A program made the position numbers and the translations under genes. From positions 1 through 55,759 of the forward strand of contig DXFS01000017.1 of the NCBI GenBank assembly GCA_019114345.1: 55,759 nucleotides of DNA. The letters run 5' to 3'. The first letter of the stretch is position 1; every line of letters starts with the position of its first letter. Below are positions 1-55,759 of the stretch, one piece after another. This DNA is from Candidatus Agathobaculum pullistercoris (lineage in GTDB: Bacteria > Bacillota > Clostridia > Oscillospirales > Butyricicoccaceae). A model generated the notes under the pieces. The model was not told the origin of the DNA and did no database searches. It saw only the letters and a program-made list of their open reading frames with translations.

Positions 1-1
1 C

Positions 2-103
2 TCGAAGTGCCCCAAGTGCTTTGAAGGCTTCCCGATCGCGCTGGTTTCCGCCGCGCTGCTCGCGATGTCCTTCATGGGCTTCTCCGGCCTGTCGATCTGG
101 TAA
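2..103 (+). CDS. rnfA: RnfA/RsxA electron transport complex subunit, 3' end only
   Basis: Only the last 33 codons are present; the gene enters from the left edge and stops at TAA 101-103. The visible residues include FEGFPIALVSAALL and FMGFSG, which match the last membrane helix of RnfA/RsxA. RnfA is an integral membrane subunit of the ferredoxin:NAD+ oxidoreductase (Rnf) complex, which couples electron transfer to ion pumping in anaerobes. rnfB follows after 20 bases, the usual end of an rnfCDGEAB operon, and this supports the call. The rest of the operon lies outside the window. Confidence 0.8.
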   Translation, partial: SKCPKCFEGFPIALVSAALLAMSFMGFSGLSIW

Positions 104-123
104 GCAAGGGGGAAAGATAAGAA

Positions 124-1032
124 ATGGATATTCAGAATATCATTGCGGCGGTTGCCGTCCTGTTCATCATGGGCATCCTGTTCGCGATCCTGCTGGGCAT
201 CGCGGCAAAGGTGTTCGCGGTAGAGGTGGACGAGCGCGTACCGCTGGTGCGTGAGTGCCTGCCGGGCGCCAACTGCGGCGGCTGCGGTTATCCGGGCTGC
301 GACGGTATGGCGGCGGCGATCGTGGAAGGCCGTGCCCCGGTCAACGGCTGCCCGGTCGGCGGCGCGGCTGCGGCGGAGAAGATCGCTGCGGTCATGGGCG
401 TCACTGTGGAGCCGGGCGAGCGCAAGGTCGCGCACGTCTACTGCAACGGCGGCTGCAATGCCGTGGACAAGACCAAGTATGAGGGCCTGCAGGACTGCAC
501 TGCGGCGATGCGCGTTGCGGGCGGCCCGAAGGCATGTGCCTACGGCTGCATGGGCCTGGGCTCCTGCGTCAAGGCGTGCGCATTTGACGCGATCCACATT
601 GTGGACGGCGTTGCCAAGGTCGATACCGATAAGTGCGTGGCCTGCGGCAAGTGCGTTGCAGCCTGCCCGAAGAAGCTGATCAACCTGGTGCCGGAGTCCA
701 AGAAGGTGCACGTCAACTGCGTCAACAAGGACAAGGGCCCTGAGGTCATGAAGGTCTGCTCCAACGGCTGCATCGGCTGCAAGATGTGCGAAAAGACCTG
801 TAAGTTCGACGCGATCCATGTGGTCGACGGCGTTGCCAAGATCGACTACGACAAGTGCAAGAACTGCAAGATGTGCGCTAAGGCCTGCCCGAAGGGCTGC
901 ATCGAGCCTGTCCCGACCGAAGAGGAAAAGGCCAAGTTCAAGGAGATGCAGGCAAAGCAGGCTGCCGCTGCCAAGGCCAAGGCTGAGGCTGCCAAGGCGG
1001 AAGCTGCCGCTCCTGCTGCTGAGGACAAGTAA
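124..1032 (+). CDS. rnfB: RnfB, iron-sulfur subunit of the Rnf complex
   Basis: The 302-residue protein starts with a hydrophobic membrane anchor (about residues 5-30). A four-cysteine Fe-S domain follows, with the motif GANCGGCGYPGC near residue 50. Further along are several [4Fe-4S] ferredoxin motifs, including CVACGKCVAACP, CIGCKMC and CKNCKMCAKACP. The C-terminal ~35 residues are a low-complexity Ala/Lys/Glu tail. In the family, RnfB accepts electrons from reduced ferredoxin at the cytoplasmic face and passes them into the Rnf complex. It is the last gene of the rnf operon, directly after rnfA. Its stop overlaps the next start (TAATG at 1030-1034), so translational coupling with mrnC is likely. 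Confidence 0.95.
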   Translation: MDIQNIIAAVAVLFIMGILFAILLGIAAKVFAVEVDERVPLVRECLPGANCGGCGYPGCDGMAAAIVEGRAPVNGCPVGGAAAAEKIAAVMGVTVEPGERKVAHVYCNGGCNAVDKTKYEGLQDCTAAMRVAGGPKACAYGCMGLGSCVKACAFDAIHIVDGVAKVDTDKCVACGKCVAACPKKLINLVPESKKVHVNCVNKDKGPEVMKVCSNGCIGCKMCEKTCKFDAIHVVDGVAKIDYDKCKNCKMCAKACPKGCIEPVPTEEEKAKFKEMQAKQAAAAKAKAEAAKAEAAAPAAEDK

Positions 1033-1433
1033 TGGATTATCTGCATCCCAAGCTGGATGACGCTGCTATCGCCCGCATGTCGAGCCTCGCGCTCGCCCAT
1101 GTGGGCGATGCCGTTTATGAGATACTGGTGCGGTCGTACCTTGCGTGCGGCGGCACCCAGACGGCCAAAAACCTGCACAGCCGCACGGTGGCACTCGTGC
1201 GCGCCTCCGCGCAGGCGGAGGCGGTGCAGCGCATCCTGCCCCTGCTGGATGAAGCAGAGCAGGAGGTGTTCCGGCACGGCCGCAACGCCAAGCCCAAAAC
1301 CGTGCCCAAATCCTCGTCTGTTGCGGAATATGCGTATGCGACCGCGCTTGAGGCGCTGTTCGGCTGGCTGTACCTGAAGCAGAGGTACGGCCGCATTAAC
1401 GAGCTGTTCGGCGTGATCGCGCAGGATTTCTGA
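1032..1433 (+). CDS. mrnC: Mini-ribonuclease III
   Basis: This 133-residue protein has the RNase III catalytic fold without a double-stranded RNA-binding domain, which defines Mini-III. The signature ALAHVGDAVYE lies near residue 20, and VPKSSSVAEYAYATALEALFG toward the C-terminus matches the second conserved acidic motif region. In Bacillus, Mini-III trims the ends of 23S rRNA precursor. The start overlaps the rnfB stop by one base, so it is probably co-transcribed with rnf, although the functions are unrelated. A terminator follows at 1464. Confidence 0.9.
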   Translation: MDYLHPKLDDAAIARMSSLALAHVGDAVYEILVRSYLACGGTQTAKNLHSRTVALVRASAQAEAVQRILPLLDEAEQEVFRHGRNAKPKTVPKSSSVAEYAYATALEALFGWLYLKQRYGRINELFGVIAQDF

Positions 1434-1463
1434 GATGCGCGGCAGACAATGGAAAAGCAAAAA

Positions 1464-1489
1464 GGCTTCCCTGTGGGGAAGTCTTTTTT
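1464..1489 (+). terminator. Intrinsic terminator after mrnC
   Basis: GGCTTCCC at 1464-1471 pairs with GGGAAGTC at 1476-1483 (one G-U pair), and a run of T residues follows to 1489. It ends the rnfAB-mrnC transcript. Confidence 0.85.
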
Positions 1490-1559
1490 ATATTGCAGCT
1501 GCTTTTCGGGTATAAGACGGTAAAAATGCCTCATACTGAAAAATAGGAGGCGAAATACC

Positions 1560-2228
1560 TTGCTAAAGCTCATCCATGCGAGTAAAATATATCATGAAAG
1601 CGGTGTCTGTGCACTGCGGGACATCAACCTGACAGTCCGCACCGGGGATTATGTTTCGGTCACCGGCGCGTCGGGCTCGGGCAAGTCCACGCTCATGCAT
1701 GTGCTCGGGCTGCTCGATACGCTGACCGGGGGCAGCTACCTGCTCGACGGGGAGGATGTATCCCGCCTGCCGCCGCAGGCGCTCGCGCGCCTGCGCAGCG
1801 AACGGATCGGCTTTGTGTTCCAGCGGTTCCAGCTGATGCCGGGTATGACGGCGCTGGAAAATGTGGCCCTGCCGCTGGCGCTGCAGGGTGTTGCGCGTGC
1901 AGCGCGGCTGGCGCGCGCCGCGGAACTGCTTGAGATGGTCGGCCTGTCCGGCCGGATGGATCACAAGCCCGGGCAGCTGTCCGGCGGGCAGCAGCAGCGG
2001 GTGGCGATCGCGCGCGCAGTGGTTGCAAGCCCGGCGGTCGTGCTGGCGGACGAGCCCACGGCGGGGCTGGACCCTGCCGCGGCGGAAGAAGTGCTCTCCC
2101 TGCTGGGCGGGCTGCACAGGGCAGGCAATACGGTTGTCCTGATCACGCATGACCGCCACGCTGCCGCATGCGCGGAACGGCGGGTCACGCTGGAAAACGG
2201 CGTCCTGCACGGCGGGCAGACCTTTTGA
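1560..2228 (+). CDS. ABC transporter ATP-binding protein, MacB/LolD-like, without an adjacent permease
   Basis: The 222-residue ATPase has Walker A GASGSGKST (about residue 38), the signature LSGGQQQR, and Walker B VVLADEPTAGLD with the H-loop histidine in LITHDRHA. Spacing and sequence resemble the MacB/LolD/FtsE class, which energises MacB- or FtsX-type permeases. The start is TTG at 1560, chosen because AGGAGG at 1545-1550 is well placed and no better ATG exists. No permease is encoded on either side: mrnC precedes it and a dCMP deaminase follows after 11 bases. The partner must be elsewhere, or the ATPase has another role. The substrate cannot be told. Confidence 0.85.
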   Translation: MLKLIHASKIYHESGVCALRDINLTVRTGDYVSVTGASGSGKSTLMHVLGLLDTLTGGSYLLDGEDVSRLPPQALARLRSERIGFVFQRFQLMPGMTALENVALPLALQGVARAARLARAAELLEMVGLSGRMDHKPGQLSGGQQQRVAIARAVVASPAVVLADEPTAGLDPAAAEEVLSLLGGLHRAGNTVVLITHDRHAAACAERRVTLENGVLHGGQTF

Positions 2229-2239
2229 GGGGTGTTTTT

Positions 2240-2728
2240 ATGAAACGACGGGATAAGGATAACTATTATCTGGATATGGCCCAGGTAGCGCTTGAGCGCG
2301 GCACCTGCCTGCGGCGCAATTTCGGGGCGGTGATCGTCAAAAACGATGTGATTGTTTCGACCGGTTATACCGGTGCTCCGCGCGGGCGGCAGAACTGTAT
2401 TGATATCGGCACCTGCATCAGGCAGAAAATGGGGATCCCGCGCGGCGAGCGCTATGAATTCTGCCGCTCGGTGCATGCCGAAGCCAATGCGATCATTGCG
2501 GCGCCGCGTGAGCAGATGCTTGGGGCAACGCTCTATCTGGTCGGCCGCGATATGGCGACCGGGGAGATTATGACGGACGCCAATTCCTGCACGATGTGCA
2601 AGCGCATGATCATCAATGCGGGGATTGAAAAGGTGGTTATCCGGCGGGACAACGATACATACGATACCATCAGCGTGCACGAGTGGATCGAGCACGATGA
2701 CGTGCTAGACGGACAGACCGGATACTGA
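2240..2728 (+). CDS. comEB: Deoxycytidylate (dCMP) deaminase, ComEB family
   Basis: The 162-residue protein carries the zinc-dependent deaminase signature: HAEANAI (zinc histidine and catalytic glutamate), then SCTMC, whose two cysteines complete the zinc site. The family converts dCMP to dUMP and so feeds dTMP synthesis. The start is the ATG at 2240, preceded by a GAGGGG stretch, rather than the upstream in-frame ATG at 2168 inside the ABC ATPase gene. Its length is typical of bacterial dCMP deaminases. A terminator follows at 2758. Confidence 0.9.
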   Translation: MKRRDKDNYYLDMAQVALERGTCLRRNFGAVIVKNDVIVSTGYTGAPRGRQNCIDIGTCIRQKMGIPRGERYEFCRSVHAEANAIIAAPREQMLGATLYLVGRDMATGEIMTDANSCTMCKRMIINAGIEKVVIRRDNDTYDTISVHEWIEHDDVLDGQTGY

Positions 2729-2757
2729 AGCGCCGGAACATATATCCTTTTTTTGGT

Positions 2758-2784
2758 AAAAAGCCCGCCGCAGGCAGGCTTTTT
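2758..2784 (+). terminator. Intrinsic terminator after dCMP deaminase
   Basis: Twelve-base arms at 2758-2769 and 2773-2784 pair with one A-C mismatch. The 3' arm ends in TTTTT. Confidence 0.75.
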
Positions 2785-2841
2785 AGGAATAAACTTGCGG
2801 GGCACCGCGGGTTTTTCTGCGCGCCTGCAGAGCAAAGCGCG

Positions 2842-2863
2842 TATAATCAGTTGTAAGATACAA
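2842..2863 (+). promoter_or_regulatory. Putative -10 and palindromic operator upstream of desulfoferrodoxin
   Basis: TATAAT lies at 2842-2847. Directly after it, at 2851-2863, is a perfect palindrome with 5-bp arms, TTGTAAGATACAA, where the transcript should start. No convincing -35 is seen. An operator over the start site of a superoxide reductase gene would suit control by a redox or metal regulator, but the palindrome does not match a regulator consensus I recognise. Confidence 0.4.
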
Positions 2864-2882
2864 TACAAAGGAGGACACAACG

Positions 2883-3263
2883 ATGGAACTGAAAATTTTC
2901 AAGTGCATGCATTGTGGGAACATTATTGAAATGATTGACGATCACGGTGTACCGGTGGTCTGCTGCGGTGAGCCGATGAAGGCATTCAAAGCCGGCGAGA
3001 GCGACGGGGCAGCAGAAAAGCATGTCCCGGCGGTCAAGGCGGAGGGCGATGTGATCCGCGTTTGCGTAGGCGAGGTGGCACATCCGATGACGGAGGAACA
3101 CCATATCGCCTTCATCTGGCTGGTGACCGATCAGGGCGTACACCGTGCCGTGCTCAACCACACCGGAGCGCCGGAAGCGGTTTTCCATCTGGCAGAAGGT
3201 GAGAAGGCGGAAGCAGTATACGAATTCTGCAACCTGCACGGCCTGTGGAAAAAGGCGCTTTAA
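2883..3263 (+). CDS. dfx: Desulfoferrodoxin (superoxide reductase)
   Basis: This 126-residue protein has both desulfoferrodoxin domains. The N-terminal desulforedoxin-like rubredoxin site is C8-x2-C11 with C27-C28. The C-terminal superoxide reductase centre shows EKHVP (Glu45/His47), VAHPMTEEHH and CNLHG, which supply the His4-Cys iron ligands and the active-site glutamate-lysine pair. The enzyme reduces superoxide to hydrogen peroxide without producing oxygen and is typical of anaerobes. It is a single-gene unit: AGGAGG ribosome site before the ATG, a terminator upstream and a strong terminator downstream. Confidence 0.95.
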   Translation: MELKIFKCMHCGNIIEMIDDHGVPVVCCGEPMKAFKAGESDGAAEKHVPAVKAEGDVIRVCVGEVAHPMTEEHHIAFIWLVTDQGVHRAVLNHTGAPEAVFHLAEGEKAEAVYEFCNLHGLWKKAL

Positions 3264-3289
3264 TCTGATCTGCAGTCAAAAGAAGAACA

Positions 3290-3325
3290 GCCGGGCAGCC
3301 CGTATCGGGGCTGCCCGGCCGTTTT
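3290..3325 (+). terminator. Intrinsic terminator after desulfoferrodoxin
   Basis: Perfect 12-bp arms (GCCGGGCAGCCC at 3290-3301 and its complement at 3308-3319) are followed by CGTTTTT. Confidence 0.9.
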
Positions 3326-3333
3326 TACAGGAC

Positions 3334-3358
3334 AAACGCCCGGCAAAGCCGGGCGTTT
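3334..3358. terminator. Bidirectional terminator between convergent genes
   Basis: A perfect 11-bp inverted repeat, AAACGCCCGGC-AAA-GCCGGGCGTTT, lies between dfx and the minus-strand zinc-ribbon gene. T residues flank it on both strands, so it can end transcription from either side. Confidence 0.75.
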
Positions 3359-3411
3359 TGGTATTCCGGGGAAATGCGGTGCGCATAATGAAGCTGCGCG
3401 GAAGCGTGGGA

Positions 3412-4719
3412 TCACATCATATCCAGCAGGCGGTAGCAGCGCGCCTTGGTATAGCTCTGGCGGAAGCTGTACGACGCCAGCTGCGCGGCGGTATCATCGG
3501 ATGCGCCCTCAGCGGCGTTTTCCGCACCGGAGTCGCGTTCTTCGACCCACTGCTGGAAGCTGGCCTCTTCAGAGGCATACTGGTCTGCATTAAGGATAGT
3601 GGACAGGTAATCGTACATATCCATCAGCAGGGAATCCCACTGCTCGAACGAGCTGGCGGTCAATGCAAGCTCGTCTTCCGTCGTAGCAGCTGAGGCGATC
3701 TGCAGGTCATTTTCTTCCAGTTTGTCAATGCGGTCTGAGAAGGTCTGCTTCTGTTCGGATTGCTGCTGCTGGCTTTCCTCCTGCCGCTGTGCGGATTCCT
3801 GGGCCTCCGTCAGCTGCTCGCGCAGATCCGCGACCTGGCTTTTCTGATCCTCGGTCAGGGTGTCGTCTGCATCGAGGGTGTCAAGCATGGCGGCGCACTG
3901 GTCATACTGGCTGTTATCCAGATATTCCTGCGCACGGGCAAGGTCGGAGGCGAATTCGCTGTCCGACTGGGCGGTCTGTGCCTGATTGAGCAGATCCTCA
4001 ACCGCGGCATAGAGCGCAGAGGACGGGTCGGTCACGCGGTTCTGCAGCTGCTTGAGCGCCGCGACCGCTTCTGTGTACTGGCCGTTGTCCACATAGTCCT
4101 GCGCGTCCTGATAATCGCGGAGCAGCTGGATGGTCGCGTCCAGCGAGGACGGATCATCCGCCTCAGCCTGTGCTGCCTGGTAATATTCGAGCGCTTTGTC
4201 GAAATCACCGCGCGCCATATACTGCTCGGCGAGCGTCAGGTTTTCATCCGGCTGGCGCGACAGGAAATACCACACGCCGCCGCCGGCCAGCGCAGCGATC
4301 ACGAGCACAATAACAACGATGACAGCTGCTTTTTTCCCCTTGGAAGGCCTGCGGTAAGGGCGGTCATCCGGGTCGGGCGTACCGAAATACGTGGTGCGGG
4401 GGGACGATGGAGCGCCTGCCGACCGCTGGACGGGGGGGACGTCGATCGGCGGCAGTTCATCCGCCGCGGGCATGCGCGGATCCGTTGCAGCAAGCGGATC
4501 ACCGGATGTCACGCCGTCCTGCGCGCCGCCGGCTGCGGGATGGCCTTCTTTCATCGCAGCGTCGAAGGCGGAAAGGTCAATGGGACCGTTCAGTTCATCC
4601 GGGAGTGAGGTAAAGACGGCAGTTTCGTCGTTTACACCCTCCTGCTCAATCACCGCGCCGCAGAATGGGCAGAATTTACCCGCAATGGGCAGCTCCTTGC
4701 CGCAGTTCTTGCAAAGCAT
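3412..4719 (-). CDS. Zinc-ribbon membrane protein with repeat-rich extracytoplasmic tail, function unknown
   Basis: The 435-residue protein begins with a zinc ribbon (C3-x2-C6 and C17-x2-C20, in MLCKNCGKELP and KFCPFCGA). An acidic/proline-rich linker follows, then one membrane helix at about residues 130-152 (AAVIVVIVLVIAALAGGG), then a long helical tail. The tail contains TPR-like segments (EQYMARGDFDKALEYYQAA, VDNGQYTEAVAALKQL, LDNSQYDQCAAMLDTL) and a Gln/Glu-rich coiled-coil stretch. Such zinc-ribbon single-pass proteins are common in Clostridia and mostly uncharacterised. It is transcribed alone from a good promoter at 4780-4808, with AGGAGG ten bases before the ATG. Confidence 0.75.
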   Translation of the reverse strand: MLCKNCGKELPIAGKFCPFCGAVIEQEGVNDETAVFTSLPDELNGPIDLSAFDAAMKEGHPAAGGAQDGVTSGDPLAATDPRMPAADELPPIDVPPVQRSAGAPSSPRTTYFGTPDPDDRPYRRPSKGKKAAVIVVIVLVIAALAGGGVWYFLSRQPDENLTLAEQYMARGDFDKALEYYQAAQAEADDPSSLDATIQLLRDYQDAQDYVDNGQYTEAVAALKQLQNRVTDPSSALYAAVEDLLNQAQTAQSDSEFASDLARAQEYLDNSQYDQCAAMLDTLDADDTLTEDQKSQVADLREQLTEAQESAQRQEESQQQQSEQKQTFSDRIDKLEENDLQIASAATTEDELALTASSFEQWDSLLMDMYDYLSTILNADQYASEEASFQQWVEERDSGAENAAEGASDDTAAQLASYSFRQSYTKARCYRLLDMM

Positions 4720-4779
4720 GTATGGTTTCCTCCTCTTGCAATAAGTTGTAAAAGCATGCAGTTATAATAAATCTATATT

Positions 4780-4808
4780 AGTATAGCACGGGAGCTGGTT
4801 CTTGTAAA
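4780..4808 (-). promoter_or_regulatory. Promoter for the zinc-ribbon protein gene
   Basis: Read on the minus strand: TTTACA (4803-4808), a 17-base spacer, and TATACT (4780-4785) with a TG extended -10. It drives the gene ending at 3412 and is divergent from the promoter at 4910. Confidence 0.75.
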
Positions 4809-4909
4809 CCTCTGCATAACAGACGCAGGCGGGCGGTCCCGGGTTCCGCAAAAACATGGGAAATATCAGGAAAATGCACTTTGTATCGAAACTGAAACCT
4901 TGCTTGCGC

Positions 4910-4938
4910 TTGACAAGCCATGCGCGCAAACGTACAAT
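4910..4938 (+). promoter_or_regulatory. Promoter for the SLH / L,D-transpeptidase gene
   Basis: TTGACA (4910-4915), a 17-base spacer and TACAAT (4933-4938) form a near-consensus SigA promoter 31 bases before the start codon. Confidence 0.85.
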
Positions 4939-4969
4939 AGAAACAACGATGTGACAAGGGGGAGTTGCC

Positions 4970-7858
4970 TTGAAAAAACGTGTTTTGAGCGGCCTGCTGG
5001 CCGCTATGATGCTGCTGACAACCACCGCATTTGCTGCGGAGGATGGCAGCGCCGGTACAGCGGCGGATGATACGTCCGCAACGGCTGCGGAGCAAACGCA
5101 GAGCGGTACGGTGCTGACCTTTTCGGTCACCCTGCCGGATGAATTTAACACCGACCGGATGGAGGATGCGATAGCCGAACAGGTGCGCACGGTGCTTGTG
5201 CAGCGCCTGTCGCAGCTCAACCTGGAAGGGGCGCAGATCGATTTCCCCGAGGACCGGCAGACGGTTGTTGTCACCCTGCCTGCGGACGCGGAAACGGACG
5301 GTGTGGCGGAGTTTCTCGCTTGGCAGAACGCTTTGGAATTCACGGATGCGGACGGCAAGGTCTGGCTGACCGGAGCAGATGTGTCGGAGAGTTCGGTCGG
5401 GTTTGCCGAGGACGGCACGCCGTACATACAGATCAGCTTTACCGAAGAGGGCGGGCAGACGTTCGCAGAGGCGCTGGAAGCGTCCGATGCGCTGGATGTT
5501 ACGATGGACGGCGAGCAGATCGCACAGGTCACGGCGGAGGACGCGGGCGAGTCCGGCAGCTGCACCCTGACCGGCAGCTTCACCGAGGATGAGGCGCGGC
5601 TGTTTGTCGCGCGCATCGTTGCAGGTGAGCTGCCCGTTGCATTGACACTGACCGGTACATCGACCGGCGAAACCACGGATCCTGCTGAGCCGGAACAGCC
5701 TGCTGAGCCTGAAGTGCCGGCAGACCCGTCCTTCCCGGATATCGCGGGGCACTGGGCGGAGGACGCGCTCAATACCGCGGTGGAAATGGGCCTGCTCAAC
5801 GGTGTAGACGGCAAGATCCTGCCGAACGACCCGGTCAAGCGCTCGGAGGCGGTCGTCATCCTGAACCGCGTGCTGGGTGCGTCGGTTGCGGACAGCACCA
5901 GCGGCCTGACCGGTAATCCGCAGGGCGCATGGTATACCGAAGATCTGGGCAAGGCCATCCACCTCGGCCTGATTGACGCCAACGACAGCCGTAATTTCAA
6001 CACCGCCTCCACCCGTGCGGAAGCCTTTGTGCTGATCGCCCGTGCGTTCGTTTATGACCGAGCAGAGTCGGCGGCGGATGAACTGAGCGCATTTACCGAT
6101 ACCGGCTCGATGACCGACGAGCAGCTGCAGGCTGTCGCGGCGCTGGTGGCCGAGGGCATCGTCAACGGCAGCACTGCCACCACGCTGAGCCCGGATGCGC
6201 AGCTGACCCGTGCGGAGTTTGTCACCATGGTGACCCGCATTGCGGACAATATCCTTGTCCCGCAGGAAGAGACGGAGCAGCCGGACACGGGTGACAGCGC
6301 GGATAGCAATACAACGGAAGAAGATACACAGCAAACCGAAGACAACGGGCAGCAGGATGAGGAGCAGCCGGCGGAAGCTGCGCAGCAGAGCTCGATCCGC
6401 GGCGGCAGCATTATTTCCCTGCCGCAAAGCGAGCTTTCGGATACTGTGATCCGCGGCGACCTGATCTATGCGGCGGCCGCATCGGACATCACGCTGGATG
6501 CCGTCACCTCCGGCGACCGGGTGGTGCTCAAGGGTGCGGAGCAGACCGCGCTGAGCGCATCGAACGGGACTGCCCTGTCCATCCTGGCCATTGATCCGGC
6601 GGGCTCGGCGGAAGTTGACCTTTCGTCCGATTCCGCTGCCGATACGCTTGTCATCGCGGGCAAGGGCGGCGCGGTAAACTTCAATGGCGCGGCGGACGAT
6701 ATCGAGATTACAGCTTCGAACCGTACGATTAACCTGACCGGCATGCAGGCATCCACCCTGACGGTGACCGGTACAGGCAATACCATTATTGTAGACGGCG
6801 ATATTGGCGCAATCGCGATCAATGGCGGTGCGAAAAACAATACGCTGACGCTGAACGGCAATACGGAGACCCTGCTGGTCGCGGGCGTCGGCTCGACAGT
6901 GGGCGGCAGCGGCAAGGCGGGCTCGGTCGATATCCGTGCGGTGGACTGCACGGTGACCGTCGCTGCGGATTCCGTAGTTGAGAATATTGACCAGGGTTTG
7001 TCCGGCGTTTCCATCCAGATGGGCGTGCCGACCAAGGTCACCCCGGGCGGCTCGCTGCTTACGCAGGTTACCTTTACGGGTGTGACCGAGGACAAGGTTT
7101 GTTCGGCGCAGTGGTATCAGGATGGCAAGGCGCTGGAGGGTTACGGCAACGACCATTTTGCCCTTTCTTCGGACGCGGTGTCCCGCCATACCACGTATTT
7201 TACCTTTACCAAGGACATGCAGACCAGCGTGACCATGGGCTTTAAGCTGACGTACGACAACCCGTCCACGGGCGAGGTCGAAGAGCTGTATGTGGAAAAG
7301 ACCGTCCCGATCGAAAACTATTCGGATGACTGGTATTACCAGCGGGACGTCAACCGCATCCTGAACCTGGTTTCCTCTACATACCGCGGCAACTACACCA
7401 CAGCCTATGCGGTCAACGGCGACTATTCGCAGACCGAGAAGGAAATCTGGATCAACGCCAAGGGCTACTCGAGCAATACGCAGTACCTGCTTTGGATCAA
7501 CCGTGCGTACCAGCACGTCAACGTGTTCCAGGGCTCCAAGGGCAACTGGAAGATGATCAAGTCCTTCCTCGTCGGCACGGGTGCAGCCTCTACGCCTACG
7601 CCGACCGGGTTGACCACGGTTTCCTATAAGTCCGCGGCCGGTTGGACGACCAGCACCTATACCGTGCGCCCGGTCGTCGGCTTCTATCCCGGCACGGGCT
7701 ATGCGTTCCATTCGCGCCTGTGCTACCCGGGCACGGATACCGAGTATGATTACAGTGCAGGCTATCCGGTATCGCACGGCTGCGTCCGTATGTACAAGAG
7801 CGATATCAACTGGATCTATAACAATATTCCGGTCGGCACGGCGGTCGTGATCTTCTGA
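4970..7858 (+). CDS. Secreted SLH-domain L,D-transpeptidase with SecD head-like domain
   Basis: The 962-residue protein has four recognisable parts. (1) A signal peptide ends near TTTAFA-AED. (2) About residues 45-230 resemble the periplasmic P1 head of SecD (FSVTLPDEFNTDRM, WQNALEFTDADGKVWLTG, IQISFTEEGG). (3) Three SLH domains occupy about 254-425 (FPDIAGHWAEDAL), for cell-wall attachment. (4) After a Gln/Glu linker, a repetitive beta-rich stretch (470-680) and an Ig-like region comes a C-terminal YkuD domain with catalytic SHGCVRM (Cys938). YkuD enzymes form 3-3 peptidoglycan cross-links or attach proteins to peptide stems. The start is TTG at 4970 behind AAGGGGGA. I do not know this architecture from characterised proteins; the SecD-like assignment is by eye. 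Confidence 0.85.
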   Translation: MKKRVLSGLLAAMMLLTTTAFAAEDGSAGTAADDTSATAAEQTQSGTVLTFSVTLPDEFNTDRMEDAIAEQVRTVLVQRLSQLNLEGAQIDFPEDRQTVVVTLPADAETDGVAEFLAWQNALEFTDADGKVWLTGADVSESSVGFAEDGTPYIQISFTEEGGQTFAEALEASDALDVTMDGEQIAQVTAEDAGESGSCTLTGSFTEDEARLFVARIVAGELPVALTLTGTSTGETTDPAEPEQPAEPEVPADPSFPDIAGHWAEDALNTAVEMGLLNGVDGKILPNDPVKRSEAVVILNRVLGASVADSTSGLTGNPQGAWYTEDLGKAIHLGLIDANDSRNFNTASTRAEAFVLIARAFVYDRAESAADELSAFTDTGSMTDEQLQAVAALVAEGIVNGSTATTLSPDAQLTRAEFVTMVTRIADNILVPQEETEQPDTGDSADSNTTEEDTQQTEDNGQQDEEQPAEAAQQSSIRGGSIISLPQSELSDTVIRGDLIYAAAASDITLDAVTSGDRVVLKGAEQTALSASNGTALSILAIDPAGSAEVDLSSDSAADTLVIAGKGGAVNFNGAADDIEITASNRTINLTGMQASTLTVTGTGNTIIVDGDIGAIAINGGAKNNTLTLNGNTETLLVAGVGSTVGGSGKAGSVDIRAVDCTVTVAADSVVENIDQGLSGVSIQMGVPTKVTPGGSLLTQVTFTGVTEDKVCSAQWYQDGKALEGYGNDHFALSSDAVSRHTTYFTFTKDMQTSVTMGFKLTYDNPSTGEVEELYVEKTVPIENYSDDWYYQRDVNRILNLVSSTYRGNYTTAYAVNGDYSQTEKEIWINAKGYSSNTQYLLWINRAYQHVNVFQGSKGNWKMIKSFLVGTGAASTPTPTGLTTVSYKSAAGWTTSTYTVRPVVGFYPGTGYAFHSRLCYPGTDTEYDYSAGYPVSHGCVRMYKSDINWIYNNIPVGTAVVIF

Positions 7859-7888
7859 TCCGCCCCGCCGGAGCAGTCCGGCTCTGAA

Positions 7889-7920
7889 GAAAATGAGCGC
7901 ACTGCGCTCATTTTCTTTTT
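7889..7920 (+). terminator. Intrinsic terminator after the L,D-transpeptidase gene
   Basis: Perfect 12-bp arms GAAAATGAGCGC (7889-7900) and complement (7904-7915) are followed by TTTTT. Confidence 0.9.
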
Positions 7921-7968
7921 GATGCGGTATGGGACAGATTCCCCCTGTTTGTAGGAGATTTTACAACA

Positions 7969-8988
7969 ATGGCAGAAAAAATTGTGTTAGGATTATCGGG
8001 CGGCGTGGATTCCGCGGTCGCCGCGGCGCGGCTGGCCGCGCAGGGCTTCGAGGTGCACGGCCTGTTCCTTGAGGTGGGCCTCGGCGGCGAGCAGGCGGCG
8101 CAGCGCACAGCGGACGAGCTGGGCATCCCACTTTATATCGCACACCGGCGCGAGGCGTTCGAGCAGCGGGTGTGCGCCTATTTTGCGGATTCCTTCCGCA
8201 ATGCGCGCACGCCCAATCCCTGCGTGGTGTGCAACCCGCTGATCAAGTTCCGCGCGCTGACCGATTATGCGGACGAGATCGGTGCGCCGTACATTGCGAC
8301 CGGGCATTACGCCCGCACCGGGCGCGACGCTGCGGGCCGTGCGCTGCTGCTCCGCGCCCGCGCAGCCAAGGATCAGACCTATATGATGCACCGCCTGCCG
8401 CGCGAGACGGTCGCGCGGTGCGTATTCCCGCTGGGCGAAAGCGCGGGTAAGGACGAGGTGCGCGAAAGCGCGCGGGAGATCGGCCTTGGGATTGCGGACA
8501 AGCCGGACAGCATGGACATCTGCTTCATCCCGGACGGCGACGTACACGGCTGGCTCGAACGCCACGGCGCAGCCTGCCCGCCGGGCAATTTTGTCGATGA
8601 GCAGGGCAATGTGCTCGGGCAGCACAAGGGCATCCACTGTTATACAGTCGGCCAGCGCAAGGGGCTGGGCGTGGCCGCGGAGGGGCGGCTGTTTGTACAC
8701 GAGCTGCGGCCGGAGACGAACGAGGTCGTGCTCTCGCTGGAGGACGTGTTCCGTAAGGAGATCGAAGTGCGGAATGTGCATTATATCGCGCCCGAATATG
8801 CGGCAGACGGCCCGTTTGCCTGCGAGGTGCGCGTGCGCTTTTCCAAGCGCAGCGACCGTGCAACGGTTTACCCCGAGGGGGAGCACGCCCGCATCGTGTT
8901 CGAGGACGCGGTGCGCGCGCCGGCGCGCGGGCAGTCCGCCGTGTTTTACGACAGCGACATCGTGATCGGCGGCGGCTTTATCGCATAG
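7969..8988 (+). CDS. mnmA: tRNA-specific 2-thiouridylase MnmA
   Basis: The 339-residue protein has the PP-loop SGGVDS (about residue 10), NPCVVCNPLIKF carrying the first catalytic cysteine (Cys85), ATGHYAR, and DICFIPDG with the second cysteine (Cys185). MnmA adenylates and thiolates U34 of the Lys, Glu and Gln tRNAs in the cytoplasm, taking sulfur from a cysteine desulfurase relay. It is about 20 residues shorter than typical MnmA, because the segment after the first beta strand is compact. The ATG sits behind TAGGAGA. No sulfur-relay partner gene is adjacent. Confidence 0.9.
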   Translation: MAEKIVLGLSGGVDSAVAAARLAAQGFEVHGLFLEVGLGGEQAAQRTADELGIPLYIAHRREAFEQRVCAYFADSFRNARTPNPCVVCNPLIKFRALTDYADEIGAPYIATGHYARTGRDAAGRALLLRARAAKDQTYMMHRLPRETVARCVFPLGESAGKDEVRESAREIGLGIADKPDSMDICFIPDGDVHGWLERHGAACPPGNFVDEQGNVLGQHKGIHCYTVGQRKGLGVAAEGRLFVHELRPETNEVVLSLEDVFRKEIEVRNVHYIAPEYAADGPFACEVRVRFSKRSDRATVYPEGEHARIVFEDAVRAPARGQSAVFYDSDIVIGGGFIA

Positions 8989-9044
8989 CCTGCTTCCGGA
9001 AACAGAACTTACCCCGCAAGGGCGGGATACGGAGTGAAAAAGAT

Positions 9045-9953
9045 ATGACGGAAAACCATTCCCTGCAAGGGCATGTGCTTGCCAGCTTCACCGAACTGGT
9101 CTGGGGCACGACCTTTGTTTCGACCAAGGTGCTGCTGCGCGCCTTTTCGCCGTTGGAGATCATGATTGCACGCTTTGCGCTTGGCTTTCTCGCCCTTCTG
9201 ATCGTCGGGAAAGGGCTGATGAAGGCGCAGGAAAAATGGCACGAGCTGCTGTTTGCCTTTGCCGGGCTGACCGGCGTGACCCTGTACTTCCTGATGGAAA
9301 ACATCGCGCTGACCTACATTTCCGCCTCGCTCGTGGGCGTGATCGTGGCGGCGGCGCCGCTGTTCACCGCGCTGGTCGCGGCTGCCGTGCTGCGCGAAAA
9401 ACTCAGCCGCTGGTTTTTCCTCGGCTTTGTGTGTGCGATGGCGGGCGTGGCGATGGCCTCGCTGGCTGGCGTGAGCGAGCTCAGCCTCGACCCGCGCGGC
9501 GTACTGCTCGGCGTGGGTGCGGCGTTCGTTTGGGGTGTGTATTCGGTGATCGTGCGCAAGCTGGGCGCGATGGGCTACCGCACTGTGCCGCTTACCTGCC
9601 GCATCTTCGGATACGGGCTGCTGTTTTTACTGGTGCCCGCGTGTATCGAGGGGTTCCCGGCGCCGCTTTCCGCCTGGACCGAGCCGCTGCATGTTGCAAA
9701 CCTGCTGTTCCTCGGCCTGCTGGCCTCTGCGACCTGCTTTGTAACCTGGAACCGGGCGGTGTTCCTGCTCGGCCCGGTCAAGACCAGCGTGTACATCTAC
9801 GCGACGCCGGTCATCACCATTGTCAGCTCGGCGCTCATCCTGCATGAGGCGATGACGCCCGTTATGTGGCTGGGCACGGCGCTCGCGCTCGGCGGCCTCA
9901 TCCTCTCCGAGCACCGGGACAAGCCGCCCGCCGGGCAGGAACAGGCAGAGTGA
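9045..9953 (+). CDS. EamA-family (DMT superfamily) transporter
   Basis: The 302-residue protein is almost entirely hydrophobic, with about ten membrane helices arranged as two EamA repeats. Family-like segments are LVWGTTFVSTKVLL in the first repeat and GAAFVWGVYSVIVRKLG in the second. DMT transporters export or exchange small metabolites such as amino acids or nucleosides; the substrate cannot be told here. A GGAG ribosome site precedes the ATG. It follows mnmA by 56 bases on the same strand and may share its transcript. No terminator is visible before the recA promoter. Confidence 0.85.
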   Translation: MTENHSLQGHVLASFTELVWGTTFVSTKVLLRAFSPLEIMIARFALGFLALLIVGKGLMKAQEKWHELLFAFAGLTGVTLYFLMENIALTYISASLVGVIVAAAPLFTALVAAAVLREKLSRWFFLGFVCAMAGVAMASLAGVSELSLDPRGVLLGVGAAFVWGVYSVIVRKLGAMGYRTVPLTCRIFGYGLLFLLVPACIEGFPAPLSAWTEPLHVANLLFLGLLASATCFVTWNRAVFLLGPVKTSVYIYATPVITIVSSALILHEAMTPVMWLGTALALGGLILSEHRDKPPAGQEQAE

Positions 9954-9970
9954 ATGCCCCGGAAAAATAT

Positions 9971-9984
9971 CGAACAAATATTCG
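9971..9984 (+). promoter_or_regulatory. LexA (SOS) box upstream of recA
   Basis: CGAACAAATATTCG differs from the Gram-positive SOS box CGAACRNRYGTTYG at one position (A for G). It lies ten bases upstream of the recA -35, which suits LexA repression of recA-recX. Confidence 0.7.
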
Positions 9985-9993
9985 ATAAAATGA

Positions 9994-10022
9994 TTGCATT
10001 CAAATCGGCATCCTGTTATAAT
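9994..10022 (+). promoter_or_regulatory. recA promoter
   Basis: TTGCAT (9994-9999), a 17-base spacer and a perfect TATAAT (10017-10022) with a TG extended -10. The recA start codon is 35 bases downstream. Confidence 0.85.
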
Positions 10023-10056
10023 GGGCATATCGAAAAGATTGTGCAGGAGGCTATTT

Positions 10057-11223
10057 ATGGCTACCAGGAAACAGATTGAAACGGTCGCGCCCGCGGCCGA
10101 TAAAAAGAAGGCGCTCGAGGCCGCGCTCGGCCAGATCGAGCGCCAGTTCGGCAAGGGATCGGTCATGCGCCTGGGCGAAAACGCCGGCATGAACGTCGAC
10201 CATATCCCGACCGGGTCGATCGGCCTGGATCTCGCGCTTGGTATCGGCGGCCTGCCGCGCGGCCGTATTGTGGAGATCTACGGACCGGAGTCCTCCGGTA
10301 AGACCACAGTTGCGCTGCACTGCGTGGCAGAGGCGCAGAAAATGGGCGGTACGGCCGCGTTTATCGACGCGGAGCACGCGCTCGACCCGGTTTACGCCAA
10401 GGCGCTCGGCGTGGATATCGACAGCCTGCTGGTTTCCCAGCCGGACACCGGCGAGCAGGGCCTGGACATTGCCGAGGCGCTCGTGCGCTCGGGGGCGATT
10501 GACATTGTGGTCATCGACTCGGTCGCCGCGCTCACCCCGCGCGCCGAGATCGAGGGCGAGATGGGCGACTCGTTCGTCGGCCTGCACGCCCGCATGATGA
10601 GCCAAGCCATGCGCAAGCTGGCAGGTTCAATCTCCAAGTCCAACTGTGTGGCGATCTTCATCAACCAGCTGCGCGAAAAGGTCGGCGTGATCTACGGCAG
10701 CCCCGAGGTGACGACCGGCGGCCGCGCGCTCAAGTTCTATGCGTCCGTGCGTTTGGACGTGCGCCGTATGGAGCACCTCAAGAACGGCACGGAAATGATC
10801 GGCAGCCACACCCGCGTGAAAGTCGTCAAGAACAAGGTCGCGCCGCCGTTCAAGGAGGCGGAGTTCGACATCATGTACGGCGAGGGCATCTCGCGCACGA
10901 GCGAGCTGGTCGACCTGGGCGTCAAATACGGTATTGTAAGCAAGTCGGGCGCGTGGTTCTCCATGGGCGATATGCGCCTTGGGCAGGGCCGCGACGCGGC
11001 CAAGCAGTTCTTTAAGGACCATCCGGATATTGCGGACGATGTGCAGAAGCAGATCATGGACAAGGTCGAGGAAGAGCGCCGCAAGGCGCATCAGGCGACC
11101 GCAGCCAAGGCGGCGGCAGCCGTACCGGCTGAGCCGGCGGCCAAGCCCGCTGCACCCAAGGTGAGCTCGGCTAAGGCGGTCTCGATCGATGCGGACGATT
11201 TCGACGACCTGGATGACGAATAA
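10057..11223 (+). CDS. recA: RecA recombinase
   Basis: The 388-residue protein has Walker [10 protein letters not shown] (residues 76-84), DAEHALDP, the Walker B-region [11 protein letters not shown], and the L1/L2 DNA-binding loop region around [15 protein letters not shown] and [11 protein letters not shown]. It ends in an Ala/Pro-rich linker and an acidic tail ([11 protein letters not shown]). RecA forms the ATP-dependent filament for homologous recombination and triggers LexA self-cleavage. The ATG at 10057, behind GGAGG, is preferred over an upstream in-frame start. Its stop overlaps the recX start (TAATG), so the two are translationally coupled. Confidence 0.98.
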
Positions 11224-11696
11224 TGCATGAGGAACAATGCCGCGCAGCACTGGACGCGGCGGCAAAACAGCTTTCCTACCGCGCGCTGAGCACACAGCTG
11301 CTGCGGGACAAGCTGCTGGAAAAGGGCCACAGCGAGGATGCGGTGGAATATGCCCTCGCGTGGCTCACCGAGCGCCGCCTGCTGGACGACGCGGCCTACG
11401 CGGAAAGCGTGGTGCGCGGCTACAAGCGCCGGGGCTATGGAGCCATGCGCATCCGGCAGGAGTTGACGCGCCGCGGCGTGGACCGGGAAACGGCCGAGGC
11501 GGCGATGCAATCTTTTTCGGCTGACCGGGAACAGCTTTGCTCCCTGCTGGACAAGCGCCTGCACGGCGATGTATCCGACCGCAGGGAGATCGACAAGGCG
11601 GTTGCGGCGCTGCAGCGGCGCGGGTTCTCGTGGGGGGAGATCCGCGACGCGCTCGCGGCCTACGGCAGCAGCCTGCCGGAGGAAGAGGGATCATAA
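11223..11696 (+). CDS. recX: RecX regulatory protein
   Basis: The 157-residue basic, helical protein contains the RecX three-helix repeats (LSTQLLRDKLLEKGHSEDAV, WLTERRLLDDAAYAES, YGAMRIRQELTRRGV). RecX binds RecA filaments and limits their activity. It overlaps the recA stop by one base, the standard recA-recX arrangement, and shares the SOS-controlled promoter. Confidence 0.9.
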   Translation: MHEEQCRAALDAAAKQLSYRALSTQLLRDKLLEKGHSEDAVEYALAWLTERRLLDDAAYAESVVRGYKRRGYGAMRIRQELTRRGVDRETAEAAMQSFSADREQLCSLLDKRLHGDVSDRREIDKAVAALQRRGFSWGEIRDALAAYGSSLPEEEGS

Positions 11697-11729
11697 AGCG
11701 GCCGCGCACGGAAAGTGCGCGGCCGCTTT
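11695..11729 (+). terminator. Stable hairpin at the end of recX
   Basis: A perfect 15-bp stem (11695-11709 with 11715-11729) begins at the recX stop codon. No T-run follows, so it may protect the 3' end, with true termination at the next hairpin. Confidence 0.6.
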
Positions 11730-11734
11730 GCATG

Positions 11735-11761
11735 AAAAAACCGCCCGTTGGGCGGTTTTTT
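11735..11761. terminator. Bidirectional terminator between recX and the XRE regulator
   Basis: AAAAAACCGCCC-GTT-GGGCGGTTTTTT is a perfect 12-bp inverted repeat with T-runs on both strands, between convergent genes. Confidence 0.9.
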
Positions 11762-11774
11762 GTTTAACCCGGGG

Positions 11775-11981
11775 TTATTTTACGACTTCGATCAGGTCGC
11801 TGATTTCGCAATCAAGCGCAATGCACATTTTCAAAAGAAGTGCGCTGTCGTAACGGACGACTTTGTTTTTGTAGTAATTATCTATAATTTGATAACAGAT
11901 CCCTGTGCGTTTGCTCAACTCATAACGTGTCATGCCGCGCTGTGCCAGCATTTCTTTCAGGCATAACCTGATACTGCTCAA
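11775..11981 (-). CDS. Small XRE-family (Cro/CI-type) regulator
   Basis: The protein is about 68 residues and consists of one Cro/CI-type helix-turn-helix (LCLKEMLAQRGMTRYELSKR, then TGICYQIIDNYYKNK), with no effector domain. I chose the TTG at 11981, because GAGGTGAGG is correctly spaced for it; a GTG at 11990 would add three residues but lies inside that ribosome site. It is divergent from the 72-residue gene at 12084 across a 100-base AT-rich region holding an inverted repeat, a good promoter and a direct repeat. It probably represses that promoter, its own, or both. Confidence 0.8.
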   Translation of the reverse strand: MSSIRLCLKEMLAQRGMTRYELSKRTGICYQIIDNYYKNKVVRYDSALLLKMCIALDCEISDLIEVVK

Positions 11982-11992
11982 TGACCTCACCT

Positions 11993-12018
11993 CATATATA
12001 CTCTAATTAGTATATATG
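11993..12018. repeat. Inverted repeat, probable operator of the XRE regulator
   Basis: CATATATACT (11993-12002) and AGTATATATG (12009-12018) are perfect 10-bp arms around CTAATT, immediately upstream of the XRE gene start. Confidence 0.6.
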
Positions 12019-12021
12019 TAA

Positions 12022-12067
12022 TTGACAATTCTAATAATTAACGATATCATTTAATAAAGATATCATT
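12022..12067 (+). promoter_or_regulatory. Promoter with overlapping direct repeats for the 72-residue gene
   Basis: TTGACA (12022-12027), a 17-base spacer and TATCAT (12045-12050) form a strong promoter. GATATCATT occurs twice, at 12043-12051 (over the -10) and 12059-12067, sixteen bases apart. Each copy contains the palindrome GATATC. They are good candidates for regulator half-sites. Confidence 0.7.
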
Positions 12068-12083
12068 ATATAAGGTGATAAAG

Positions 12084-12302
12084 ATGAAGTATCAGCGCAT
12101 TTTTCAGCAAATCGCCCGAAAGCACGGCACGACCCCGGAGGCCGTCCGGCGGGAGATCCAGCAGGCGATCGACGCGGCCTTTGACAATCCGCCTGATGAC
12201 CTCGCCGCCTATCGCATCCGCCGGATCCCCTGCAAGGGGGAACGCCCTACGCCCGAAGAGGCCATCGCCTACCTCAGCGGGCAGGTTGCAGACCGGAAAT
12301 AA
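12084..12302 (+). CDS. Small helical protein, possibly Spo0A C-terminal-domain-like
   Basis: This 72-residue soluble protein contains YQRIFQQIARKHGTTPEAV followed by RREIQQAIDAAFDNP, then a Pro-rich turn and RPTPEEAIAYLSGQV. The TTPxxVxRxIxxAIxxA pattern resembles the recognition-helix part of the Spo0A DNA-binding domain. Small proteins of this kind occur in Clostridia, but I cannot confirm the homology. The ATG at 12084 (AAGGTGAT eight bases before) is preferred over the GTG at 12075. It is divergent from, and probably controlled by, the XRE regulator at 11775. A hairpin terminator follows. Confidence 0.65.
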   Translation: MKYQRIFQQIARKHGTTPEAVRREIQQAIDAAFDNPPDDLAAYRIRRIPCKGERPTPEEAIAYLSGQVADRK

Positions 12303-12304
12303 GC

Positions 12305-12336
12305 AAAGCCGCCGGAACCGTGGTTCCGGCGGCTTT
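12305..12336. terminator. Hairpin terminator between convergent genes
   Basis: AAAGCCGCCGGAACC (12305-12319) and its perfect complement (12322-12336) form a 15-bp stem. Short A/T tracts on both sides allow use in both directions. Confidence 0.7.
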
Positions 12337-12350
12337 CTGTTGGGAAAAGG

Positions 12351-12944
12351 TCACTGCCCGGTGCCATTGTGCGCCAAGTGATGGGCGAAGGGCGTGCTGT
12401 CGAGCGCTTTGCGCAGGGCGGGATACAGTGCCATGGCGACGACCACCGCAATGATGGTGTTCGGCGGGGAGGTCAGCAGCTTGGGGATGTTGCTGACGAA
12501 TGCGGGCGCCAGCGCGCTGCCGCCGATCATCAGCTCCACGATGCCTTTGACCATATAAAACACGGACGAGAACACTGCCGCCACGATGCAGGCGATCAGA
12601 TTGCGCGAAAATTTCTTCGCCGCTGCGTGCGCCGCGTAGGCAATCAGCCCGCACAGCCATGCCATCAGGAAAAAACGGATAAAGGTGATCCATGCCTCGG
12701 GAGCATATTCGGGCGTCATCAGGTCGAACAGCATGGACCCGAACCCTGCCGCCAGCCCGCCGCGCACCGGGCCGAGCAGCAGCCCGCACAGCAGCACAAA
12801 GGCGTTGGCGAGTTTGATCATGGTTGTCCCGGTTGGCGTCGGGATGCGGATGGATAAAAACATTGTCACGACAAAAACGACAGCCGCCATCAGGCCGACC
12901 GCGACAATTTCATACAGCGTGATTTTGCTTTTCCGGTTTTCCAT
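12351..12944 (-). CDS. ECF transporter S component, substrate unknown
   Basis: The 197-residue protein has about five to six membrane helices. Substrate-binding ECF S-component features include the N-terminal AVGLMAAVVFVVTMFLSI, the loop RIPTPTGTTMIKLANAFVL, and LLGPVRGGLAAGFGSMLFDL. S components bind a vitamin or similar micronutrient and dock on a shared EcfT/EcfA1/EcfA2 energising module, which is not in this window. The substrate cannot be assigned from sequence by eye. The ribosome site AGGGGGAA precedes the ATG. A candidate promoter lies at 12981-13008. Confidence 0.85.
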   Translation of the reverse strand: MENRKSKITLYEIVAVGLMAAVVFVVTMFLSIRIPTPTGTTMIKLANAFVLLCGLLLGPVRGGLAAGFGSMLFDLMTPEYAPEAWITFIRFFLMAWLCGLIAYAAHAAAKKFSRNLIACIVAAVFSSVFYMVKGIVELMIGGSALAPAFVSNIPKLLTSPPNTIIAVVVAMALYPALRKALDSTPFAHHLAHNGTGQ

Positions 12945-12980
12945 GGTGGATTCCCCCTGTTTGCGTTTGATCTGGCAATA

Positions 12981-13008
12981 AGGATAGCGCGTTATTGACC
13001 TCTTTCAA
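12981..13008 (-). promoter_or_regulatory. Candidate promoter of the ECF S-component gene
   Basis: On the minus strand, TTGAAA (13003-13008), a 16-base spacer and TATCCT (12981-12986). The site is moderate in quality. An 8-bp inverted repeat (12970-12977 / 13035-13042) surrounds it. Confidence 0.4.
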
Positions 13009-13049
13009 ATATCCAATTCATAATTTTTTTATAATGCCAGATAGGACGC

Positions 13050-13079
13050 GGATAAACTTCCGGCTTTCCGCGCAGAATA
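13050..13079 (+). promoter_or_regulatory. Candidate SigG/SigF-type promoter of the spoVA operon
   Basis: GGATA (13050-13054), an 18-base spacer and CAGAATA (13073-13079) fit the forespore sigma consensus (GHATR-18-CATNHTA) with one mismatch in each half. No SigA promoter is evident, which agrees with forespore expression of spoVA genes. Confidence 0.45.
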
Positions 13080-13121
13080 GCACAGGAATGGGAGAACGCT
13101 CCCGGAGAGGGGAAAGAATGC

Positions 13122-13574
13122 ATGAAGCTGGATAAACAACGCTACCAGCAGCTGCTTGCGCAGAAAAGCCCGCCCTCGCCGCTGTGGAAGGACTGCCTCA
13201 AGGCGTTCCTGTTCGGCGGGGCGATCTGCACCGTGGGCGAAGGCGTGAGCAACTTCTGGCAGGCGCGCGGGCTGGAGACGGCGGACGCCGCGGCGGCGAC
13301 GTCGATCACGATGGTGTTCCTGGGGGCGCTGCTCACCTGCCTGCATCTGTACGAAAAGCTCGCCAAGCACGCGGGCGCGGGCACGATTGTGCCGATCACC
13401 GGGTTTGCCAACTCGATCGTGTCGCCCGCGATGGAGTTCAAGAGCGAGGGGCTGGTGCTCGGCATGGCGGCGAAGATGTTCGTAATCGCGGGCCCGGTGC
13501 TGGTGTACGGTATTGCGGCGAGCGTGGTTTACGGGCTGGTGCTGTTTTTGCTGGGAGGAGGCGGGGCAGCATGA
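13122..13574 (+). CDS. spoVAC: Stage V sporulation protein AC
   Basis: The 150-residue membrane protein has a soluble, basic N-terminus and four hydrophobic helices. Conserved SpoVAC segments include KAFLFGGAICTVGEGVSNF and the GAGTIVPITGFANSIVSPAM loop. SpoVA proteins form the inner-membrane channel that loads Ca-dipicolinic acid into the spore and releases it at germination; SpoVAC is reported to be a mechanosensitive channel subunit. The ATG follows GAGAGGGGAAAG. It is the first gene of the spoVAC-AD-AE unit and overlaps spoVAD by four bases (ATGA). Confidence 0.95.
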   Translation: MKLDKQRYQQLLAQKSPPSPLWKDCLKAFLFGGAICTVGEGVSNFWQARGLETADAAAATSITMVFLGALLTCLHLYEKLAKHAGAGTIVPITGFANSIVSPAMEFKSEGLVLGMAAKMFVIAGPVLVYGIAASVVYGLVLFLLGGGGAA

Positions 13575-14641
13575 TCGAGCATATTGGGCGGCGCACCCTG
13601 CGGTTCACCGATCCGCCGCGCATCCTGTCCCACGCGGCGGCGGTGGGCAAAAAAGAGGGCGAAGGGCCGCTCAGCGGGCGGTTTGATTTTGTGACGCAGG
13701 ACGACCGGATGGGACAGAAATCGTGGGAACTGGCCGAAAGCGAACTGCAAAAGACCGCAATCAGGACGGCGCTCCAAAAGGCGGGGATGCAAAAAAGCGA
13801 TCTGGACATGATCCTGGCAGGCGACCTGCTCAACCAGTGCACCGGATCGTTCCTCGCGTCCATGCAGTCGGACGTGCCGTATCTCGGACAGTACGGCGCG
13901 TGCTCGACCATGGCGCAGGGGCTGGCGCTCGGCGCATGCCTGGTGGGTGGCGGCGCGGCACAGCGACTGCTGGCGGCAGCGTCCTCGCACTTCTGCTCGG
14001 CGGAGCGGCAGTACCGCTTCCCGCTGGCCTACGGCGGCCAGCGCACCCCGACCGCCCAGTGGACGGCCACCGCGGCCGGTGCGGTGGTTTTGGGCGAAGG
14101 CCAAAGCCGCCCTTCCCGCGCGAAGCGGGACAATGCGGCGGGGTTGGGGAAACAGGGTGACGGGCATATCTGCATCACGCATGCGCTGTTCGGCAAAATG
14201 GTCGAGATGGGCGTGACAGACGCGAACAACATGGGCGCGGCCATGGCTCCGGCAGCGTATAATACTCTGTCCACGCTGCTCGCCGACCTCGGCGCGCAGC
14301 CAAAGGATTTCGACTGCATCGTGACCGGCGACCTCGGGCATGTGGGCGCGGATCTGCTGCTCACCCTGCTGCGCGAGGACAGGATCGACCTGTCTCCGGT
14401 GTATTCGGACTGCGGCAGCCTGTTGTTCGGCGACGAGCAGGACGCGCATGCGGGCGGGTCGGGCTGCGGCTGCTCGGCAGCGGTGCTGTGCGGGCCGCTG
14501 CTGCGCGATATGCAGGCGGGCAAAATCAAACGCCTGGTATTCGCGGGTACAGGCGCGATGATGAGCCCGACCTCGGTGCAGCAGGGGCAGCCCATCGCGG
14601 GCATCTGCCACGCGGTCGTGATCGAAAGGAGCGGCGCATGA
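13571..14641 (+). CDS. spoVAD: Stage V sporulation protein AD
   Basis: The 356-residue soluble protein has the thiolase-like fold of SpoVAD (LAGDLLNQCTGSFLASMQS, YGACSTMAQGLALGACLV, VTGDLGHVGADLL). SpoVAD binds dipicolinic acid directly and is needed for its uptake into the forespore. It is slightly longer than the Bacillus protein (~338); an extra Arg/Gly-rich stretch lies in the middle (about residues 175-195). The start overlaps the spoVAC stop, and the stop overlaps the spoVAE start (ATGA both times), so the three are translationally coupled. Confidence 0.95.
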   Translation: MIEHIGRRTLRFTDPPRILSHAAAVGKKEGEGPLSGRFDFVTQDDRMGQKSWELAESELQKTAIRTALQKAGMQKSDLDMILAGDLLNQCTGSFLASMQSDVPYLGQYGACSTMAQGLALGACLVGGGAAQRLLAAASSHFCSAERQYRFPLAYGGQRTPTAQWTATAAGAVVLGEGQSRPSRAKRDNAAGLGKQGDGHICITHALFGKMVEMGVTDANNMGAAMAPAAYNTLSTLLADLGAQPKDFDCIVTGDLGHVGADLLLTLLREDRIDLSPVYSDCGSLLFGDEQDAHAGGSGCGCSAAVLCGPLLRDMQAGKIKRLVFAGTGAMMSPTSVQQGQPIAGICHAVVIERSGA

Positions 14642-15003
14642 ACTGGATGGAGTATATAAACGCCTTCTGGGTGGGCGGCGCGATCTGCGCGGCCTGCCAG
14701 GTGTTCATTGACAAGACCAGGCTGACCCCGGCGCGTATCCTGGTCAGCCTGGTGGTGATCGGCGTGTTTTTGCAGGCCATCGGCATTTATCAGCCCGTGG
14801 TGGACTACGCAGGCGCGGGCGCGACCGTGCCGCTTTTGGGCTTCGGGTATTCGCTGGCCAAGGGCGCCGCCAAGGCGGTCGCGGAAAAGGGGCTGCTCGG
14901 CGTGTTCACCGGCGGTGTGACCGGCGCTGCGGGCGGCATCGCGGCGGCGATCGTGTTCGGCTGCCTGTTCGCGCTGCTGGCGAAGCCCAAGTCAAAAAGC
15001 TGA
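14638..15003 (+). CDS. spoVAE: Stage V sporulation protein AE (AEb type)
   Basis: The 121-residue membrane protein has conserved SpoVAE features: YINAFWVGGAICAACQVF at the N-terminus and the YAGAGATVPLLGFGYSLAKG loop. It shares the GAG-T-VP-GF motif with SpoVAC, reflecting common ancestry. It is the last gene of the minimal spoVAC-AD-AEb module found in most Clostridia. The start ATG at 14638 overlaps the spoVAD stop. Confidence 0.95.
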   Translation: MNWMEYINAFWVGGAICAACQVFIDKTRLTPARILVSLVVIGVFLQAIGIYQPVVDYAGAGATVPLLGFGYSLAKGAAKAVAEKGLLGVFTGGVTGAAGGIAAAIVFGCLFALLAKPKSKS

Positions 15004-15004
15004 A

Positions 15005-15026
15005 GGGGCGCGCAAGCGCCCCCTTT
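15005..15026. terminator. Hairpin between convergent spoVAE and ruvX
   Basis: GGGGCGC-GCAA-GCGCCCC (15005-15022) is a perfect 7-bp stem with a tetraloop, followed by CTTT on plus. T-runs are short, so efficiency may be modest. Confidence 0.55.
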
Positions 15027-15045
15027 GCCGAATATGCTGTTGTTT

Positions 15046-15465
15046 TCAGGAATTCCGGCGTTTGAAGTCCAGATATCCCTGCAGGATGAGCGAGGCTGCG
15101 ACCGCATCCACGGTTTGGCGGTGCTTTTTGGCCTTTTTGCCGGTCTGGTGTAAAATATCATGGGCGGCGACCGTCGTGCGGCGTTCGTCCCAAAGCACGA
15201 CGTGCAGTCCGGTGCGCTCCTCGAGCGTTTTGGCCAGTGCCTCGCACTTTTTTGCGCGTTCGCCCACTGAGCCGTCCATATTTTTCGGCCAGCCGAGCAC
15301 GATCTCCTCGATCTTGTTTTCCGTGATGAAGGAGAGCAGCTTGTCCACCAGCTTGTCGTAATTCCATTCGTGGATCACATGCGGCGAGCCGGCCAGAAAG
15401 CCGGACGGGTCGGAGACCGAAAGACCGGTGCGCGCGTCGCCGTAGTCGATACCCAAAATACGCAT
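15046..15465 (-). CDS. ruvX: RuvX/YqgF, Holliday-junction-resolvase-like RNase (pre-16S rRNA nuclease)
   Basis: The 139-residue RNase H-fold protein starts MRILGIDYGDARTGLSVSD, the first catalytic-aspartate strand. It then shows IEEIVLGWPKNMDG and, near the C-terminus, WDERRTT and VDAVAASLILQGYL, the remaining acidic motifs. The family matures the 5' end of 16S rRNA in E. coli. The ATG at 15465, with GAGGTATC upstream, is preferred; a longer in-frame extension to 15672 runs through the promoter region of the opposite operon and is not coding. Confidence 0.95.
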   Translation of the reverse strand: MRILGIDYGDARTGLSVSDPSGFLAGSPHVIHEWNYDKLVDKLLSFITENKIEEIVLGWPKNMDGSVGERAKKCEALAKTLEERTGLHVVLWDERRTTVAAHDILHQTGKKAKKHRQTVDAVAASLILQGYLDFKRRNS

Positions 15466-15545
15466 CTTGATACCTCTATATCTTGTGTTTGCGCATAGTA
15501 TATCATAAAATGCGGAAAAAAGCAGCACTTTTGTGCAAAAAAATA

Positions 15546-15575
15546 TTGACTGCGGGGCATGCAGCGTGCTATACT
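15546..15575 (+). promoter_or_regulatory. Promoter of rpmG-secE-nusG
   Basis: TTGACT (15546-15551), an 18-base spacer and TATACT (15570-15575) with a TG extended -10. Confidence 0.8.
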
Positions 15576-15577
15576 TT

Positions 15578-15602
15578 AAGAACCTATGCAGGTTCTTTTT
15601 TT
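15578..15602 (+). terminator. Intrinsic terminator overlapping the rpmG transcription start
   Basis: AAGAACC (15578-15584) pairs with GGTTCTT (15591-15597), followed by T to 15602. The 5' arm begins before the expected start site of the promoter just upstream, so the hairpin would mainly stop read-through from spoVA. Confidence 0.65.
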
Positions 15603-15727
15603 GCGCCCATTTTTTGTGTGTCACGGAGGATGGGCCCGGAACACTGTCAGAGGGAGGCAATTGGTCCCTCACCTATGCCACAGGGGCATGGGACGGGACG
15701 GAATATTAAAAGGAGGTGCCGTTATTT
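15603..15727 (+). promoter_or_regulatory. Structured 5' leader of rpmG-secE-nusG
   Basis: The 125-base leader can form stems GCCCAT/ATGGGC (15605-15610 with 15630-15635), GAGGGA/TCCCTC (15650-15655 with 15665-15670) and ATGCC/GGCAT (15675-15679 with 15685-15689). AAGGAGG follows just before rpmG. I do not recognise a named leader family. Confidence 0.35.
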
Positions 15728-15877
15728 ATGCGCGTTAAGATCACGCTCGCCTGCACGGAGTGCAAGCAAAGAAATTATGACACAAACAAGAACAAGAAGA
15801 ACAATCCCGACCGTCTGGAAATGAACAAGTACTGCCGTTTCTGCCGTAAGCATACGCTGCACCGCGAAACGAAGTAA
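15728..15877 (+). CDS. rpmG: 50S ribosomal protein L33, zinc-binding form
   Basis: This short 49-residue gene encodes a basic protein starting [17 protein letters not shown], with a second cysteine pair CRFC; the two CxxC pairs mark the zinc-binding (C+) form of L33. It ends HRETK. The ATG at 15728 has AAGGAGGTG upstream. rpmG-secE-nusG is the standard Firmicutes order. Confidence 0.95.
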
Positions 15878-15895
15878 GAGAAAGGAAGTAGCTGC

Positions 15896-16126
15896 ATGGC
15901 TGAAGAAACCAAGGCAAAAAAGCCCGGGTTCTTTGCGCGTATTGGCAAGTGGTTCCGCGAGCTGAAGAGCGAGTGCCGCAAGATTGTCTGGCCGACCCGC
16001 CAGCAGACGGTGAATAACACGCTGGTCGTTATCGCCTGCGTTGTGATCATTGGCATTTTTATCTGGATCATCGATTTCCTGCTTGGCCTCGGTGTCCAGG
16101 CGCTGCTTTCATTCTTCGCCGCCTAA
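15896..16126 (+). CDS. secE: Preprotein translocase subunit SecE
   Basis: The 76-residue protein is the short single-helix SecE: an amphipathic segment (FFARIGKWFRELKSECRKIVWPTRQQ) followed by one membrane helix (residues ~42-62). It stabilises SecY in the SecYEG protein channel. It lies 18 bases after rpmG and 12 before nusG in one transcript. Confidence 0.95.
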   Translation: MAEETKAKKPGFFARIGKWFRELKSECRKIVWPTRQQTVNNTLVVIACVVIIGIFIWIIDFLLGLGVQALLSFFAA

Positions 16127-16138
16127 AAGGAGGCAATT

Positions 16139-16675
16139 ATGTCAGACGCTGCAAAATGGTACGTGGTGCACACGTACTCCGGCTACGAGAACAAAGTAGC
16201 CTCTTCGATCGAAAAAGCGGTCGAAAACCGCAAGCTGCATGACCTGATTCAAGCCGTCAACATCCCGACCGAAACGGTCACCGAGGTAAAGGACGGCAAA
16301 AGCCGCGAGGTCGAGCGCAAGCTCTTCCCCGGTTATGTGCTTGTCAAAATGGTCATGACCGATGAAACCTGGTATCTGGTCCGCAATACCCGCGGCTGCA
16401 CCGGCTTTGTCGGCCAGGACAAGTCCGGCGGCTCCAAGCCGATCCCGCTGACCGAGGAAGAGATCCTCGCAATGGGCGTGGAGAAGCGCGAGATAGAAGT
16501 CAACTATGCTGCCGGCGACAGCGTGCGTGTCATCGACGGCCCGCTGGCAGGCTTTATCGGCGTTGTGTCGTCGGTTGAGCCGGATAAGAACAAGGTAAAC
16601 GTTACGGTTTCCATGTTCGGCCGCGAGACCCCTGTCGAGCTTGAGCTCGACCAGGTCGAAACGCTCGACGAGTAA
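16139..16675 (+). CDS. nusG: Transcription termination/antitermination protein NusG
   Basis: The 178-residue protein has the NGN domain (WYVVHTYSGYENKVA, LFPGYVLVKM, RNTRGCTGFVG) and a C-terminal KOW motif (DSVRVIDGPLAGFIGVVSSV). NusG binds RNA polymerase and couples transcription to pausing, termination and translation. AAAGGAGGC precedes the ATG. A 270-base spacer rich in hairpins separates it from rplK. Confidence 0.97.
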   Translation: MSDAAKWYVVHTYSGYENKVASSIEKAVENRKLHDLIQAVNIPTETVTEVKDGKSREVERKLFPGYVLVKMVMTDETWYLVRNTRGCTGFVGQDKSGGSKPIPLTEEEILAMGVEKREIEVNYAAGDSVRVIDGPLAGFIGVVSSVEPDKNKVNVTVSMFGRETPVELELDQVETLDE

Positions 16676-16717
16676 AAGCTTTTTCCTGCGGATGCGACCC
16701 GCAAACTAAAATACGTT

Positions 16718-16882
16718 CCGCCGTCAGGCGGCATTCAAACCGCAGTTCTGTGAACTGCATCCCAAGACCGAGCTTTGCCCGATTTTGGGAGATTCCCCGA
16801 CCCAGCCGCCCCGGGCGGCGCCGTTCGGGTATCGTCCGGCCGCAGGCCGGACGTATATAGGGTGCTTGTGAAGCACCCTATA
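16718..16882. repeat. Array of six tandem hairpins between nusG and rplK
   Basis: Six inverted repeats occur in 165 bases. They are CCGCC/GGCGG (16718-16731), GCAGTTC/GAACTGC (16742-16758), TCCCAA/TTGGGA (16760-16790), GCCGCC/GGCGGC (16805-16819), CGTCCGGCC/GGCCGGACG (16833-16853) and the 12-bp TATAGGGTGCTT with complement (16856-16882). Most have 3-4 base loops and lack T-runs, so they are not typical terminators. They sit in the leader of rplK-rplA. Confidence 0.7.
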
Positions 16883-16887
16883 CAGAA

Positions 16888-16923
16888 GTGGGAGAGTATG
16901 AACGCATACTCGCCAGCCACCAC
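16888..16923 (+). promoter_or_regulatory. Putative ribosomal protein L1 binding element before rplK
   Basis: GTGG (16888-16891) can pair with CCAC (16917-16920). Inside is the stem GAGTATG/CATACTC (16894-16900 / 16905-16911), with GA and GCCAG as internal-loop bases. A similar GTGGGAG...CCAC element precedes rplA. From what I recall of L1 autoregulation in rplKA operons, this may be an L1 site that mimics 23S rRNA. Confidence 0.5.
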
Positions 16924-16949
16924 ATTTTTTGAAGGAGGAACCTTTCAAC

Positions 16950-17375
16950 ATGGCACAGAAAGTAATCGGCTATATCAAGCTCCAGATTCCCGCAGGCAAG
17001 GCGACCCCGGCTCCCCCGGTAGGCCCGGCCCTCGGCCAGCATGGTGTTAACATCATGTCCTTTACCAAGGAATTCAACGAGCGCACCAAGAACGACGCCG
17101 GCATGATCATCCCGGTTATCATCACCGTCTATGCGGACCGTTCGTTCAGCTTTGTCACCAAGACGCCCCCGGCGCCGGTCCTGATCAAGAAGGCCTGCGG
17201 CATTGAGTCCGGCTCGGCTGTCCCGAACAAGACCAAGGTTGCCAAGCTCTCCAAGGCGGACTGCCAGAAGATCGCAGAGACCAAGATGCCCGACCTGAAC
17301 GCTGCTTCCCTCGAAGCTGCGATGAGCATGATCGCGGGCACCGCCCGTTCGATGGGTATCACTGTCGAGGAATAA
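16950..17375 (+). CDS. rplK: 50S ribosomal protein L11
   Basis: The 141-residue protein has the canonical L11 length and motifs: [20 protein letters not shown] at the N-terminus, [15 protein letters not shown], and the C-terminal RNA-binding [13 protein letters not shown]11 forms the GTPase-associated centre with L10/L12. The ATG at 16950, behind GAAGGAGGAA, is chosen over an in-frame ATG at 16929. rplA follows after a 100-base regulated spacer. Confidence 0.98.
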
Positions 17376-17400
17376 GTTTTACAAATAAGCTGAATGGATT

Positions 17401-17463
17401 TTGACCGCGTTTGCAGGCGGTCAAAGTGGGAGGGTAAGGTTTAGCCTGTCCCGCATTACCACT
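17401..17463 (+). promoter_or_regulatory. Hairpin plus second L1-like element before rplA
   Basis: TTGACCGC/GCGGTCAA (17401-17408 / 17417-17424) forms an 8-bp stem. Directly after it, AGTGG (17425-17429) can pair with CCACT (17459-17463) around a GGGAGGGTAAGG internal region. This resembles the element before rplK, and its 3' end abuts the rplA ribosome site AAGGAGG at 17465. Confidence 0.5.
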
Positions 17464-17478
17464 TAAGGAGGATTTATT

Positions 17479-18174
17479 GTGCATAAAGGTAAAAAGTATG
17501 TAGACAGCGCAAAGACGATCGACCGCTCCAAGCTGTACGATCCCGCTGAGGCGCTTTCCACCGTTATTTCCACCGCGAAGGCCAAGTTCGACGAGACCGT
17601 TGAGCTGCACGTTAAGCTGGGCGTTGACTCCCGTCATGCGGACCAGCAGGTCCGCGGCGCGATCGTACTGCCCCACGGCACCGGCAAGAATGTCCGCGTA
17701 GCGGTATTCGCCAAGGGCCCGAAGGCGGACGAGGCGCTGGCTGCCGGCGCTGACATCGTAGGCGCTGAGGACCTGATGGAGCGCATCCAGAAGGAAAACT
17801 TCTTCGAGTTCGACGTTGTTATCGCGACCCCGGACATGATGGGTATCGTCGGCCGTCTGGGCCGCGTGCTCGGTCCTAAGGGCCTGATGCCGAACCCGAA
17901 GGCCGGTACGGTTTCCATGGACGTTGCAAAGGCTGTCCAGGAGTCCAAGGCTGGTAAGATTGAGTACCGCCTGGATAAGACCAACATCATCCACTGCCCG
18001 ATCGGCAAGGCTTCCTTCGGCGCTGAGAAGCTGCAGGACAACTTCGACGCTCTGATGGGTGCGATCATCAAGGCCAAGCCGGCTGCTGCCAAGGGCCAGT
18101 ATATCCGCTCCTGCGTTGTGGCTTCCACCATGGGCCCCGGCGTCAAGGTCAACGCGGCGAAGCTGATGGCTTAA
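17479..18174 (+). CDS. rplA: 50S ribosomal protein L1
   Basis: The 231-residue protein has L1 hallmarks: [19 protein letters not shown] at the N-terminus, [38 protein letters not shown] and the C-terminal [10 protein letters not shown]1 binds 23S rRNA at the mobile stalk and is usually the translational repressor of rplK-rplA. The start is GTG at 17479, eight bases after AAGGAGG. A strong terminator follows. Confidence 0.98.
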
Positions 18175-18201
18175 TTTCCATCGCGTGTAAAAACCGATAC
18201 C

Positions 18202-18235
18202 AAAACACGCTGGACAGTTGTCCAGCGTGTTTTTT
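18202..18235 (+). terminator. Intrinsic terminator after rplA
   Basis: A perfect 15-bp stem (AAAACACGCTGGACA with its complement, 18202-18233) runs into TTTTTT. Confidence 0.95.
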
Positions 18236-18252
18236 CGCGCATATGGAAAATT

Positions 18253-18288
18253 AAAGGAATGGCGCGGCTAGAACCGCGCCATTCCTTT
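18253..18288. terminator. Bidirectional terminator upstream of the glycosidase gene's 3' end
   Basis: AAAGGAATGGCGCGG (18253-18267) pairs perfectly with 18274-18288. On minus it follows the SLH glycosidase gene and ends in TTT. Confidence 0.85.
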
Positions 18289-18298
18289 TGGCGCTGCA

Positions 18299-19957
18299 TC
18301 AGGCTATCATGCGATAAACCGTTGCAATCGCCTGCTCACGGGTGAACATACCCTGCGGGTCAAACTGATTATTGCCCGTGCCGTTCATGATTCCTGCTCC
18401 GACAACATAATTGATGCCCTCATGTGCCCACGACGAGATCTGCGAAGCATCCGCCCATGTGTTGTTCGCTTCACCGCCGGGCAGATGGATCGTCTGGGCC
18501 GCGCCCATCAGGATCTTGGCCGCCTGCTCGCGGGTCAGGCTTTCATTCGGGCTGAACTTGTTGTTACCCACACCGTCGACAATACCAAAGCGGTAGCAGT
18601 TGATCACGTCGATATCCCAGGTATCGGTCAGCGCTGCGCGTGCCTGGTCGTAGGTGATGCCGGTCTGGTACAGCGCGCTGTCAAAATCGTCCATTTCCTG
18701 CTGGAGCATGGCGCCGATGATCTGGCAGAACTCCTTGCGGGTGATGTTTTTCTGGTAGCCGTTCTGCAGTGCGTCGGGTACGATGCCGGCCGATACTGCG
18801 CTGCTGATCGTCCCGGCTGCCCAGTCCGACGGGGTATCAAAATCACGCGGCTGGACACCTTGCGGCAGTGTGCCGGAAGCATAGTCCACAATATGCAGTA
18901 CATTGGTAAGGTTCCGGCCTGCACTGTGTACCGTCGATCCGCCAACGCTGAGGAAGGTGGAGGCGCCGCCGTCGAGGGCCATTGCATCGACTGCACCCTG
19001 CCCTTTGAGGTATTGCGCGATCTGGCGCATGGTTGTGCCGGTTGCGCTGCCGAGCACCAGCCGTCCGTCGCCCATAATTGCGGCGAAGGAGCGGGAGGAA
19101 GCGTAGTCCGGCGACTGTTTGGGGTCGGTGAAATCGCTGTTCTGGTCGCAAACATCCACACCGTCCTTGAGCAGCAGCGGGCCGGCGCCTACGCCGTTGA
19201 CAATGCCGGTCCATTCAGAGGCTGCGTCGTGCTGCGGCGTGTATACCGTGCGGCGCACCGCAGAATTGCCGATCTGCGGCTCAAGCGTATAGGTTGCCAG
19301 ATTGTTCCACGCGCTCTGGTTGATAACCAGCGCGGTCGTACCCCACGGGAGGGAGGGGACAGTACCGCCAACCTGGATATTGGTGACCACGCTGTTCTGC
19401 ATGGTGACAATGCGCGCACCTGAGGCAACGCTGAGCGCCCTGCCGTAATGCGGCGTGATGAGCGCACTTGCCCAGGCGTTATTCGCGTCATAGCTGTTGA
19501 CTGAGTAGGCGGTGACTTCGGAATCGCCGCTGTTGCGGAAGGCGATCTTGGTCTCGATCTTGACGCGATCGATCAGCGGCGTGCCGTTGGCGGTGAAGGC
19601 CAGCGTGGGCTTTTCGCCGCCGCCGTTGACAACTTCGCCGTCCTGGATCACTGTTGCATACACGGTCGCGCCGCCGCTGTAAGCGTCAAAATAGCCGCCG
19701 TTGACCGAGGCAACGACCGTTTTGCCGCCTTCCGCGGCCTTGGAACTGACATGGCCCGATGCAGACTGCGTCTGGAACAGCCTCCCGTTGCCGAGGGTGA
19801 CCTCACCGGTACGTCCCGGCCCCATCTCCAGATATACCATCGTGCCGCCCATCGGCAGGCTGGCCGTCGATGTACTCCCGGAAGCGCCCGCAGATACCGG
19901 AAGCACAAACAGGCAGGACAGCGCTGCTGCACATAACCGTTTGCCCAGATGTTTCAT
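18299..19957 (-). CDS. Secreted phosphodiester glycosidase-family protein with SLH domains
   Basis: The 552-residue protein has a signal peptide ending near PVSAGA. A phosphodiester glycosidase (NAGPA-like) domain covers about residues 70-345, with ASVNGGYFDAYSGGATV, GVGAGPLLLKDG and MALDGGASTFLSVGG as its diagnostic blocks. Three SLH domains follow to the C-terminus (EFCQIIGAML, NKFSPNESLTREQAAKIL, NNQFDPQGMFTREQAIATV). In the family the catalytic domain hydrolyses sugar-1-phosphodiester bonds; a cell-wall polysaccharide or teichoic-acid-type substrate is plausible but not shown. The ATG follows AAGGGGAACC. It is a single gene, divergent from the rplJ promoter. Confidence 0.85.
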   Translation of the reverse strand: MKHLGKRLCAAALSCLFVLPVSAGASGSTSTASLPMGGTMVYLEMGPGRTGEVTLGNGRLFQTQSASGHVSSKAAEGGKTVVASVNGGYFDAYSGGATVYATVIQDGEVVNGGGEKPTLAFTANGTPLIDRVKIETKIAFRNSGDSEVTAYSVNSYDANNAWASALITPHYGRALSVASGARIVTMQNSVVTNIQVGGTVPSLPWGTTALVINQSAWNNLATYTLEPQIGNSAVRRTVYTPQHDAASEWTGIVNGVGAGPLLLKDGVDVCDQNSDFTDPKQSPDYASSRSFAAIMGDGRLVLGSATGTTMRQIAQYLKGQGAVDAMALDGGASTFLSVGGSTVHSAGRNLTNVLHIVDYASGTLPQGVQPRDFDTPSDWAAGTISSAVSAGIVPDALQNGYQKNITRKEFCQIIGAMLQQEMDDFDSALYQTGITYDQARAALTDTWDIDVINCYRFGIVDGVGNNKFSPNESLTREQAAKILMGAAQTIHLPGGEANNTWADASQISSWAHEGINYVVGAGIMNGTGNNQFDPQGMFTREQAIATVYRMIA

Positions 19958-20093
19958 TGTTGGTTCCCCTTTCTAAAATTTGTTAAAATAAGTGTATCAC
20001 AATTATGTGAGCTGCACAATTCAAAATATAAATACTATTTCAATTTTGGCAACTTTTTTATTCCATAAAAAATTTTTATTTTTCTAAAATGGC

Positions 20094-20122
20094 TTGACAA
20101 ATCCGAAGAAATCATCTATACT
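20094..20122 (+). promoter_or_regulatory. Promoter of rplJ-rplL
   Basis: A perfect TTGACA (20094-20099), a 17-base spacer and TATACT (20117-20122). The upstream DNA is AT-rich and UP-element-like. Confidence 0.9.
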
Positions 20123-20127
20123 ATTAG

Positions 20128-20200
20128 AGCTTGGTCAAAGACAGCAGGCAGCCGCATGGCTTTAAAGGCGTTCCCGCCGCCCGCCGAGGTCAGCACGGAA
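20128..20200 (+). ncRNA. Ribosomal protein L10 leader
   Basis: The leader contains the L10-leader hallmarks GTCAAAGACAGCAGGCAGC and, 35 bases later, CCGCCCGCCGAGGTCAGCAC, which fold into the kinked stem that binds L10(L12)4. It is followed by an attenuator terminator at 20233, the standard Gram-positive arrangement. Confidence 0.85.
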
Positions 20201-20232
20201 ATGATTTTGGGATCCTTTATGAGGTTTTCTGT

Positions 20233-20275
20233 GTACCCTCCCTGTGTCTTTGCACCGGGAGGGTACTTTTATTTT
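20233..20275 (+). terminator. Attenuator terminator of the rplJL leader
   Basis: GTACCCTCCC (20233-20242) pairs perfectly with GGGAGGGTAC (20257-20266), followed by TTTTATTTT. It lies between the L10 leader and the rplJ ribosome site. Confidence 0.85.
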
Positions 20276-20292
20276 CATAGGAGGTGAAAAAG

Positions 20293-20880
20293 ATGCCGAA
20301 TGCAAAGGTTCTGGAAGAGAAGAAGGCTCTGGTTGCGTCCCTGGTAGAGAAGATCAAGAATTCTCCCGCAGGCGTACTGGTCGACTATAAGGGCATCAAC
20401 GTTGAGGATGATACCAAGCTCCGCCGTCAGCTGCGTGAAGCAGGCGTTGAGTATGCGGTCATCAAGAACACCCTGATCCGCTTTGCCGCTAAGGAACTGG
20501 GCTTCGAGGCGCTGGACGAGCACCTGAACGGTACCACCGCTCTGGCGATCTCCACCACGGACGACGTGATCGCGCCGGCCAAGATCCTGGGCGACTTTGC
20601 CAAGACCCACGAGAACTTCACCATCAAGGCCGGTTACCTGGAAGGTAAGGTAATCGACGCCGACGAGGTCAAGAAGCTTGCAAACATGCCGAGCAAGGAA
20701 GTGCTCATCGCGCAGGTTCTGTACAGCTTCAACTTCCCCATTATGCAGCTTGCTATTGCCTGCGATGCTATTGTTAAGAAGGCAGAGGGCAATGAAGAGA
20801 TGAAGGTTGCCGAGCTGGTAGCCGCCAAGGCTCCGGCTGCCGAGGAAGCTGCCGCAGAGGAAGCTCCCGCTGCGGAATAA
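20293..20880 (+). CDS. rplJ: 50S ribosomal protein L10
   Basis: The 195-residue protein has the L10 N-terminal RNA-binding domain (VLEEKKALVASLVEKI, GVLVDYKGINVEDDTKLRRQ, YAVIKNTLIRFAAKELG) and the C-terminal helix that binds L12 dimers. It carries an Ala/Glu-rich tail that makes it ~20 residues longer than usual L10. The ATG at 20293 is spaced correctly from AGGAGGTG; a GTG at 20284 overlaps that site. Control is by the L10 leader upstream. Confidence 0.97.
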   Translation: MPNAKVLEEKKALVASLVEKIKNSPAGVLVDYKGINVEDDTKLRRQLREAGVEYAVIKNTLIRFAAKELGFEALDEHLNGTTALAISTTDDVIAPAKILGDFAKTHENFTIKAGYLEGKVIDADEVKKLANMPSKEVLIAQVLYSFNFPIMQLAIACDAIVKKAEGNEEMKVAELVAAKAPAAEEAAAEEAPAAE

Positions 20881-20925
20881 TTCAAAATTCAATTTCAAAA
20901 ATAACTTAAACGGAGGTATAATCCC

Positions 20926-21300
20926 ATGACTGTTGCTGAGATTATGGAAGCTGTAAAAGAGCTCAAGGTTATGGAGCTCTCTGAGCTGGTAAAGGCTCTG
21001 GAAGAAGAATTCGGCGTATCCGCTACGCCTGTTGCTGTTGCTGGCGCTGCTGCCGGCGCAGGCGACGGCGCTGCTGCTGCTGACGCGAAGACCGATTTCG
21101 ACGTTGTTCTGGTTGAGGCTGGTTCCTCCAAGATCAACGTTATCAAGGTTGTCCGCGAGATCACCGGCCTGGGCCTGAAGGAAGCGAAGGAGAAGGTTGA
21201 CTCCGCTCCGCAGACCATCAAGGAGGCTGCTCCGGAGGCTGAGGCGAACGAGATCAAGGAGAAGCTGGAAGCTGCCGGCGCTAAGGTTGAGCTCAAGTAA
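20926..21300 (+). CDS. rplL: 50S ribosomal protein L7/L12
   Basis: The 124-residue protein shows an N-terminal dimerisation domain ([20 protein letters not shown]), an Ala/Gly hinge, and the C-terminal factor-binding domain ([35 protein letters not shown]). L12 recruits translation GTPases to the ribosome stalk. Here the transcript ends with a clear terminator, and rpoB is not downstream as it is in many genomes. Confidence 0.98.
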
Positions 21301-21324
21301 TTTAGCTTAATCAAAACCATAATC

Positions 21325-21364
21325 GAGGTTCAAGGTAACAGATGTTGCCTTGAACCTCTTTTTT
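21325..21364 (+). terminator. Intrinsic terminator after rplL
   Basis: A 15-bp stem with one G-U pair (21325-21339 / 21344-21358) is followed by TTTTTTT. Confidence 0.95.
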
Positions 21365-21464
21365 ATTTCCAAATGCACTAAGACCCGAGGAAAAGTTCGA
21401 AAAAGCGATTCCCCTCCCCGGCCGCCCGTACAGGCTCAATGCCCCGGATAGCTTTGAAAAAATG

Positions 21465-21493
21465 TTGAAATACCGTGGGGGATACGATATAAT
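21465..21493 (+). promoter_or_regulatory. Promoter of the multidomain SLH protein gene
   Basis: TTGAAA (21465-21470), a 17-base spacer and TATAAT (21488-21493). Confidence 0.85.
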
Positions 21494-21543
21494 TTTTATA
21501 TACTTTATCCAATTTTATGCTTGGAAACGGGGGTATCTACGCG

Positions 21544-24249
21544 ATGAAAAAGATTCTGGCAGCATGCCTTGCCATCCTGCTCCTCTTTGCAATGGTCCCG
21601 GTATCCCTCGCAGCATCTCCGGCGGATGCAGTTACGGCCCGGTTAGAGCAAATCAGCCAAACGGAACCATACCGGGGTGCATCCTATACGGCCTTTAACA
21701 ATCAGGGTATGGGATCGGGGTGCTATGCTTTCCTGTATGCAGTGTCCCGTGAATTATTTGGCGTCGGGATCCCATCCCAGGCGTCGGCAACAAGACTGGA
21801 ATCCAATGATTACTGGGCATGTGTGGCGGTTGCCAATAACAACAACAGCGCTGTGCGCAATCTTCTTCGGAACACACAGCCGGGAGACCTGCTTCAATAC
21901 AAGAGCAGTTATACCAACCCCCACCATATTGTGATGGTTTATGCGGTAAACGATGACAGCATTTCGGTCTATCACGGCACCAGTTCGGAAGGTGCGCATA
22001 TCAGCACCTATGACTGGGATACCGTTGTCGGCCCAGGCGGGCTCGGTGACTTCAGCGCAGCGGGATGCGGCATATCGGCATACTGCTGCACCAGGAGCGT
22101 ACTGCATGGCGAGATTGGCGGGACCACAGGCGAAGGGCCTGTCCGTGTGTCGGTGACGACCGGTGCTGCCGAGGAAGTGACCGAAACCAGTGCTACCCTG
22201 CATGGTTCGGTGCAGTCCAGTACCAGAGTTTCCGAGGTCGGCATGTATTTCGGCACAGAGCGCAGCAGCCTCAGCAAGCTGGGATCGGATGCGGTGAGCG
22301 GTACCTCGCCTGAAATGTGGTATAACACTGCCAAATACGGCCGTACGCTTGAACCGGGACATTTCTACTATTATCAGGCGTATGCCATCGTCGATGGACA
22401 GACCTACTGGGGAGAGGTAAGGAGTTTCGGCACCAATCTGACCATTACCATGGATTTGCGCTTTACCGGACGCGACAGCTTTAACATTCCGGACGCGCAG
22501 GTAGGCCGGCAGATCCTGCCGATTGATGTTTCGTCCGGCGTTTCCGGCGGCACGAAGCCATATACGTTTACCGCCAGCGGTTTGCCGGACGGCTTGTCCA
22601 TCAGCGCGGCGGGCGTGATCTCGGGAGCGCCGTCGCGCGCCGCCGCAGCGGGCACTGCCACTATCAGGGTGGACGACAGTGCGAACCTTTCCGCGATCCT
22701 GACGATCTCTTACGGGGCAGTTACGCAGGCAGCTGCTTCGCTGGATATCCCGATCCATTATGCCGACGAGACGATATCGGTCAAAACCGGCATGGAGTGG
22801 GCGGAAGACCCGTCGGGAGACGGCAAGGTCACTGCGCTGTGGGATGACGAGCTGCCGATTTCCGAGAGGGGCAGCGCGTCCTATTACCTGTATTTCGGCA
22901 ATACCCTGTATTTCCGGGATGGAGGCGATCCGTCCGCTGCGTGGACACGGGTCGACATCCCGGCGCGTCCGGATGCTCCGCGCGGTGTTTCCGGCGGTGC
23001 GGGCCGGATCACGGGCGTGAACCGGACAATGGAATATACAGGGGGGAACGGAAGCTGGATCGCCTGCAGCGGGAACACGGTCAGCGGACTGGCGGCGGGC
23101 ACTTATCAGGTCAGGTACCGGGCAACGACGAGTGCGTTTGCCAGCGACCCGGTTTCCGTTCGTGTAACGGGTTCCGCTGCGGCGGCAGCGGACTGGCCGG
23201 ATATCTATATGGGGCTTGTCGCAGAACAGGACAAGAATGATGCCGCCACCTACCGGCTGGCGGACCTGAACGGCGATGGCACGCCCGAGCTGTTCATCTT
23301 TGGCACAAATGAAGCACAGGGCGACCTTCTGTATACGGTCCGCGGCAGCGGGGCAACCTCGCAGCTCGCGGTTTCACAGGGCGATTTTATGTATGATGCG
23401 GAAAACCAGCTGATTTGGATGACCTATGGCCACATGGACCGATACAGCGATGCGGTATACCGCATCGAAGGCGGTGTGTTTATCCGTGAGCACGAAGGAA
23501 AATATGGGGCGTATGATAACACAAACCCGGCCTCCGCTTATTCGTATGAATGGGATGGAAAAGCGGTCAGTGAATCGGAATACCAGTCGCTGCTGTCGGA
23601 GGCCGTGGATACCCGGGGCGCAGTCAATATGACCGACGGCGGCATGTCGGTGCAGGCGGTTATGGAGCAGCTGCGTGCGGCCGGAGCGGACACGGGGACA
23701 ACGACATTTACCGACGTCGGTGCTGGCGACTGGTACCGGAGTGCGGTGGAATATGTGGTTGAAAAAGGCATGATGAACGGCACAAGTGCAGTGACATTCA
23801 GCCCGAATGAGACGACGACCCGCGCCATGATTGTGACGATCCTGCACCGCATGGAGGGTGAACCGCGCGCCTGGGGATATGCTTTCTCAGATGTTGCGAC
23901 AAGCGCATATTATGCGGATGCTGTGGCTTGGGCTGCAGAGCAGCGTATCGTGAACGGGACCGGCAGCATGACTTTTTCGCCGGATGCGCCTATCACGCGC
24001 GAGCAGCTGGCAGCGATTTTGTACCGGTATGCGCAGTTTAAGGATTACGATGTCTCGGCATCCAACAGTTTAACGAGCTATACGGATGCCGCACAGATCA
24101 GCTCCTATGCCGCTGCTGCGATGCGGTGGGCGAACGCAGAGGGGCTGGTCACGGGCAGCACCGGCAGAAAGCTGAACCCGCAGGGGAATGCGTCCCGCGC
24201 AGAGGTGGCAACGATCCTGATGCGCTTTTGCGAAAATATGGCGGGCTGA
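21544..24249 (+). CDS. Secreted multidomain SLH surface protein with an NlpC/CHAP-like N-terminal domain
   Basis: The 901-residue protein has a signal peptide (ending near PVSLAA). An N-terminal domain follows with Cys60 in GMGSGCYAFL, QPGDLLQY, and His127/His128 in NPHHIVMVYA. This Cys...PGD...H order is what NlpC/P60- or CHAP-like cysteine peptidases show, but I infer it only by eye. Next are a fibronectin-like region, a putative Ig-like segment (LPDGLSISAAGVISGAP), a short DLNGDGTPELFIFG calcium-loop-like motif, and three C-terminal SLH domains from about residue 719. The ATG at 21544 starts the signal peptide; an upstream in-frame ATG at 21517 would only lengthen it. It may be a wall-anchored hydrolase or adhesin. 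Confidence 0.75.
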   Translation: MKKILAACLAILLLFAMVPVSLAASPADAVTARLEQISQTEPYRGASYTAFNNQGMGSGCYAFLYAVSRELFGVGIPSQASATRLESNDYWACVAVANNNNSAVRNLLRNTQPGDLLQYKSSYTNPHHIVMVYAVNDDSISVYHGTSSEGAHISTYDWDTVVGPGGLGDFSAAGCGISAYCCTRSVLHGEIGGTTGEGPVRVSVTTGAAEEVTETSATLHGSVQSSTRVSEVGMYFGTERSSLSKLGSDAVSGTSPEMWYNTAKYGRTLEPGHFYYYQAYAIVDGQTYWGEVRSFGTNLTITMDLRFTGRDSFNIPDAQVGRQILPIDVSSGVSGGTKPYTFTASGLPDGLSISAAGVISGAPSRAAAAGTATIRVDDSANLSAILTISYGAVTQAAASLDIPIHYADETISVKTGMEWAEDPSGDGKVTALWDDELPISERGSASYYLYFGNTLYFRDGGDPSAAWTRVDIPARPDAPRGVSGGAGRITGVNRTMEYTGGNGSWIACSGNTVSGLAAGTYQVRYRATTSAFASDPVSVRVTGSAAAAADWPDIYMGLVAEQDKNDAATYRLADLNGDGTPELFIFGTNEAQGDLLYTVRGSGATSQLAVSQGDFMYDAENQLIWMTYGHMDRYSDAVYRIEGGVFIREHEGKYGAYDNTNPASAYSYEWDGKAVSESEYQSLLSEAVDTRGAVNMTDGGMSVQAVMEQLRAAGADTGTTTFTDVGAGDWYRSAVEYVVEKGMMNGTSAVTFSPNETTTRAMIVTILHRMEGEPRAWGYAFSDVATSAYYADAVAWAAEQRIVNGTGSMTFSPDAPITREQLAAILYRYAQFKDYDVSASNSLTSYTDAAQISSYAAAAMRWANAEGLVTGSTGRKLNPQGNASRAEVATILMRFCENMAG

Positions 24250-24360
24250 CAGCCGTACTGCCGCTGGCATCCTGCCGATGCGGCCGAATCCTGCCTTTTC
24301 CGGGCGGGACGCGGGAAGACCGTGGCAGAATACGACAGAAACAGTTAAAGGAGATACAGA

Positions 24361-25398
24361 ATGAAAAAACGATTTGGGCAGATGCCGGACGGCACGCAGG
24401 CAGAGGAGATCGTCCTGCAAAAGGGAGCGCTTTGCTGCAGCATCCTCACTTATGGCGGTGCGGTGCGCACGCTGACAGTGCCGGACAGACAGGGCCGTCT
24501 GACAGATGTGGTGCTGGGCATGGATACGCTGGAGGATTACCGCAGGCAGGACAAATATTTGGGAGCTTTGGTAGGCCGCTATGCCAACCGCATCGGAGGG
24601 GCCTCCTTCGTGCTCGGCGAGAAAACCTATCCGCTCGCGGCGAACGATGGGCAGAACCACCTGCACGGCGGCCTGGCCGGATTTGACAAGCAGGTATGGA
24701 ACATAGAGAGCTGCACCGACGATACGCTCGTCCTGACGCTGCACAGCCCGGACGGGCAGGAAGGCTATCCGGGCAACCTGGATGTCCGGGTCACATACCG
24801 GCTGGATGAAAACGGGCTGGCAATCGATTATCACGCCCAATGCGACCAGGACACGCTTTGCAACCTGACCAACCACGCCTATTTCAACCTGGCCGGACAC
24901 AACAGCGGGCCGGTAACCGGTCAAATGATCCAAATTTTTGCGGATGCGTATACGCCTGCAGCGCCGGGTTCCATTCCCACAGGGGAAATCGCCCCGGTGA
25001 AAGATACTCCGATGGATCTGCGCAGCGGGCTGGCGATCGGCCAGCGGGTGGACGAAGCCTTCCCGCAGCTGCAGATGGCGGGCGGCTATGACCACAATTG
25101 GGTGATTAACGGAGAACCCGGGACACTGCGCCGGGCGGCGCGGGCCTGGTGCCGGGAGAGCGGCATAGGGCTGGAGGCGTGGACCACCCAGCCGGGCATC
25201 CAGTTTTATACCGGCAATTTTCTGGACGGCTGTCCGGCGGGCAAAGGCGGCGCACCTTATGGAAACCGCTGGGGTTTCTGCCTGGAGGCGCAGCATTTTC
25301 CGGACTCGCCGCATCATGCCGCGTTCCCCAGCACGGTCTTGCGGGCGGGAGCGACATATCATGAACGCACCGAGTACCGGTTCAGCATTCAGGAATGA
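24361..25398 (+). CDS. galM: Aldose 1-epimerase (galactose mutarotase)
   Basis: The 345-residue protein has GalM motifs: LTYGGAVRTLTVPD, GALVGRYANRIGGA, NHLHGGLAGFDKQVW, LTNHAYFNLAGH (catalytic His) and GFCLEAQHFPDSP (catalytic Glu). It interconverts beta- and alpha-D-galactose, feeding galactokinase. The ATG follows AAAGGAGA. It is convergent with the galT-galE-galK operon and shares a bidirectional terminator with it, which fits a role in the same pathway. No clear promoter is visible in the 110 bases upstream. Confidence 0.95.
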   Translation: MKKRFGQMPDGTQAEEIVLQKGALCCSILTYGGAVRTLTVPDRQGRLTDVVLGMDTLEDYRRQDKYLGALVGRYANRIGGASFVLGEKTYPLAANDGQNHLHGGLAGFDKQVWNIESCTDDTLVLTLHSPDGQEGYPGNLDVRVTYRLDENGLAIDYHAQCDQDTLCNLTNHAYFNLAGHNSGPVTGQMIQIFADAYTPAAPGSIPTGEIAPVKDTPMDLRSGLAIGQRVDEAFPQLQMAGGYDHNWVINGEPGTLRRAARAWCRESGIGLEAWTTQPGIQFYTGNFLDGCPAGKGGAPYGNRWGFCLEAQHFPDSPHHAAFPSTVLRAGATYHERTEYRFSIQE

Positions 25399-25422
25399 CA
25401 GGGGCCGCCTGTGGGCAAAATG

Positions 25423-25460
25423 AAAAATCCTATCCGGCATATCAGCCGGATAGGATTTTT
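25423..25460. terminator. Bidirectional terminator between galM and galT
   Basis: A perfect 16-bp stem (25423-25438 / 25445-25460), with A- and T-runs at both ends, serves both converging transcripts. Confidence 0.95.
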
Positions 25461-25510
25461 TCGTTTTGATATATTCTTTGGCAAAAGTGCAGGGGCATAG
25501 TACCATGCTG

Positions 25511-27004
25511 TCAGCGAAGGACATCTACAAAACGCAGGAAAGCGGCCTTGCCTTCGTCAGTGCGCTTATATACGCCTGCATGTTCGAGCACCTTGGCGAA
25601 TACGATGCCGACTTCCTTTTGCAGGATATCGGTCGCATTGTCTGCGCAGAAGGTGTAGCGTGTTTTGAGTTCTTCCGCCCAGTCAGCATGCTTGGCGATC
25701 TGTTCGTCCGCGCGGATATCCGCGCCGCTGACCAGCGCCTCGCCCAGCGCTGCCAGCTCTGTCTTGAGCCGCGCGGGCAGCACCGCAAGGCCCATGACTT
25801 CGATCAGACCAATGTTCTCCTTTTTGATATGGTGCAGCTCGGCGTGCGGATGATACAGGCCGAGCGGATGTTCGGGCGTGGTCAGGTTGTTGCGCAGCAC
25901 AAGATCCAGCTCGTAGTCCGCGCCGCGGCGGCGGGCGATCGGGGTGATCGTGTTATGCGGCACGCCGTCGGTCTCGGCGAGGATCATCGCGTCCTCGTCC
26001 GTGTAGCCGCGCCATGCGGTCAGGATGCGGTCAGCCAGCTCGACAAGCCGCGCCGGGTCGGCGCAGCGCAGCCGGATGACCGACATCGGCCATTTGACGA
26101 TGCCTGCGCGCACGTCGTCAAATCCGGGGAAGGACAGCGCGGTCTCGACCGGCGCCTTGGCCATCGCGAACTCATAGTGGCCGCCTTGGAAGTGGTCGTG
26201 CGCGAGGATGGAGCCGCCGACAATGGGCAGGTCGGCGTTCGAGCCGACAAAATAGTGCGGGAACTGGCCGACAAAGTCGAGCAGCTTGCGGAAGCAGGCG
26301 CGGTCGATTTTCATCGGCGTGTGCTCGGAATTCAGGCAGATGCAGTGCTCATTATAGTAAACGTACGGCGAATACTGCAAAAACCACGGTTGTCCGTCGA
26401 TCTCAATGGGAACGATGCGGTGGTTCTGGCGGGCGGGGTGGTTGACGCGCCCGGCGTAGCCCTCGTTTGTGGCACAAAGCTGGCATTGCGGGTATGCCGA
26501 AGCCGGCAGATTACGCGCTGCGGCAATGGCCTTGGGATCTTTTTCCGGTTTGGAAAGGTTGATCGTGATATCCAGCTCTCCGTATTCGGTCGGCGCCTTC
26601 CACTGGACGTCCTTGGCGATGCGGTCGCGGCGGATGTAGTTGGTGTCCTGGCTGAAGCGGTAATACCAGTCGGTTGCTTTCACCGGATCCTCGGCGTACA
26701 GCGCGCGAAATTTCGCAATGACCTCACGCGGCGGCGGGGTCAGGCGGCCCATCAGTGCGGTGTCGAACAGGTCGCGGTATACGATGGAGTCGTTTTCCAG
26801 CACGCCGCGGGCGTGCGCGTCGTCCATCAGTTCATCCAGCACAGCGGAGAGGTCGATGGGGGCATCGTCCAGCACGGGCTCGGTGTAGCTGTCCAGGTGC
26901 AGCGCTTCGAGCAGCGTGTTGACGGCCCAGACGTGGTCTTCGGACGCGATCAGCCCTTTGTCCTCCGCGTAACGGACCAGCTTTGCAACTGCGGTATCGA
27001 TCAT
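25511..27004 (-). CDS. galT: UTP/UDP-glucose-hexose-1-phosphate uridylyltransferase, Firmicutes (type 2) GalT
   Basis: The 497-residue protein matches the long Firmicutes GalT family (typically ~490-500 residues) and not the 350-residue E. coli type. It shows LCATNEGYAGRVNHPARQNH, PYVYYNEHCI and the nucleotidyl-transfer motif GGSILAHDHFQGG. It transfers UMP from UDP-glucose to galactose-1-phosphate. It is the last gene of the minus-strand galactose operon, 15 bases after galE, with a GGGAGGG ribosome site. Confidence 0.97.
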   Translation of the reverse strand: MIDTAVAKLVRYAEDKGLIASEDHVWAVNTLLEALHLDSYTEPVLDDAPIDLSAVLDELMDDAHARGVLENDSIVYRDLFDTALMGRLTPPPREVIAKFRALYAEDPVKATDWYYRFSQDTNYIRRDRIAKDVQWKAPTEYGELDITINLSKPEKDPKAIAAARNLPASAYPQCQLCATNEGYAGRVNHPARQNHRIVPIEIDGQPWFLQYSPYVYYNEHCICLNSEHTPMKIDRACFRKLLDFVGQFPHYFVGSNADLPIVGGSILAHDHFQGGHYEFAMAKAPVETALSFPGFDDVRAGIVKWPMSVIRLRCADPARLVELADRILTAWRGYTDEDAMILAETDGVPHNTITPIARRRGADYELDLVLRNNLTTPEHPLGLYHPHAELHHIKKENIGLIEVMGLAVLPARLKTELAALGEALVSGADIRADEQIAKHADWAEELKTRYTFCADNATDILQKEVGIVFAKVLEHAGVYKRTDEGKAAFLRFVDVLR

Positions 27005-27019
27005 GGCGGTGTCCCTCCC

Positions 27020-28009
27020 TTATTTTTCGTAGCCATGCGGGTGCGAGCGGTGCCAGTCCCACGCGGTCTGGATGATGGTGCTCAGGTCGTCGTACTGCGG
27101 CTTCCAGCCGAGCACGGACTTGGCCTTTTCGCTCGACGCGATCAGCTGCGCCGGGTCGCCCGCACGGCGCGGCTCCACCTTGGCGGGGATGGGATGGCCG
27201 GTCACCTCGCGCGCGGTCTCGATGACTTCCCTGACCGAGAAGCCCACGCCGTTGCCAAGGTTGAACACGTTGTTATCGTTGCCTGCAAGCAGGTAGTCGA
27301 GCGCAAGGATGTGCGCCTGCGCCAGATCACAGACATGGATATAGTCGCGGATGCAGGTGCCGTCCGGGGTCGGGTAGTCGTCGCCGAAGATCGAAATTGC
27401 CTCGCGCTGGACGTTCGGGACCTGCAGGATGAGCGGCAGCAAGTGGGTCTCCGGGTTGTGCGCCTCGCCGATCGATGCGTCCGGCTGTGCGCCGCAGGCG
27501 TTGAAGTAGCGCAGCGCGACATAGCGCAGGCCGTGTGCGACCGATACCCACTTCATCATCTTTTCCATGGACAGTTTGGTTTCGCCGTAGCAGTTGGTCG
27601 GCTCGGTGCGGTCGGTCTCCAGGATCGGCACGCGATCGGGCTCGCCGTAGGTCGCGGCGGTCGAGGAAAAGACGATCTTGAGCACGTCATGCGCGACCAT
27701 GCTGTCGAGCAGTACCTTGGTGCCGCACAGGTTGTTGTCATAATACTTGAGCGGCTTTGCCATGCTTTCGCCTACCTGGGAGTTGGCGGCGAAGTGGATC
27801 ACGCCTTCGATCTGCTCGGCCTCGAACAGCTTGTCGAGAAAAGCACGGTCGCGGATATCGCCTTCGTAAAAGCGCGCACCGGCTGGGACTGCCGCGCGGA
27901 AGCCGGTTTCCAGATTGTCTGCCACAACGACATCGCGCCCTGCCTCGACGAGCGCGCGCGCCGTGTGCGAGCCAATGTAACCCGCACCGCCTAATACTAA
28001 AATTGCCAT
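27020..28009 (-). CDS. galE: UDP-glucose 4-epimerase
   Basis: The 329-residue short-chain dehydrogenase-fold protein starts MAILVLGGAGYIGSHTARAL (NAD-binding GxxGxxG). It carries STAATYGEPDRVP and the catalytic YGETK (Tyr-x3-Lys), with FNLGNGVGFSVREVI later. It interconverts UDP-galactose and UDP-glucose. The start at 28009, with AAGGAGCAG upstream, is preferred over an in-frame extension to 28039. Order galK-galE-galT with short gaps indicates one operon. Confidence 0.97.
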   Translation of the reverse strand: MAILVLGGAGYIGSHTARALVEAGRDVVVADNLETGFRAAVPAGARFYEGDIRDRAFLDKLFEAEQIEGVIHFAANSQVGESMAKPLKYYDNNLCGTKVLLDSMVAHDVLKIVFSSTAATYGEPDRVPILETDRTEPTNCYGETKLSMEKMMKWVSVAHGLRYVALRYFNACGAQPDASIGEAHNPETHLLPLILQVPNVQREAISIFGDDYPTPDGTCIRDYIHVCDLAQAHILALDYLLAGNDNNVFNLGNGVGFSVREVIETAREVTGHPIPAKVEPRRAGDPAQLIASSEKAKSVLGWKPQYDDLSTIIQTAWDWHRSHPHGYEK

Positions 28010-28031
28010 AAGAATCTGCTCCTTCCTTTGT

Positions 28032-29333
28032 TTATCCAATCACTGTGGTACCGCCCTGCGGACGGATATGAAGAACATGACATTTGCCTGATCCGAGCAG
28101 GGCTTCCATCCCCGCCTTGAAGCCGGCAAGCTTCTCATTGGGAACAAACGCCTGGATCGTTCCGGCGAATCCGCCGCCGTGGACGCGGATCGCACCGGTT
28201 CCGCCCAGCAGCTCCCGGCCGACTGCCAGCGCAACCGGGATCGCCTGCTGCCGGGGATCGGCGATGGACCAGGTATTCTGCAGATGAAGGGCAGAGGACA
28301 GGCCGGAGTCATTGACCAGGGCCAGGAAGCGGGGGAAATCCCCGTTTTCCAGCGCCTCGGCCTCTTCAACCGCCCGGCGGTCGTCCGCATAGTAGTGAAG
28401 GGCGCGCAGCACAGCCCGGTCGCCGCATGCCTGGCGCAGCGCAGGAAGTGCGGCGCGGAAGTCCTTTTCGGGCACATCCCGCAGGAAACGCTGGCCGAAA
28501 TAGGCGGCGACAGCTCCCATCTCACGGGTGATATCGGCATAATCGTCGGTCAGATCGCCATGGCTGGAAGCTGTATCGACAATGCAGAGCGCATGGCCGG
28601 AGGCGGAGAAATCATAATCTGCGCGGCGGACCACGGGAGAAGCCGGGTCCTGAAAGTCGATGGCGACAGCGCCGCCGACCGAAGCACCCATCTGATCCAT
28701 CAGGCCGCAGGGCTTGCCGAAATAGACGTTTTCCGCATACTGTCCGATCTTGGCAATCGCAACCGGATCCAGCGCCCCGCCGCAGCACAGCCGGTTGAGG
28801 ACGTTGCCCATCAGCACCTCATAGGCGGCGGAGGACGAAAGGCCGGAGCCGGACAGGACGTTGGAAGTCACGTATGCATCAAATCCGCACAGGCGGTAAC
28901 CGAGCTCTGCAATCCTGGAAGCTACGCCGCGCACCAGGGCGGCAGAGGTGTTCTTTTCCTCCTCGCGGGGTGCTAGGCTGTTCAGGGATACCTCGAGCGC
29001 GGGATAGCCCTCCGAGTGGATGCGGATGACATCCAGCCCGTTGGGAGCGGCGCAGGCCAGCATATCCAGATCCACACTGCCGCACAGCACATGGCCGTGC
29101 TGATGGTCGGTATGGTTGCCGCCGATTTCGGTGCGGCCCGGGCCGCTGAACAAGGCGGCGGAAGTCTCCGGGGCGGGAGAGAATGCGTCAATGAAGCATT
29201 GAACAACATGTTCAGCGCGTTCGCGTGCTCTGTCCAGGCTTTCCGCCGTGCCATCCAGTGCATAAAGGGCGGCCAGGGCCGGATCATGCCGGCCGGCAGA
29301 GAGATCCTGCAGAAGCTGGGAGGGTGTGTGCAT
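28032..29333 (-). CDS. galK: Galactokinase
   Basis: The 433-residue GHMP kinase has the galactokinase signature GPGRTEIGGNHTDHQHGHVL, the ATP-binding VLSGSGLSSSAAYEVLMGN, and the C-terminal VHGGGFAGTIQAFVP. It phosphorylates galactose to galactose-1-phosphate. It is ~40 residues longer than common GalK at the N-terminus. The ATG at 29333 is chosen because AGGTGAT is well placed for it; a GTG at 29342 overlaps that site. Confidence 0.95.
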   Translation of the reverse strand: MHTPSQLLQDLSAGRHDPALAALYALDGTAESLDRARERAEHVVQCFIDAFSPAPETSAALFSGPGRTEIGGNHTDHQHGHVLCGSVDLDMLACAAPNGLDVIRIHSEGYPALEVSLNSLAPREEEKNTSAALVRGVASRIAELGYRLCGFDAYVTSNVLSGSGLSSSAAYEVLMGNVLNRLCCGGALDPVAIAKIGQYAENVYFGKPCGLMDQMGASVGGAVAIDFQDPASPVVRRADYDFSASGHALCIVDTASSHGDLTDDYADITREMGAVAAYFGQRFLRDVPEKDFRAALPALRQACGDRAVLRALHYYADDRRAVEEAEALENGDFPRFLALVNDSGLSSALHLQNTWSIADPRQQAIPVALAVGRELLGGTGAIRVHGGGFAGTIQAFVPNEKLAGFKAGMEALLGSGKCHVLHIRPQGGTTVIG

Positions 29334-29391
29334 AAATATCACCTCATTCAGATTGTTGGAAACGGTGCGCCTGGATTTCCGGCGCAGGACA

Positions 29392-30453
29392 TCATGGGGT
29401 CATAAATTCCGACAGGTTATCCTGTGTAACTTTGCGGTAAGGCAGCCAGACGTAATGCCCGTCCTGCAGGTTCACGGCCTCGGAGGGATCGCTCCCCGAC
29501 CACAGGGCGAGGGACAGATCCACCATAGAACGGGCCATGCCGTCCGCATCATTGAGAACCGTGCCATACAGTTCGCCGGCGGCGATGGACTCCAGCGCGG
29601 GGGCCGTGGCATCTACGCCCACGATCAGCGGGAGGGGGGAGATGCCTGCTTCCTTCAGCGCATCAATGGCGCCAAGCGCCATATCGTCATTGTTGGCGAA
29701 GATCACCTCGATCTGGTCGCCAAATTCCTGGATCCAGAGCGAGACACGGGCGCTCGCCTGTCCGCGGTTCCAGTTGGCTGTGTCGCTGGCCAGCTTTTCG
29801 ACGGAAACCTCCGCATCGGTGAGCGCTTTGACCGAATACTCCGTGCGGAGCAGGGCATCCTGGTGCCCGGGTTCGCCCTCGAGCATGGCATATTGCAGGA
29901 TGCCGTCCCCGTTCCGGTCGATCGAGGCGGGATCCTTTTGCCAGGCGTCCAGCACCAGGCGGCCCTGCAGGGTGCCGTTGCCCTGTGCATTGACGCCGAC
30001 GTAATAGACCTGGCTGCTGCGGCGGATATCCTCATCCACCGGCTGGCGGTTGAAGAAGATAAGCGGAACCCCGGCCTCCTGCGCTTTATCGACGACAACG
30101 GCAGCTGCGGTCCGGTCTACAATGTTGATGCAGAGGATATCGCAGCCGCGGGCGATAAAACGGTCGACCTGTTCGAGCTGAGTGGTCTGGTTGCTGCGCC
30201 CGTCGACAATGGATAAATTGATTTTCAGGTCGGCATGGCTCTCGGCTTCCTGCGCGGTGCGTTCCAGGTTCTGCACCACGGAGGAGATAAAGGTGTCGTC
30301 CAACGTATAAAGGGAAACACCAATGCGCAGCGTGTTGGAGGCTTCCGGTTCGCCGCTGCAGGAAGCGCAGCAGGCGAGCGCAGCTGCCGCTGCCAGTGCA
30401 GCCAGGGCTTTATGAAGCCACCGGGAACAGCATTTTCTGATTGTTGGGTTCAT
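29392..30453 (-). CDS. Galactose-type ABC substrate-binding lipoprotein (second MglB-like)
   Basis: The 353-residue protein has a lipoprotein-like signal (LAALAAAAALACCASCSGEP). A periplasmic-binding-protein type 1 domain follows, resembling MglB (RIGVSLYTLDDTFISSVVQN, CDILCINIVDRTAAAVVVDK, VPLIFFNRQP, EVIFANNDDMALGAIDAL). It is clearly related to MglB at 37733 but divergent. The start overlaps the preceding gene by 44 bases, with GAGAGGAT before the ATG. Lying inside the sensor/gal operon and not with mglAC, it may present sugar to the sensor or give the importer another specificity. Confidence 0.85.
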   Translation of the reverse strand: MNPTIRKCCSRWLHKALAALAAAAALACCASCSGEPEASNTLRIGVSLYTLDDTFISSVVQNLERTAQEAESHADLKINLSIVDGRSNQTTQLEQVDRFIARGCDILCINIVDRTAAAVVVDKAQEAGVPLIFFNRQPVDEDIRRSSQVYYVGVNAQGNGTLQGRLVLDAWQKDPASIDRNGDGILQYAMLEGEPGHQDALLRTEYSVKALTDAEVSVEKLASDTANWNRGQASARVSLWIQEFGDQIEVIFANNDDMALGAIDALKEAGISPLPLIVGVDATAPALESIAAGELYGTVLNDADGMARSMVDLSLALWSGSDPSEAVNLQDGHYVWLPYRKVTQDNLSEFMTP

Positions 30454-31369
30454 AAATATCCTCTCCCCGAAGAATAGAGAAGCTGAGCGGTGCAGTTGCG
30501 CGGTCTTTCCCGCGGGCAGCGGAAACCGCATGCTCTACGGCCAGATAGCCGGCCGCATAGTCGCTCCAGGTAGCGACAGCGGAAATCGTGCCCTGTTCCA
30601 GCCGGGTAATGATCTCGACCGGACTGCCGACCCCATACAGAGGAACGGAAAGCTGCTCAAGCTCTTTTCCTTCGGCAGCCCGGAGGGTGGCAGGGGCATC
30701 AAAGGCCATTACCCACTGGCTGCCCGTTTCGGCCAGAAGGCTGCGCAGGCCGGTGGACAGACCGGCGCTCTGGCATGCCCGTTCGGCAACCGGCACACCG
30801 GCGTCTTCCAGAACCGAGCGGGCGGCTTCGAGCCGCGCAGTGATGCTGTGGTTGACGCCGCCGCCGGAGTCCAGCAGCAGAACCCGGCCGGACGTCCAGT
30901 CTGCAAGCAGGGCTTGCGCTAATTCGGTTCCCAGCTGGACGGGATCGGCGAAAATCGTTCCGGACGCCCCCTCAACAGGGGATTCCATGGAAACGATAGG
31001 GCAGACCTCGGCGCTGGATGACAGTACGGAAGCGATGGCATCCGGATCGGCAGGGACGATAACCGCGGCATCCGCTCCGTTTTCCATCTCACGGCGGAGG
31101 AGTTCTCCCTGCTCCGCCGCGTCATCCGGCGTGGTGAGCGTGAGAAAACGCAGCTCCGCGCCGAGTTCATCGGCGGCCTGATCCATGCCCAGACGGGTGT
31201 TCGTCCAGAGCGAGCTGTCTGTATCCCGGATCAGGATGGAGACCGAGAGGATCTGCGGTTCCTTCGGCTGCCGGGTCACCTGGGGGAGGATAATGGAAAG
31301 GATAACCGAGAGACCCAGCAGAACCAGAACAGCCAGCTGGATGAAATCATTTTTGCGTTTTTTCTTCAT
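30410..31369 (-). CDS. Membrane-anchored periplasmic-type sugar-binding protein, putative sensor component
   Basis: The 319-residue protein has an uncleaved N-terminal anchor (residues ~9-28, FIQLAVLVLLGLSVILSII) without a lipobox. A type 1 periplasmic-binding domain follows (SVSILIRDTDSSLWTNTRLG, GADAAVIVPADPDAIASVL, VLLLDSGGGVNHSITARL). It overlaps the downstream binding-protein gene by 44 bases and the upstream kinase gene by four bases (ATGA). Adjacent anchored binding protein, YesM-type kinase and YesN-type regulator match the XylFII-LytS-YesN three-component plan described for xylose sensing in Clostridium. By analogy it would bind galactose outside and signal to the kinase. Confidence 0.75.
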   Translation of the reverse strand: MKKKRKNDFIQLAVLVLLGLSVILSIILPQVTRQPKEPQILSVSILIRDTDSSLWTNTRLGMDQAADELGAELRFLTLTTPDDAAEQGELLRREMENGADAAVIVPADPDAIASVLSSSAEVCPIVSMESPVEGASGTIFADPVQLGTELAQALLADWTSGRVLLLDSGGGVNHSITARLEAARSVLEDAGVPVAERACQSAGLSTGLRSLLAETGSQWVMAFDAPATLRAAEGKELEQLSVPLYGVGSPVEIITRLEQGTISAVATWSDYAAGYLAVEHAVSAARGKDRATAPLSFSILRGEDIYEPNNQKMLFPVAS

Positions 31370-33174
31370 GACGGCCCCTCCTGCTGGTACCGGCTGGCTT
31401 CCTCCTGGCTGAGGGCAGGAAGCCGGATGCGCACCAGCGTCCCTTCATCCGGTTCGCTGAAGATGGTCAGGCCATACGCAGGCCCGAAGGTAAGGCGGAT
31501 GCGCTGATGGACATTGCGCACGCCGATGCCCGATCCGCTGGTATGCACAGCCGGACGGTTTTCATCCAAAAGGGAGGCTGCCACTTCGGGGCGCATGCCC
31601 AGGCCGTTGTCCGCCACATCGATGAGCAGGTCATCCCCATCCCGGTAGGCAGTAACCGAGATCAGGCCCTCGTCCTCTGCGGAAGCCATGCCGTGATAAA
31701 TCGCGTTTTCCAGAATCGGCTGGACAATCAGTTTGAGCGTGTACAGCCCTTCTGTATCCGGCTGGGCGGTGATTTTTGTTTCAAATTTGTTTTTATAGCG
31801 GATCTGCTGGATGGTCATGTAGTGGCGGGCATGCTCCAATTCGTCGGACAGCGGGATCATGCTGTTACCCTTGCTGAGCGCAATGCGGAACAGGCGCGCC
31901 AGAGAGGTCACCATCCGGATGGCTTCATCCTGCCGCCCGGATTCGGTCATCCAGATGACGGAGTCCAGCGTATTATACAGGAAATGCGGGTTGATCTGCG
32001 ACTGGAGCACTTCCAGTTCGCTGCGCCGCTTCTGTCCTTCCTGCTCTATGATATCCTCCATTAAATGGCGCATGGTGGATACCATGGAGCGTACGGCGTG
32101 GCTCAAGCGCTGGACTTCATAGCAGCCGGCTTCCTCGATCTCCACATTTTCCCGGCCGTTTTCCAGCTCTTTGATGGATTGCTCCAGCCGGCGGATCGGG
32201 TCGGAGATATATGCGGAAATGCGGAAGTTGAGGAAAGCCATCAAGAAGATAAAGAAGAGCAGCAGGGACAGGCCAAACAGGAACAGTTCCGGGATATCCG
32301 AATCCTGCGTAGGCACTACGCCTACGAGCTTCCATCCGGTGTAGCCGACGGTCTTGACCGTGACCTGGCGACGCTGGTTCTGAAATTCTTCTGTACGGCT
32401 GCCGTCCGGATAGGAGGCTGCCGCCAGATTGTTCTCCTCCAGAAGGCCGGCGTAGATCAGCTGCTGTCCCGGATGGTAAATCAGCTCCCCGTCCCCATCA
32501 ATGACATACAGATAGCCGCCGCCAGACAGCTCGACATCCTGGCATACCTGTTCAATGCCGGCAAAGCCCATGTCAACCAGCAGCACGCCGTTCTCGGTAT
32601 TGCCGTCCTTGGTGAGCTGCACATGCCGGCTGAGCGATACCACCCACCGGTAGGGGGTGTCGGGGTCGTCAAACAGATTCTGCACATGCGGCGTCGAGAA
32701 ATGGAGGTTTTCCATGTTGCCCATTGCCGCCCGGAACCAGGGGCTGCCCTTGGTGCGGCTGTCCTCCTTGAGCGAGGACAGCGGGACCGAGGCGACCAGG
32801 TTTCCGCGGCTGTCAAACGCAGCGATAGAAACCAGATCGTCCCGGTTCTCTTCATAAAGCAGGTTCATGGCAGGGGCAAGGCTGCCCTCCGACAGGTCAA
32901 CATTTTTGATAATGCTGTAATATACGGCATCGGAAATGCGCATCATGCGGCGCAGGTAGCTGTCCAGGTTCAGGTTCACCTGGGCCAGCACGCGCTGGCT
33001 GCTTTCTGCGGCCATTTGCTGGCTGGTGGAGCTGAAGCGCAGGAACAGGCTGAGCCCCATCAGAAGGATACCGGCGACAGCGACCGCGGTAAAGGAAAGA
33101 GAAATCACCATTTGGATGCTCATTTTCCGGTAGCCCGCGGCGATGCGCGCGGTAAATCTGCGAATCAGATGCAA
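31366..33174 (-). CDS. YesM-type (LytS/His_kinase family) sensor histidine kinase
   Basis: The 602-residue kinase has an N-terminal membrane helix (~20-45), a ~250-residue extracellular sensor region of dCache type, a second helix (~290-312), and a HAMP segment. The kinase core carries phospho-acceptor His397 in QSQINPHFLYNTLDSV, then QPILENAIYHGM (N box), DNGLGM (G1) and GSGIGVRNVHQRI (G2). The start appears to be TTG at 33174, seven bases after GGAGGG. It is flanked by the anchored sugar-binding protein (4-bp overlap) and the AraC-type regulator, its likely partner. Confidence 0.9.
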   Translation of the reverse strand: MHLIRRFTARIAAGYRKMSIQMVISLSFTAVAVAGILLMGLSLFLRFSSTSQQMAAESSQRVLAQVNLNLDSYLRRMMRISDAVYYSIIKNVDLSEGSLAPAMNLLYEENRDDLVSIAAFDSRGNLVASVPLSSLKEDSRTKGSPWFRAAMGNMENLHFSTPHVQNLFDDPDTPYRWVVSLSRHVQLTKDGNTENGVLLVDMGFAGIEQVCQDVELSGGGYLYVIDGDGELIYHPGQQLIYAGLLEENNLAAASYPDGSRTEEFQNQRRQVTVKTVGYTGWKLVGVVPTQDSDIPELFLFGLSLLLFFIFLMAFLNFRISAYISDPIRRLEQSIKELENGRENVEIEEAGCYEVQRLSHAVRSMVSTMRHLMEDIIEQEGQKRRSELEVLQSQINPHFLYNTLDSVIWMTESGRQDEAIRMVTSLARLFRIALSKGNSMIPLSDELEHARHYMTIQQIRYKNKFETKITAQPDTEGLYTLKLIVQPILENAIYHGMASAEDEGLISVTAYRDGDDLLIDVADNGLGMRPEVAASLLDENRPAVHTSGSGIGVRNVHQRIRLTFGPAYGLTIFSEPDEGTLVRIRLPALSQEEASRYQQEGPS

Positions 33175-33200
33175 TGGTGGTCCCTCCTTTCCCGGACAGA

Positions 33201-33230
33201 TGCCCGGCAGCGCAGCAGAAATGCCGGGCA
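33201..33230 (-). terminator. Intercistronic hairpin between regulator and kinase genes
   Basis: TGCCCGGCA (33201-33209) and TGCCGGGCA (33222-33230) form a 9-bp stem with no T-run. It may partly attenuate or stabilise the operon mRNA. Confidence 0.4.
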
Positions 33231-33249
33231 GCCGGCGTGGTGCAGAATA

Positions 33250-34860
33250 TCAGTTCGTCCGTCCCTGCCCTGCCCGGAATTTGGAGGGCGAGATGCCGAA
33301 ATGACGCTTGAATACATAGCTGAAGTAGTTGGGGTCGGTATATCCCGTCTGCTCTGCGATGCGATAGGTTTTTTCATCCGTATCCTGCAGCAGCTGGGAG
33401 GCGCGCTCCATGCGCACCTGTGTTACATAAGCGATAAAGCTCATGCCTACTTCGCGTTTGAACAACGTGGAAAAATACGTCGGCGACAGATGAAGGTGGG
33501 AACACAGGGAATCCACGCTCAGCTGCGCATCTGTATAGTGGTCGGCGATGTACGCTTTGGCGCGCTCGATCAGCTGGCCGGTGGAGTCCAGACGGCGGCG
33601 GCCCAGCATATCATGCAGCTTGAGGCAGTGCGCCTCCAGCCACTGGCAGAGTTCATCCAGGCTGGAAAACGCAGCGATCGGCACAACGCCGGTAAAATTG
33701 GCTCCGAAAACATCTTCTACCGCAATACCGCCGGCGCGGGCCAGCCGCACCAGGCAGGCGGTCAGTTCCAGCAGGAACAGGTCGCAGCGCGAAGAGGAAA
33801 GCCCTGCCTGCTGCAGCCGGTCGATCAGCGAGCGGACGACGGTTTTCACCTGCTCGGGTGTGCCCAGCTTGATCGCGCTGGTCAGCACGCGCTGGTCCTC
33901 CTCCTCAAAAGAGAGCGGGGCGGCGGACTGCGGCTCCAGGTCGCCGATATAGATGATCCGGCTGCCGCCGCCCAGCACGCGGTAATCGAGTGCAGCGCGC
34001 GCCCCCTCTGCGCTGTAATGCAGATCCTCGGGTTTGGAGCAGGGCTGGCCGACGCCGGCCGTCAGCGGCAGACCGAGATAGCTTTGCGACAGCAGGGAAA
34101 GCCGGTCCAATTCCCGCAGAAGCGGATACAGGCTGCGCGCGTTTTCAAGCTGCACCAGAAGGGCGACCATATCCCCGTAAAGCACCGCCCTGGCGGAACA
34201 GCCGTCCAGGGAGAAATACTTTTCCAGGAATGCGCGGATGGACAGAAGCAGCAATTCGTCCCGTGCAGCTTCCTCCTCCAGGGAATTGCCCGCGTATGCG
34301 AGGGCCACCGTCCAGGGCCCGGGCCCGAGGGTGATTTCATACCGGGCCGCACGCGCAGCAATCTGGTCGGCGGGCAGGCTGCCGTCCAGCAGGCGGGTGT
34401 AAAACAGCTCGCGCAGCGTCGGCAGGCTTTCGTCGTACCGGCGGCGCAGTGTTTCCATATCGCGGCGTTCCATGCGCTGCTGGTCAAGCTGGTCGCGCAG
34501 CTTTTCGAGCACGGCGGTCAGTTCAGGAGCGTTGATTGGTTTGAGGATATATTCGGACACACCCATGCTCACAGCCTGGCGGGCATATTCAAAATCGTCA
34601 AAGCCGGAAAAGACCACCAGTTTTGCGGCGGGAAGGGACTGCCTGAGCCGCCGGCAAAGTTCCAGCCCATCCATAAAGGGCATTTTGATGTCGGTCAGCA
34701 CCACATCAGGGTGCAGTTGTTCAGCCAGTTCGAGAGCGACCTCTCCGTTCTCCGCCTCGCCGACCAACTCGAAACCCAGACTGGCCCAATCGATTTTGCG
34801 GCTGATGCCTGCCCGGATCTCCTCCTCGTCGTCGGCCAGAAGGACACGATAGGGGTCCAT
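33250..34860 (-). CDS. YesN-type response regulator with AraC DNA-binding domain
   Basis: The 536-residue protein has an N-terminal receiver domain (acidic pair D10-D11, phospho-acceptor D57 in VVLTDIKMPFMDG, conserved Lys in EYILKPIN). A long linker (150-420) follows. The C-terminal AraC/XylS double helix-turn-helix contains LCSHLHLSPTYFSTLFKREV and QTGYTDPNYFSYVFKRHFG. It likely activates mglBAC and perhaps its own operon when galactose is sensed. The ATG at 34860 follows AAGGAGGAA; an upstream in-frame extension to 35013 is not supported. Its promoter is at 34886-34914. Confidence 0.9.
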   Translation of the reverse strand: MDPYRVLLADDEEEIRAGISRKIDWASLGFELVGEAENGEVALELAEQLHPDVVLTDIKMPFMDGLELCRRLRQSLPAAKLVVFSGFDDFEYARQAVSMGVSEYILKPINAPELTAVLEKLRDQLDQQRMERRDMETLRRRYDESLPTLRELFYTRLLDGSLPADQIAARAARYEITLGPGPWTVALAYAGNSLEEEAARDELLLLSIRAFLEKYFSLDGCSARAVLYGDMVALLVQLENARSLYPLLRELDRLSLLSQSYLGLPLTAGVGQPCSKPEDLHYSAEGARAALDYRVLGGGSRIIYIGDLEPQSAAPLSFEEEDQRVLTSAIKLGTPEQVKTVVRSLIDRLQQAGLSSSRCDLFLLELTACLVRLARAGGIAVEDVFGANFTGVVPIAAFSSLDELCQWLEAHCLKLHDMLGRRRLDSTGQLIERAKAYIADHYTDAQLSVDSLCSHLHLSPTYFSTLFKREVGMSFIAYVTQVRMERASQLLQDTDEKTYRIAEQTGYTDPNYFSYVFKRHFGISPSKFRAGQGRTN

Positions 34861-34885
34861 AATATTCCTCCTTGCAAATATGAAC

Positions 34886-34914
34886 AGTATAACAATAATC
34901 AGCTTGGTTTGCAA
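34886..34914 (-). promoter_or_regulatory. Promoter of the yesN-yesM-galKET operon
   Basis: On minus: TTGCAA (34909-34914), a 17-base spacer and TATACT (34886-34891), 25 bases before the regulator's start codon. Confidence 0.75.
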
Positions 34915-34920
34915 ATGGAA

Positions 34921-34956
34921 ATGGCGTCCGCCCGCAGTCTGACGGACAGACGCCAT
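34921..34956 (-). terminator. Hairpin downstream of mglC
   Basis: ATGGCG/CGCCAT (34921-34926 / 34951-34956) continues into TCCG/CGGA. It follows mglC by about 25 bases and is trailed only by short T tracts on minus, so termination may be partial. Confidence 0.5.
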
Positions 34957-34981
34957 ACCGAAATCGTTACAGACGGATGGA

Positions 34982-36049
34982 TTACTTTTTGACCAGATAC
35001 TTGCGCATGTCAAGCGCGCAGGCGAACAGGATGATGCCGCCCTTGACCAGGTAGATCAGGTCCTGCGGTACCGAAGCCATGTTCAGGCCGACGAAGATCA
35101 GGCGGAGCAGGAGTACGCCGATGATGATGCCGCGGATCTTGCCGATGCCGCCGACGAACGAGACGCCGCCGATGACACAGGCTGCGATCGCGTCCAGCTC
35201 GTAGTTGAAACCGGTGTTTGCGGTATTGGAGCCGATGCGGGCGCCTTCAACGAAGCCGGTCCAGCCGTACATCGCGCCGGCGAGGGCAAAGACCAGGATC
35301 GTGGTGGCGAACACGTTGACGCCGGATACACGGGCCGCTTCTTCGTTCGAGCCCAGAGCGAACATGTTCTTGCCGAACGTGGTCTTGTTCCAGATGAACC
35401 ACATCAGTGCAGCCAGCAGGATGGCGAACCAGACATAGTTCGGGATCGGGGTGCTGGTGCCGTTGCCGGTGGGAACGCTGATGAACGAGCCCTTGACAAA
35501 ATCGGTGTAGCTGGCGTCCAGGCTGGAGATCGCCATGCCGCCGTTGTTGCCCATCTGGACATAAAGCAGCAGGCAGCTGTACAGGATCAGCTGGGTGCCG
35601 AGGGTGACGATGAAGGGGTGAAGCTTGAACTTTGCTACAAAGAAGCCGTTGAACGCGCCGATCGCCGCGCCCAGCAGGACAGCAATCAGGATGACCAGCG
35701 CAACCGGCAGGGTGCCCAGTTCGGGCCACATTTTGCTCGCGCTGCCTGCAACCTGCAGCAGGGAAGCGGAGATACAGGCCGTCAGGCCGACCGCACGGCC
35801 GGCGGAAAGGTCGGTGCCGGTCAGTACAATACAGCCGGCGATACCAAGCGCGGCGGGCAGGTATGCCGCCGTCTGCGACAGGATGTTGACCAGCGAAGCG
35901 GGCCGCAGGAAGTTGGGGTTTACGACCTGAATGACGATCACTGCAATGACCATCAGGATGTACAACGCATTATCCAGAACAAGGTTACCCACCTGCTTGG
36001 CGGAAAGCGTTTTGGCCTTTGCGGCCGGCTGTTTCGATTCATTGCTCAT
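34982..36049 (-). CDS. mglC: Galactose/methyl-galactoside ABC transporter permease
   Basis: The 355-residue protein has about ten hydrophobic helices of the RbsC/MglC permease family. Typical segments are GCIVLTGTDLSAGRAVGLTA, FKLHPFIVTLGTQLI, SGVNVFATTILVFALAGAMY and AIAACVIGGVSFVGGIGKIRG. It forms the membrane channel of the Mgl importer with MglA and MglB. AGGAGG precedes the ATG. It is the last gene of mglB-mglA-mglC. Confidence 0.95.
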   Translation of the reverse strand: MSNESKQPAAKAKTLSAKQVGNLVLDNALYILMVIAVIVIQVVNPNFLRPASLVNILSQTAAYLPAALGIAGCIVLTGTDLSAGRAVGLTACISASLLQVAGSASKMWPELGTLPVALVILIAVLLGAAIGAFNGFFVAKFKLHPFIVTLGTQLILYSCLLLYVQMGNNGGMAISSLDASYTDFVKGSFISVPTGNGTSTPIPNYVWFAILLAALMWFIWNKTTFGKNMFALGSNEEAARVSGVNVFATTILVFALAGAMYGWTGFVEGARIGSNTANTGFNYELDAIAACVIGGVSFVGGIGKIRGIIIGVLLLRLIFVGLNMASVPQDLIYLVKGGIILFACALDMRKYLVKK

Positions 36050-36067
36050 GGGGCGATTCCTCCTCCT

Positions 36068-37567
36068 TTATACATACTTGGCTGCCAGGGTGAGGATTTC
36101 CTCCTGGCTGGTGTTTTGGGCATCTACTTCGCCGGCTACCTGGCCGCCGGACATGACGATGATCCGGTCGCATACGCCAAGCAGCTCGGGCATTTCCGAG
36201 GAAACCATGATAACGCCCTTGCCCTCGTTGGCAAGGTCAATAATCAGCTGGTAGATCTCATATTTTGCGCCGACATCGATGCCGCGGGTCGGCTCATCGA
36301 GCAGCAGCACCTCGGGTTTGGTCAGCAGCCAGCGGCCGATAATGACCTTCTGCTGGTTGCCGCCGGAAAGCGAGCGGATCTGCGTTTTCTGGCTCGGGGT
36401 TTTGATATGCATGGCTTTAATGGCCCAGTCTGTCTGTTCGGACATCTTTTTGTCACTCAGGCAGATGCCGCCAAGCAGGTAGTCCTTCAGGCTGGAAATG
36501 ACCGTGTTTTCACGGATGTCGCGGATCCCGAAGATGCCGGTTGCACGGCGTTCCTCCGTCAGCAGGGCGAAACCGTTTTTGATGGCTTCGCGCGGGTTGC
36601 GGTTGCGGATCTCCTTGCCGTGCAGGGTAATGGTACCGCCCTCCCGCGTCATGGCGCCGAACAGGTTTTCCAGCACCTCGGTGCGGCCCGAGCCGTCCAG
36701 GCCCGCGATGCCCAGCACCTCGCCCTTGCGCAGCTGGAAGGATGCGTCCTTAAGACGGGTGTATTTGCCCGAAATATGCGATACGTCCAGAATGACTTCG
36801 CCGGGCGTGTTGGTCTTGGGCGGGAAACGGTTGGTCAGTTCGCGGCCAACCATCAGACGGATGATCTCATCCATGGTCAATTCCTTGGCCGGCCGGGTGG
36901 CGACCCAGGTGCCGTCCCGCATGATGGTGACATCGTCGCTGATGCGAAGGATTTCGTCCATCTTATGGCTGATATAGATGATGCCGCAGCCCTTTTTCTT
37001 GAGCATGTCAATGATGCGGAACAGATGCTCCACCTCGGTCTCCGTCAGGGAGGAGGTGGGTTCGTCGAAGACGATGATTTTGGAATCGTAGGATACGGCC
37101 TTTGCGATCTCGACCATCTGCCGCTGGGAAACCGGCAGGGTGGACATGATCGCCTTTGGGTTGACGCTGACCTCCAGCGTGTCGAAGATCTCCTTGGTGC
37201 GTGCGGCCATGATGCGCTCGCTGACCATAATGCCGGCCACCTTGGGATAGCGGCCCAGCCACAGGTTGTCCTGCACCGTGCGGGTCAGGGCCTGGTTGAG
37301 CTCCTGATGCACCATTGCTACACCGTTTTCCAGTGCTTCTTTGGAGCTTTTGAAATCGACGGGTTTGCCGTCCAGCGTAATGTCGCCGCTGTCCTTGTTA
37401 TAAATGCCGAATAAGCACTTCATCAGCGTGGACTTGCCCGCGCCGTTTTCGCCCATCAGCGCGTGCACCGTACCGGCGCGCACGGTCAGGTTGACGTTGT
37501 CCAGTGCCTTAACGCCGGGGAAGGTCTTGCTGATGCCGCGCATTTCCAGCAGAACCGGATGCTCCAT
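36068..37567 (-). CDS. mglA: Galactose/methyl-galactoside ABC transporter ATP-binding protein
   Basis: The 499-residue protein has two fused ABC ATPase domains, typical of MglA/RbsA. Domain 1 carries GENGAGKST and the family's degenerate signature around [15 protein letters not shown] with [11 protein letters not shown]. Domain 2 carries [18 protein letters not shown] and [11 protein letters not shown]. It powers sugar import through MglC. The ATG at 37567 has GAGGAGGAG upstream. It lies between mglB and mglC, 18 bases before mglC. Confidence 0.95.
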
Positions 37568-37654
37568 TTTACTCCTCCTCTCTTTTGGTGAAACCACCGC
37601 GTCAGCCGGGGACACAGACCGTTCCCGGGCTCAGGCCGAGGCTTCACGGGCGGA

Positions 37655-37685
37655 AACGGGGCTGCCTGGTGGTGGCAGCCCCGTT
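37655..37685 (-). terminator. Hairpin between mglB and mglA
   Basis: A perfect 12-bp stem (37655-37666 / 37674-37685) with a 7-base loop and only TTT after it on minus. Such intercistronic hairpins often leave more of the binding-protein mRNA than of the ATPase and permease mRNA. Confidence 0.55.
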
Positions 37686-37732
37686 CGTCCATTGCCTGCT
37701 AAATTGGGGCGTTGTGTTTGAAAAGGGGGTAA

Positions 37733-38848
37733 TTAGCCTTCCGCGGTGTACAGCGAGTACGGTACGCGGATCTTAGCGGAATCAGAGTCTACATTGTACT
37801 GATCGGTATTCGCCATGATCTCTTCGCCGTTCTGGATGTTGGTAACCAGAGAAGCGATGGTAGCCGCCATAGCCTCGCCGTCCTGCTTGACCGAGCCGGT
37901 CATGATACCAGCGTCGATCTTTTCAACTGCGGATGCCAGCGCGTCAACGCCGTAAACCGGGATGGTCTTGTCGCCGCCTTCAACATTGTAGCCGACGCTC
38001 TGCAGCGCAGAGATCGCGCCTTCTGCCATGTTGTCGTTGTTGGCGATAACCAGCTCGACCATGTTGTTGTTGCCGTCGTTGTACTGGCCGAGGATGGTGT
38101 TCATGTAGTCGGTTGCAGCCTGCGCAGACCATGCGCCGGTCTGGTCAACCAGATACTTCTGGGTGTTGTTGGGATCATAGAACTCCAGAGCGGGCTTGCC
38201 GGCCTCTTCCAGAACCGCGTTTGCGTCCTCTACGCCATACTGGGTGCGGTACTCAGCCTCGGGGTTGCCCTCCTGGCCCTTAAACATGACGTAGGAGATC
38301 TTGCCGTCGCCGTTGAGGTCAACGGTGTCGTAGTTGGCTACCAGGTACTCGCCGATCGCCTTGCCCTGCATGTGGCCGGCCTCAGCAGGATCGGTGCCGA
38401 CAAAGGCGCAGTCCGCATAGCTCTGAATAACGGATGCATCAAAGTCACGGTTGAAGAAGATAACCGGAATGTTCTGCGCCTGGGCTGCATTTACCACGTT
38501 CTGTGCAGCGTCGGGGGAAGCATTCTCAACCACGTTGACGATCAGCAGGTTGTAACCGTCGGTGATCGCGGTGTTGATCTGGTCGGTCTGGTTAGCCTGG
38601 ATATTCTGCGCGTCGAAGTTGGTGAATTCAACGCCGAGAGCCTCCAGCTCAGCGTCCATCGCGGTACGGACGGTGGAGATGTAAGCGTCAGCATAGTTGT
38701 AATAGAATACGCCGACCTTCAGGCTGCTGGCGCTTTCGCTCTGCGCAGTCTCGCCGCCGTTGTCCGCATTGGAAGGAGACCCGCCGCAGGCGGCCAGTGC
38801 GCCAACCATCATCGTAGCAGCGAGGATAAGAGCAAGCTTCTTTTTCAT
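37733..38848 (-). CDS. mglB: Galactose/glucose ABC transporter substrate-binding lipoprotein
   Basis: The 371-residue protein has a lipobox (GALAACGG) and a type 1 periplasmic-binding fold close to MglB: VGVFYYNYADAYISTVRTAM, QTDQINTAITDGYNLLIVN, IPVIFFNRDF, NLNGD-like DLNGDGKISYVMFKG (calcium-loop type) and VIANNDNMAEGAISAL. It captures galactose outside the membrane for MglAC. The ATG at 38848 follows AGGAGGAATTG. It heads the mglBAC operon. Confidence 0.95.
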   Translation of the reverse strand: MKKKLALILAATMMVGALAACGGSPSNADNGGETAQSESASSLKVGVFYYNYADAYISTVRTAMDAELEALGVEFTNFDAQNIQANQTDQINTAITDGYNLLIVNVVENASPDAAQNVVNAAQAQNIPVIFFNRDFDASVIQSYADCAFVGTDPAEAGHMQGKAIGEYLVANYDTVDLNGDGKISYVMFKGQEGNPEAEYRTQYGVEDANAVLEEAGKPALEFYDPNNTQKYLVDQTGAWSAQAATDYMNTILGQYNDGNNNMVELVIANNDNMAEGAISALQSVGYNVEGGDKTIPVYGVDALASAVEKIDAGIMTGSVKQDGEAMAATIASLVTNIQNGEEIMANTDQYNVDSDSAKIRVPYSLYTAEG

Positions 38849-38873
38849 TTCAATTCCTCCTAAATCTGTTTTC

Positions 38874-38983
38874 TGCATCATGCATTGGGGGAGTTTTCCC
38901 GTTTGATGCATTTATTGTAGTCTGCCCCCGTGGAAAAGACGATAGAAAATTCTTGGATGTTGTAGGAAAAAACTTAGTTTTTT
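38874..38983 (-). promoter_or_regulatory. mglBAC promoter region
   Basis: On minus, TACAAT (38914-38919) is a good -10, but no -35 is recognisable 16-19 bases upstream, which suits an activator-dependent promoter. TGATGCA/TGCATCA (38904-38910 / 38874-38880) forms an inverted repeat at the transcript start, with GGGAAAACTCCC nested inside. Upstream, AAAAAACT-T-AGTTTTTT (38967-38983) is a perfect palindrome. The YesN-type regulator is the likely activator (inference). Confidence 0.5.
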
Positions 38984-39088
38984 CAATCTTCGCAGAAAAA
39001 CTTTTTTAGAGGCACCCGGCAGCGGCGCGCCGCGACGCCTTGCGGCATGCAGCCGACGGGAGCGTCTGCCCGTTCCCGGGAATGCAAA

Positions 39089-39123
39089 AAGGATGGCAGG
39101 CATCTTTCGTGCCTGCCATCCTT
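39089..39123 (-). terminator. Intrinsic terminator of the ABC/GldG/DUF4340 operon
   Basis: A perfect 14-bp stem (39089-39102 / 39110-39123) is followed on minus by TTTTTGC. Confidence 0.9.
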
Positions 39124-39210
39124 CTGGATGTGGTAAGAAATGATTGTTTATGATAGATCCGCGGTGTTTGGGGGACGGAACCGCTATCCCGGAGGACAAT
39201 GCGGCAGCCC

Positions 39211-40617
39211 TTACAAAACGATCGCGTTGACCGCCTCGATCAGATCGACGACAGTATACCGGGGAACCAGGGAAGTGGGCGTGCCGTCGAGAACCGCAAG
39301 GCACTGTTCGCCGTCGTAGCGGTACAGATCAATCTGTACGGTCGGGTGAGCCTCGTTATCCAGGTGCACCGTTAAGCTGATCTCCTCTTTCTGGGACGGT
39401 TCTTCGTCGGTAAAGCTGGCCGCGCCCATGTCTTCCAGTGCGGACTGCAAATCGGCAATATCCAGCTCTTCTTCTCCATAATAGAAGGTTTTGTCGTCGC
39501 CGCTGCCTTCTGCTGTGATAGTATAGCTTTCGCCTTCCAGAGTGATATCCAGTCCGGTCACATCTGCGAAATCTGCCGTCAGCACCTCGTAATGCCGCAG
39601 GTCGTCATACCCGGCTTCCATCAGAGACTCGTAGCTGTCTCCGGTGATCTGGTAAACAATCTGCGATTCGCCTACCCGTGCGTAGGCGGTGATCTCCTCT
39701 GTGGATTCGTCTTCAGTATCTTCCGCTTCGGCATCCTCCGCTGCCTGTTCGTCCGGGTCGCGGCTGATATGGAGGGTGAATTCTGCCGTGCCCTCGCTGT
39801 CATCGGGGACGTATGTTACAGTTACGCTCAGTTCCGGTGCATCCAGCCCATACTCCGCCAGTTCCTCCTCCGATACATTGTAAGAGACATAATCGGTCAG
39901 GTCCAGGCTGGACAGGGCATCCAGATAGCTTTCCACGCGGCTGGTATCCAGCGGCAGCATATTGTCCTCCTGCTGGACAAAGTACACATCGTCGCTGCAA
40001 TAGGTATAGCTGCTGTCCTCAGTGTATTCCTGATAGACGATCTGATAGGTTTGATCGCCTTCGAAACGGATTTCCTGCACGGTATCAAAGGAAGGAGCCT
40101 CATCGTTGTCGATCATATCGCGCAGCGTTGCATCGAAATAATCCAGCGGGTCAGCAGCTGCCAGATAGACATTGCCGTCCCCGAGGGAAACATAGCGCTG
40201 GGAGTCCATTGCGTTGAAGTCGCCGAGCTGGATTTCATAATCCGTGTCACCGGTGGAAAGGCTTATGGTGCAGACCGGATCGTCCAGTCCGTACTGGCTG
40301 TAATCCGACACATCTTCGATTGTAAACGCCGCGCTGAACGCTTCGAATACGCCCAAAAGCTCATCGATCTTGTCTTCATCGACCGGGAAAGCCTCGTCTG
40401 TGTCGTAAATCCAGGTTTCATCCTTATGGAATGCAAGGGTTTCCGAATCATATTCCCAAGACAGCGTCTGAACCGTGGCGGGATCTATCTCCAGTACCAC
40501 TTCGCCGCTGACCTCGATTTGCTCCTGCTTTTCTTCATACCGCGTAACAGCGAATGTCACGACGCCTACTACGGCCAGTACGCTGAGCAGGATATAAAGC
40601 TGCTTAGACCGTTTCAT
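39211..40617 (-). CDS. DUF4340 domain-containing membrane-anchored protein
   Basis: The 468-residue protein has an N-terminal anchor (residues ~7-25). Acidic, beta-rich repeats typical of DUF4340 follow (ETWIYDTDEAFPVDEDKIDE, YGLDDPVCTISLSTGDTDYE, YGLDAPELSVTVTY). DUF4340 proteins are commonly encoded with ABC-2 permeases and GldG-like proteins, as here. Their role is unknown; an extracytoplasmic accessory of the exporter is likely. It overlaps the GldG-like gene by 14 bases and is the last gene of the operon. Confidence 0.85.
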   Translation of the reverse strand: MKRSKQLYILLSVLAVVGVVTFAVTRYEEKQEQIEVSGEVVLEIDPATVQTLSWEYDSETLAFHKDETWIYDTDEAFPVDEDKIDELLGVFEAFSAAFTIEDVSDYSQYGLDDPVCTISLSTGDTDYEIQLGDFNAMDSQRYVSLGDGNVYLAAADPLDYFDATLRDMIDNDEAPSFDTVQEIRFEGDQTYQIVYQEYTEDSSYTYCSDDVYFVQQEDNMLPLDTSRVESYLDALSSLDLTDYVSYNVSEEELAEYGLDAPELSVTVTYVPDDSEGTAEFTLHISRDPDEQAAEDAEAEDTEDESTEEITAYARVGESQIVYQITGDSYESLMEAGYDDLRHYEVLTADFADVTGLDITLEGESYTITAEGSGDDKTFYYGEEELDIADLQSALEDMGAASFTDEEPSQKEEISLTVHLDNEAHPTVQIDLYRYDGEQCLAVLDGTPTSLVPRYTVVDLIEAVNAIVL

Positions 40618-42055
40618 GCTGCTTCCTCCTTCTCTTCATGATGACATAGATCCCGCCTCCCAGATATGCGAGCGGGAATACGCCGATCATCAGGGTTTTC
40701 AGCAGTGCAGCGGTCGAATCGCTGATCGAAAGGTAATTATAGTTGAGCGATTTGCTGCGGATCGCCATGGCTTCGCTCTCTCCGATCAGCGAGGCCAGCG
40801 CGTTCATCGCCAGATCCGCATTTGAGCCGGAAGACAGTGCATTGTACATATCATCCAGGAAGGAAGCGGATGAGAACCAGACGATCTGCCCTTCGTTGCC
40901 GCAGTCCACGGACAGGGCTACGGCAAACGGCCCGTCCACATCGCCCTCTTCCTTTTCGTAAGTATCCAGATCGTACCCGGCAGCCTTGCTGAAGGAGGCG
41001 TCCGATGTGGTCAGCAGCTCGGTAACGGAAACGCCGTCGCTCTCCGGCCCGACAAACATCGCCTGCGAGATCGGCATATTGGGATAATAGTTTTCTTCGA
41101 TCAGGGAATCCGTGATATCGCTGCTCTGCATGTCCGGCAGCAGGATATAGGGCTGGACCGTGTAGTGCTCCCGGTCGCCTTCCACGACAATGCCGTCATA
41201 GGTTTCCACGCCGTATTCGGCCAGCAGGCTGTACAGGTTTTCGAGCACGCCGTCCTCGGTCGGGCCTGCCATGACCAGCAGCCGGCCGCCGTTTTTCGTA
41301 TAGTTGGACAGAAGCTCTGCCTCCTCCTGGGAAATATCAGAAGAGGGTTCGTAGATCATGACACAGTCCGCCTCCTCCGGGATTTCATCCACGGTCAGCA
41401 GGGACAGGGTGTTGATCTCGATGTTTTCCTTTTCAATCTGATCGCTGAACGTGGCGGGCAGCTCCTGTTCCCCGTGTCCTTCGACTACATACAGCTGGGG
41501 CAGGTCCTCGGTGGTTACATAGTCGATGGCCGAGGTGATCGCCCCTTCGCCGTCAAACGAAGTGCTGTAAGAATAGGAGTACAGATCGGCCTCCTGAATA
41601 TAGATGTCGTCATACCCGATATAGCGGCTGCGGTCCCCGCATTCCACGACCAGGCTGTTGTTCTGGACGGTTTCGCTGGTATACTGCTCGGCAAAGGTCG
41701 GGTAGACATCCGGGTTGCGCTTGACTACGCTGATGTGATCGGACAGGCTGTCATATTTATTCAGCAGGGTCTCGATCACATCATCTTCCTCACCGGACTG
41801 CACGATCCAGTAGATCGTCACATCCTCCTCCAGCGCATTTACAACGACTTTGGTGTTGCTGGTGATTGAATAGAGTTTGGAAGCGCTGATGTCATAGCGT
41901 GTCAGGGATGCCGGCAGCGCGGAAGCCAGTATATTGACCAGGATCAGGATCGCCAGAACGATTGCGGTCACCATCAGGGAATACGAACCGCCCTGAAATG
42001 CGAGACGGTTTTTGTCCGCCGGTTTGATATGCGAAAGGAAGTCCGGAAGCTTCAT
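40604..42055 (-). CDS. GldG-family ABC transporter auxiliary protein
   Basis: The 483-residue protein has an N-terminal membrane helix (~28-50) and a large extracytoplasmic domain of the ABC_transp_aux/GldG type (YDISASKLYSITSNTKVV, DVTIYWIVQSGEEDDVIETL, LTVDEIPEEADCVMIYEPSSD, NGGRLLVMAGP). A C-terminal helix (~450-470) precedes a basic tail. GldG was named in Bacteroidetes gliding motility, but homologues occur with ABC-2 exporters in many Firmicutes, and motility is not implied. It overlaps its neighbours on both sides. Confidence 0.85.
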   Translation of the reverse strand: MKLPDFLSHIKPADKNRLAFQGGSYSLMVTAIVLAILILVNILASALPASLTRYDISASKLYSITSNTKVVVNALEEDVTIYWIVQSGEEDDVIETLLNKYDSLSDHISVVKRNPDVYPTFAEQYTSETVQNNSLVVECGDRSRYIGYDDIYIQEADLYSYSYSTSFDGEGAITSAIDYVTTEDLPQLYVVEGHGEQELPATFSDQIEKENIEINTLSLLTVDEIPEEADCVMIYEPSSDISQEEAELLSNYTKNGGRLLVMAGPTEDGVLENLYSLLAEYGVETYDGIVVEGDREHYTVQPYILLPDMQSSDITDSLIEENYYPNMPISQAMFVGPESDGVSVTELLTTSDASFSKAAGYDLDTYEKEEGDVDGPFAVALSVDCGNEGQIVWFSSASFLDDMYNALSSGSNADLAMNALASLIGESEAMAIRSKSLNYNYLSISDSTAALLKTLMIGVFPLAYLGGGIYVIMKRRRKQHETV

Positions 42056-42918
42056 CAGCTATACCTCCTTTTTTCCAGCGACTGAATGGACAGAAACAGG
42101 AAAAACGCAGTTACCGATAAGTAATACACAACAGCGGCCAGATCAAATACGCCGCTGACAAAGGTGTTCAGCCGGTCAAACAGCGACAGCTGCTGCATGA
42201 TACCTGGCAACAGCCCTTCCAGGCTGGCCGAGTCCACGAATGTGATCACGCAGATCACGGCTGTCAGCACCAGGCATACACCGTAGGCGAGCAGTTCATT
42301 GCGGGTCAGGTACCGGATCACCGCGCCAAGCGCGAAAATAAGCACTGCCAGTGCGATAACCGTGCCGATCGCAGTGGATGATACATATTCGGACAAGCTG
42401 ACGCTGTAATAATTAAACAGGATGGCCGCGATGGTGATGCCTGCTGCAAGGCCCTGGTTATCCGTCAGGGAGGAGATGAATACGCCGATGGCAAGCAGCG
42501 CAGCCCCCATCAGGAAGACAGCGACCAGCGATCCGTAGGAGGTGGGCAGGTATACATCTCCGAACTGGGCGAAGATCAGGGGATAAACCGAGATCACCGC
42601 CAAGGGGATCAGGAACACCGCCAGAAGCGCGGCAAACTTCCCCAGCACCACCTGCGTCGTGGTGATGGGCAGCGAATACAGCAGCTGGTCGGTCTTTTGC
42701 CGGCGCTCCTCTGCGATGACGCGCATCGTCAGGATGGGGACGATCACCACAAAGACAATGCTGCCGAAGCTGAGCACATACTCAAAATTACTGACCGCCG
42801 CCTGCAGGTTGTAGAGCATCGCGCCAAAGCCGACGATCGCCAGCAGGAACGCGCCGAATACATAAGCGGTGAAAGAATGGAAATAGCTTCTCAGTTCGTG
42901 CTTGAATACGGCTGTCAT
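42055..42918 (-). CDS. ABC-2 type permease (GldF-like)
   Basis: The 287-residue protein has six predicted membrane helices and ABC-2 permease features (KHELRSYFHSFTAYVFGAFL at the N-terminus, PILTMRVIAEERRQKTDQLL between helices 2 and 3). It starts four bases inside the ATPase gene (ATGA) and its stop touches the GldG-like start. It forms the export channel with the adjacent ATPase; the substrate is unknown. Confidence 0.9.
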   Translation of the reverse strand: MTAVFKHELRSYFHSFTAYVFGAFLLAIVGFGAMLYNLQAAVSNFEYVLSFGSIVFVVIVPILTMRVIAEERRQKTDQLLYSLPITTTQVVLGKFAALLAVFLIPLAVISVYPLIFAQFGDVYLPTSYGSLVAVFLMGAALLAIGVFISSLTDNQGLAAGITIAAILFNYYSVSLSEYVSSTAIGTVIALAVLIFALGAVIRYLTRNELLAYGVCLVLTAVICVITFVDSASLEGLLPGIMQQLSLFDRLNTFVSGVFDLAAVVYYLSVTAFFLFLSIQSLEKRRYS

Positions 42919-43907
42919 GCCTGTTCCACCTCGCTTTCCGGATGCGCTGCATCCGCTTGGGCCGCCGGATCACTGCCGTCGGTCAGTTCAATGAAGATAT
43001 CCTCCAGGCTTGCTTTTTGCAGCTCCAGTTCGAGCAGCGCCTGTTTTTTGTCCGCGAATGCGAAAAACAGGCTGCGGGAAACCGCGTAAATATCGCTGCT
43101 GCCGGTCTTGACTTCCGCCGTTACAAGACCGTGATCCGGCTCATGGATGACGGCATCGGTGATATCCTGCACAGAGGACAGGATTTCACGCACCACCGCG
43201 GCAGGGGCATCGGTCGTGAACACGATCCCGCTGTCTGCCAGAAGGCGTTTTTCCAAATTGTCCGGCTTGTCGAATGCAATCAGTTTGCCGTGGGCAATAA
43301 TCAGGATCCTGTCGCAGATCGCCTGTACCTCCGAAAGGATATGCGAACTGAAAATGACCGTATGCTCCTGCCCCAGCTGCCGGATCAGGTCGCGGATTTC
43401 AATGATCTGAAGCGGGTCAAGGCCGACGGTCGGCTCGTCCAGAATGATGACTTTGGGATTGCCCAGCAGCGCCTGCGCAATACCGACGCGCTGCTTGTAG
43501 CCTTTGGACAGAGACGAGATCCGCTGTCCGCATACATCCCGGATCCTGACCTGTTCGATCACCTGCCGGATCTGCAGCTCCAGCTCTGCTTTTTTCAGGC
43601 CCTTTGCCTCGCCGACAAAGCGCAGATATTCCTCCGGCGTTTCATTCATATAGAGCGGCGGCTGCTCGGGCAGATAGCCGATCAGCTGTTTTGCCTGCAT
43701 CGCATCGGTAAAGATGTCAAATCCGCCGATCTCCACACAGCCTGAGGTAGCGGAAAGACAGCCGGACATGATATTCATTGTCGTTGTCTTTCCCGCCCCG
43801 TTCGGTCCGAGGAATCCGTATACGTGCCCTTCGTCAATGGTAAAAGAGAGGTCGTCGACCGCGAGAAAGTCACCATAGTATTTGGTCAAATGCTTCACAG
43901 ATATCAT
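42915..43907 (-). CDS. ABC transporter ATP-binding protein (GldA/CcmA-like)
   Basis: The 330-residue ATPase has Walker A GPNGAGKTT, the signature LSKGYKQRVGIAQAL, Walker B VIILDEPTVGLDPLQ, and a C-terminal extension typical of ABC-2 exporters. The ATG follows AAGGAGGACC. It heads the ATPase-permease-GldG-DUF4340 operon. The promoter has a -10 at 43963-43968 and a tandem regulator site just upstream. Confidence 0.93.
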   Translation of the reverse strand: MISVKHLTKYYGDFLAVDDLSFTIDEGHVYGFLGPNGAGKTTTMNIMSGCLSATSGCVEIGGFDIFTDAMQAKQLIGYLPEQPPLYMNETPEEYLRFVGEAKGLKKAELELQIRQVIEQVRIRDVCGQRISSLSKGYKQRVGIAQALLGNPKVIILDEPTVGLDPLQIIEIRDLIRQLGQEHTVIFSSHILSEVQAICDRILIIAHGKLIAFDKPDNLEKRLLADSGIVFTTDAPAAVVREILSSVQDITDAVIHEPDHGLVTAEVKTGSSDIYAVSRSLFFAFADKKQALLELELQKASLEDIFIELTDGSDPAAQADAAHPESEVEQA

Positions 43908-43962
43908 GGGGGTCCTCCTTGCCCATTGTATTCGCGGGGCGGCGCTTGCCAGCCCTTGACCC

Positions 43963-43994
43963 AGTATACGCTGCCACGCTAAACTGGCGCTAAA
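43963..43994 (-). promoter_or_regulatory. ABC operon promoter with tandem response-regulator site
   Basis: On minus: two TTTAGCG copies 11 bases apart (43988-43994 and 43977-43983), eight bases, then TATACT (43963-43968). There is no normal -35. The same layout occurs before the OmpR-type regulator at 46154, which suggests activation by that regulator. Confidence 0.65.
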
Positions 43995-44021
43995 GAAACC
44001 GGCGCGCCCGGCAAAATATAT

Positions 44022-44059
44022 GGGCGGCGTGCTCCGCTGCCAACGAAGCTGCGCCGCCC
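44022..44059 (-). terminator. Terminator after the histidine kinase gene
   Basis: GGGCGGCG (44022-44029) pairs with CGCCGCCC (44052-44059). On minus it is followed by ATATATTTT. Confidence 0.7.
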
Positions 44060-44079
44060 AAAGAGATGCCCTGGTATTC

Positions 44080-45309
44080 CTATTTTAATTCGACCCGGAA
44101 GCCGATCGTCCGCTCTTTTTTGTATGCATGGATGCTCCGGTGGTATTTTGTCACGATAGACTGTGCAATGGAGAGGCCTACGCCAAAGCTGCCGGAAAAT
44201 GTTCGGGCTTTGTCCGCGCGGTAAAACCGGTCGAACAGCTTATCCAGTTCAAGCTCATCGACATTGGCATAGGTGTTTTCGACGGTGAGCACCGGATGGT
44301 GTTTCCGGCAGAAATGCAGCCGGATGCAGCCGCCGGTGTCGCAATATTTGACCGCATTGTCCAGCAGAATAGAAACCAGCCTGCGGACCAGCGCCTCGTC
44401 TCCGTGATAGGACAGGCCGGGCTGGATTTCGGATAGAAGCGTTTTGCTGCGTTCCGCCGCCAACGGCTGGAATTCCGACACGGTGTCGGAAACAGCGGCG
44501 CTGATATTGAACTCTGTGAGAACAGGCGGGGCATCGCCTTCGTCCATTCGGGACAATTCGACCATTTTGTTGATCAGCAGCCCCATGCGTTCCCCTTCGC
44601 TGCGGATATCCTCCAGCCATTCATTTTTCCCGACTTCGGATTCCACAATATCCAGATTGGAAAGGATGAGTGTGAGCGGGGTTTTCAGCTCATGGTTTGC
44701 GTCTGTGATAAACTGTTTTTGCTTTTCGTAGCTGTCCGCCACCGGGCGGACGGCCCGCTTGGAGATAATGATGGTGAGGATCAGGATCAGGGCCGCGCTG
44801 CCGAAAAGAATAAAAAATGCGGAACACAGCTGGCGGAATGTCATATTCCGGTGCATATTGCCGTTGACAAAGACAAGCATCGTCCCCTCATCTGTGGGGG
44901 ATGCCTTATATCGGTAATCCGATACCCAGCCGCGTGTGTGTCCTTCTGCGGCTGCCTCCCTGGCATACGTTTCTACATCCGATTCGGAAATCGCCGCTAT
45001 GGCATCCATATTAACCTGGGAAATCTGCTGTGCCTGATCCAGCCAGACCGTAAAAAAACGGGTGCTGAACCGGGTTTCTTCGGTGATCACGTCCGAATAG
45101 ACAAACCAGTCCGACCATGCAGAGCGCTCGGACGGCCTGAAGGCGGGAAATTCCCCGCCGTTGGAAGCGATCGCATCCGTCAGCGTATCCAGAACGCGGT
45201 TGGTTTGTGCGATGTTCGATGCAGACAGAAACAGGAAAATGCCCATAAAGACGATCATAATGGAAAATGCGCTTACAATGATAAATTTTTTCCGCAGGCT
45301 GACGATCAT
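44080..45309 (-). CDS. Sensor histidine kinase
   Basis: The 409-residue kinase has two membrane helices (~12-32 and ~155-178) around an extracellular sensor. The HisKA phospho-acceptor is His206 in DANHELKTPLTLILSN, followed by the N box LLDNAVKYC, FDRFYRADKARTFSG and FGVGLSIAQSIV. It overlaps the response regulator by four bases (ATGA). It lies just downstream of that regulator and upstream of the ABC exporter operon, a common arrangement for stress- or peptide-sensing systems. The ligand is unknown. Confidence 0.93.
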   Translation of the reverse strand: MIVSLRKKFIIVSAFSIMIVFMGIFLFLSASNIAQTNRVLDTLTDAIASNGGEFPAFRPSERSAWSDWFVYSDVITEETRFSTRFFTVWLDQAQQISQVNMDAIAAISESDVETYAREAAAEGHTRGWVSDYRYKASPTDEGTMLVFVNGNMHRNMTFRQLCSAFFILFGSAALILILTIIISKRAVRPVADSYEKQKQFITDANHELKTPLTLILSNLDIVESEVGKNEWLEDIRSEGERMGLLINKMVELSRMDEGDAPPVLTEFNISAAVSDTVSEFQPLAAERSKTLLSEIQPGLSYHGDEALVRRLVSILLDNAVKYCDTGGCIRLHFCRKHHPVLTVENTYANVDELELDKLFDRFYRADKARTFSGSFGVGLSIAQSIVTKYHRSIHAYKKERTIGFRVELK

Positions 45310-45980
45310 GGGTCTACCTCTAAAACATATCCGGCATTGCGGATAAACCGTATTTCCATCGGGGCGCCAAGCGCTGCTATTTTCTTTCGTATGTTGGAGA
45401 TATGCACCCAGACCACACTGGTGTCGACATTGGTGTCCCAGCCCCAGAGATGTGTGATGAAACGTTCCGTAGGGATAATGATGCCGGGGGTCTGCATCAG
45501 CATTTCCAGTATCTGAAATTCCTTGCCGCTCAGCGCCTGCATCCGCCCCTGGCAGAGCAGCTGGTACGTGGAGCGGTTTAACGTCACCTGCCCCAGAGAC
45601 AAAAGGTCCGGCAAATACGTATCCTTGCGGCGCAGCATGGCCCGGACCCGCGCGAGCAGTTCGGCGGTGGAAAAGGGCTTGGGCAGGTAATCATCGGCGC
45701 CGCTGTCCAGCCCCTCTACCCGCTGGGACACTTCGGTCCGTGCGGTCAGAAAAAGCGCGGGGGTCGTGATCCCTTCGCTGCGAAGCGTCTGCAGCACCCG
45801 GATGCCGTCCATACCCGGCATCATGATATCCATGATCAGTCCGTCGTACTCCATCGTCCGCCCGTACGAAAGCGCAGCCGCCCCGTCGGATACCCCGTCG
45901 ACGCTGAACCTGTTGCTTTCAAAAATGTGGATCAGCGTTTTGAGCAGTTTGGGGTCGTCTTCTGCGATCAGGAGTTTCAT
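45306..45980 (-). CDS. OmpR-family response regulator
   Basis: The 224-residue protein has a receiver domain (acidic E7-D8-D9, phospho-acceptor D51 in LIMDIMMPGMDG, Lys in LPKPFSTAEL). The C-terminal winged helix contains LSGKEFQILEMLMQTPG and VDTSVVWVHISNIRKKI. The ATG at 45980 (AAAGGAGA upstream) is preferred over a long unsupported extension. A promoter with tandem TTTAGGC sites lies 174 bases upstream, and a similar site precedes the ABC operon, so autoregulation plus exporter control is likely. Confidence 0.93.
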   Translation of the reverse strand: MKLLIAEDDPKLLKTLIHIFESNRFSVDGVSDGAAALSYGRTMEYDGLIMDIMMPGMDGIRVLQTLRSEGITTPALFLTARTEVSQRVEGLDSGADDYLPKPFSTAELLARVRAMLRRKDTYLPDLLSLGQVTLNRSTYQLLCQGRMQALSGKEFQILEMLMQTPGIIIPTERFITHLWGWDTNVDTSVVWVHISNIRKKIAALGAPMEIRFIRNAGYVLEVDP

Positions 45981-46153
45981 ATATCCGGCGTCTCCTTTCA
46001 TGGTGCTGCATAGTATTAAAGGTAAAAGATGGGGCTGCGCGGTATGCGTGTTCCGGAACCCGGATCGCAGCAGGAACAGAGACCGCCTGCACGGCGGGAT
46101 TTTTGCGGGGTTCTGCCAAACATCGGCTGCGGAGCGCCCGTAAGCATGATATA

Positions 46154-46185
46154 AGCATATCATACGAGCCTAAAGGCAGCCTAAA
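46154..46185 (-). promoter_or_regulatory. Response regulator operon promoter with tandem site
   Basis: On minus: TTTAGGC at 46179-46185 and again at 46168-46174 (11-base period), eight bases, then TATGCT (46154-46159). The geometry matches the ABC operon promoter at 43963 exactly. Confidence 0.65.
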
Positions 46186-46853
46186 ATCCACCCTGTCCGG
46201 ACGGATTCCCGCAGGGGAAGAGGCGGCTATCATGACTTTATCAGAGCAAATTGAAGATTTATGGATAAATGCGTGAACAAATGATGTACGGACTGGACGG
46301 GGGGAAGCTGCAAGTATTGCGGCCCGCCGCCGATACAAAATATCCGCTTCGGGCCGGCGGCACTGCGGCGGCCCGAAAGCGGAAAAACGCGTTTCCTTCC
46401 TTATTATATATGTATCATTATATATATGTCCGCAGCGGCAAAGGGAAGCGCTCCGTCCGCGGCCCACGGGAGACGGAACTGACGCTGCGCGGGAAGCGGC
46501 GGAAACCGTCCCCCGGGGCATTGGCACACGCAGCGCAGCGCGCTGCACGGGCCATGCGCAGGCCGGGTGACGGATCTGGAGAAAATGCGGGACAAGGCCG
46601 GGCAGGTTTTGTATAAAATGAAGAAATAACCGGCGCTGCCACTTTGTTCCTCGAAAACGGGAGCGGAAACGGCACGGAGCCGAAAGGATGCATAAATATT
46701 CCGCGCCAGGGCGGCAAAGGCCGGGAAAGCTGTGGAGCTTATACCTTATTATATATAATATACAGCAAAATGGCAGGCATATACCGGGGAATATCGCAGT
46801 ATTTCGGCTCTGTTTTGCAATATTACACCCATGTTACATTGTTGACCGTTTGC
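46186..46853. other. Long intergenic stretch without a recognisable gene
   Basis: About 670 bases between the divergent regulator gene and the S-layer gene hold no ORF with good coding features. I can see a hairpin (CCGCTTCGGGCC at 46344-46355 with 46370-46382, one bulge), two AT-rich islands (around 46402-46430 and 46745-46762, the second containing the palindrome TATTATATATAATA), and a 14-codon ATG frame at 46232. Nothing matches an RNA family I recognise. A long S-layer 5' region or a decayed gene are possibilities. Confidence 0.5.
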
Positions 46854-46882
46854 TTGACCCACCCAAAAAGCTGTGGTATTAT
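46854..46882 (+). promoter_or_regulatory. Promoter of the first S-layer gene
   Basis: TTGACC (46854-46859), a 17-base spacer and TATTAT (46877-46882) with a TG extended -10. A small hairpin AGAGC/GCTCT (46894-46908) follows in the leader, then AAAAGGAGG. Confidence 0.75.
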
Positions 46883-46935
46883 AATCAGCGTAAAGAGCAA
46901 AATGCTCTAAAATTTTAAAAGGAGGAAAAAACCCC

Positions 46936-49900
46936 ATGAAGAATCTCAAAAAGGTTCTCGCACTGGTGCTGGCGTTCGCTTGCGCGTTCACCATGTTTGC
47001 CGGTGCGGCATTCACGGATGAGGCCGACATCCAGGCCAAAGACGCCGTGAACATGCTTACGTCGCTGGGCGTGATTGAGGGCTATGAAGATGGCTCTTTC
47101 AATCCCGATGGCACCGTAACACGCGCGGAAATGGCGAAGATGATCTTCGTTGTCCGCAACAACACTATTGATGATTCGGCCTACGAGAACATTACCTCGA
47201 ATCTGACCGACATCAACAACCACTGGGCCAAGGGCTACATTAAGTTCTGTGAGTCCCAGGGCATTATTGCCGGTAAGGGCAACGGCATCTTTGATCCGGA
47301 CGCGACCGTAACTGGCACCGAGGCGGCCAAGATGCTGCTCGTTCTGGCGGGCTACGACGCTGATAAGGCCGGCCTGGAAGGCGCTAGCTGGGAAACCAAC
47401 ACCCTGCGCTATGCAGGCGCTGCCGGTATCCTGGACAACGTTGCTTCCGGCCTCTCTTCCGGACTGCCGCGTCAGTACGCTGCGCAGATGATCTACAACA
47501 CCCTGGACGCAAACCGCGTCAAGTGGTCCACCGACTCCGATTCCTTTGACGATAACCTCGGCAATGGCTACAAGGAGACCGTAGGCTATGCGTACATGGA
47601 TCTGTGCTCGGACTACGGCACCCTGACCACCATCACCAGCGACTCGCTGACCATCAAGCTGGATCAGAGCTATAACAGCGACAACTACCATAAGTGGGAC
47701 AGCACTAGCACCAAAACCGTATCCTTCACTAAGGTAGATACCGATTACTCCAGCCTGCTGGGCCAGACCGTCAAGGTCATGTTCAAGGACGGCAAGACCA
47801 ACAATGTCCTCGGCGTTTTTGCGATCTCGGACAACACGGTCTACTCCACTTACATGAACCAGACCGAGCTGGACGGCAGCAAGATCAAGTTTGGCGGCAC
47901 CTCTTACTCCGTAGATGATGCTAATAACAATGCTGGCACCCAGATCAATGTCATCGTTGACGGCGCTGCTGCTGACGCCAAGGACCTGTCTTACTTTGAC
48001 GACACCGCTGAAAATAAGGTTTCGATGAACATGGTCGTCTTTGCGGATACCGACAGCAACAACCGCATTGACACTGCGATCGTTACCACCTACACCGGCG
48101 GCCAGGTAACCTACGTCGGCTCCGACAAGATTACCTTCGACGGCAAGTCCTATAATTTCGACGACGAGAATATCGACGAGAACATCGCAAAGGACGACTG
48201 GGCTGTCATGTCCACCAACCTTTACGATGACTGCAAGGACATTGTACGCGCAGACATTCTGAACACTGAACTGACCGGCTATAAGGAGAAGGACGGCTAT
48301 GTTCAGTACGAGTTGGATGGCAAGTGGTATAACATGGCTTCTGAGGATACCGATGTTACCACCGGCGACAATGTAAAGGCATACGTTTACAACGGCGTTG
48401 TGCTCGACCTCGACACCGACGACGGCACGGGTGCGATCCCGACCAACATCGCGGTTGTTGTCGGCAAGGGCAAAAGCGGCCTGGACGGCGATCAGGCTAA
48501 GATCCGCCTGTTCGACGGCACGGTCAAGACCGTAACCATGTCCGACGACAGCGTACCTACCATCACCGAAGGCACTGCATACAAGATCTCCGGTTCCGAC
48601 TCGGATACGAAGTTCGAAGCTCTGACCGAAAATGACAAGTACAACGGCTTTACGTATGTTGGCACGGGTGCGGCCGCTCCGAGTGATGACAAGATTGACG
48701 GTGTCAAGGTTGCGGACGAAGCTGTGATTATTCTGTGGTCCGGCAATGGCCGCTCCAAGCAGATCACCGGCAAGCAGTTCAACGCGCTGTCGGATACTAC
48801 CGAGGGTATGCTGTCTGACCTGAGCCAGGCGGCAACCGCAGTATTCACCAAGGAAACCAATGGCCTGACCCGCGTCCGCATGGCGGCTGTCAAGGTTGAA
48901 AGCACGGATCTGGTCGGTGAATCCAGCGATAACTACGCTTACATCGTAAGCGGCGGCACGCAGACTACTGGCGGCGATGTGCGCTACACCATCTGGACCG
49001 GCTCTGAGAACGTACAGGTTACTGAGGATACCGCTTACTCCAAGGGCATCCGCGCGAAGGGTACGCTGATCGGCTACTCCGAGATCGATGCGGACGGCTA
49101 CATCAACGACGTAAAGGTTTACGGCACGATCGATGACGCTAAGGATGCTTCCGGCGAGCTCAAGACTACCGAGATGTACCGTGGCGGTAACGAGGCCAAC
49201 GTTTCGGGCTACATTGCCATCAATGGCGCGCAGTTCAATGTAACGGCTGATACCACCGTACTGTTGGTTGATTCCAAGGCTGATACCGACAGCTCGATTG
49301 GCTTGAAGTACACCTACGGCGATAAGCTGCCGCAGGCTTCCAAGTACAAGGACGCTGGCGTTGACAAGTATCTGGTCAATGCATTCTGGATCATGGACGA
49401 GGCAGGCAGCGACGATAAGGACATCGCTGTTCTGGTTATCGACTCCACCGGCGCATTCGACGGCTTCGAGTTGGATGATGTGCAGGCTCCGAAGATTACT
49501 GCTGAAAAGACCTCCGGTGGCGCATCTACCACTGTTGGGACGAAAGCTGAGCTGAAATATACATTGACTGCCTCTAATTATGCTACCGATGCTGCTGATG
49601 TTACGACCTCTATTAACTCTGAGGATAATACCAACATCACTGCTTCTGGTACGGGTGCTTTTGCTGTCAAGAACAATGGTACTCAGGAGATTACTGTGAC
49701 GGTCGGCACCTCTACCGCTATTGGTACGTATAATATTCAGATCAAGGCGGGCAATACTGTTCTGCTGACAGATACCTTTGAGGTTACTGCAAAGCCGGTT
49801 GCCACCCTGGATCCTGTTACTGCAAACGACAACACCACAACGTTTACCGAAGCTGGTAAGGTCAAGGCTGGTAGTACACTGGATATCATCGTTGGCAAGC

Positions 49901-50157
49901 TCAATACAAATGATACCACTAATGTGAGGGCTTCGTTTAAGATTGTGGCTAACGATCGTCCGAGCGCAGATACCTCTGTTTACACTCCGGTTGCAGGTGA
50001 AAAGGTTACAATCACCGCTACCTTTACTCCGGAGGCAGACTACGCAATTACTGCTACCGCAGCTCCGACTCTGGCAGGCACGAATGCTGATGCTGACTCG
50101 TTCAGTGTAACGAATGGTATTGCAACTGCAACTTATACGTTCACTGTCGTGGCGTGA
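46936..50157 (+). CDS. Large S-layer homology protein
   Basis: The 1073-residue protein has a signal peptide (ending near FAGAAF-TDE) and three N-terminal SLH domains (YEDGSFNPDGTVTRAEMAKM, LTDINNHWAKGYIKFCESQG, GNGIFDPDATVTGTEAAKML). A very long beta-rich, Asp/Thr-rich ectodomain follows, ending in Ig-like repeats. SLH domains bind pyruvylated wall polysaccharide, so this is probably a main S-layer or surface-coat protein. It is homologous along most of its length to the minus-strand protein at 52042. From about 49500 its codons become T/A-ending and lower in GC than the rest, which suggests a replaced or variable C-terminus. Confidence 0.9.
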   Translation: MKNLKKVLALVLAFACAFTMFAGAAFTDEADIQAKDAVNMLTSLGVIEGYEDGSFNPDGTVTRAEMAKMIFVVRNNTIDDSAYENITSNLTDINNHWAKGYIKFCESQGIIAGKGNGIFDPDATVTGTEAAKMLLVLAGYDADKAGLEGASWETNTLRYAGAAGILDNVASGLSSGLPRQYAAQMIYNTLDANRVKWSTDSDSFDDNLGNGYKETVGYAYMDLCSDYGTLTTITSDSLTIKLDQSYNSDNYHKWDSTSTKTVSFTKVDTDYSSLLGQTVKVMFKDGKTNNVLGVFAISDNTVYSTYMNQTELDGSKIKFGGTSYSVDDANNNAGTQINVIVDGAAADAKDLSYFDDTAENKVSMNMVVFADTDSNNRIDTAIVTTYTGGQVTYVGSDKITFDGKSYNFDDENIDENIAKDDWAVMSTNLYDDCKDIVRADILNTELTGYKEKDGYVQYELDGKWYNMASEDTDVTTGDNVKAYVYNGVVLDLDTDDGTGAIPTNIAVVVGKGKSGLDGDQAKIRLFDGTVKTVTMSDDSVPTITEGTAYKISGSDSDTKFEALTENDKYNGFTYVGTGAAAPSDDKIDGVKVADEAVIILWSGNGRSKQITGKQFNALSDTTEGMLSDLSQAATAVFTKETNGLTRVRMAAVKVESTDLVGESSDNYAYIVSGGTQTTGGDVRYTIWTGSENVQVTEDTAYSKGIRAKGTLIGYSEIDADGYINDVKVYGTIDDAKDASGELKTTEMYRGGNEANVSGYIAINGAQFNVTADTTVLLVDSKADTDSSIGLKYTYGDKLPQASKYKDAGVDKYLVNAFWIMDEAGSDDKDIAVLVIDSTGAFDGFELDDVQAPKITAEKTSGGASTTVGTKAELKYTLTASNYATDAADVTTSINSEDNTNITASGTGAFAVKNNGTQEITVTVGTSTAIGTYNIQIKAGNTVLLTDTFEVTAKPVATLDPVTANDNTTTFTEAGKVKAGSTLDIIVGKLNTNDTTNVRASFKIVANDRPSADTSVYTPVAGEKVTITATFTPEADYAITATAAPTLAGTNADADSFSVTNGIATATYTFTVVA

Positions 50158-50177
50158 TCAATTTTCCTTAACAGACG

Positions 50178-50206
50178 AAAACCCCCGATTTTCGGGGGTT
50201 TTCCCT
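50178..50206 (+). terminator. Intrinsic terminator after the first S-layer gene
   Basis: AAAACCCCCGA (50178-50188) pairs with TCGGGGGTTTT (50192-50202). Confidence 0.9.
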
Positions 50207-50233
50207 TTCTATAAGACGAAAAGGGATGAAATT

Positions 50234-50527
50234 ATGACAAAAAATAACCCCAGAAAGACGATCACGCAGCTCATGCAATGTTCCGTCAACGAGCTGCGCG
50301 ACCGCTTTTGCGTGAAGCGTCCTACCGAAGGATGCTACCGCTTTGAAGAGATTGAAAACTCCAAGCATTTCGTGCTCGTAAGCGTAAAAAAACCTGAAGA
50401 CTCATTTTCTGCACTGGTGGATGCGGACTTCGATTTTGACCGCATGGCGGGATCGAATAACTATCCGCAACTGCTGGATCTGGGCCGCAAATTGGCGGAT
50501 GCGTTTGATTTGCCAATTTACTGGTGA
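50234..50527 (+). CDS. Small hypothetical protein
   Basis: This 97-residue soluble protein begins MTKNNPRKTITQLMQCSVNE and ends LADAFDLPIYW. I do not recognise a family. It has no signal peptide or membrane segment. The ATG at 50234 follows AAGGGATG; that ribosome site can pair with CCCTTT at 50203-50208, so it may be partly masked. It lies between the first S-layer gene and the tail-fibre-like pair, and its terminator is shared with the convergent gene at 50562. An in-frame extension back to 50114 overlaps the S-layer gene and is unlikely. Confidence 0.65.
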   Translation: MTKNNPRKTITQLMQCSVNELRDRFCVKRPTEGCYRFEEIENSKHFVLVSVKKPEDSFSALVDADFDFDRMAGSNNYPQLLDLGRKLADAFDLPIYW

Positions 50528-50563
50528 AAAAAGCAGCGCCCCTTTCGGGGACGCTGCTTTTTT
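50527..50563. terminator. Bidirectional terminator between convergent small genes
   Basis: AAAAAAGCAGCG plus CCCC (50527-50542) pairs with 50547-50563 (one bulged base). T-runs flank it on both strands, and it overlaps the stop codon of the minus-strand gene. Confidence 0.85.
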
Positions 50564-51095
50564 ATTTTAATGCCGCGTAAACATACGTAATATTACTGGA
50601 ATTCAATCTGCTGCGTTTATTTTCGCTGTCGATAAGCTGAAAGCCATTTGCAGTAAGCAAGCAGAAATCATCATCCGTCATCTCATCCTTGGGGAAGGCC
50701 AAACACTGATAAGTGTACCCGACGGAGCCGGTCATGCCGTCCGCGCGCATCACGAATACCATTTGTGGCGCAAACCCCAGCGTGATATCCCGCGGAAACT
50801 CAGAGTTGCCGATGTATGTCCCCCAATACAGGTCGCTTCTGCGCGCCATGTCGGCGGACAGTTCCTGTGACAGCATGGATTCCGTGATCGTATCGCCGAA
50901 GGTCTCTGCGACGATACCCTCGACGCGGGCCTCGAGCCGCGCCGCGTCGTCGCAGACAGCGTTGTGCGCAACGCGGAGCTCCTCCGGGCTGCTGTCGAAC
51001 CGCGCCTTGAGTTCATCCGCCGGTAAATTTGGTTGATCAGGTAAATCTGCAATTCTGTGGGTAAAAGCCGTAATTTTGTGGTCAGAAAAAGACAT
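50562..51095 (-). CDS. Phage tail-fibre-like protein, copy A
   Basis: The 177-residue protein has a conserved N-terminus (MSFSDHKITAFTHRIADLPD, then LPADELKARFDSSPEELR) followed by a coiled-coil-like stretch (65-100) and a C-terminal domain (ITLGFAPQMVFVM ... YVYAALK). The LPD/P-ELKARFDSSPEELR-AHN pattern and the LGFAP-VFV end are what I associate with phage tail or host-recognition proteins; the family is inferred by eye. There is no signal peptide. It starts at ATG 51095 behind AAAAGGAGG. It is the divergent paralog of the gene at 51407, and the two share promoter and leader design. Confidence 0.7.
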   Translation of the reverse strand: MSFSDHKITAFTHRIADLPDQPNLPADELKARFDSSPEELRVAHNAVCDDAARLEARVEGIVAETFGDTITESMLSQELSADMARRSDLYWGTYIGNSEFPRDITLGFAPQMVFVMRADGMTGSVGYTYQCLAFPKDEMTDDDFCLLTANGFQLIDSENKRSRLNSSNITYVYAALK

Positions 51096-51109
51096 TGCGT
51101 TCCTCCTTT

Positions 51110-51190
51110 TTGTTGGTACTGCTCGCGCGCGGTCATTGGACAGCGCGCGCGGGCGCGCGTGGAGCGTTTCCGCCCCGGGTGGTTTTTCCT
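51110..51190 (-). promoter_or_regulatory. GC-rich 5' leader hairpin of copy A
   Basis: In the minus transcript, a GCTC-CA-CGCGCG arm can pair with CGCGCGCGAGC shortly before the ribosome site. Copy B has a comparable (CG)n stem at the same place. Stability is high enough to affect translation, but the role is unknown. Confidence 0.45.
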
Positions 51191-51214
51191 GTCCGGGAGT
51201 TGTAAGCATCTGAT

Positions 51215-51286
51215 AGAATACCCGATATTTCAAAAAGCGCAAGAGCGATTATTTGCTCTTGCGCTTTCGATATTTCCGGCTATTCT
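51215..51286. promoter_or_regulatory. Mirror-image divergent promoters around a palindrome
   Basis: AAAGCGCAAGAGC (51234-51246) and GCTCTTGCGCTTT (51255-51267) form a perfect 13-bp inverted repeat with loop GATTATTT. Each arm holds a TTGCGC -35 (51237-51242 minus, 51259-51264 plus). Each is followed after 16 bases by TATTCT (51215-51220 minus, 51281-51286 plus). Similarity continues outward for about 20 bases on both sides. The pair serves copies A and B. Confidence 0.7.
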
Positions 51287-51333
51287 TATAGACGCTTACT
51301 TCCCCGTGTTGGTACACAAAACGGGACGGGTAT

Positions 51334-51383
51334 CCCTCACGCGCGCGCCCGCGTGGTCAGAGGAACGCGCGCGAGGGAGACCG
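51334..51383 (+). promoter_or_regulatory. GC-rich 5' leader hairpin of copy B
   Basis: TCCCTC-A-CGCGCGCG pairs with CGCGCGCGAGGGA, forming a stem of about 14 bp with one bulge, about 25 bases before AAAGGAGG. It matches the leader stem of copy A in position and composition. Confidence 0.5.
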
Positions 51384-51406
51384 CCACAAACAAAAGGAGG
51401 TTTTTC

Positions 51407-51961
51407 ATGTCATTTTCCGATCATAAGATCACCCAGTTTACCCACAGGATCACCGAGCTGCCCGACCAGCCCAACCTGCCCGCCGACGAGCTGAAAGCGC
51501 GGTTCGACAGCAGCCCGGAGGAACTCCGCACCGCGCACAACGCCGTCTGCGACGACGCGCAAACGCTCTCAGACAAGGTCGAGAGCATCATCACCCAGAC
51601 GTTCGAGGGAACGATCGACAGGGAAATGCTGTCGGACGAGTTGGAGGCCGACCTGACCGCTCTCGAAACCGCCGTGCCGCTTAAGTGCGAGGCCTATTTC
51701 GGCTACTACACCGGCAATGGCGGAAGCACCCAGCAGATCGACCTTGGCTTTGCGCCAAAGGCAGTGCTTGTTATCAATCCGTACGATACGAGCGAAACCA
51801 CGGACGAGATGAATTTCTGCAGCATGGGCATGCAGGGCAACCCTACGGTCTACACCTGCGTCTATGTCAATGAAACCGGGTTCCTGCTCCGCACCAACGG
51901 CAATATTGGTGACGGGGTGAACAAGTATAACCGCAGATACTTCTATGCCGCGTTCAAGTAA
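51407..51961 (+). CDS. Phage tail-fibre-like protein, copy B
   Basis: The 184-residue protein has almost the same N-terminus as copy A (MSFSDHKITQFTHRITELPD, then LPADELKARFDSSPEELR). A helical stretch and a C-terminal domain (IDLGFAPKAVLVINP ... YFYAAFK) follow, and these are only distantly similar to copy A. About 28 of the first 31 residues agree between copies, so this part is under strong constraint. There is no signal peptide. The ATG at 51407 follows AAAAGGAGG. It may be a prophage-derived or domesticated receptor-binding protein; function unknown. Confidence 0.7.
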   Translation: MSFSDHKITQFTHRITELPDQPNLPADELKARFDSSPEELRTAHNAVCDDAQTLSDKVESIITQTFEGTIDREMLSDELEADLTALETAVPLKCEAYFGYYTGNGGSTQQIDLGFAPKAVLVINPYDTSETTDEMNFCSMGMQGNPTVYTCVYVNETGFLLRTNGNIGDGVNKYNRRYFYAAFK

Positions 51962-51974
51962 CCGGCGCAAAAGG

Positions 51975-51998
51975 AAAAGCCCCTAAAGAGGGGCTTTT
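51975..51998. terminator. Bidirectional terminator between copy B and the second S-layer gene
   Basis: AAAAGCCCC (51975-51983) pairs with GGGGCTTTT (51990-51998) across loop TAAAGA. Confidence 0.85.
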
Positions 51999-52041
51999 CG
52001 ATTGCCTGTTGGTTTGCAGTGTCAGGCACACATTCAGTCAA

Positions 52042-55000
52042 TTACGCAATGGTCCAAACGGAGCCATTCCACGACAGGGTCTGAGCAGCGTTGGTGTTAG
52101 TTGCATCGTTTGCAGCGCTGACTGCGCCAGTATTGATTGTAATACCGCCACCATTGTCAATGTTGTTATTCTGGAAGCTAATAATCAGCTTGTCGCCATC
52201 TGCACGTACAGAAACATTATTGATGTCGGTCGATGCATCATGCTTTACGGTCACCTTAGATGCGTCAGCAACACGGATATCCATATTGAAGTCGATAATC
52301 CAGGTGTAACCCGAATCTTCGGAAGTGATGTTCGGGGTGCTGCCGGTCTTTTCAACAGCAGGCTTGATGATCGGTTCAACTGTTACGTTGGTCGCATCCA
52401 GCTTTACATTGTTATTGATCGTCAGTGCCTTCGGAGTAGAAACCTGGTCATTGACCAGCGTCCAAGTCAGTGTCTGGCCGCCAACCTTAACCGTGACAAC
52501 GTACTCGTTTGCAGCAGTCGGAGTCTTGTCGAGCTTTGCGGTCAGGTTGAGCGAAGCGCCGCCGTCAACCATCTGCGTCGCCGGAGCGATCGTCAGGGTT
52601 GCCGTCTCAGACTCGTCAACGCCGTTAAACGTGTTCAGAGCAACTCCGTTCAGGCCGGTGAAGGTGTACTTCGCGCCATCGCTCTCCACGTCGGTGAAGG
52701 TTACCTTAACGTAGCCCTTGCCGGTCGCAGTTACCTGAGTCGAAGTGCTGCCTGCAGCCACACCATTAGCATCGGTAATCGTTACCGTTCTTTCGACCTT
52801 TTCGGTAATACCGGTAATCGTCATAGTGCCCGTCGCGTTGATTTCGTCAGCCTTCCAGATGTTGGTCTTAAACTTCAGAGTCTGCTCCGATCCAGTCTGA
52901 ACTTCCCGTGTAGCGAGGTTCTGGTTAGCCAGCTCGCTGTACGCAATCGGGGTCTCGCCGTCGAAGTAGAGAACCTTCACCTTGGAAGCAGTCAGGCTGC
53001 CGTCAACCAGTTCAACCGTAACTTCGTCGTAAACGCCGAAGTCAGCGGTGTTGTTCGTGATCTTCTGCGATCCAGCCGCCAGAGCGGTCTCCTCATAAGT
53101 GCCAACCAGCTTGCCGTCGCCGTATACCTTGTACTCTACGGTGTAGGTCGCGTCGTCGGTCGCCCAAGCCGGCTGATCAACGGTCATGTTGAAGATCAGG
53201 TCGCCGTCGCCATTGACACGGGTCGAGGAAACGGATACATAATCCATTACATCCTCATCCGCGCCATCGTTTGCGGTATCCTTGCCGTAAACGGTGTTGT
53301 CGCCGTCTACGCCGAGAACATCGTCGTAGTAGTCGCTCTCAAGGTACAGGCCCTGGTCAACAACCAGCAGCTCGCAGTCGCCGTTATTCTCGCCGATGTA
53401 CAGCGCGTTCGCCATGTACGGGTTGCCATTCAGGTCGTAGTTCTTCAGCGCAACCTTTACGTCGCCGTCGGTAATGGCAGCGCCGTTCTTGGAGTCAACA
53501 TAGATGATGGTAGCGTCGGAGATATCCATCTCGTCGCCATTGCTCATGATGACGGTGTTGCCGTTATCGGAAACCGTGGTAATCGCGGAGAATACCAGGC
53601 CGCCATCATTGCGATCCAGCACAACCGCACCCTCGATGCCGTAGGTGCCTTCCTCAACGTTCTCAACAACCGCGCGGACAACCACGCCGTCGCCGGTCAG
53701 CTCGTCATAGCCCAGAACGGTGTTCTTCTGGCGCTCGTTCAGGTCGTCGATCTCTTCCTGTACGTTGTAGATATAACCGTCGGTGAACAGCTGGTACTCA
53801 GCGATACCGTTGTTGCGGTTAACCCACTTCGCGTTGGTCAGGATGTAGCCGTAGTGGTTCCAGGTCGGGATGCCGATCTTGCTGAGATCCAGACCCTCGT
53901 CTACCTGCAGTGCCAGCGCGCCGATGCGGTTCAGGCCGCCCATGTCGCCGGAGAAGCCGTATGCAGCCGCACCAGCAACAACGCCCTTGCCATTCAGCAG
54001 ATTCTCGACATTGGGGATGTCGTTGAACTTCTTACCGGTGATGCTTACAACATCCCAGTCAGCGTCAGCGCCGTCCTTGGCCCAGTACAGCAGTACCTGT
54101 GCATTGTCGTCGATCTTGACGCGGTCGAAATGGTCGCCGTCCAGCTCAGCAATATCTGCATTTACATCGCCGCGGAAGGACAGGTCGCCGTAGTACTCCT
54201 CGTAATCCTCCCATTTATCGTTGCGGCCTTCAATACCAGCCTTAAGCGCAGAGAAGCGGTACTCGTCGCCGATCACCGTATACTCGTAAGCCACGCCGAC
54301 CTCGATATCAACGCTCTTGTCCTCAATGTCGACAACCTTGGTGTCGCCGTTGAAGAACGCGATGCGGGCCTGCTCAGCTACTGCATTGTGGCCAGTCTCC
54401 GCCAGAACAACCGCTACGTTGTCCACGCGGCCGGTGTTCGTGCCGGAAGAACGCTCGATGTAGAACATGATGCCGTTGACTGCAACGTAGTCAACCGCCT
54501 GAACTGCCTTGACATTCTTCAGGTCGTTCTCGCTGCGGGCAGACTGAACAGCGTCGTCGCCGCCAGCATACCAGTTGTCGCCGATCTGGTACTCGTCGTA
54601 GTTATTGACATTCTTGAGTTCCTGACCGTCGAAGTACATGCTGCCGCTCTTGTCGTTGCGCATTGCGTCGAGGTCAGCGGACTGTACCTCTACCGGCTCA
54701 ATATTCCAGCAGTCGTTGTACATGTCGTGGGTGATAACAACCCAGTCGTCCTTCTCGATGCCGTCCGCGATGATCTCGTCATCATACTTGTAGGTCTGGC
54801 CTGCAGCGATGACACGGTCGGAAGCAACGTAGGAAACCTTCGCAACGTCGTAGGTGCGGACAACCAGGGTGTCCAGACGGCCGTTGTCATCCGTATCCAC
54901 GAAGGTATACATGTTCGGGTTCAGGGTGTTGTGGTCCAGCTCGTCGAGCGAGGTCCACTGCGCATTCTTGTCGCCGTCAATGTAGGTGGTGATGCCGCCC

Positions 55001-55759
55001 TCATCGTCCAGACGATAGGAATTGCCGCCAAACGCAACCTTTTCCTCATCCTTGGAGGTGTCGTTTGCCTCTACGGTGTAAACCGTGTTGTCAACGGTCG
55101 CATAAACGCCGATCACCGAGTTGTTCTTGCCACCCTCAAACAGCACCTTGACCTTCTGGCCAAGCAGCTCAGAGTAGTCGGTGTCAAGGTCAATGAACTC
55201 CTTGATAGACGGAGCATCGCTGTCCGCTTCGTCAGACTGCGTCATGGTGATCGTCAGCGCATCGCCGTCGATACCGATAAGGGTGCCGATGTTGGTGTAC
55301 AGATCCATCCACTTGTTGCCGACGGAGATTGCCGGGCCGCCGAAGGACAGGCCTTCCTTGGAGTCATTGACGAAGTTCTCAACAACTGCGGAGTAGCGGA
55401 CAGCAGTAGCACCCAGGCAGTTAGCGAGGATCTGCGCCGCATCCTGACGGGTGCAGCCTGCGCTCATTGCGGAGGCAACGTTATCGGTCAGGCCGATCGT
55501 GGTTGCGTAGGTCAGGGTGTTCTTCTGCCAGTCGATGCCGGTCAGGCCAGCATTCTCCTCGTCGTAGCCAGCCAGCGCCAGAGCCATCTTCATGGCCTCA
55601 GCAGTGGTGACCTGCGCATCCGGTGCAAACTGGGTCGCAGACTTACCAGCAACGATGCCGGTATTCTGCAGGTACTTGATGTAGCCCTCCGCCCAGTGGC
55701 CGGAGATGTCGGTAAAGGACGTCGTGTTGCCAACGTGAGCAGACGCGTCGTCATTACCG
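52042..55759 (-). CDS. Large S-layer homology protein, 5' end beyond the window
   Basis: The reading frame is open from the right window edge to TAA at 52042 (about 1238 residues seen). At the edge it is still inside SLH domains: GHWAEGYIKYLQ-type sequence and FAPDAQVTTAEAMKMALALAG. The true start is therefore outside, and the internal ATG at 55593 is not the start. The ectodomain follows the same plan as the protein at 46936 (LDTDYSELLGQKVKVLFEGG versus a near match there, DDWVVITHDMYNDC). It ends in Ig-like repeats. It is probably a paralogous S-layer subunit oriented toward the first one. Confidence 0.9.
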   Translation of the reverse strand, partial: GNDDASAHVGNTTSFTDISGHWAEGYIKYLQNTGIVAGKSATQFAPDAQVTTAEAMKMALALAGYDEENAGLTGIDWQKNTLTYATTIGLTDNVASAMSAGCTRQDAAQILANCLGATAVRYSAVVENFVNDSKEGLSFGGPAISVGNKWMDLYTNIGTLIGIDGDALTITMTQSDEADSDAPSIKEFIDLDTDYSELLGQKVKVLFEGGKNNSVIGVYATVDNTVYTVEANDTSKDEEKVAFGGNSYRLDDEGGITTYIDGDKNAQWTSLDELDHNTLNPNMYTFVDTDDNGRLDTLVVRTYDVAKVSYVASDRVIAAGQTYKYDDEIIADGIEKDDWVVITHDMYNDCWNIEPVEVQSADLDAMRNDKSGSMYFDGQELKNVNNYDEYQIGDNWYAGGDDAVQSARSENDLKNVKAVQAVDYVAVNGIMFYIERSSGTNTGRVDNVAVVLAETGHNAVAEQARIAFFNGDTKVVDIEDKSVDIEVGVAYEYTVIGDEYRFSALKAGIEGRNDKWEDYEEYYGDLSFRGDVNADIAELDGDHFDRVKIDDNAQVLLYWAKDGADADWDVVSITGKKFNDIPNVENLLNGKGVVAGAAAYGFSGDMGGLNRIGALALQVDEGLDLSKIGIPTWNHYGYILTNAKWVNRNNGIAEYQLFTDGYIYNVQEEIDDLNERQKNTVLGYDELTGDGVVVRAVVENVEEGTYGIEGAVVLDRNDGGLVFSAITTVSDNGNTVIMSNGDEMDISDATIIYVDSKNGAAITDGDVKVALKNYDLNGNPYMANALYIGENNGDCELLVVDQGLYLESDYYDDVLGVDGDNTVYGKDTANDGADEDVMDYVSVSSTRVNGDGDLIFNMTVDQPAWATDDATYTVEYKVYGDGKLVGTYEETALAAGSQKITNNTADFGVYDEVTVELVDGSLTASKVKVLYFDGETPIAYSELANQNLATREVQTGSEQTLKFKTNIWKADEINATGTMTITGITEKVERTVTITDANGVAAGSTSTQVTATGKGYVKVTFTDVESDGAKYTFTGLNGVALNTFNGVDESETATLTIAPATQMVDGGASLNLTAKLDKTPTAANEYVVTVKVGGQTLTWTLVNDQVSTPKALTINNNVKLDATNVTVEPIIKPAVEKTGSTPNITSEDSGYTWIIDFNMDIRVADASKVTVKHDASTDINNVSVRADGDKLIISFQNNNIDNGGGITINTGAVSAANDATNTNAAQTLSWNGSVWTIA

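Follow-up and report, generated by a model that had tools for sequence, protein, structure and literature searches.

Look-alike promoters standing back to back probably account for a palindrome between two tail-fibre-like genes of Candidatus Agathobaculum pullistercoris

Between two head-to-head genes of Candidatus Agathobaculum pullistercoris lies a perfect palindrome whose arms hold the predicted -35 boxes of both genes. We consider it probable that this palindrome consists of two look-alike promoters placed back to back, most likely by way of a terminator-type hairpin, and that it is not a genetic switch. Ordinary parts would suffice for such a layout, because promoters of the same family stand back to back and the axis between them has, in Agathobaculum, the shape of a terminator. 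We base this view on conservation among genomes, on covariation of the palindrome arms (some of the sequences having been selected as palindromic), on the dependence of the left arm on the direction of the neighbouring gene and on the recurrence of the arrangement in a second genus, together with the finding that the leaders are not reoriented between one pair of orthologous loci. The window, as we use the term, is the whole stretch of DNA analysed, namely 55,759 nucleotides of contig DXFS01000017.1 (assembly GCA_019114345.1).

Gene A (50562-51095, minus strand) encodes a protein of 177 aa and gene B (51407-51961, plus strand), an open reading frame, encodes its paralogue of 184 aa; the two proteins are 48% identical. 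They are head to head and flanked by two convergent S-layer-type genes. On the left, an S-layer-homology (SLH) protein gene (46936-50157, plus strand), an open reading frame with a Pfam SLH match at E 1.5e-24, converges with gene A. On the right, a gene cut by the contig end (52042-55759, minus strand) converges with gene B; its product shares 32% identity with the left SLH protein and has a partial SLH-region match at 55372-55749, the part 52045-55593 being without a Pfam match. A small reading frame of 97 aa between the left SLH gene and gene A (50234-50527) is without a Pfam or PHROG match. Genes for a histidine kinase and an OmpR-type response regulator (44080-46163) adjoin the left SLH gene on its other side and are, judging by their position, candidate regulators of the fibre-S-layer unit.

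The N-termini of A and B resemble the phage tail fibre family PHROG 14469 (E 4e-11 and 1.4e-11, respectively), and a Pfam search of both proteins gave nothing above the cut-off. Identity to 11 phage records is 51-54% over residues 7-49 or 7-53. In other words, the N-terminal 50 or so residues are like those of Bacillus phage tail fibres (Palmer, Pavlov, Pookie, Pony, poppyseed, Page), whereas the C-terminal part differs from PHROG 14469 and from the phage proteins, and the genes described here converge on S-layer genes and lie in no tail cluster. A sequence search of solved structures returned five weak matches (E 0.068-0.92), including one putative tail fibre at E 0.52. With a structural model of B (pLDDT 75, pTM 0.49), a fold search found no solved structure below E 0.001; among viral predicted structures there were eight matches below 0.001, all with low TM-scores (0.33-0.37 on the query), and one of the eight is named a tail fibre protein, so that these model-based matches give only a hint of a tail fibre.

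The intergenic segment 51096-51406 had originally been described as an imperfect inverted duplication, and the alignments agree. Its right half and the reverse complement of its left half are identical in 109 of 164 columns, with a score of 42 compared with a mean of -8.0 in shuffles (sd 5.2, maximum 9.5). When the segment is aligned with its own reverse complement, the observed score is reached by none of 1000 dinucleotide shuffles; the score of the leaders alone (120 nt per side) is reached by none of 1000 shuffles and by none of 1000 random pairs of stretches from the window. The axis of the duplication is the palindrome at 51234-51267, AAAGCGCAAGAGC-GATTATTT-GCTCTTGCGCTTT, with perfect arms of 13 bp and a loop of 8 bases, which may alternatively be drawn with 15-base arms containing mismatches and a 4-base loop. 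Its centre (51250.5) coincides with the midpoint between the start codons of A and B (51251). Both -35 boxes do lie inside it, as the original prediction had it: TTGCGC at 51237-51242 on the minus strand, in the left arm, for A, and at 51259-51264 on the plus strand, in the right arm, for B, the two being separated by 16 bp. The string TTGCGC-16-TATTCT is present on each side, with the -10 boxes TATTCT at 51215-51220 (A, minus strand) and 51281-51286 (B, plus strand). The other paired elements of that description are also in place, namely similar stretches after the -10 boxes (ATGCTTAC and ACGCTTAC), CG-rich leader stems (51121-51154, minus strand, leader type 2, for A; 51333-51378, plus strand, leader type 1, for B) and AAAAGGAGG sites. 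From sequence, the ribosome-binding site of A is AAAAAGGAGG (51102-51111, minus strand) and that of B is AAAAGGAGG (51392-51400, plus strand).

Perfect inverted repeats as large as this one are not uncommon in the genome of the window: the window itself has eight with arms of at least 13 and loops of 3-10. Of the other seven, six come immediately after the end of a gene and one lies between divergent starts, according to a crude gene call. The palindrome core has no other match in the window with up to three mismatches allowed. The stability of the window hairpin is -21.6 and -23.9 kcal/mol. At the palindrome, a generic consensus scan flagged neither a sigma-70 promoter nor a terminator; it finds no sigma-70 promoter because TTGCGC matches TTGACA at only three of six positions. 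The promoters are predicted ones, and their assignment rests on conservation between genomes. A search of Rfam gave five matches up to E 1, each under its gathering score. Among them, sraL (51234-51374, minus strand, overlapping the palindrome and a leader; E 0.027, 22.7 bits versus a gathering score of 39) was set aside.

The conservation is extensive. Searching 25 genomes of the genus, including that of the window, at the protein level gave matches in 16, from which 17 stretches were taken. L050 (prophage-like, with a C-terminal match only) and a few weak matches were excluded from all counts. The 24 genes whose upstream DNA was examined comprise 10 in five head-to-head pairs (one in the window, three in A. 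massiliense and one in genome G003, representing three distinct sequences) and 14 unpaired genes. Every one of the 24 carries a -35/-10 pair, spaced by 16 bp in 21 cases and by 17 bp in three, and upstream of 23 of them CTTGCnnTTT is followed by TATTmT 16-17 bp past the hexamer. The -35 box is TTGCnn in 23 genes and TTGACA in one, and the -10 box is TATTCT in 15 and TATTAT in nine. TTG, TA..T and a gap of 15-18 were preset in the box finder, so that the independent evidence consists of the other positions, the narrow spacing, the preceding C and the trailing TTT. A strict genus-wide pattern of the whole promoter found only three places, its gap being fixed to GCTT. The head-to-head duplicated promoters with -35 boxes in the palindrome arms are thus backed by conservation in all five Agathobaculum pairs. 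Joint control of both promoters, as the original prediction envisaged, would be compatible with an element common to nearly every gene of the family.

The predicted leaders downstream of these promoters tend to fold: 21 of 24 do so at -26 kcal/mol or below, the weak ones being L045, L048 and L049. The folding is partly a matter of GC content, because z-scores from mononucleotide shuffles span 0.2 to -5.9. In the computed fold of several predicted leaders, including those of the window (51096-51208 and 51293-51406), the transcript start (GCTTRYTT.CC) pairs with the ribosome-binding region, a pairing that could allow translational regulation.

All five head-to-head pairs share a matching palindrome with 15-base arms, mismatches included, and a 4-base loop, and the gap between the -35 hexamers is exactly 16 bp in each. 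A palindrome of the same type, with no divergent fibre gene, is found at five unpaired genes (L041, the second copy of L042, L043, L045 and L048). In these ten palindromes (eight distinct), 119 of 120 cells are paired and four of the 15 base pairs show double changes, a result obtained by 2 of 500 shuffles, with the reservation that the five singles were picked for being palindromic, which inflates both pairing and double changes. The covariation score is reached by none of 500 shuffles, in a set of related sequences, which inflates such tests. There are no double changes when the partner is slid as a control. One of the five covariation measures, the number of further pair types, is unremarkable, its value being reached by 446 of 500 shuffles. 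Among the unselected pairs only (three distinct sequences), two positions are altered on both sides and there is one G-T pair, in the window. Such joint arm changes in pairs (GCGC to CCGC, GAGC to GGGC) are not predicted by independent promoters and therefore suggest either selection on the dyad or gene conversion.

What appears to distinguish genes with the full palindrome from those without it is the direction of the upstream gene. The left arm is intact at five of the 14 unpaired genes, each with a co-directional upstream gene (a resolvase, two O-antigen-ligase-like genes, an AraC-type gene and an IS110 remnant), and at none of the eight with a divergent neighbour (an epimerase, two SLH proteins, three sodium-alanine symporters, an MNTSVG gene and MurT). 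In the sixth co-directional case, L038, behind an SLH-transglutaminase gene, a different hairpin with a T-run abuts the -35 box. The Fisher p value is 0.003 for the 14 genes and 0.048 after collapsing them to locus contexts, both being optimistic since the genes are related; it rises to 0.10 if L040 and L044 are classed as palindromic on account of their long-loop repeats. The upstream gene was identified by a Pfam match in 12 of the 14 cases. At L048, the IS110 match is just under the family cut-off; at the first copy of L042, the neighbour is a reverse-strand reading, the start of an MNTSVG protein present in other loci, and the ORF called there on the opposite strand has no Pfam match. The repeats at L040 and L044 have 11-bp arms, a loop of 20-23 and a divergent neighbour, and their left arm is the CTTGCAT of a divergent promoter-like string, CTTGCAT-16-TATAAT, directed at the symporter gene. 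Here again, two predicted promoters would point away from each other.

The hairpin itself has some features of a terminator. Its stem pattern, GCAAGRGC..GCYCTTGC, is present 11 times in the 25 genomes: nine instances are fibre promoters, and the remaining two (G009 and G020) lie directly after the stop codon of an O-antigen-ligase-like gene, with no TATTmT at 16-17 bp. In G020, the hairpin is followed by a T-run of six, and the fibre gene lies some 3 kb further on, behind the S-layer gene; in G009, the expected side reads TTCAG, with next to no T-run, and the hairpin is 133 bases from the contig end. These two hairpins seem to fit a terminator existing without a promoter, with a reservation for G009. 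In the eight bases past the stem, the five singles have 7, 6, 8, 7 and 6 T, and three of the five pairs, read in both directions, have 4, 5, 5, 5, 6 and 3. The tract after the window stem is short, with 4 and 5 T of 8. At all five unpaired loci with an intact palindrome, an upstream gene runs towards the palindrome and ends there; in the window, both flanking genes are read away from it.

Taken together, these data suggest how the segment may have come about. We infer that it is the junction of an old inverted duplication of a two-gene unit, in which a promoter and a tail-fibre-like gene would be followed by a convergent S-layer gene. Each copy would have brought its own promoter element, CTTGCGCTTT-13-TATTCT, which forms one arm of a terminator-shaped hairpin; both -35 boxes would lie in hairpin arms because the axis of the duplication runs through that hairpin. 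Behind a co-directional gene, the full hairpin with its T-run would act as an intrinsic terminator that also supplies the -35 box of the next promoter. In pairs, the arrangement would amount mainly to two back-to-back promoters with overlapping upstream DNA and predicted starts about 85 bp apart, so that two RNA polymerases would compete for, or share, the common upstream DNA. The hairpin left over in pairs may weakly stop antisense read-through.

Parts of this scheme have counterparts elsewhere. In vitro measurements have shown RNA polymerase recycling from an intrinsic (Rho-independent) terminator to a promoter close by (PMC11347151). The unpaired loci are like the terminators near promoters considered in that study in having a stable stem with an A-run before it and a T-run after it, at the end of an upstream gene and with a promoter directly adjacent. 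They differ from them in that the -35 box is part of the descending arm itself, and the pairs differ further in that neither gene's promoter transcribes into the hairpin. In yeast, hairpin-mediated foldback inversion places a hairpin at the axis of inverted duplications (PMC7467729). A hairpin with a short stem and a small loop at such an axis is common to both cases; the process has been shown in yeast, whereas in the window we see just the final product, at an old junction.

The arrangement is not limited to Agathobaculum. In G045, which represents another genus of the family, TATGGCTTGACA occurs seven times in 3.3 Mb, always at fibre-gene promoters, and its reversed control pattern occurs twice. 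The two head-to-head pairs of this genome, which resemble each other, have a 12-bp inverted repeat that encloses TTGACA -35 boxes around a 37-base loop; for its three unpaired genes, no mirrored arm is present within 70 bases. Back-to-back promoters of the same family thus appear to make such a palindrome there too, with a sequence and a geometry other than those in Agathobaculum. Upstream of all seven G045 promoters we also noticed a conserved dyad-like stretch around GGCAATTTTCC (L111, about 7110-7170; L112, about 14098-14160), which is possibly an operator.

An operator is also what the palindrome itself might be, if a dimeric regulator bound it, covered both -35 boxes and controlled the two genes jointly. 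We regard this as rather unlikely, with a fair number of observations in its favour. The arms covary (again with the caveat of selection) and change jointly in pairs, the exact string TTGCRCTTT-13-TATTMT is found in the genome of the window only at the promoters of A and B, the combination of TATGGCTTGACA with the upstream dyad-like stretch at every G045 promoter is what a regulator site would look like, and the two-component genes lie beside the left SLH gene. Nonetheless, nine of the 14 unpaired Agathobaculum genes do without an intact left arm, eight of these nine retaining the CTTGCnnTTT half; the left arm follows the direction of the upstream gene; and at two places the dyad stands behind another gene without a promoter.

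The stem had further been proposed as a recombination target that inverts the segment, so that recombination at the palindrome or between the inverted 5' ends would swap the promoters of A and B. This proposal, which we now consider very improbable, fares poorly in a comparison of the window with the middle pair of A. massiliense, where leader type, gene and S-layer gene stay together. Protein A shares 70.6% identity with the right copy of that pair, the left SLH protein is 73.8% identical to the SLH protein adjoining the same copy, and the right SLH protein finds its best match (40.8%) in the remaining SLH protein of the pair. Counting back from the start codon, the nearest 60 bases show 85% identity between A and the right copy and 86% between B and the other copy, compared with 50 and 58% crosswise; the next 60 leader bases give 71 and 80%, compared with 53 and 62%. 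The outermost 60 bases, which hold the promoter, are too alike on the two sides to reveal their own orientation (65 versus 66% and 68 versus 75%). In this one comparison, leader, gene and S-layer gene thus appear not to have been reoriented; a flip of the palindrome core alone would escape it. The presence of the palindrome at unpaired genes, which have no partner to swap with, also speaks against a recombination target, as does the promoter element carried by both genes, with which flipping would turn nothing off. No recombinase was found among the six left-hand genes scanned (39211-46163) or the genes of the locus, the contig ending on the right.

DNA has nonetheless been exchanged between inverted copies. 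In A. massiliense, left and right copies are 98-100% identical over codons 21-60 or so, with leaders at 50-73% and unrelated C-termini, and pairs 1 and 3 are 96-100% identical up to about codon 80 and unrelated thereafter; the G003 pair is 95-98% identical to about codon 100. The near-identical N-terminal DNA of the six A. massiliense fibre genes (L034, 7589-9172; L035, 3507-4976 and 14163-15713) may be taken as a sign of gene conversion. Two further observations would suit inversion. The whole fibre-S-layer unit has opposite orientations relative to an O-antigen-ligase-like gene in different species (L036, L040-L047), both being found in G003, and a serine resolvase gene is the immediate upstream neighbour of the G011 fibre gene (L041, 9003-9602). 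In Lactobacillus acidophilus, the related 5' ends of slpA and slpB reportedly lie inverted. Of these two genes one is silent, and expression is switched when a gene moves into the active position (PMC6176008); both systems have two paralogues at a surface-layer locus, and the one described here differs in that both copies carry the promoter element and orientation is unchanged in one comparison.

Arms of 13-15 bp with a small loop could extrude as a cruciform. That extrusion in supercoiled DNA controls both promoters, which the repetition of the same geometry in all five pairs might suggest, is scarcely credible to us, given that the G045 pairs have a 37-base loop yet remain head to head and that six of the seven other inverted repeats of the window, equal or larger, lie behind gene ends as terminators do.

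Back-to-back promoters, our preferred reading of the palindrome, leave the genes they would serve to be considered. Of the 23 Agathobaculum fibre-like genes with enough contig, 22 converge on an SLH-type gene, the exception being L049; this count leaves out L037, where the contig ends in the gene, and L050, and in two of the 22 (the window and L036) the partner is cut by the contig end. Outside Agathobaculum, all seven G045 genes and the single G051 gene do the same. None of 11 loci in genus g3 is convergent on an SLH gene, two of them having a co-directional downstream SLH-like frame, and the G050 locus has neither. Convergence of fibre-like genes on S-layer-homology genes is therefore seen in three genera (window 46936-55759; L034-L048; L110-L112). 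Across the fibre-like genes, the N-terminus is constant and the C-terminus highly variable. Among the papers searched on S-layer, SLH, tail fibre and prophage in Agathobaculum, Butyricicoccus and Ruminococcaceae, judged by titles and the openings of abstracts, we found no fibre-S-layer unit. It is tempting, if decidedly speculative and in our opinion improbable, to think of chromosomal fibre-S-layer units with mirrored promoters as two alternative units competitively expressed from a control region of about 85 bp, a system for surface variation or phage interaction in which each fibre would match its S-layer allele.

The palindrome of the window illustrates how ordinary parts, namely a promoter with its -35 box in a terminator-type hairpin and a head-to-head copy of it, can give rise to a conspicuous promoter palindrome. 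Of greater interest than this palindrome is the convergence of fibre-like genes on S-layer genes in three genera. It draws attention, in gut Clostridia, to a unit of a phage-fibre-like gene and an S-layer gene, whose function is now testable.
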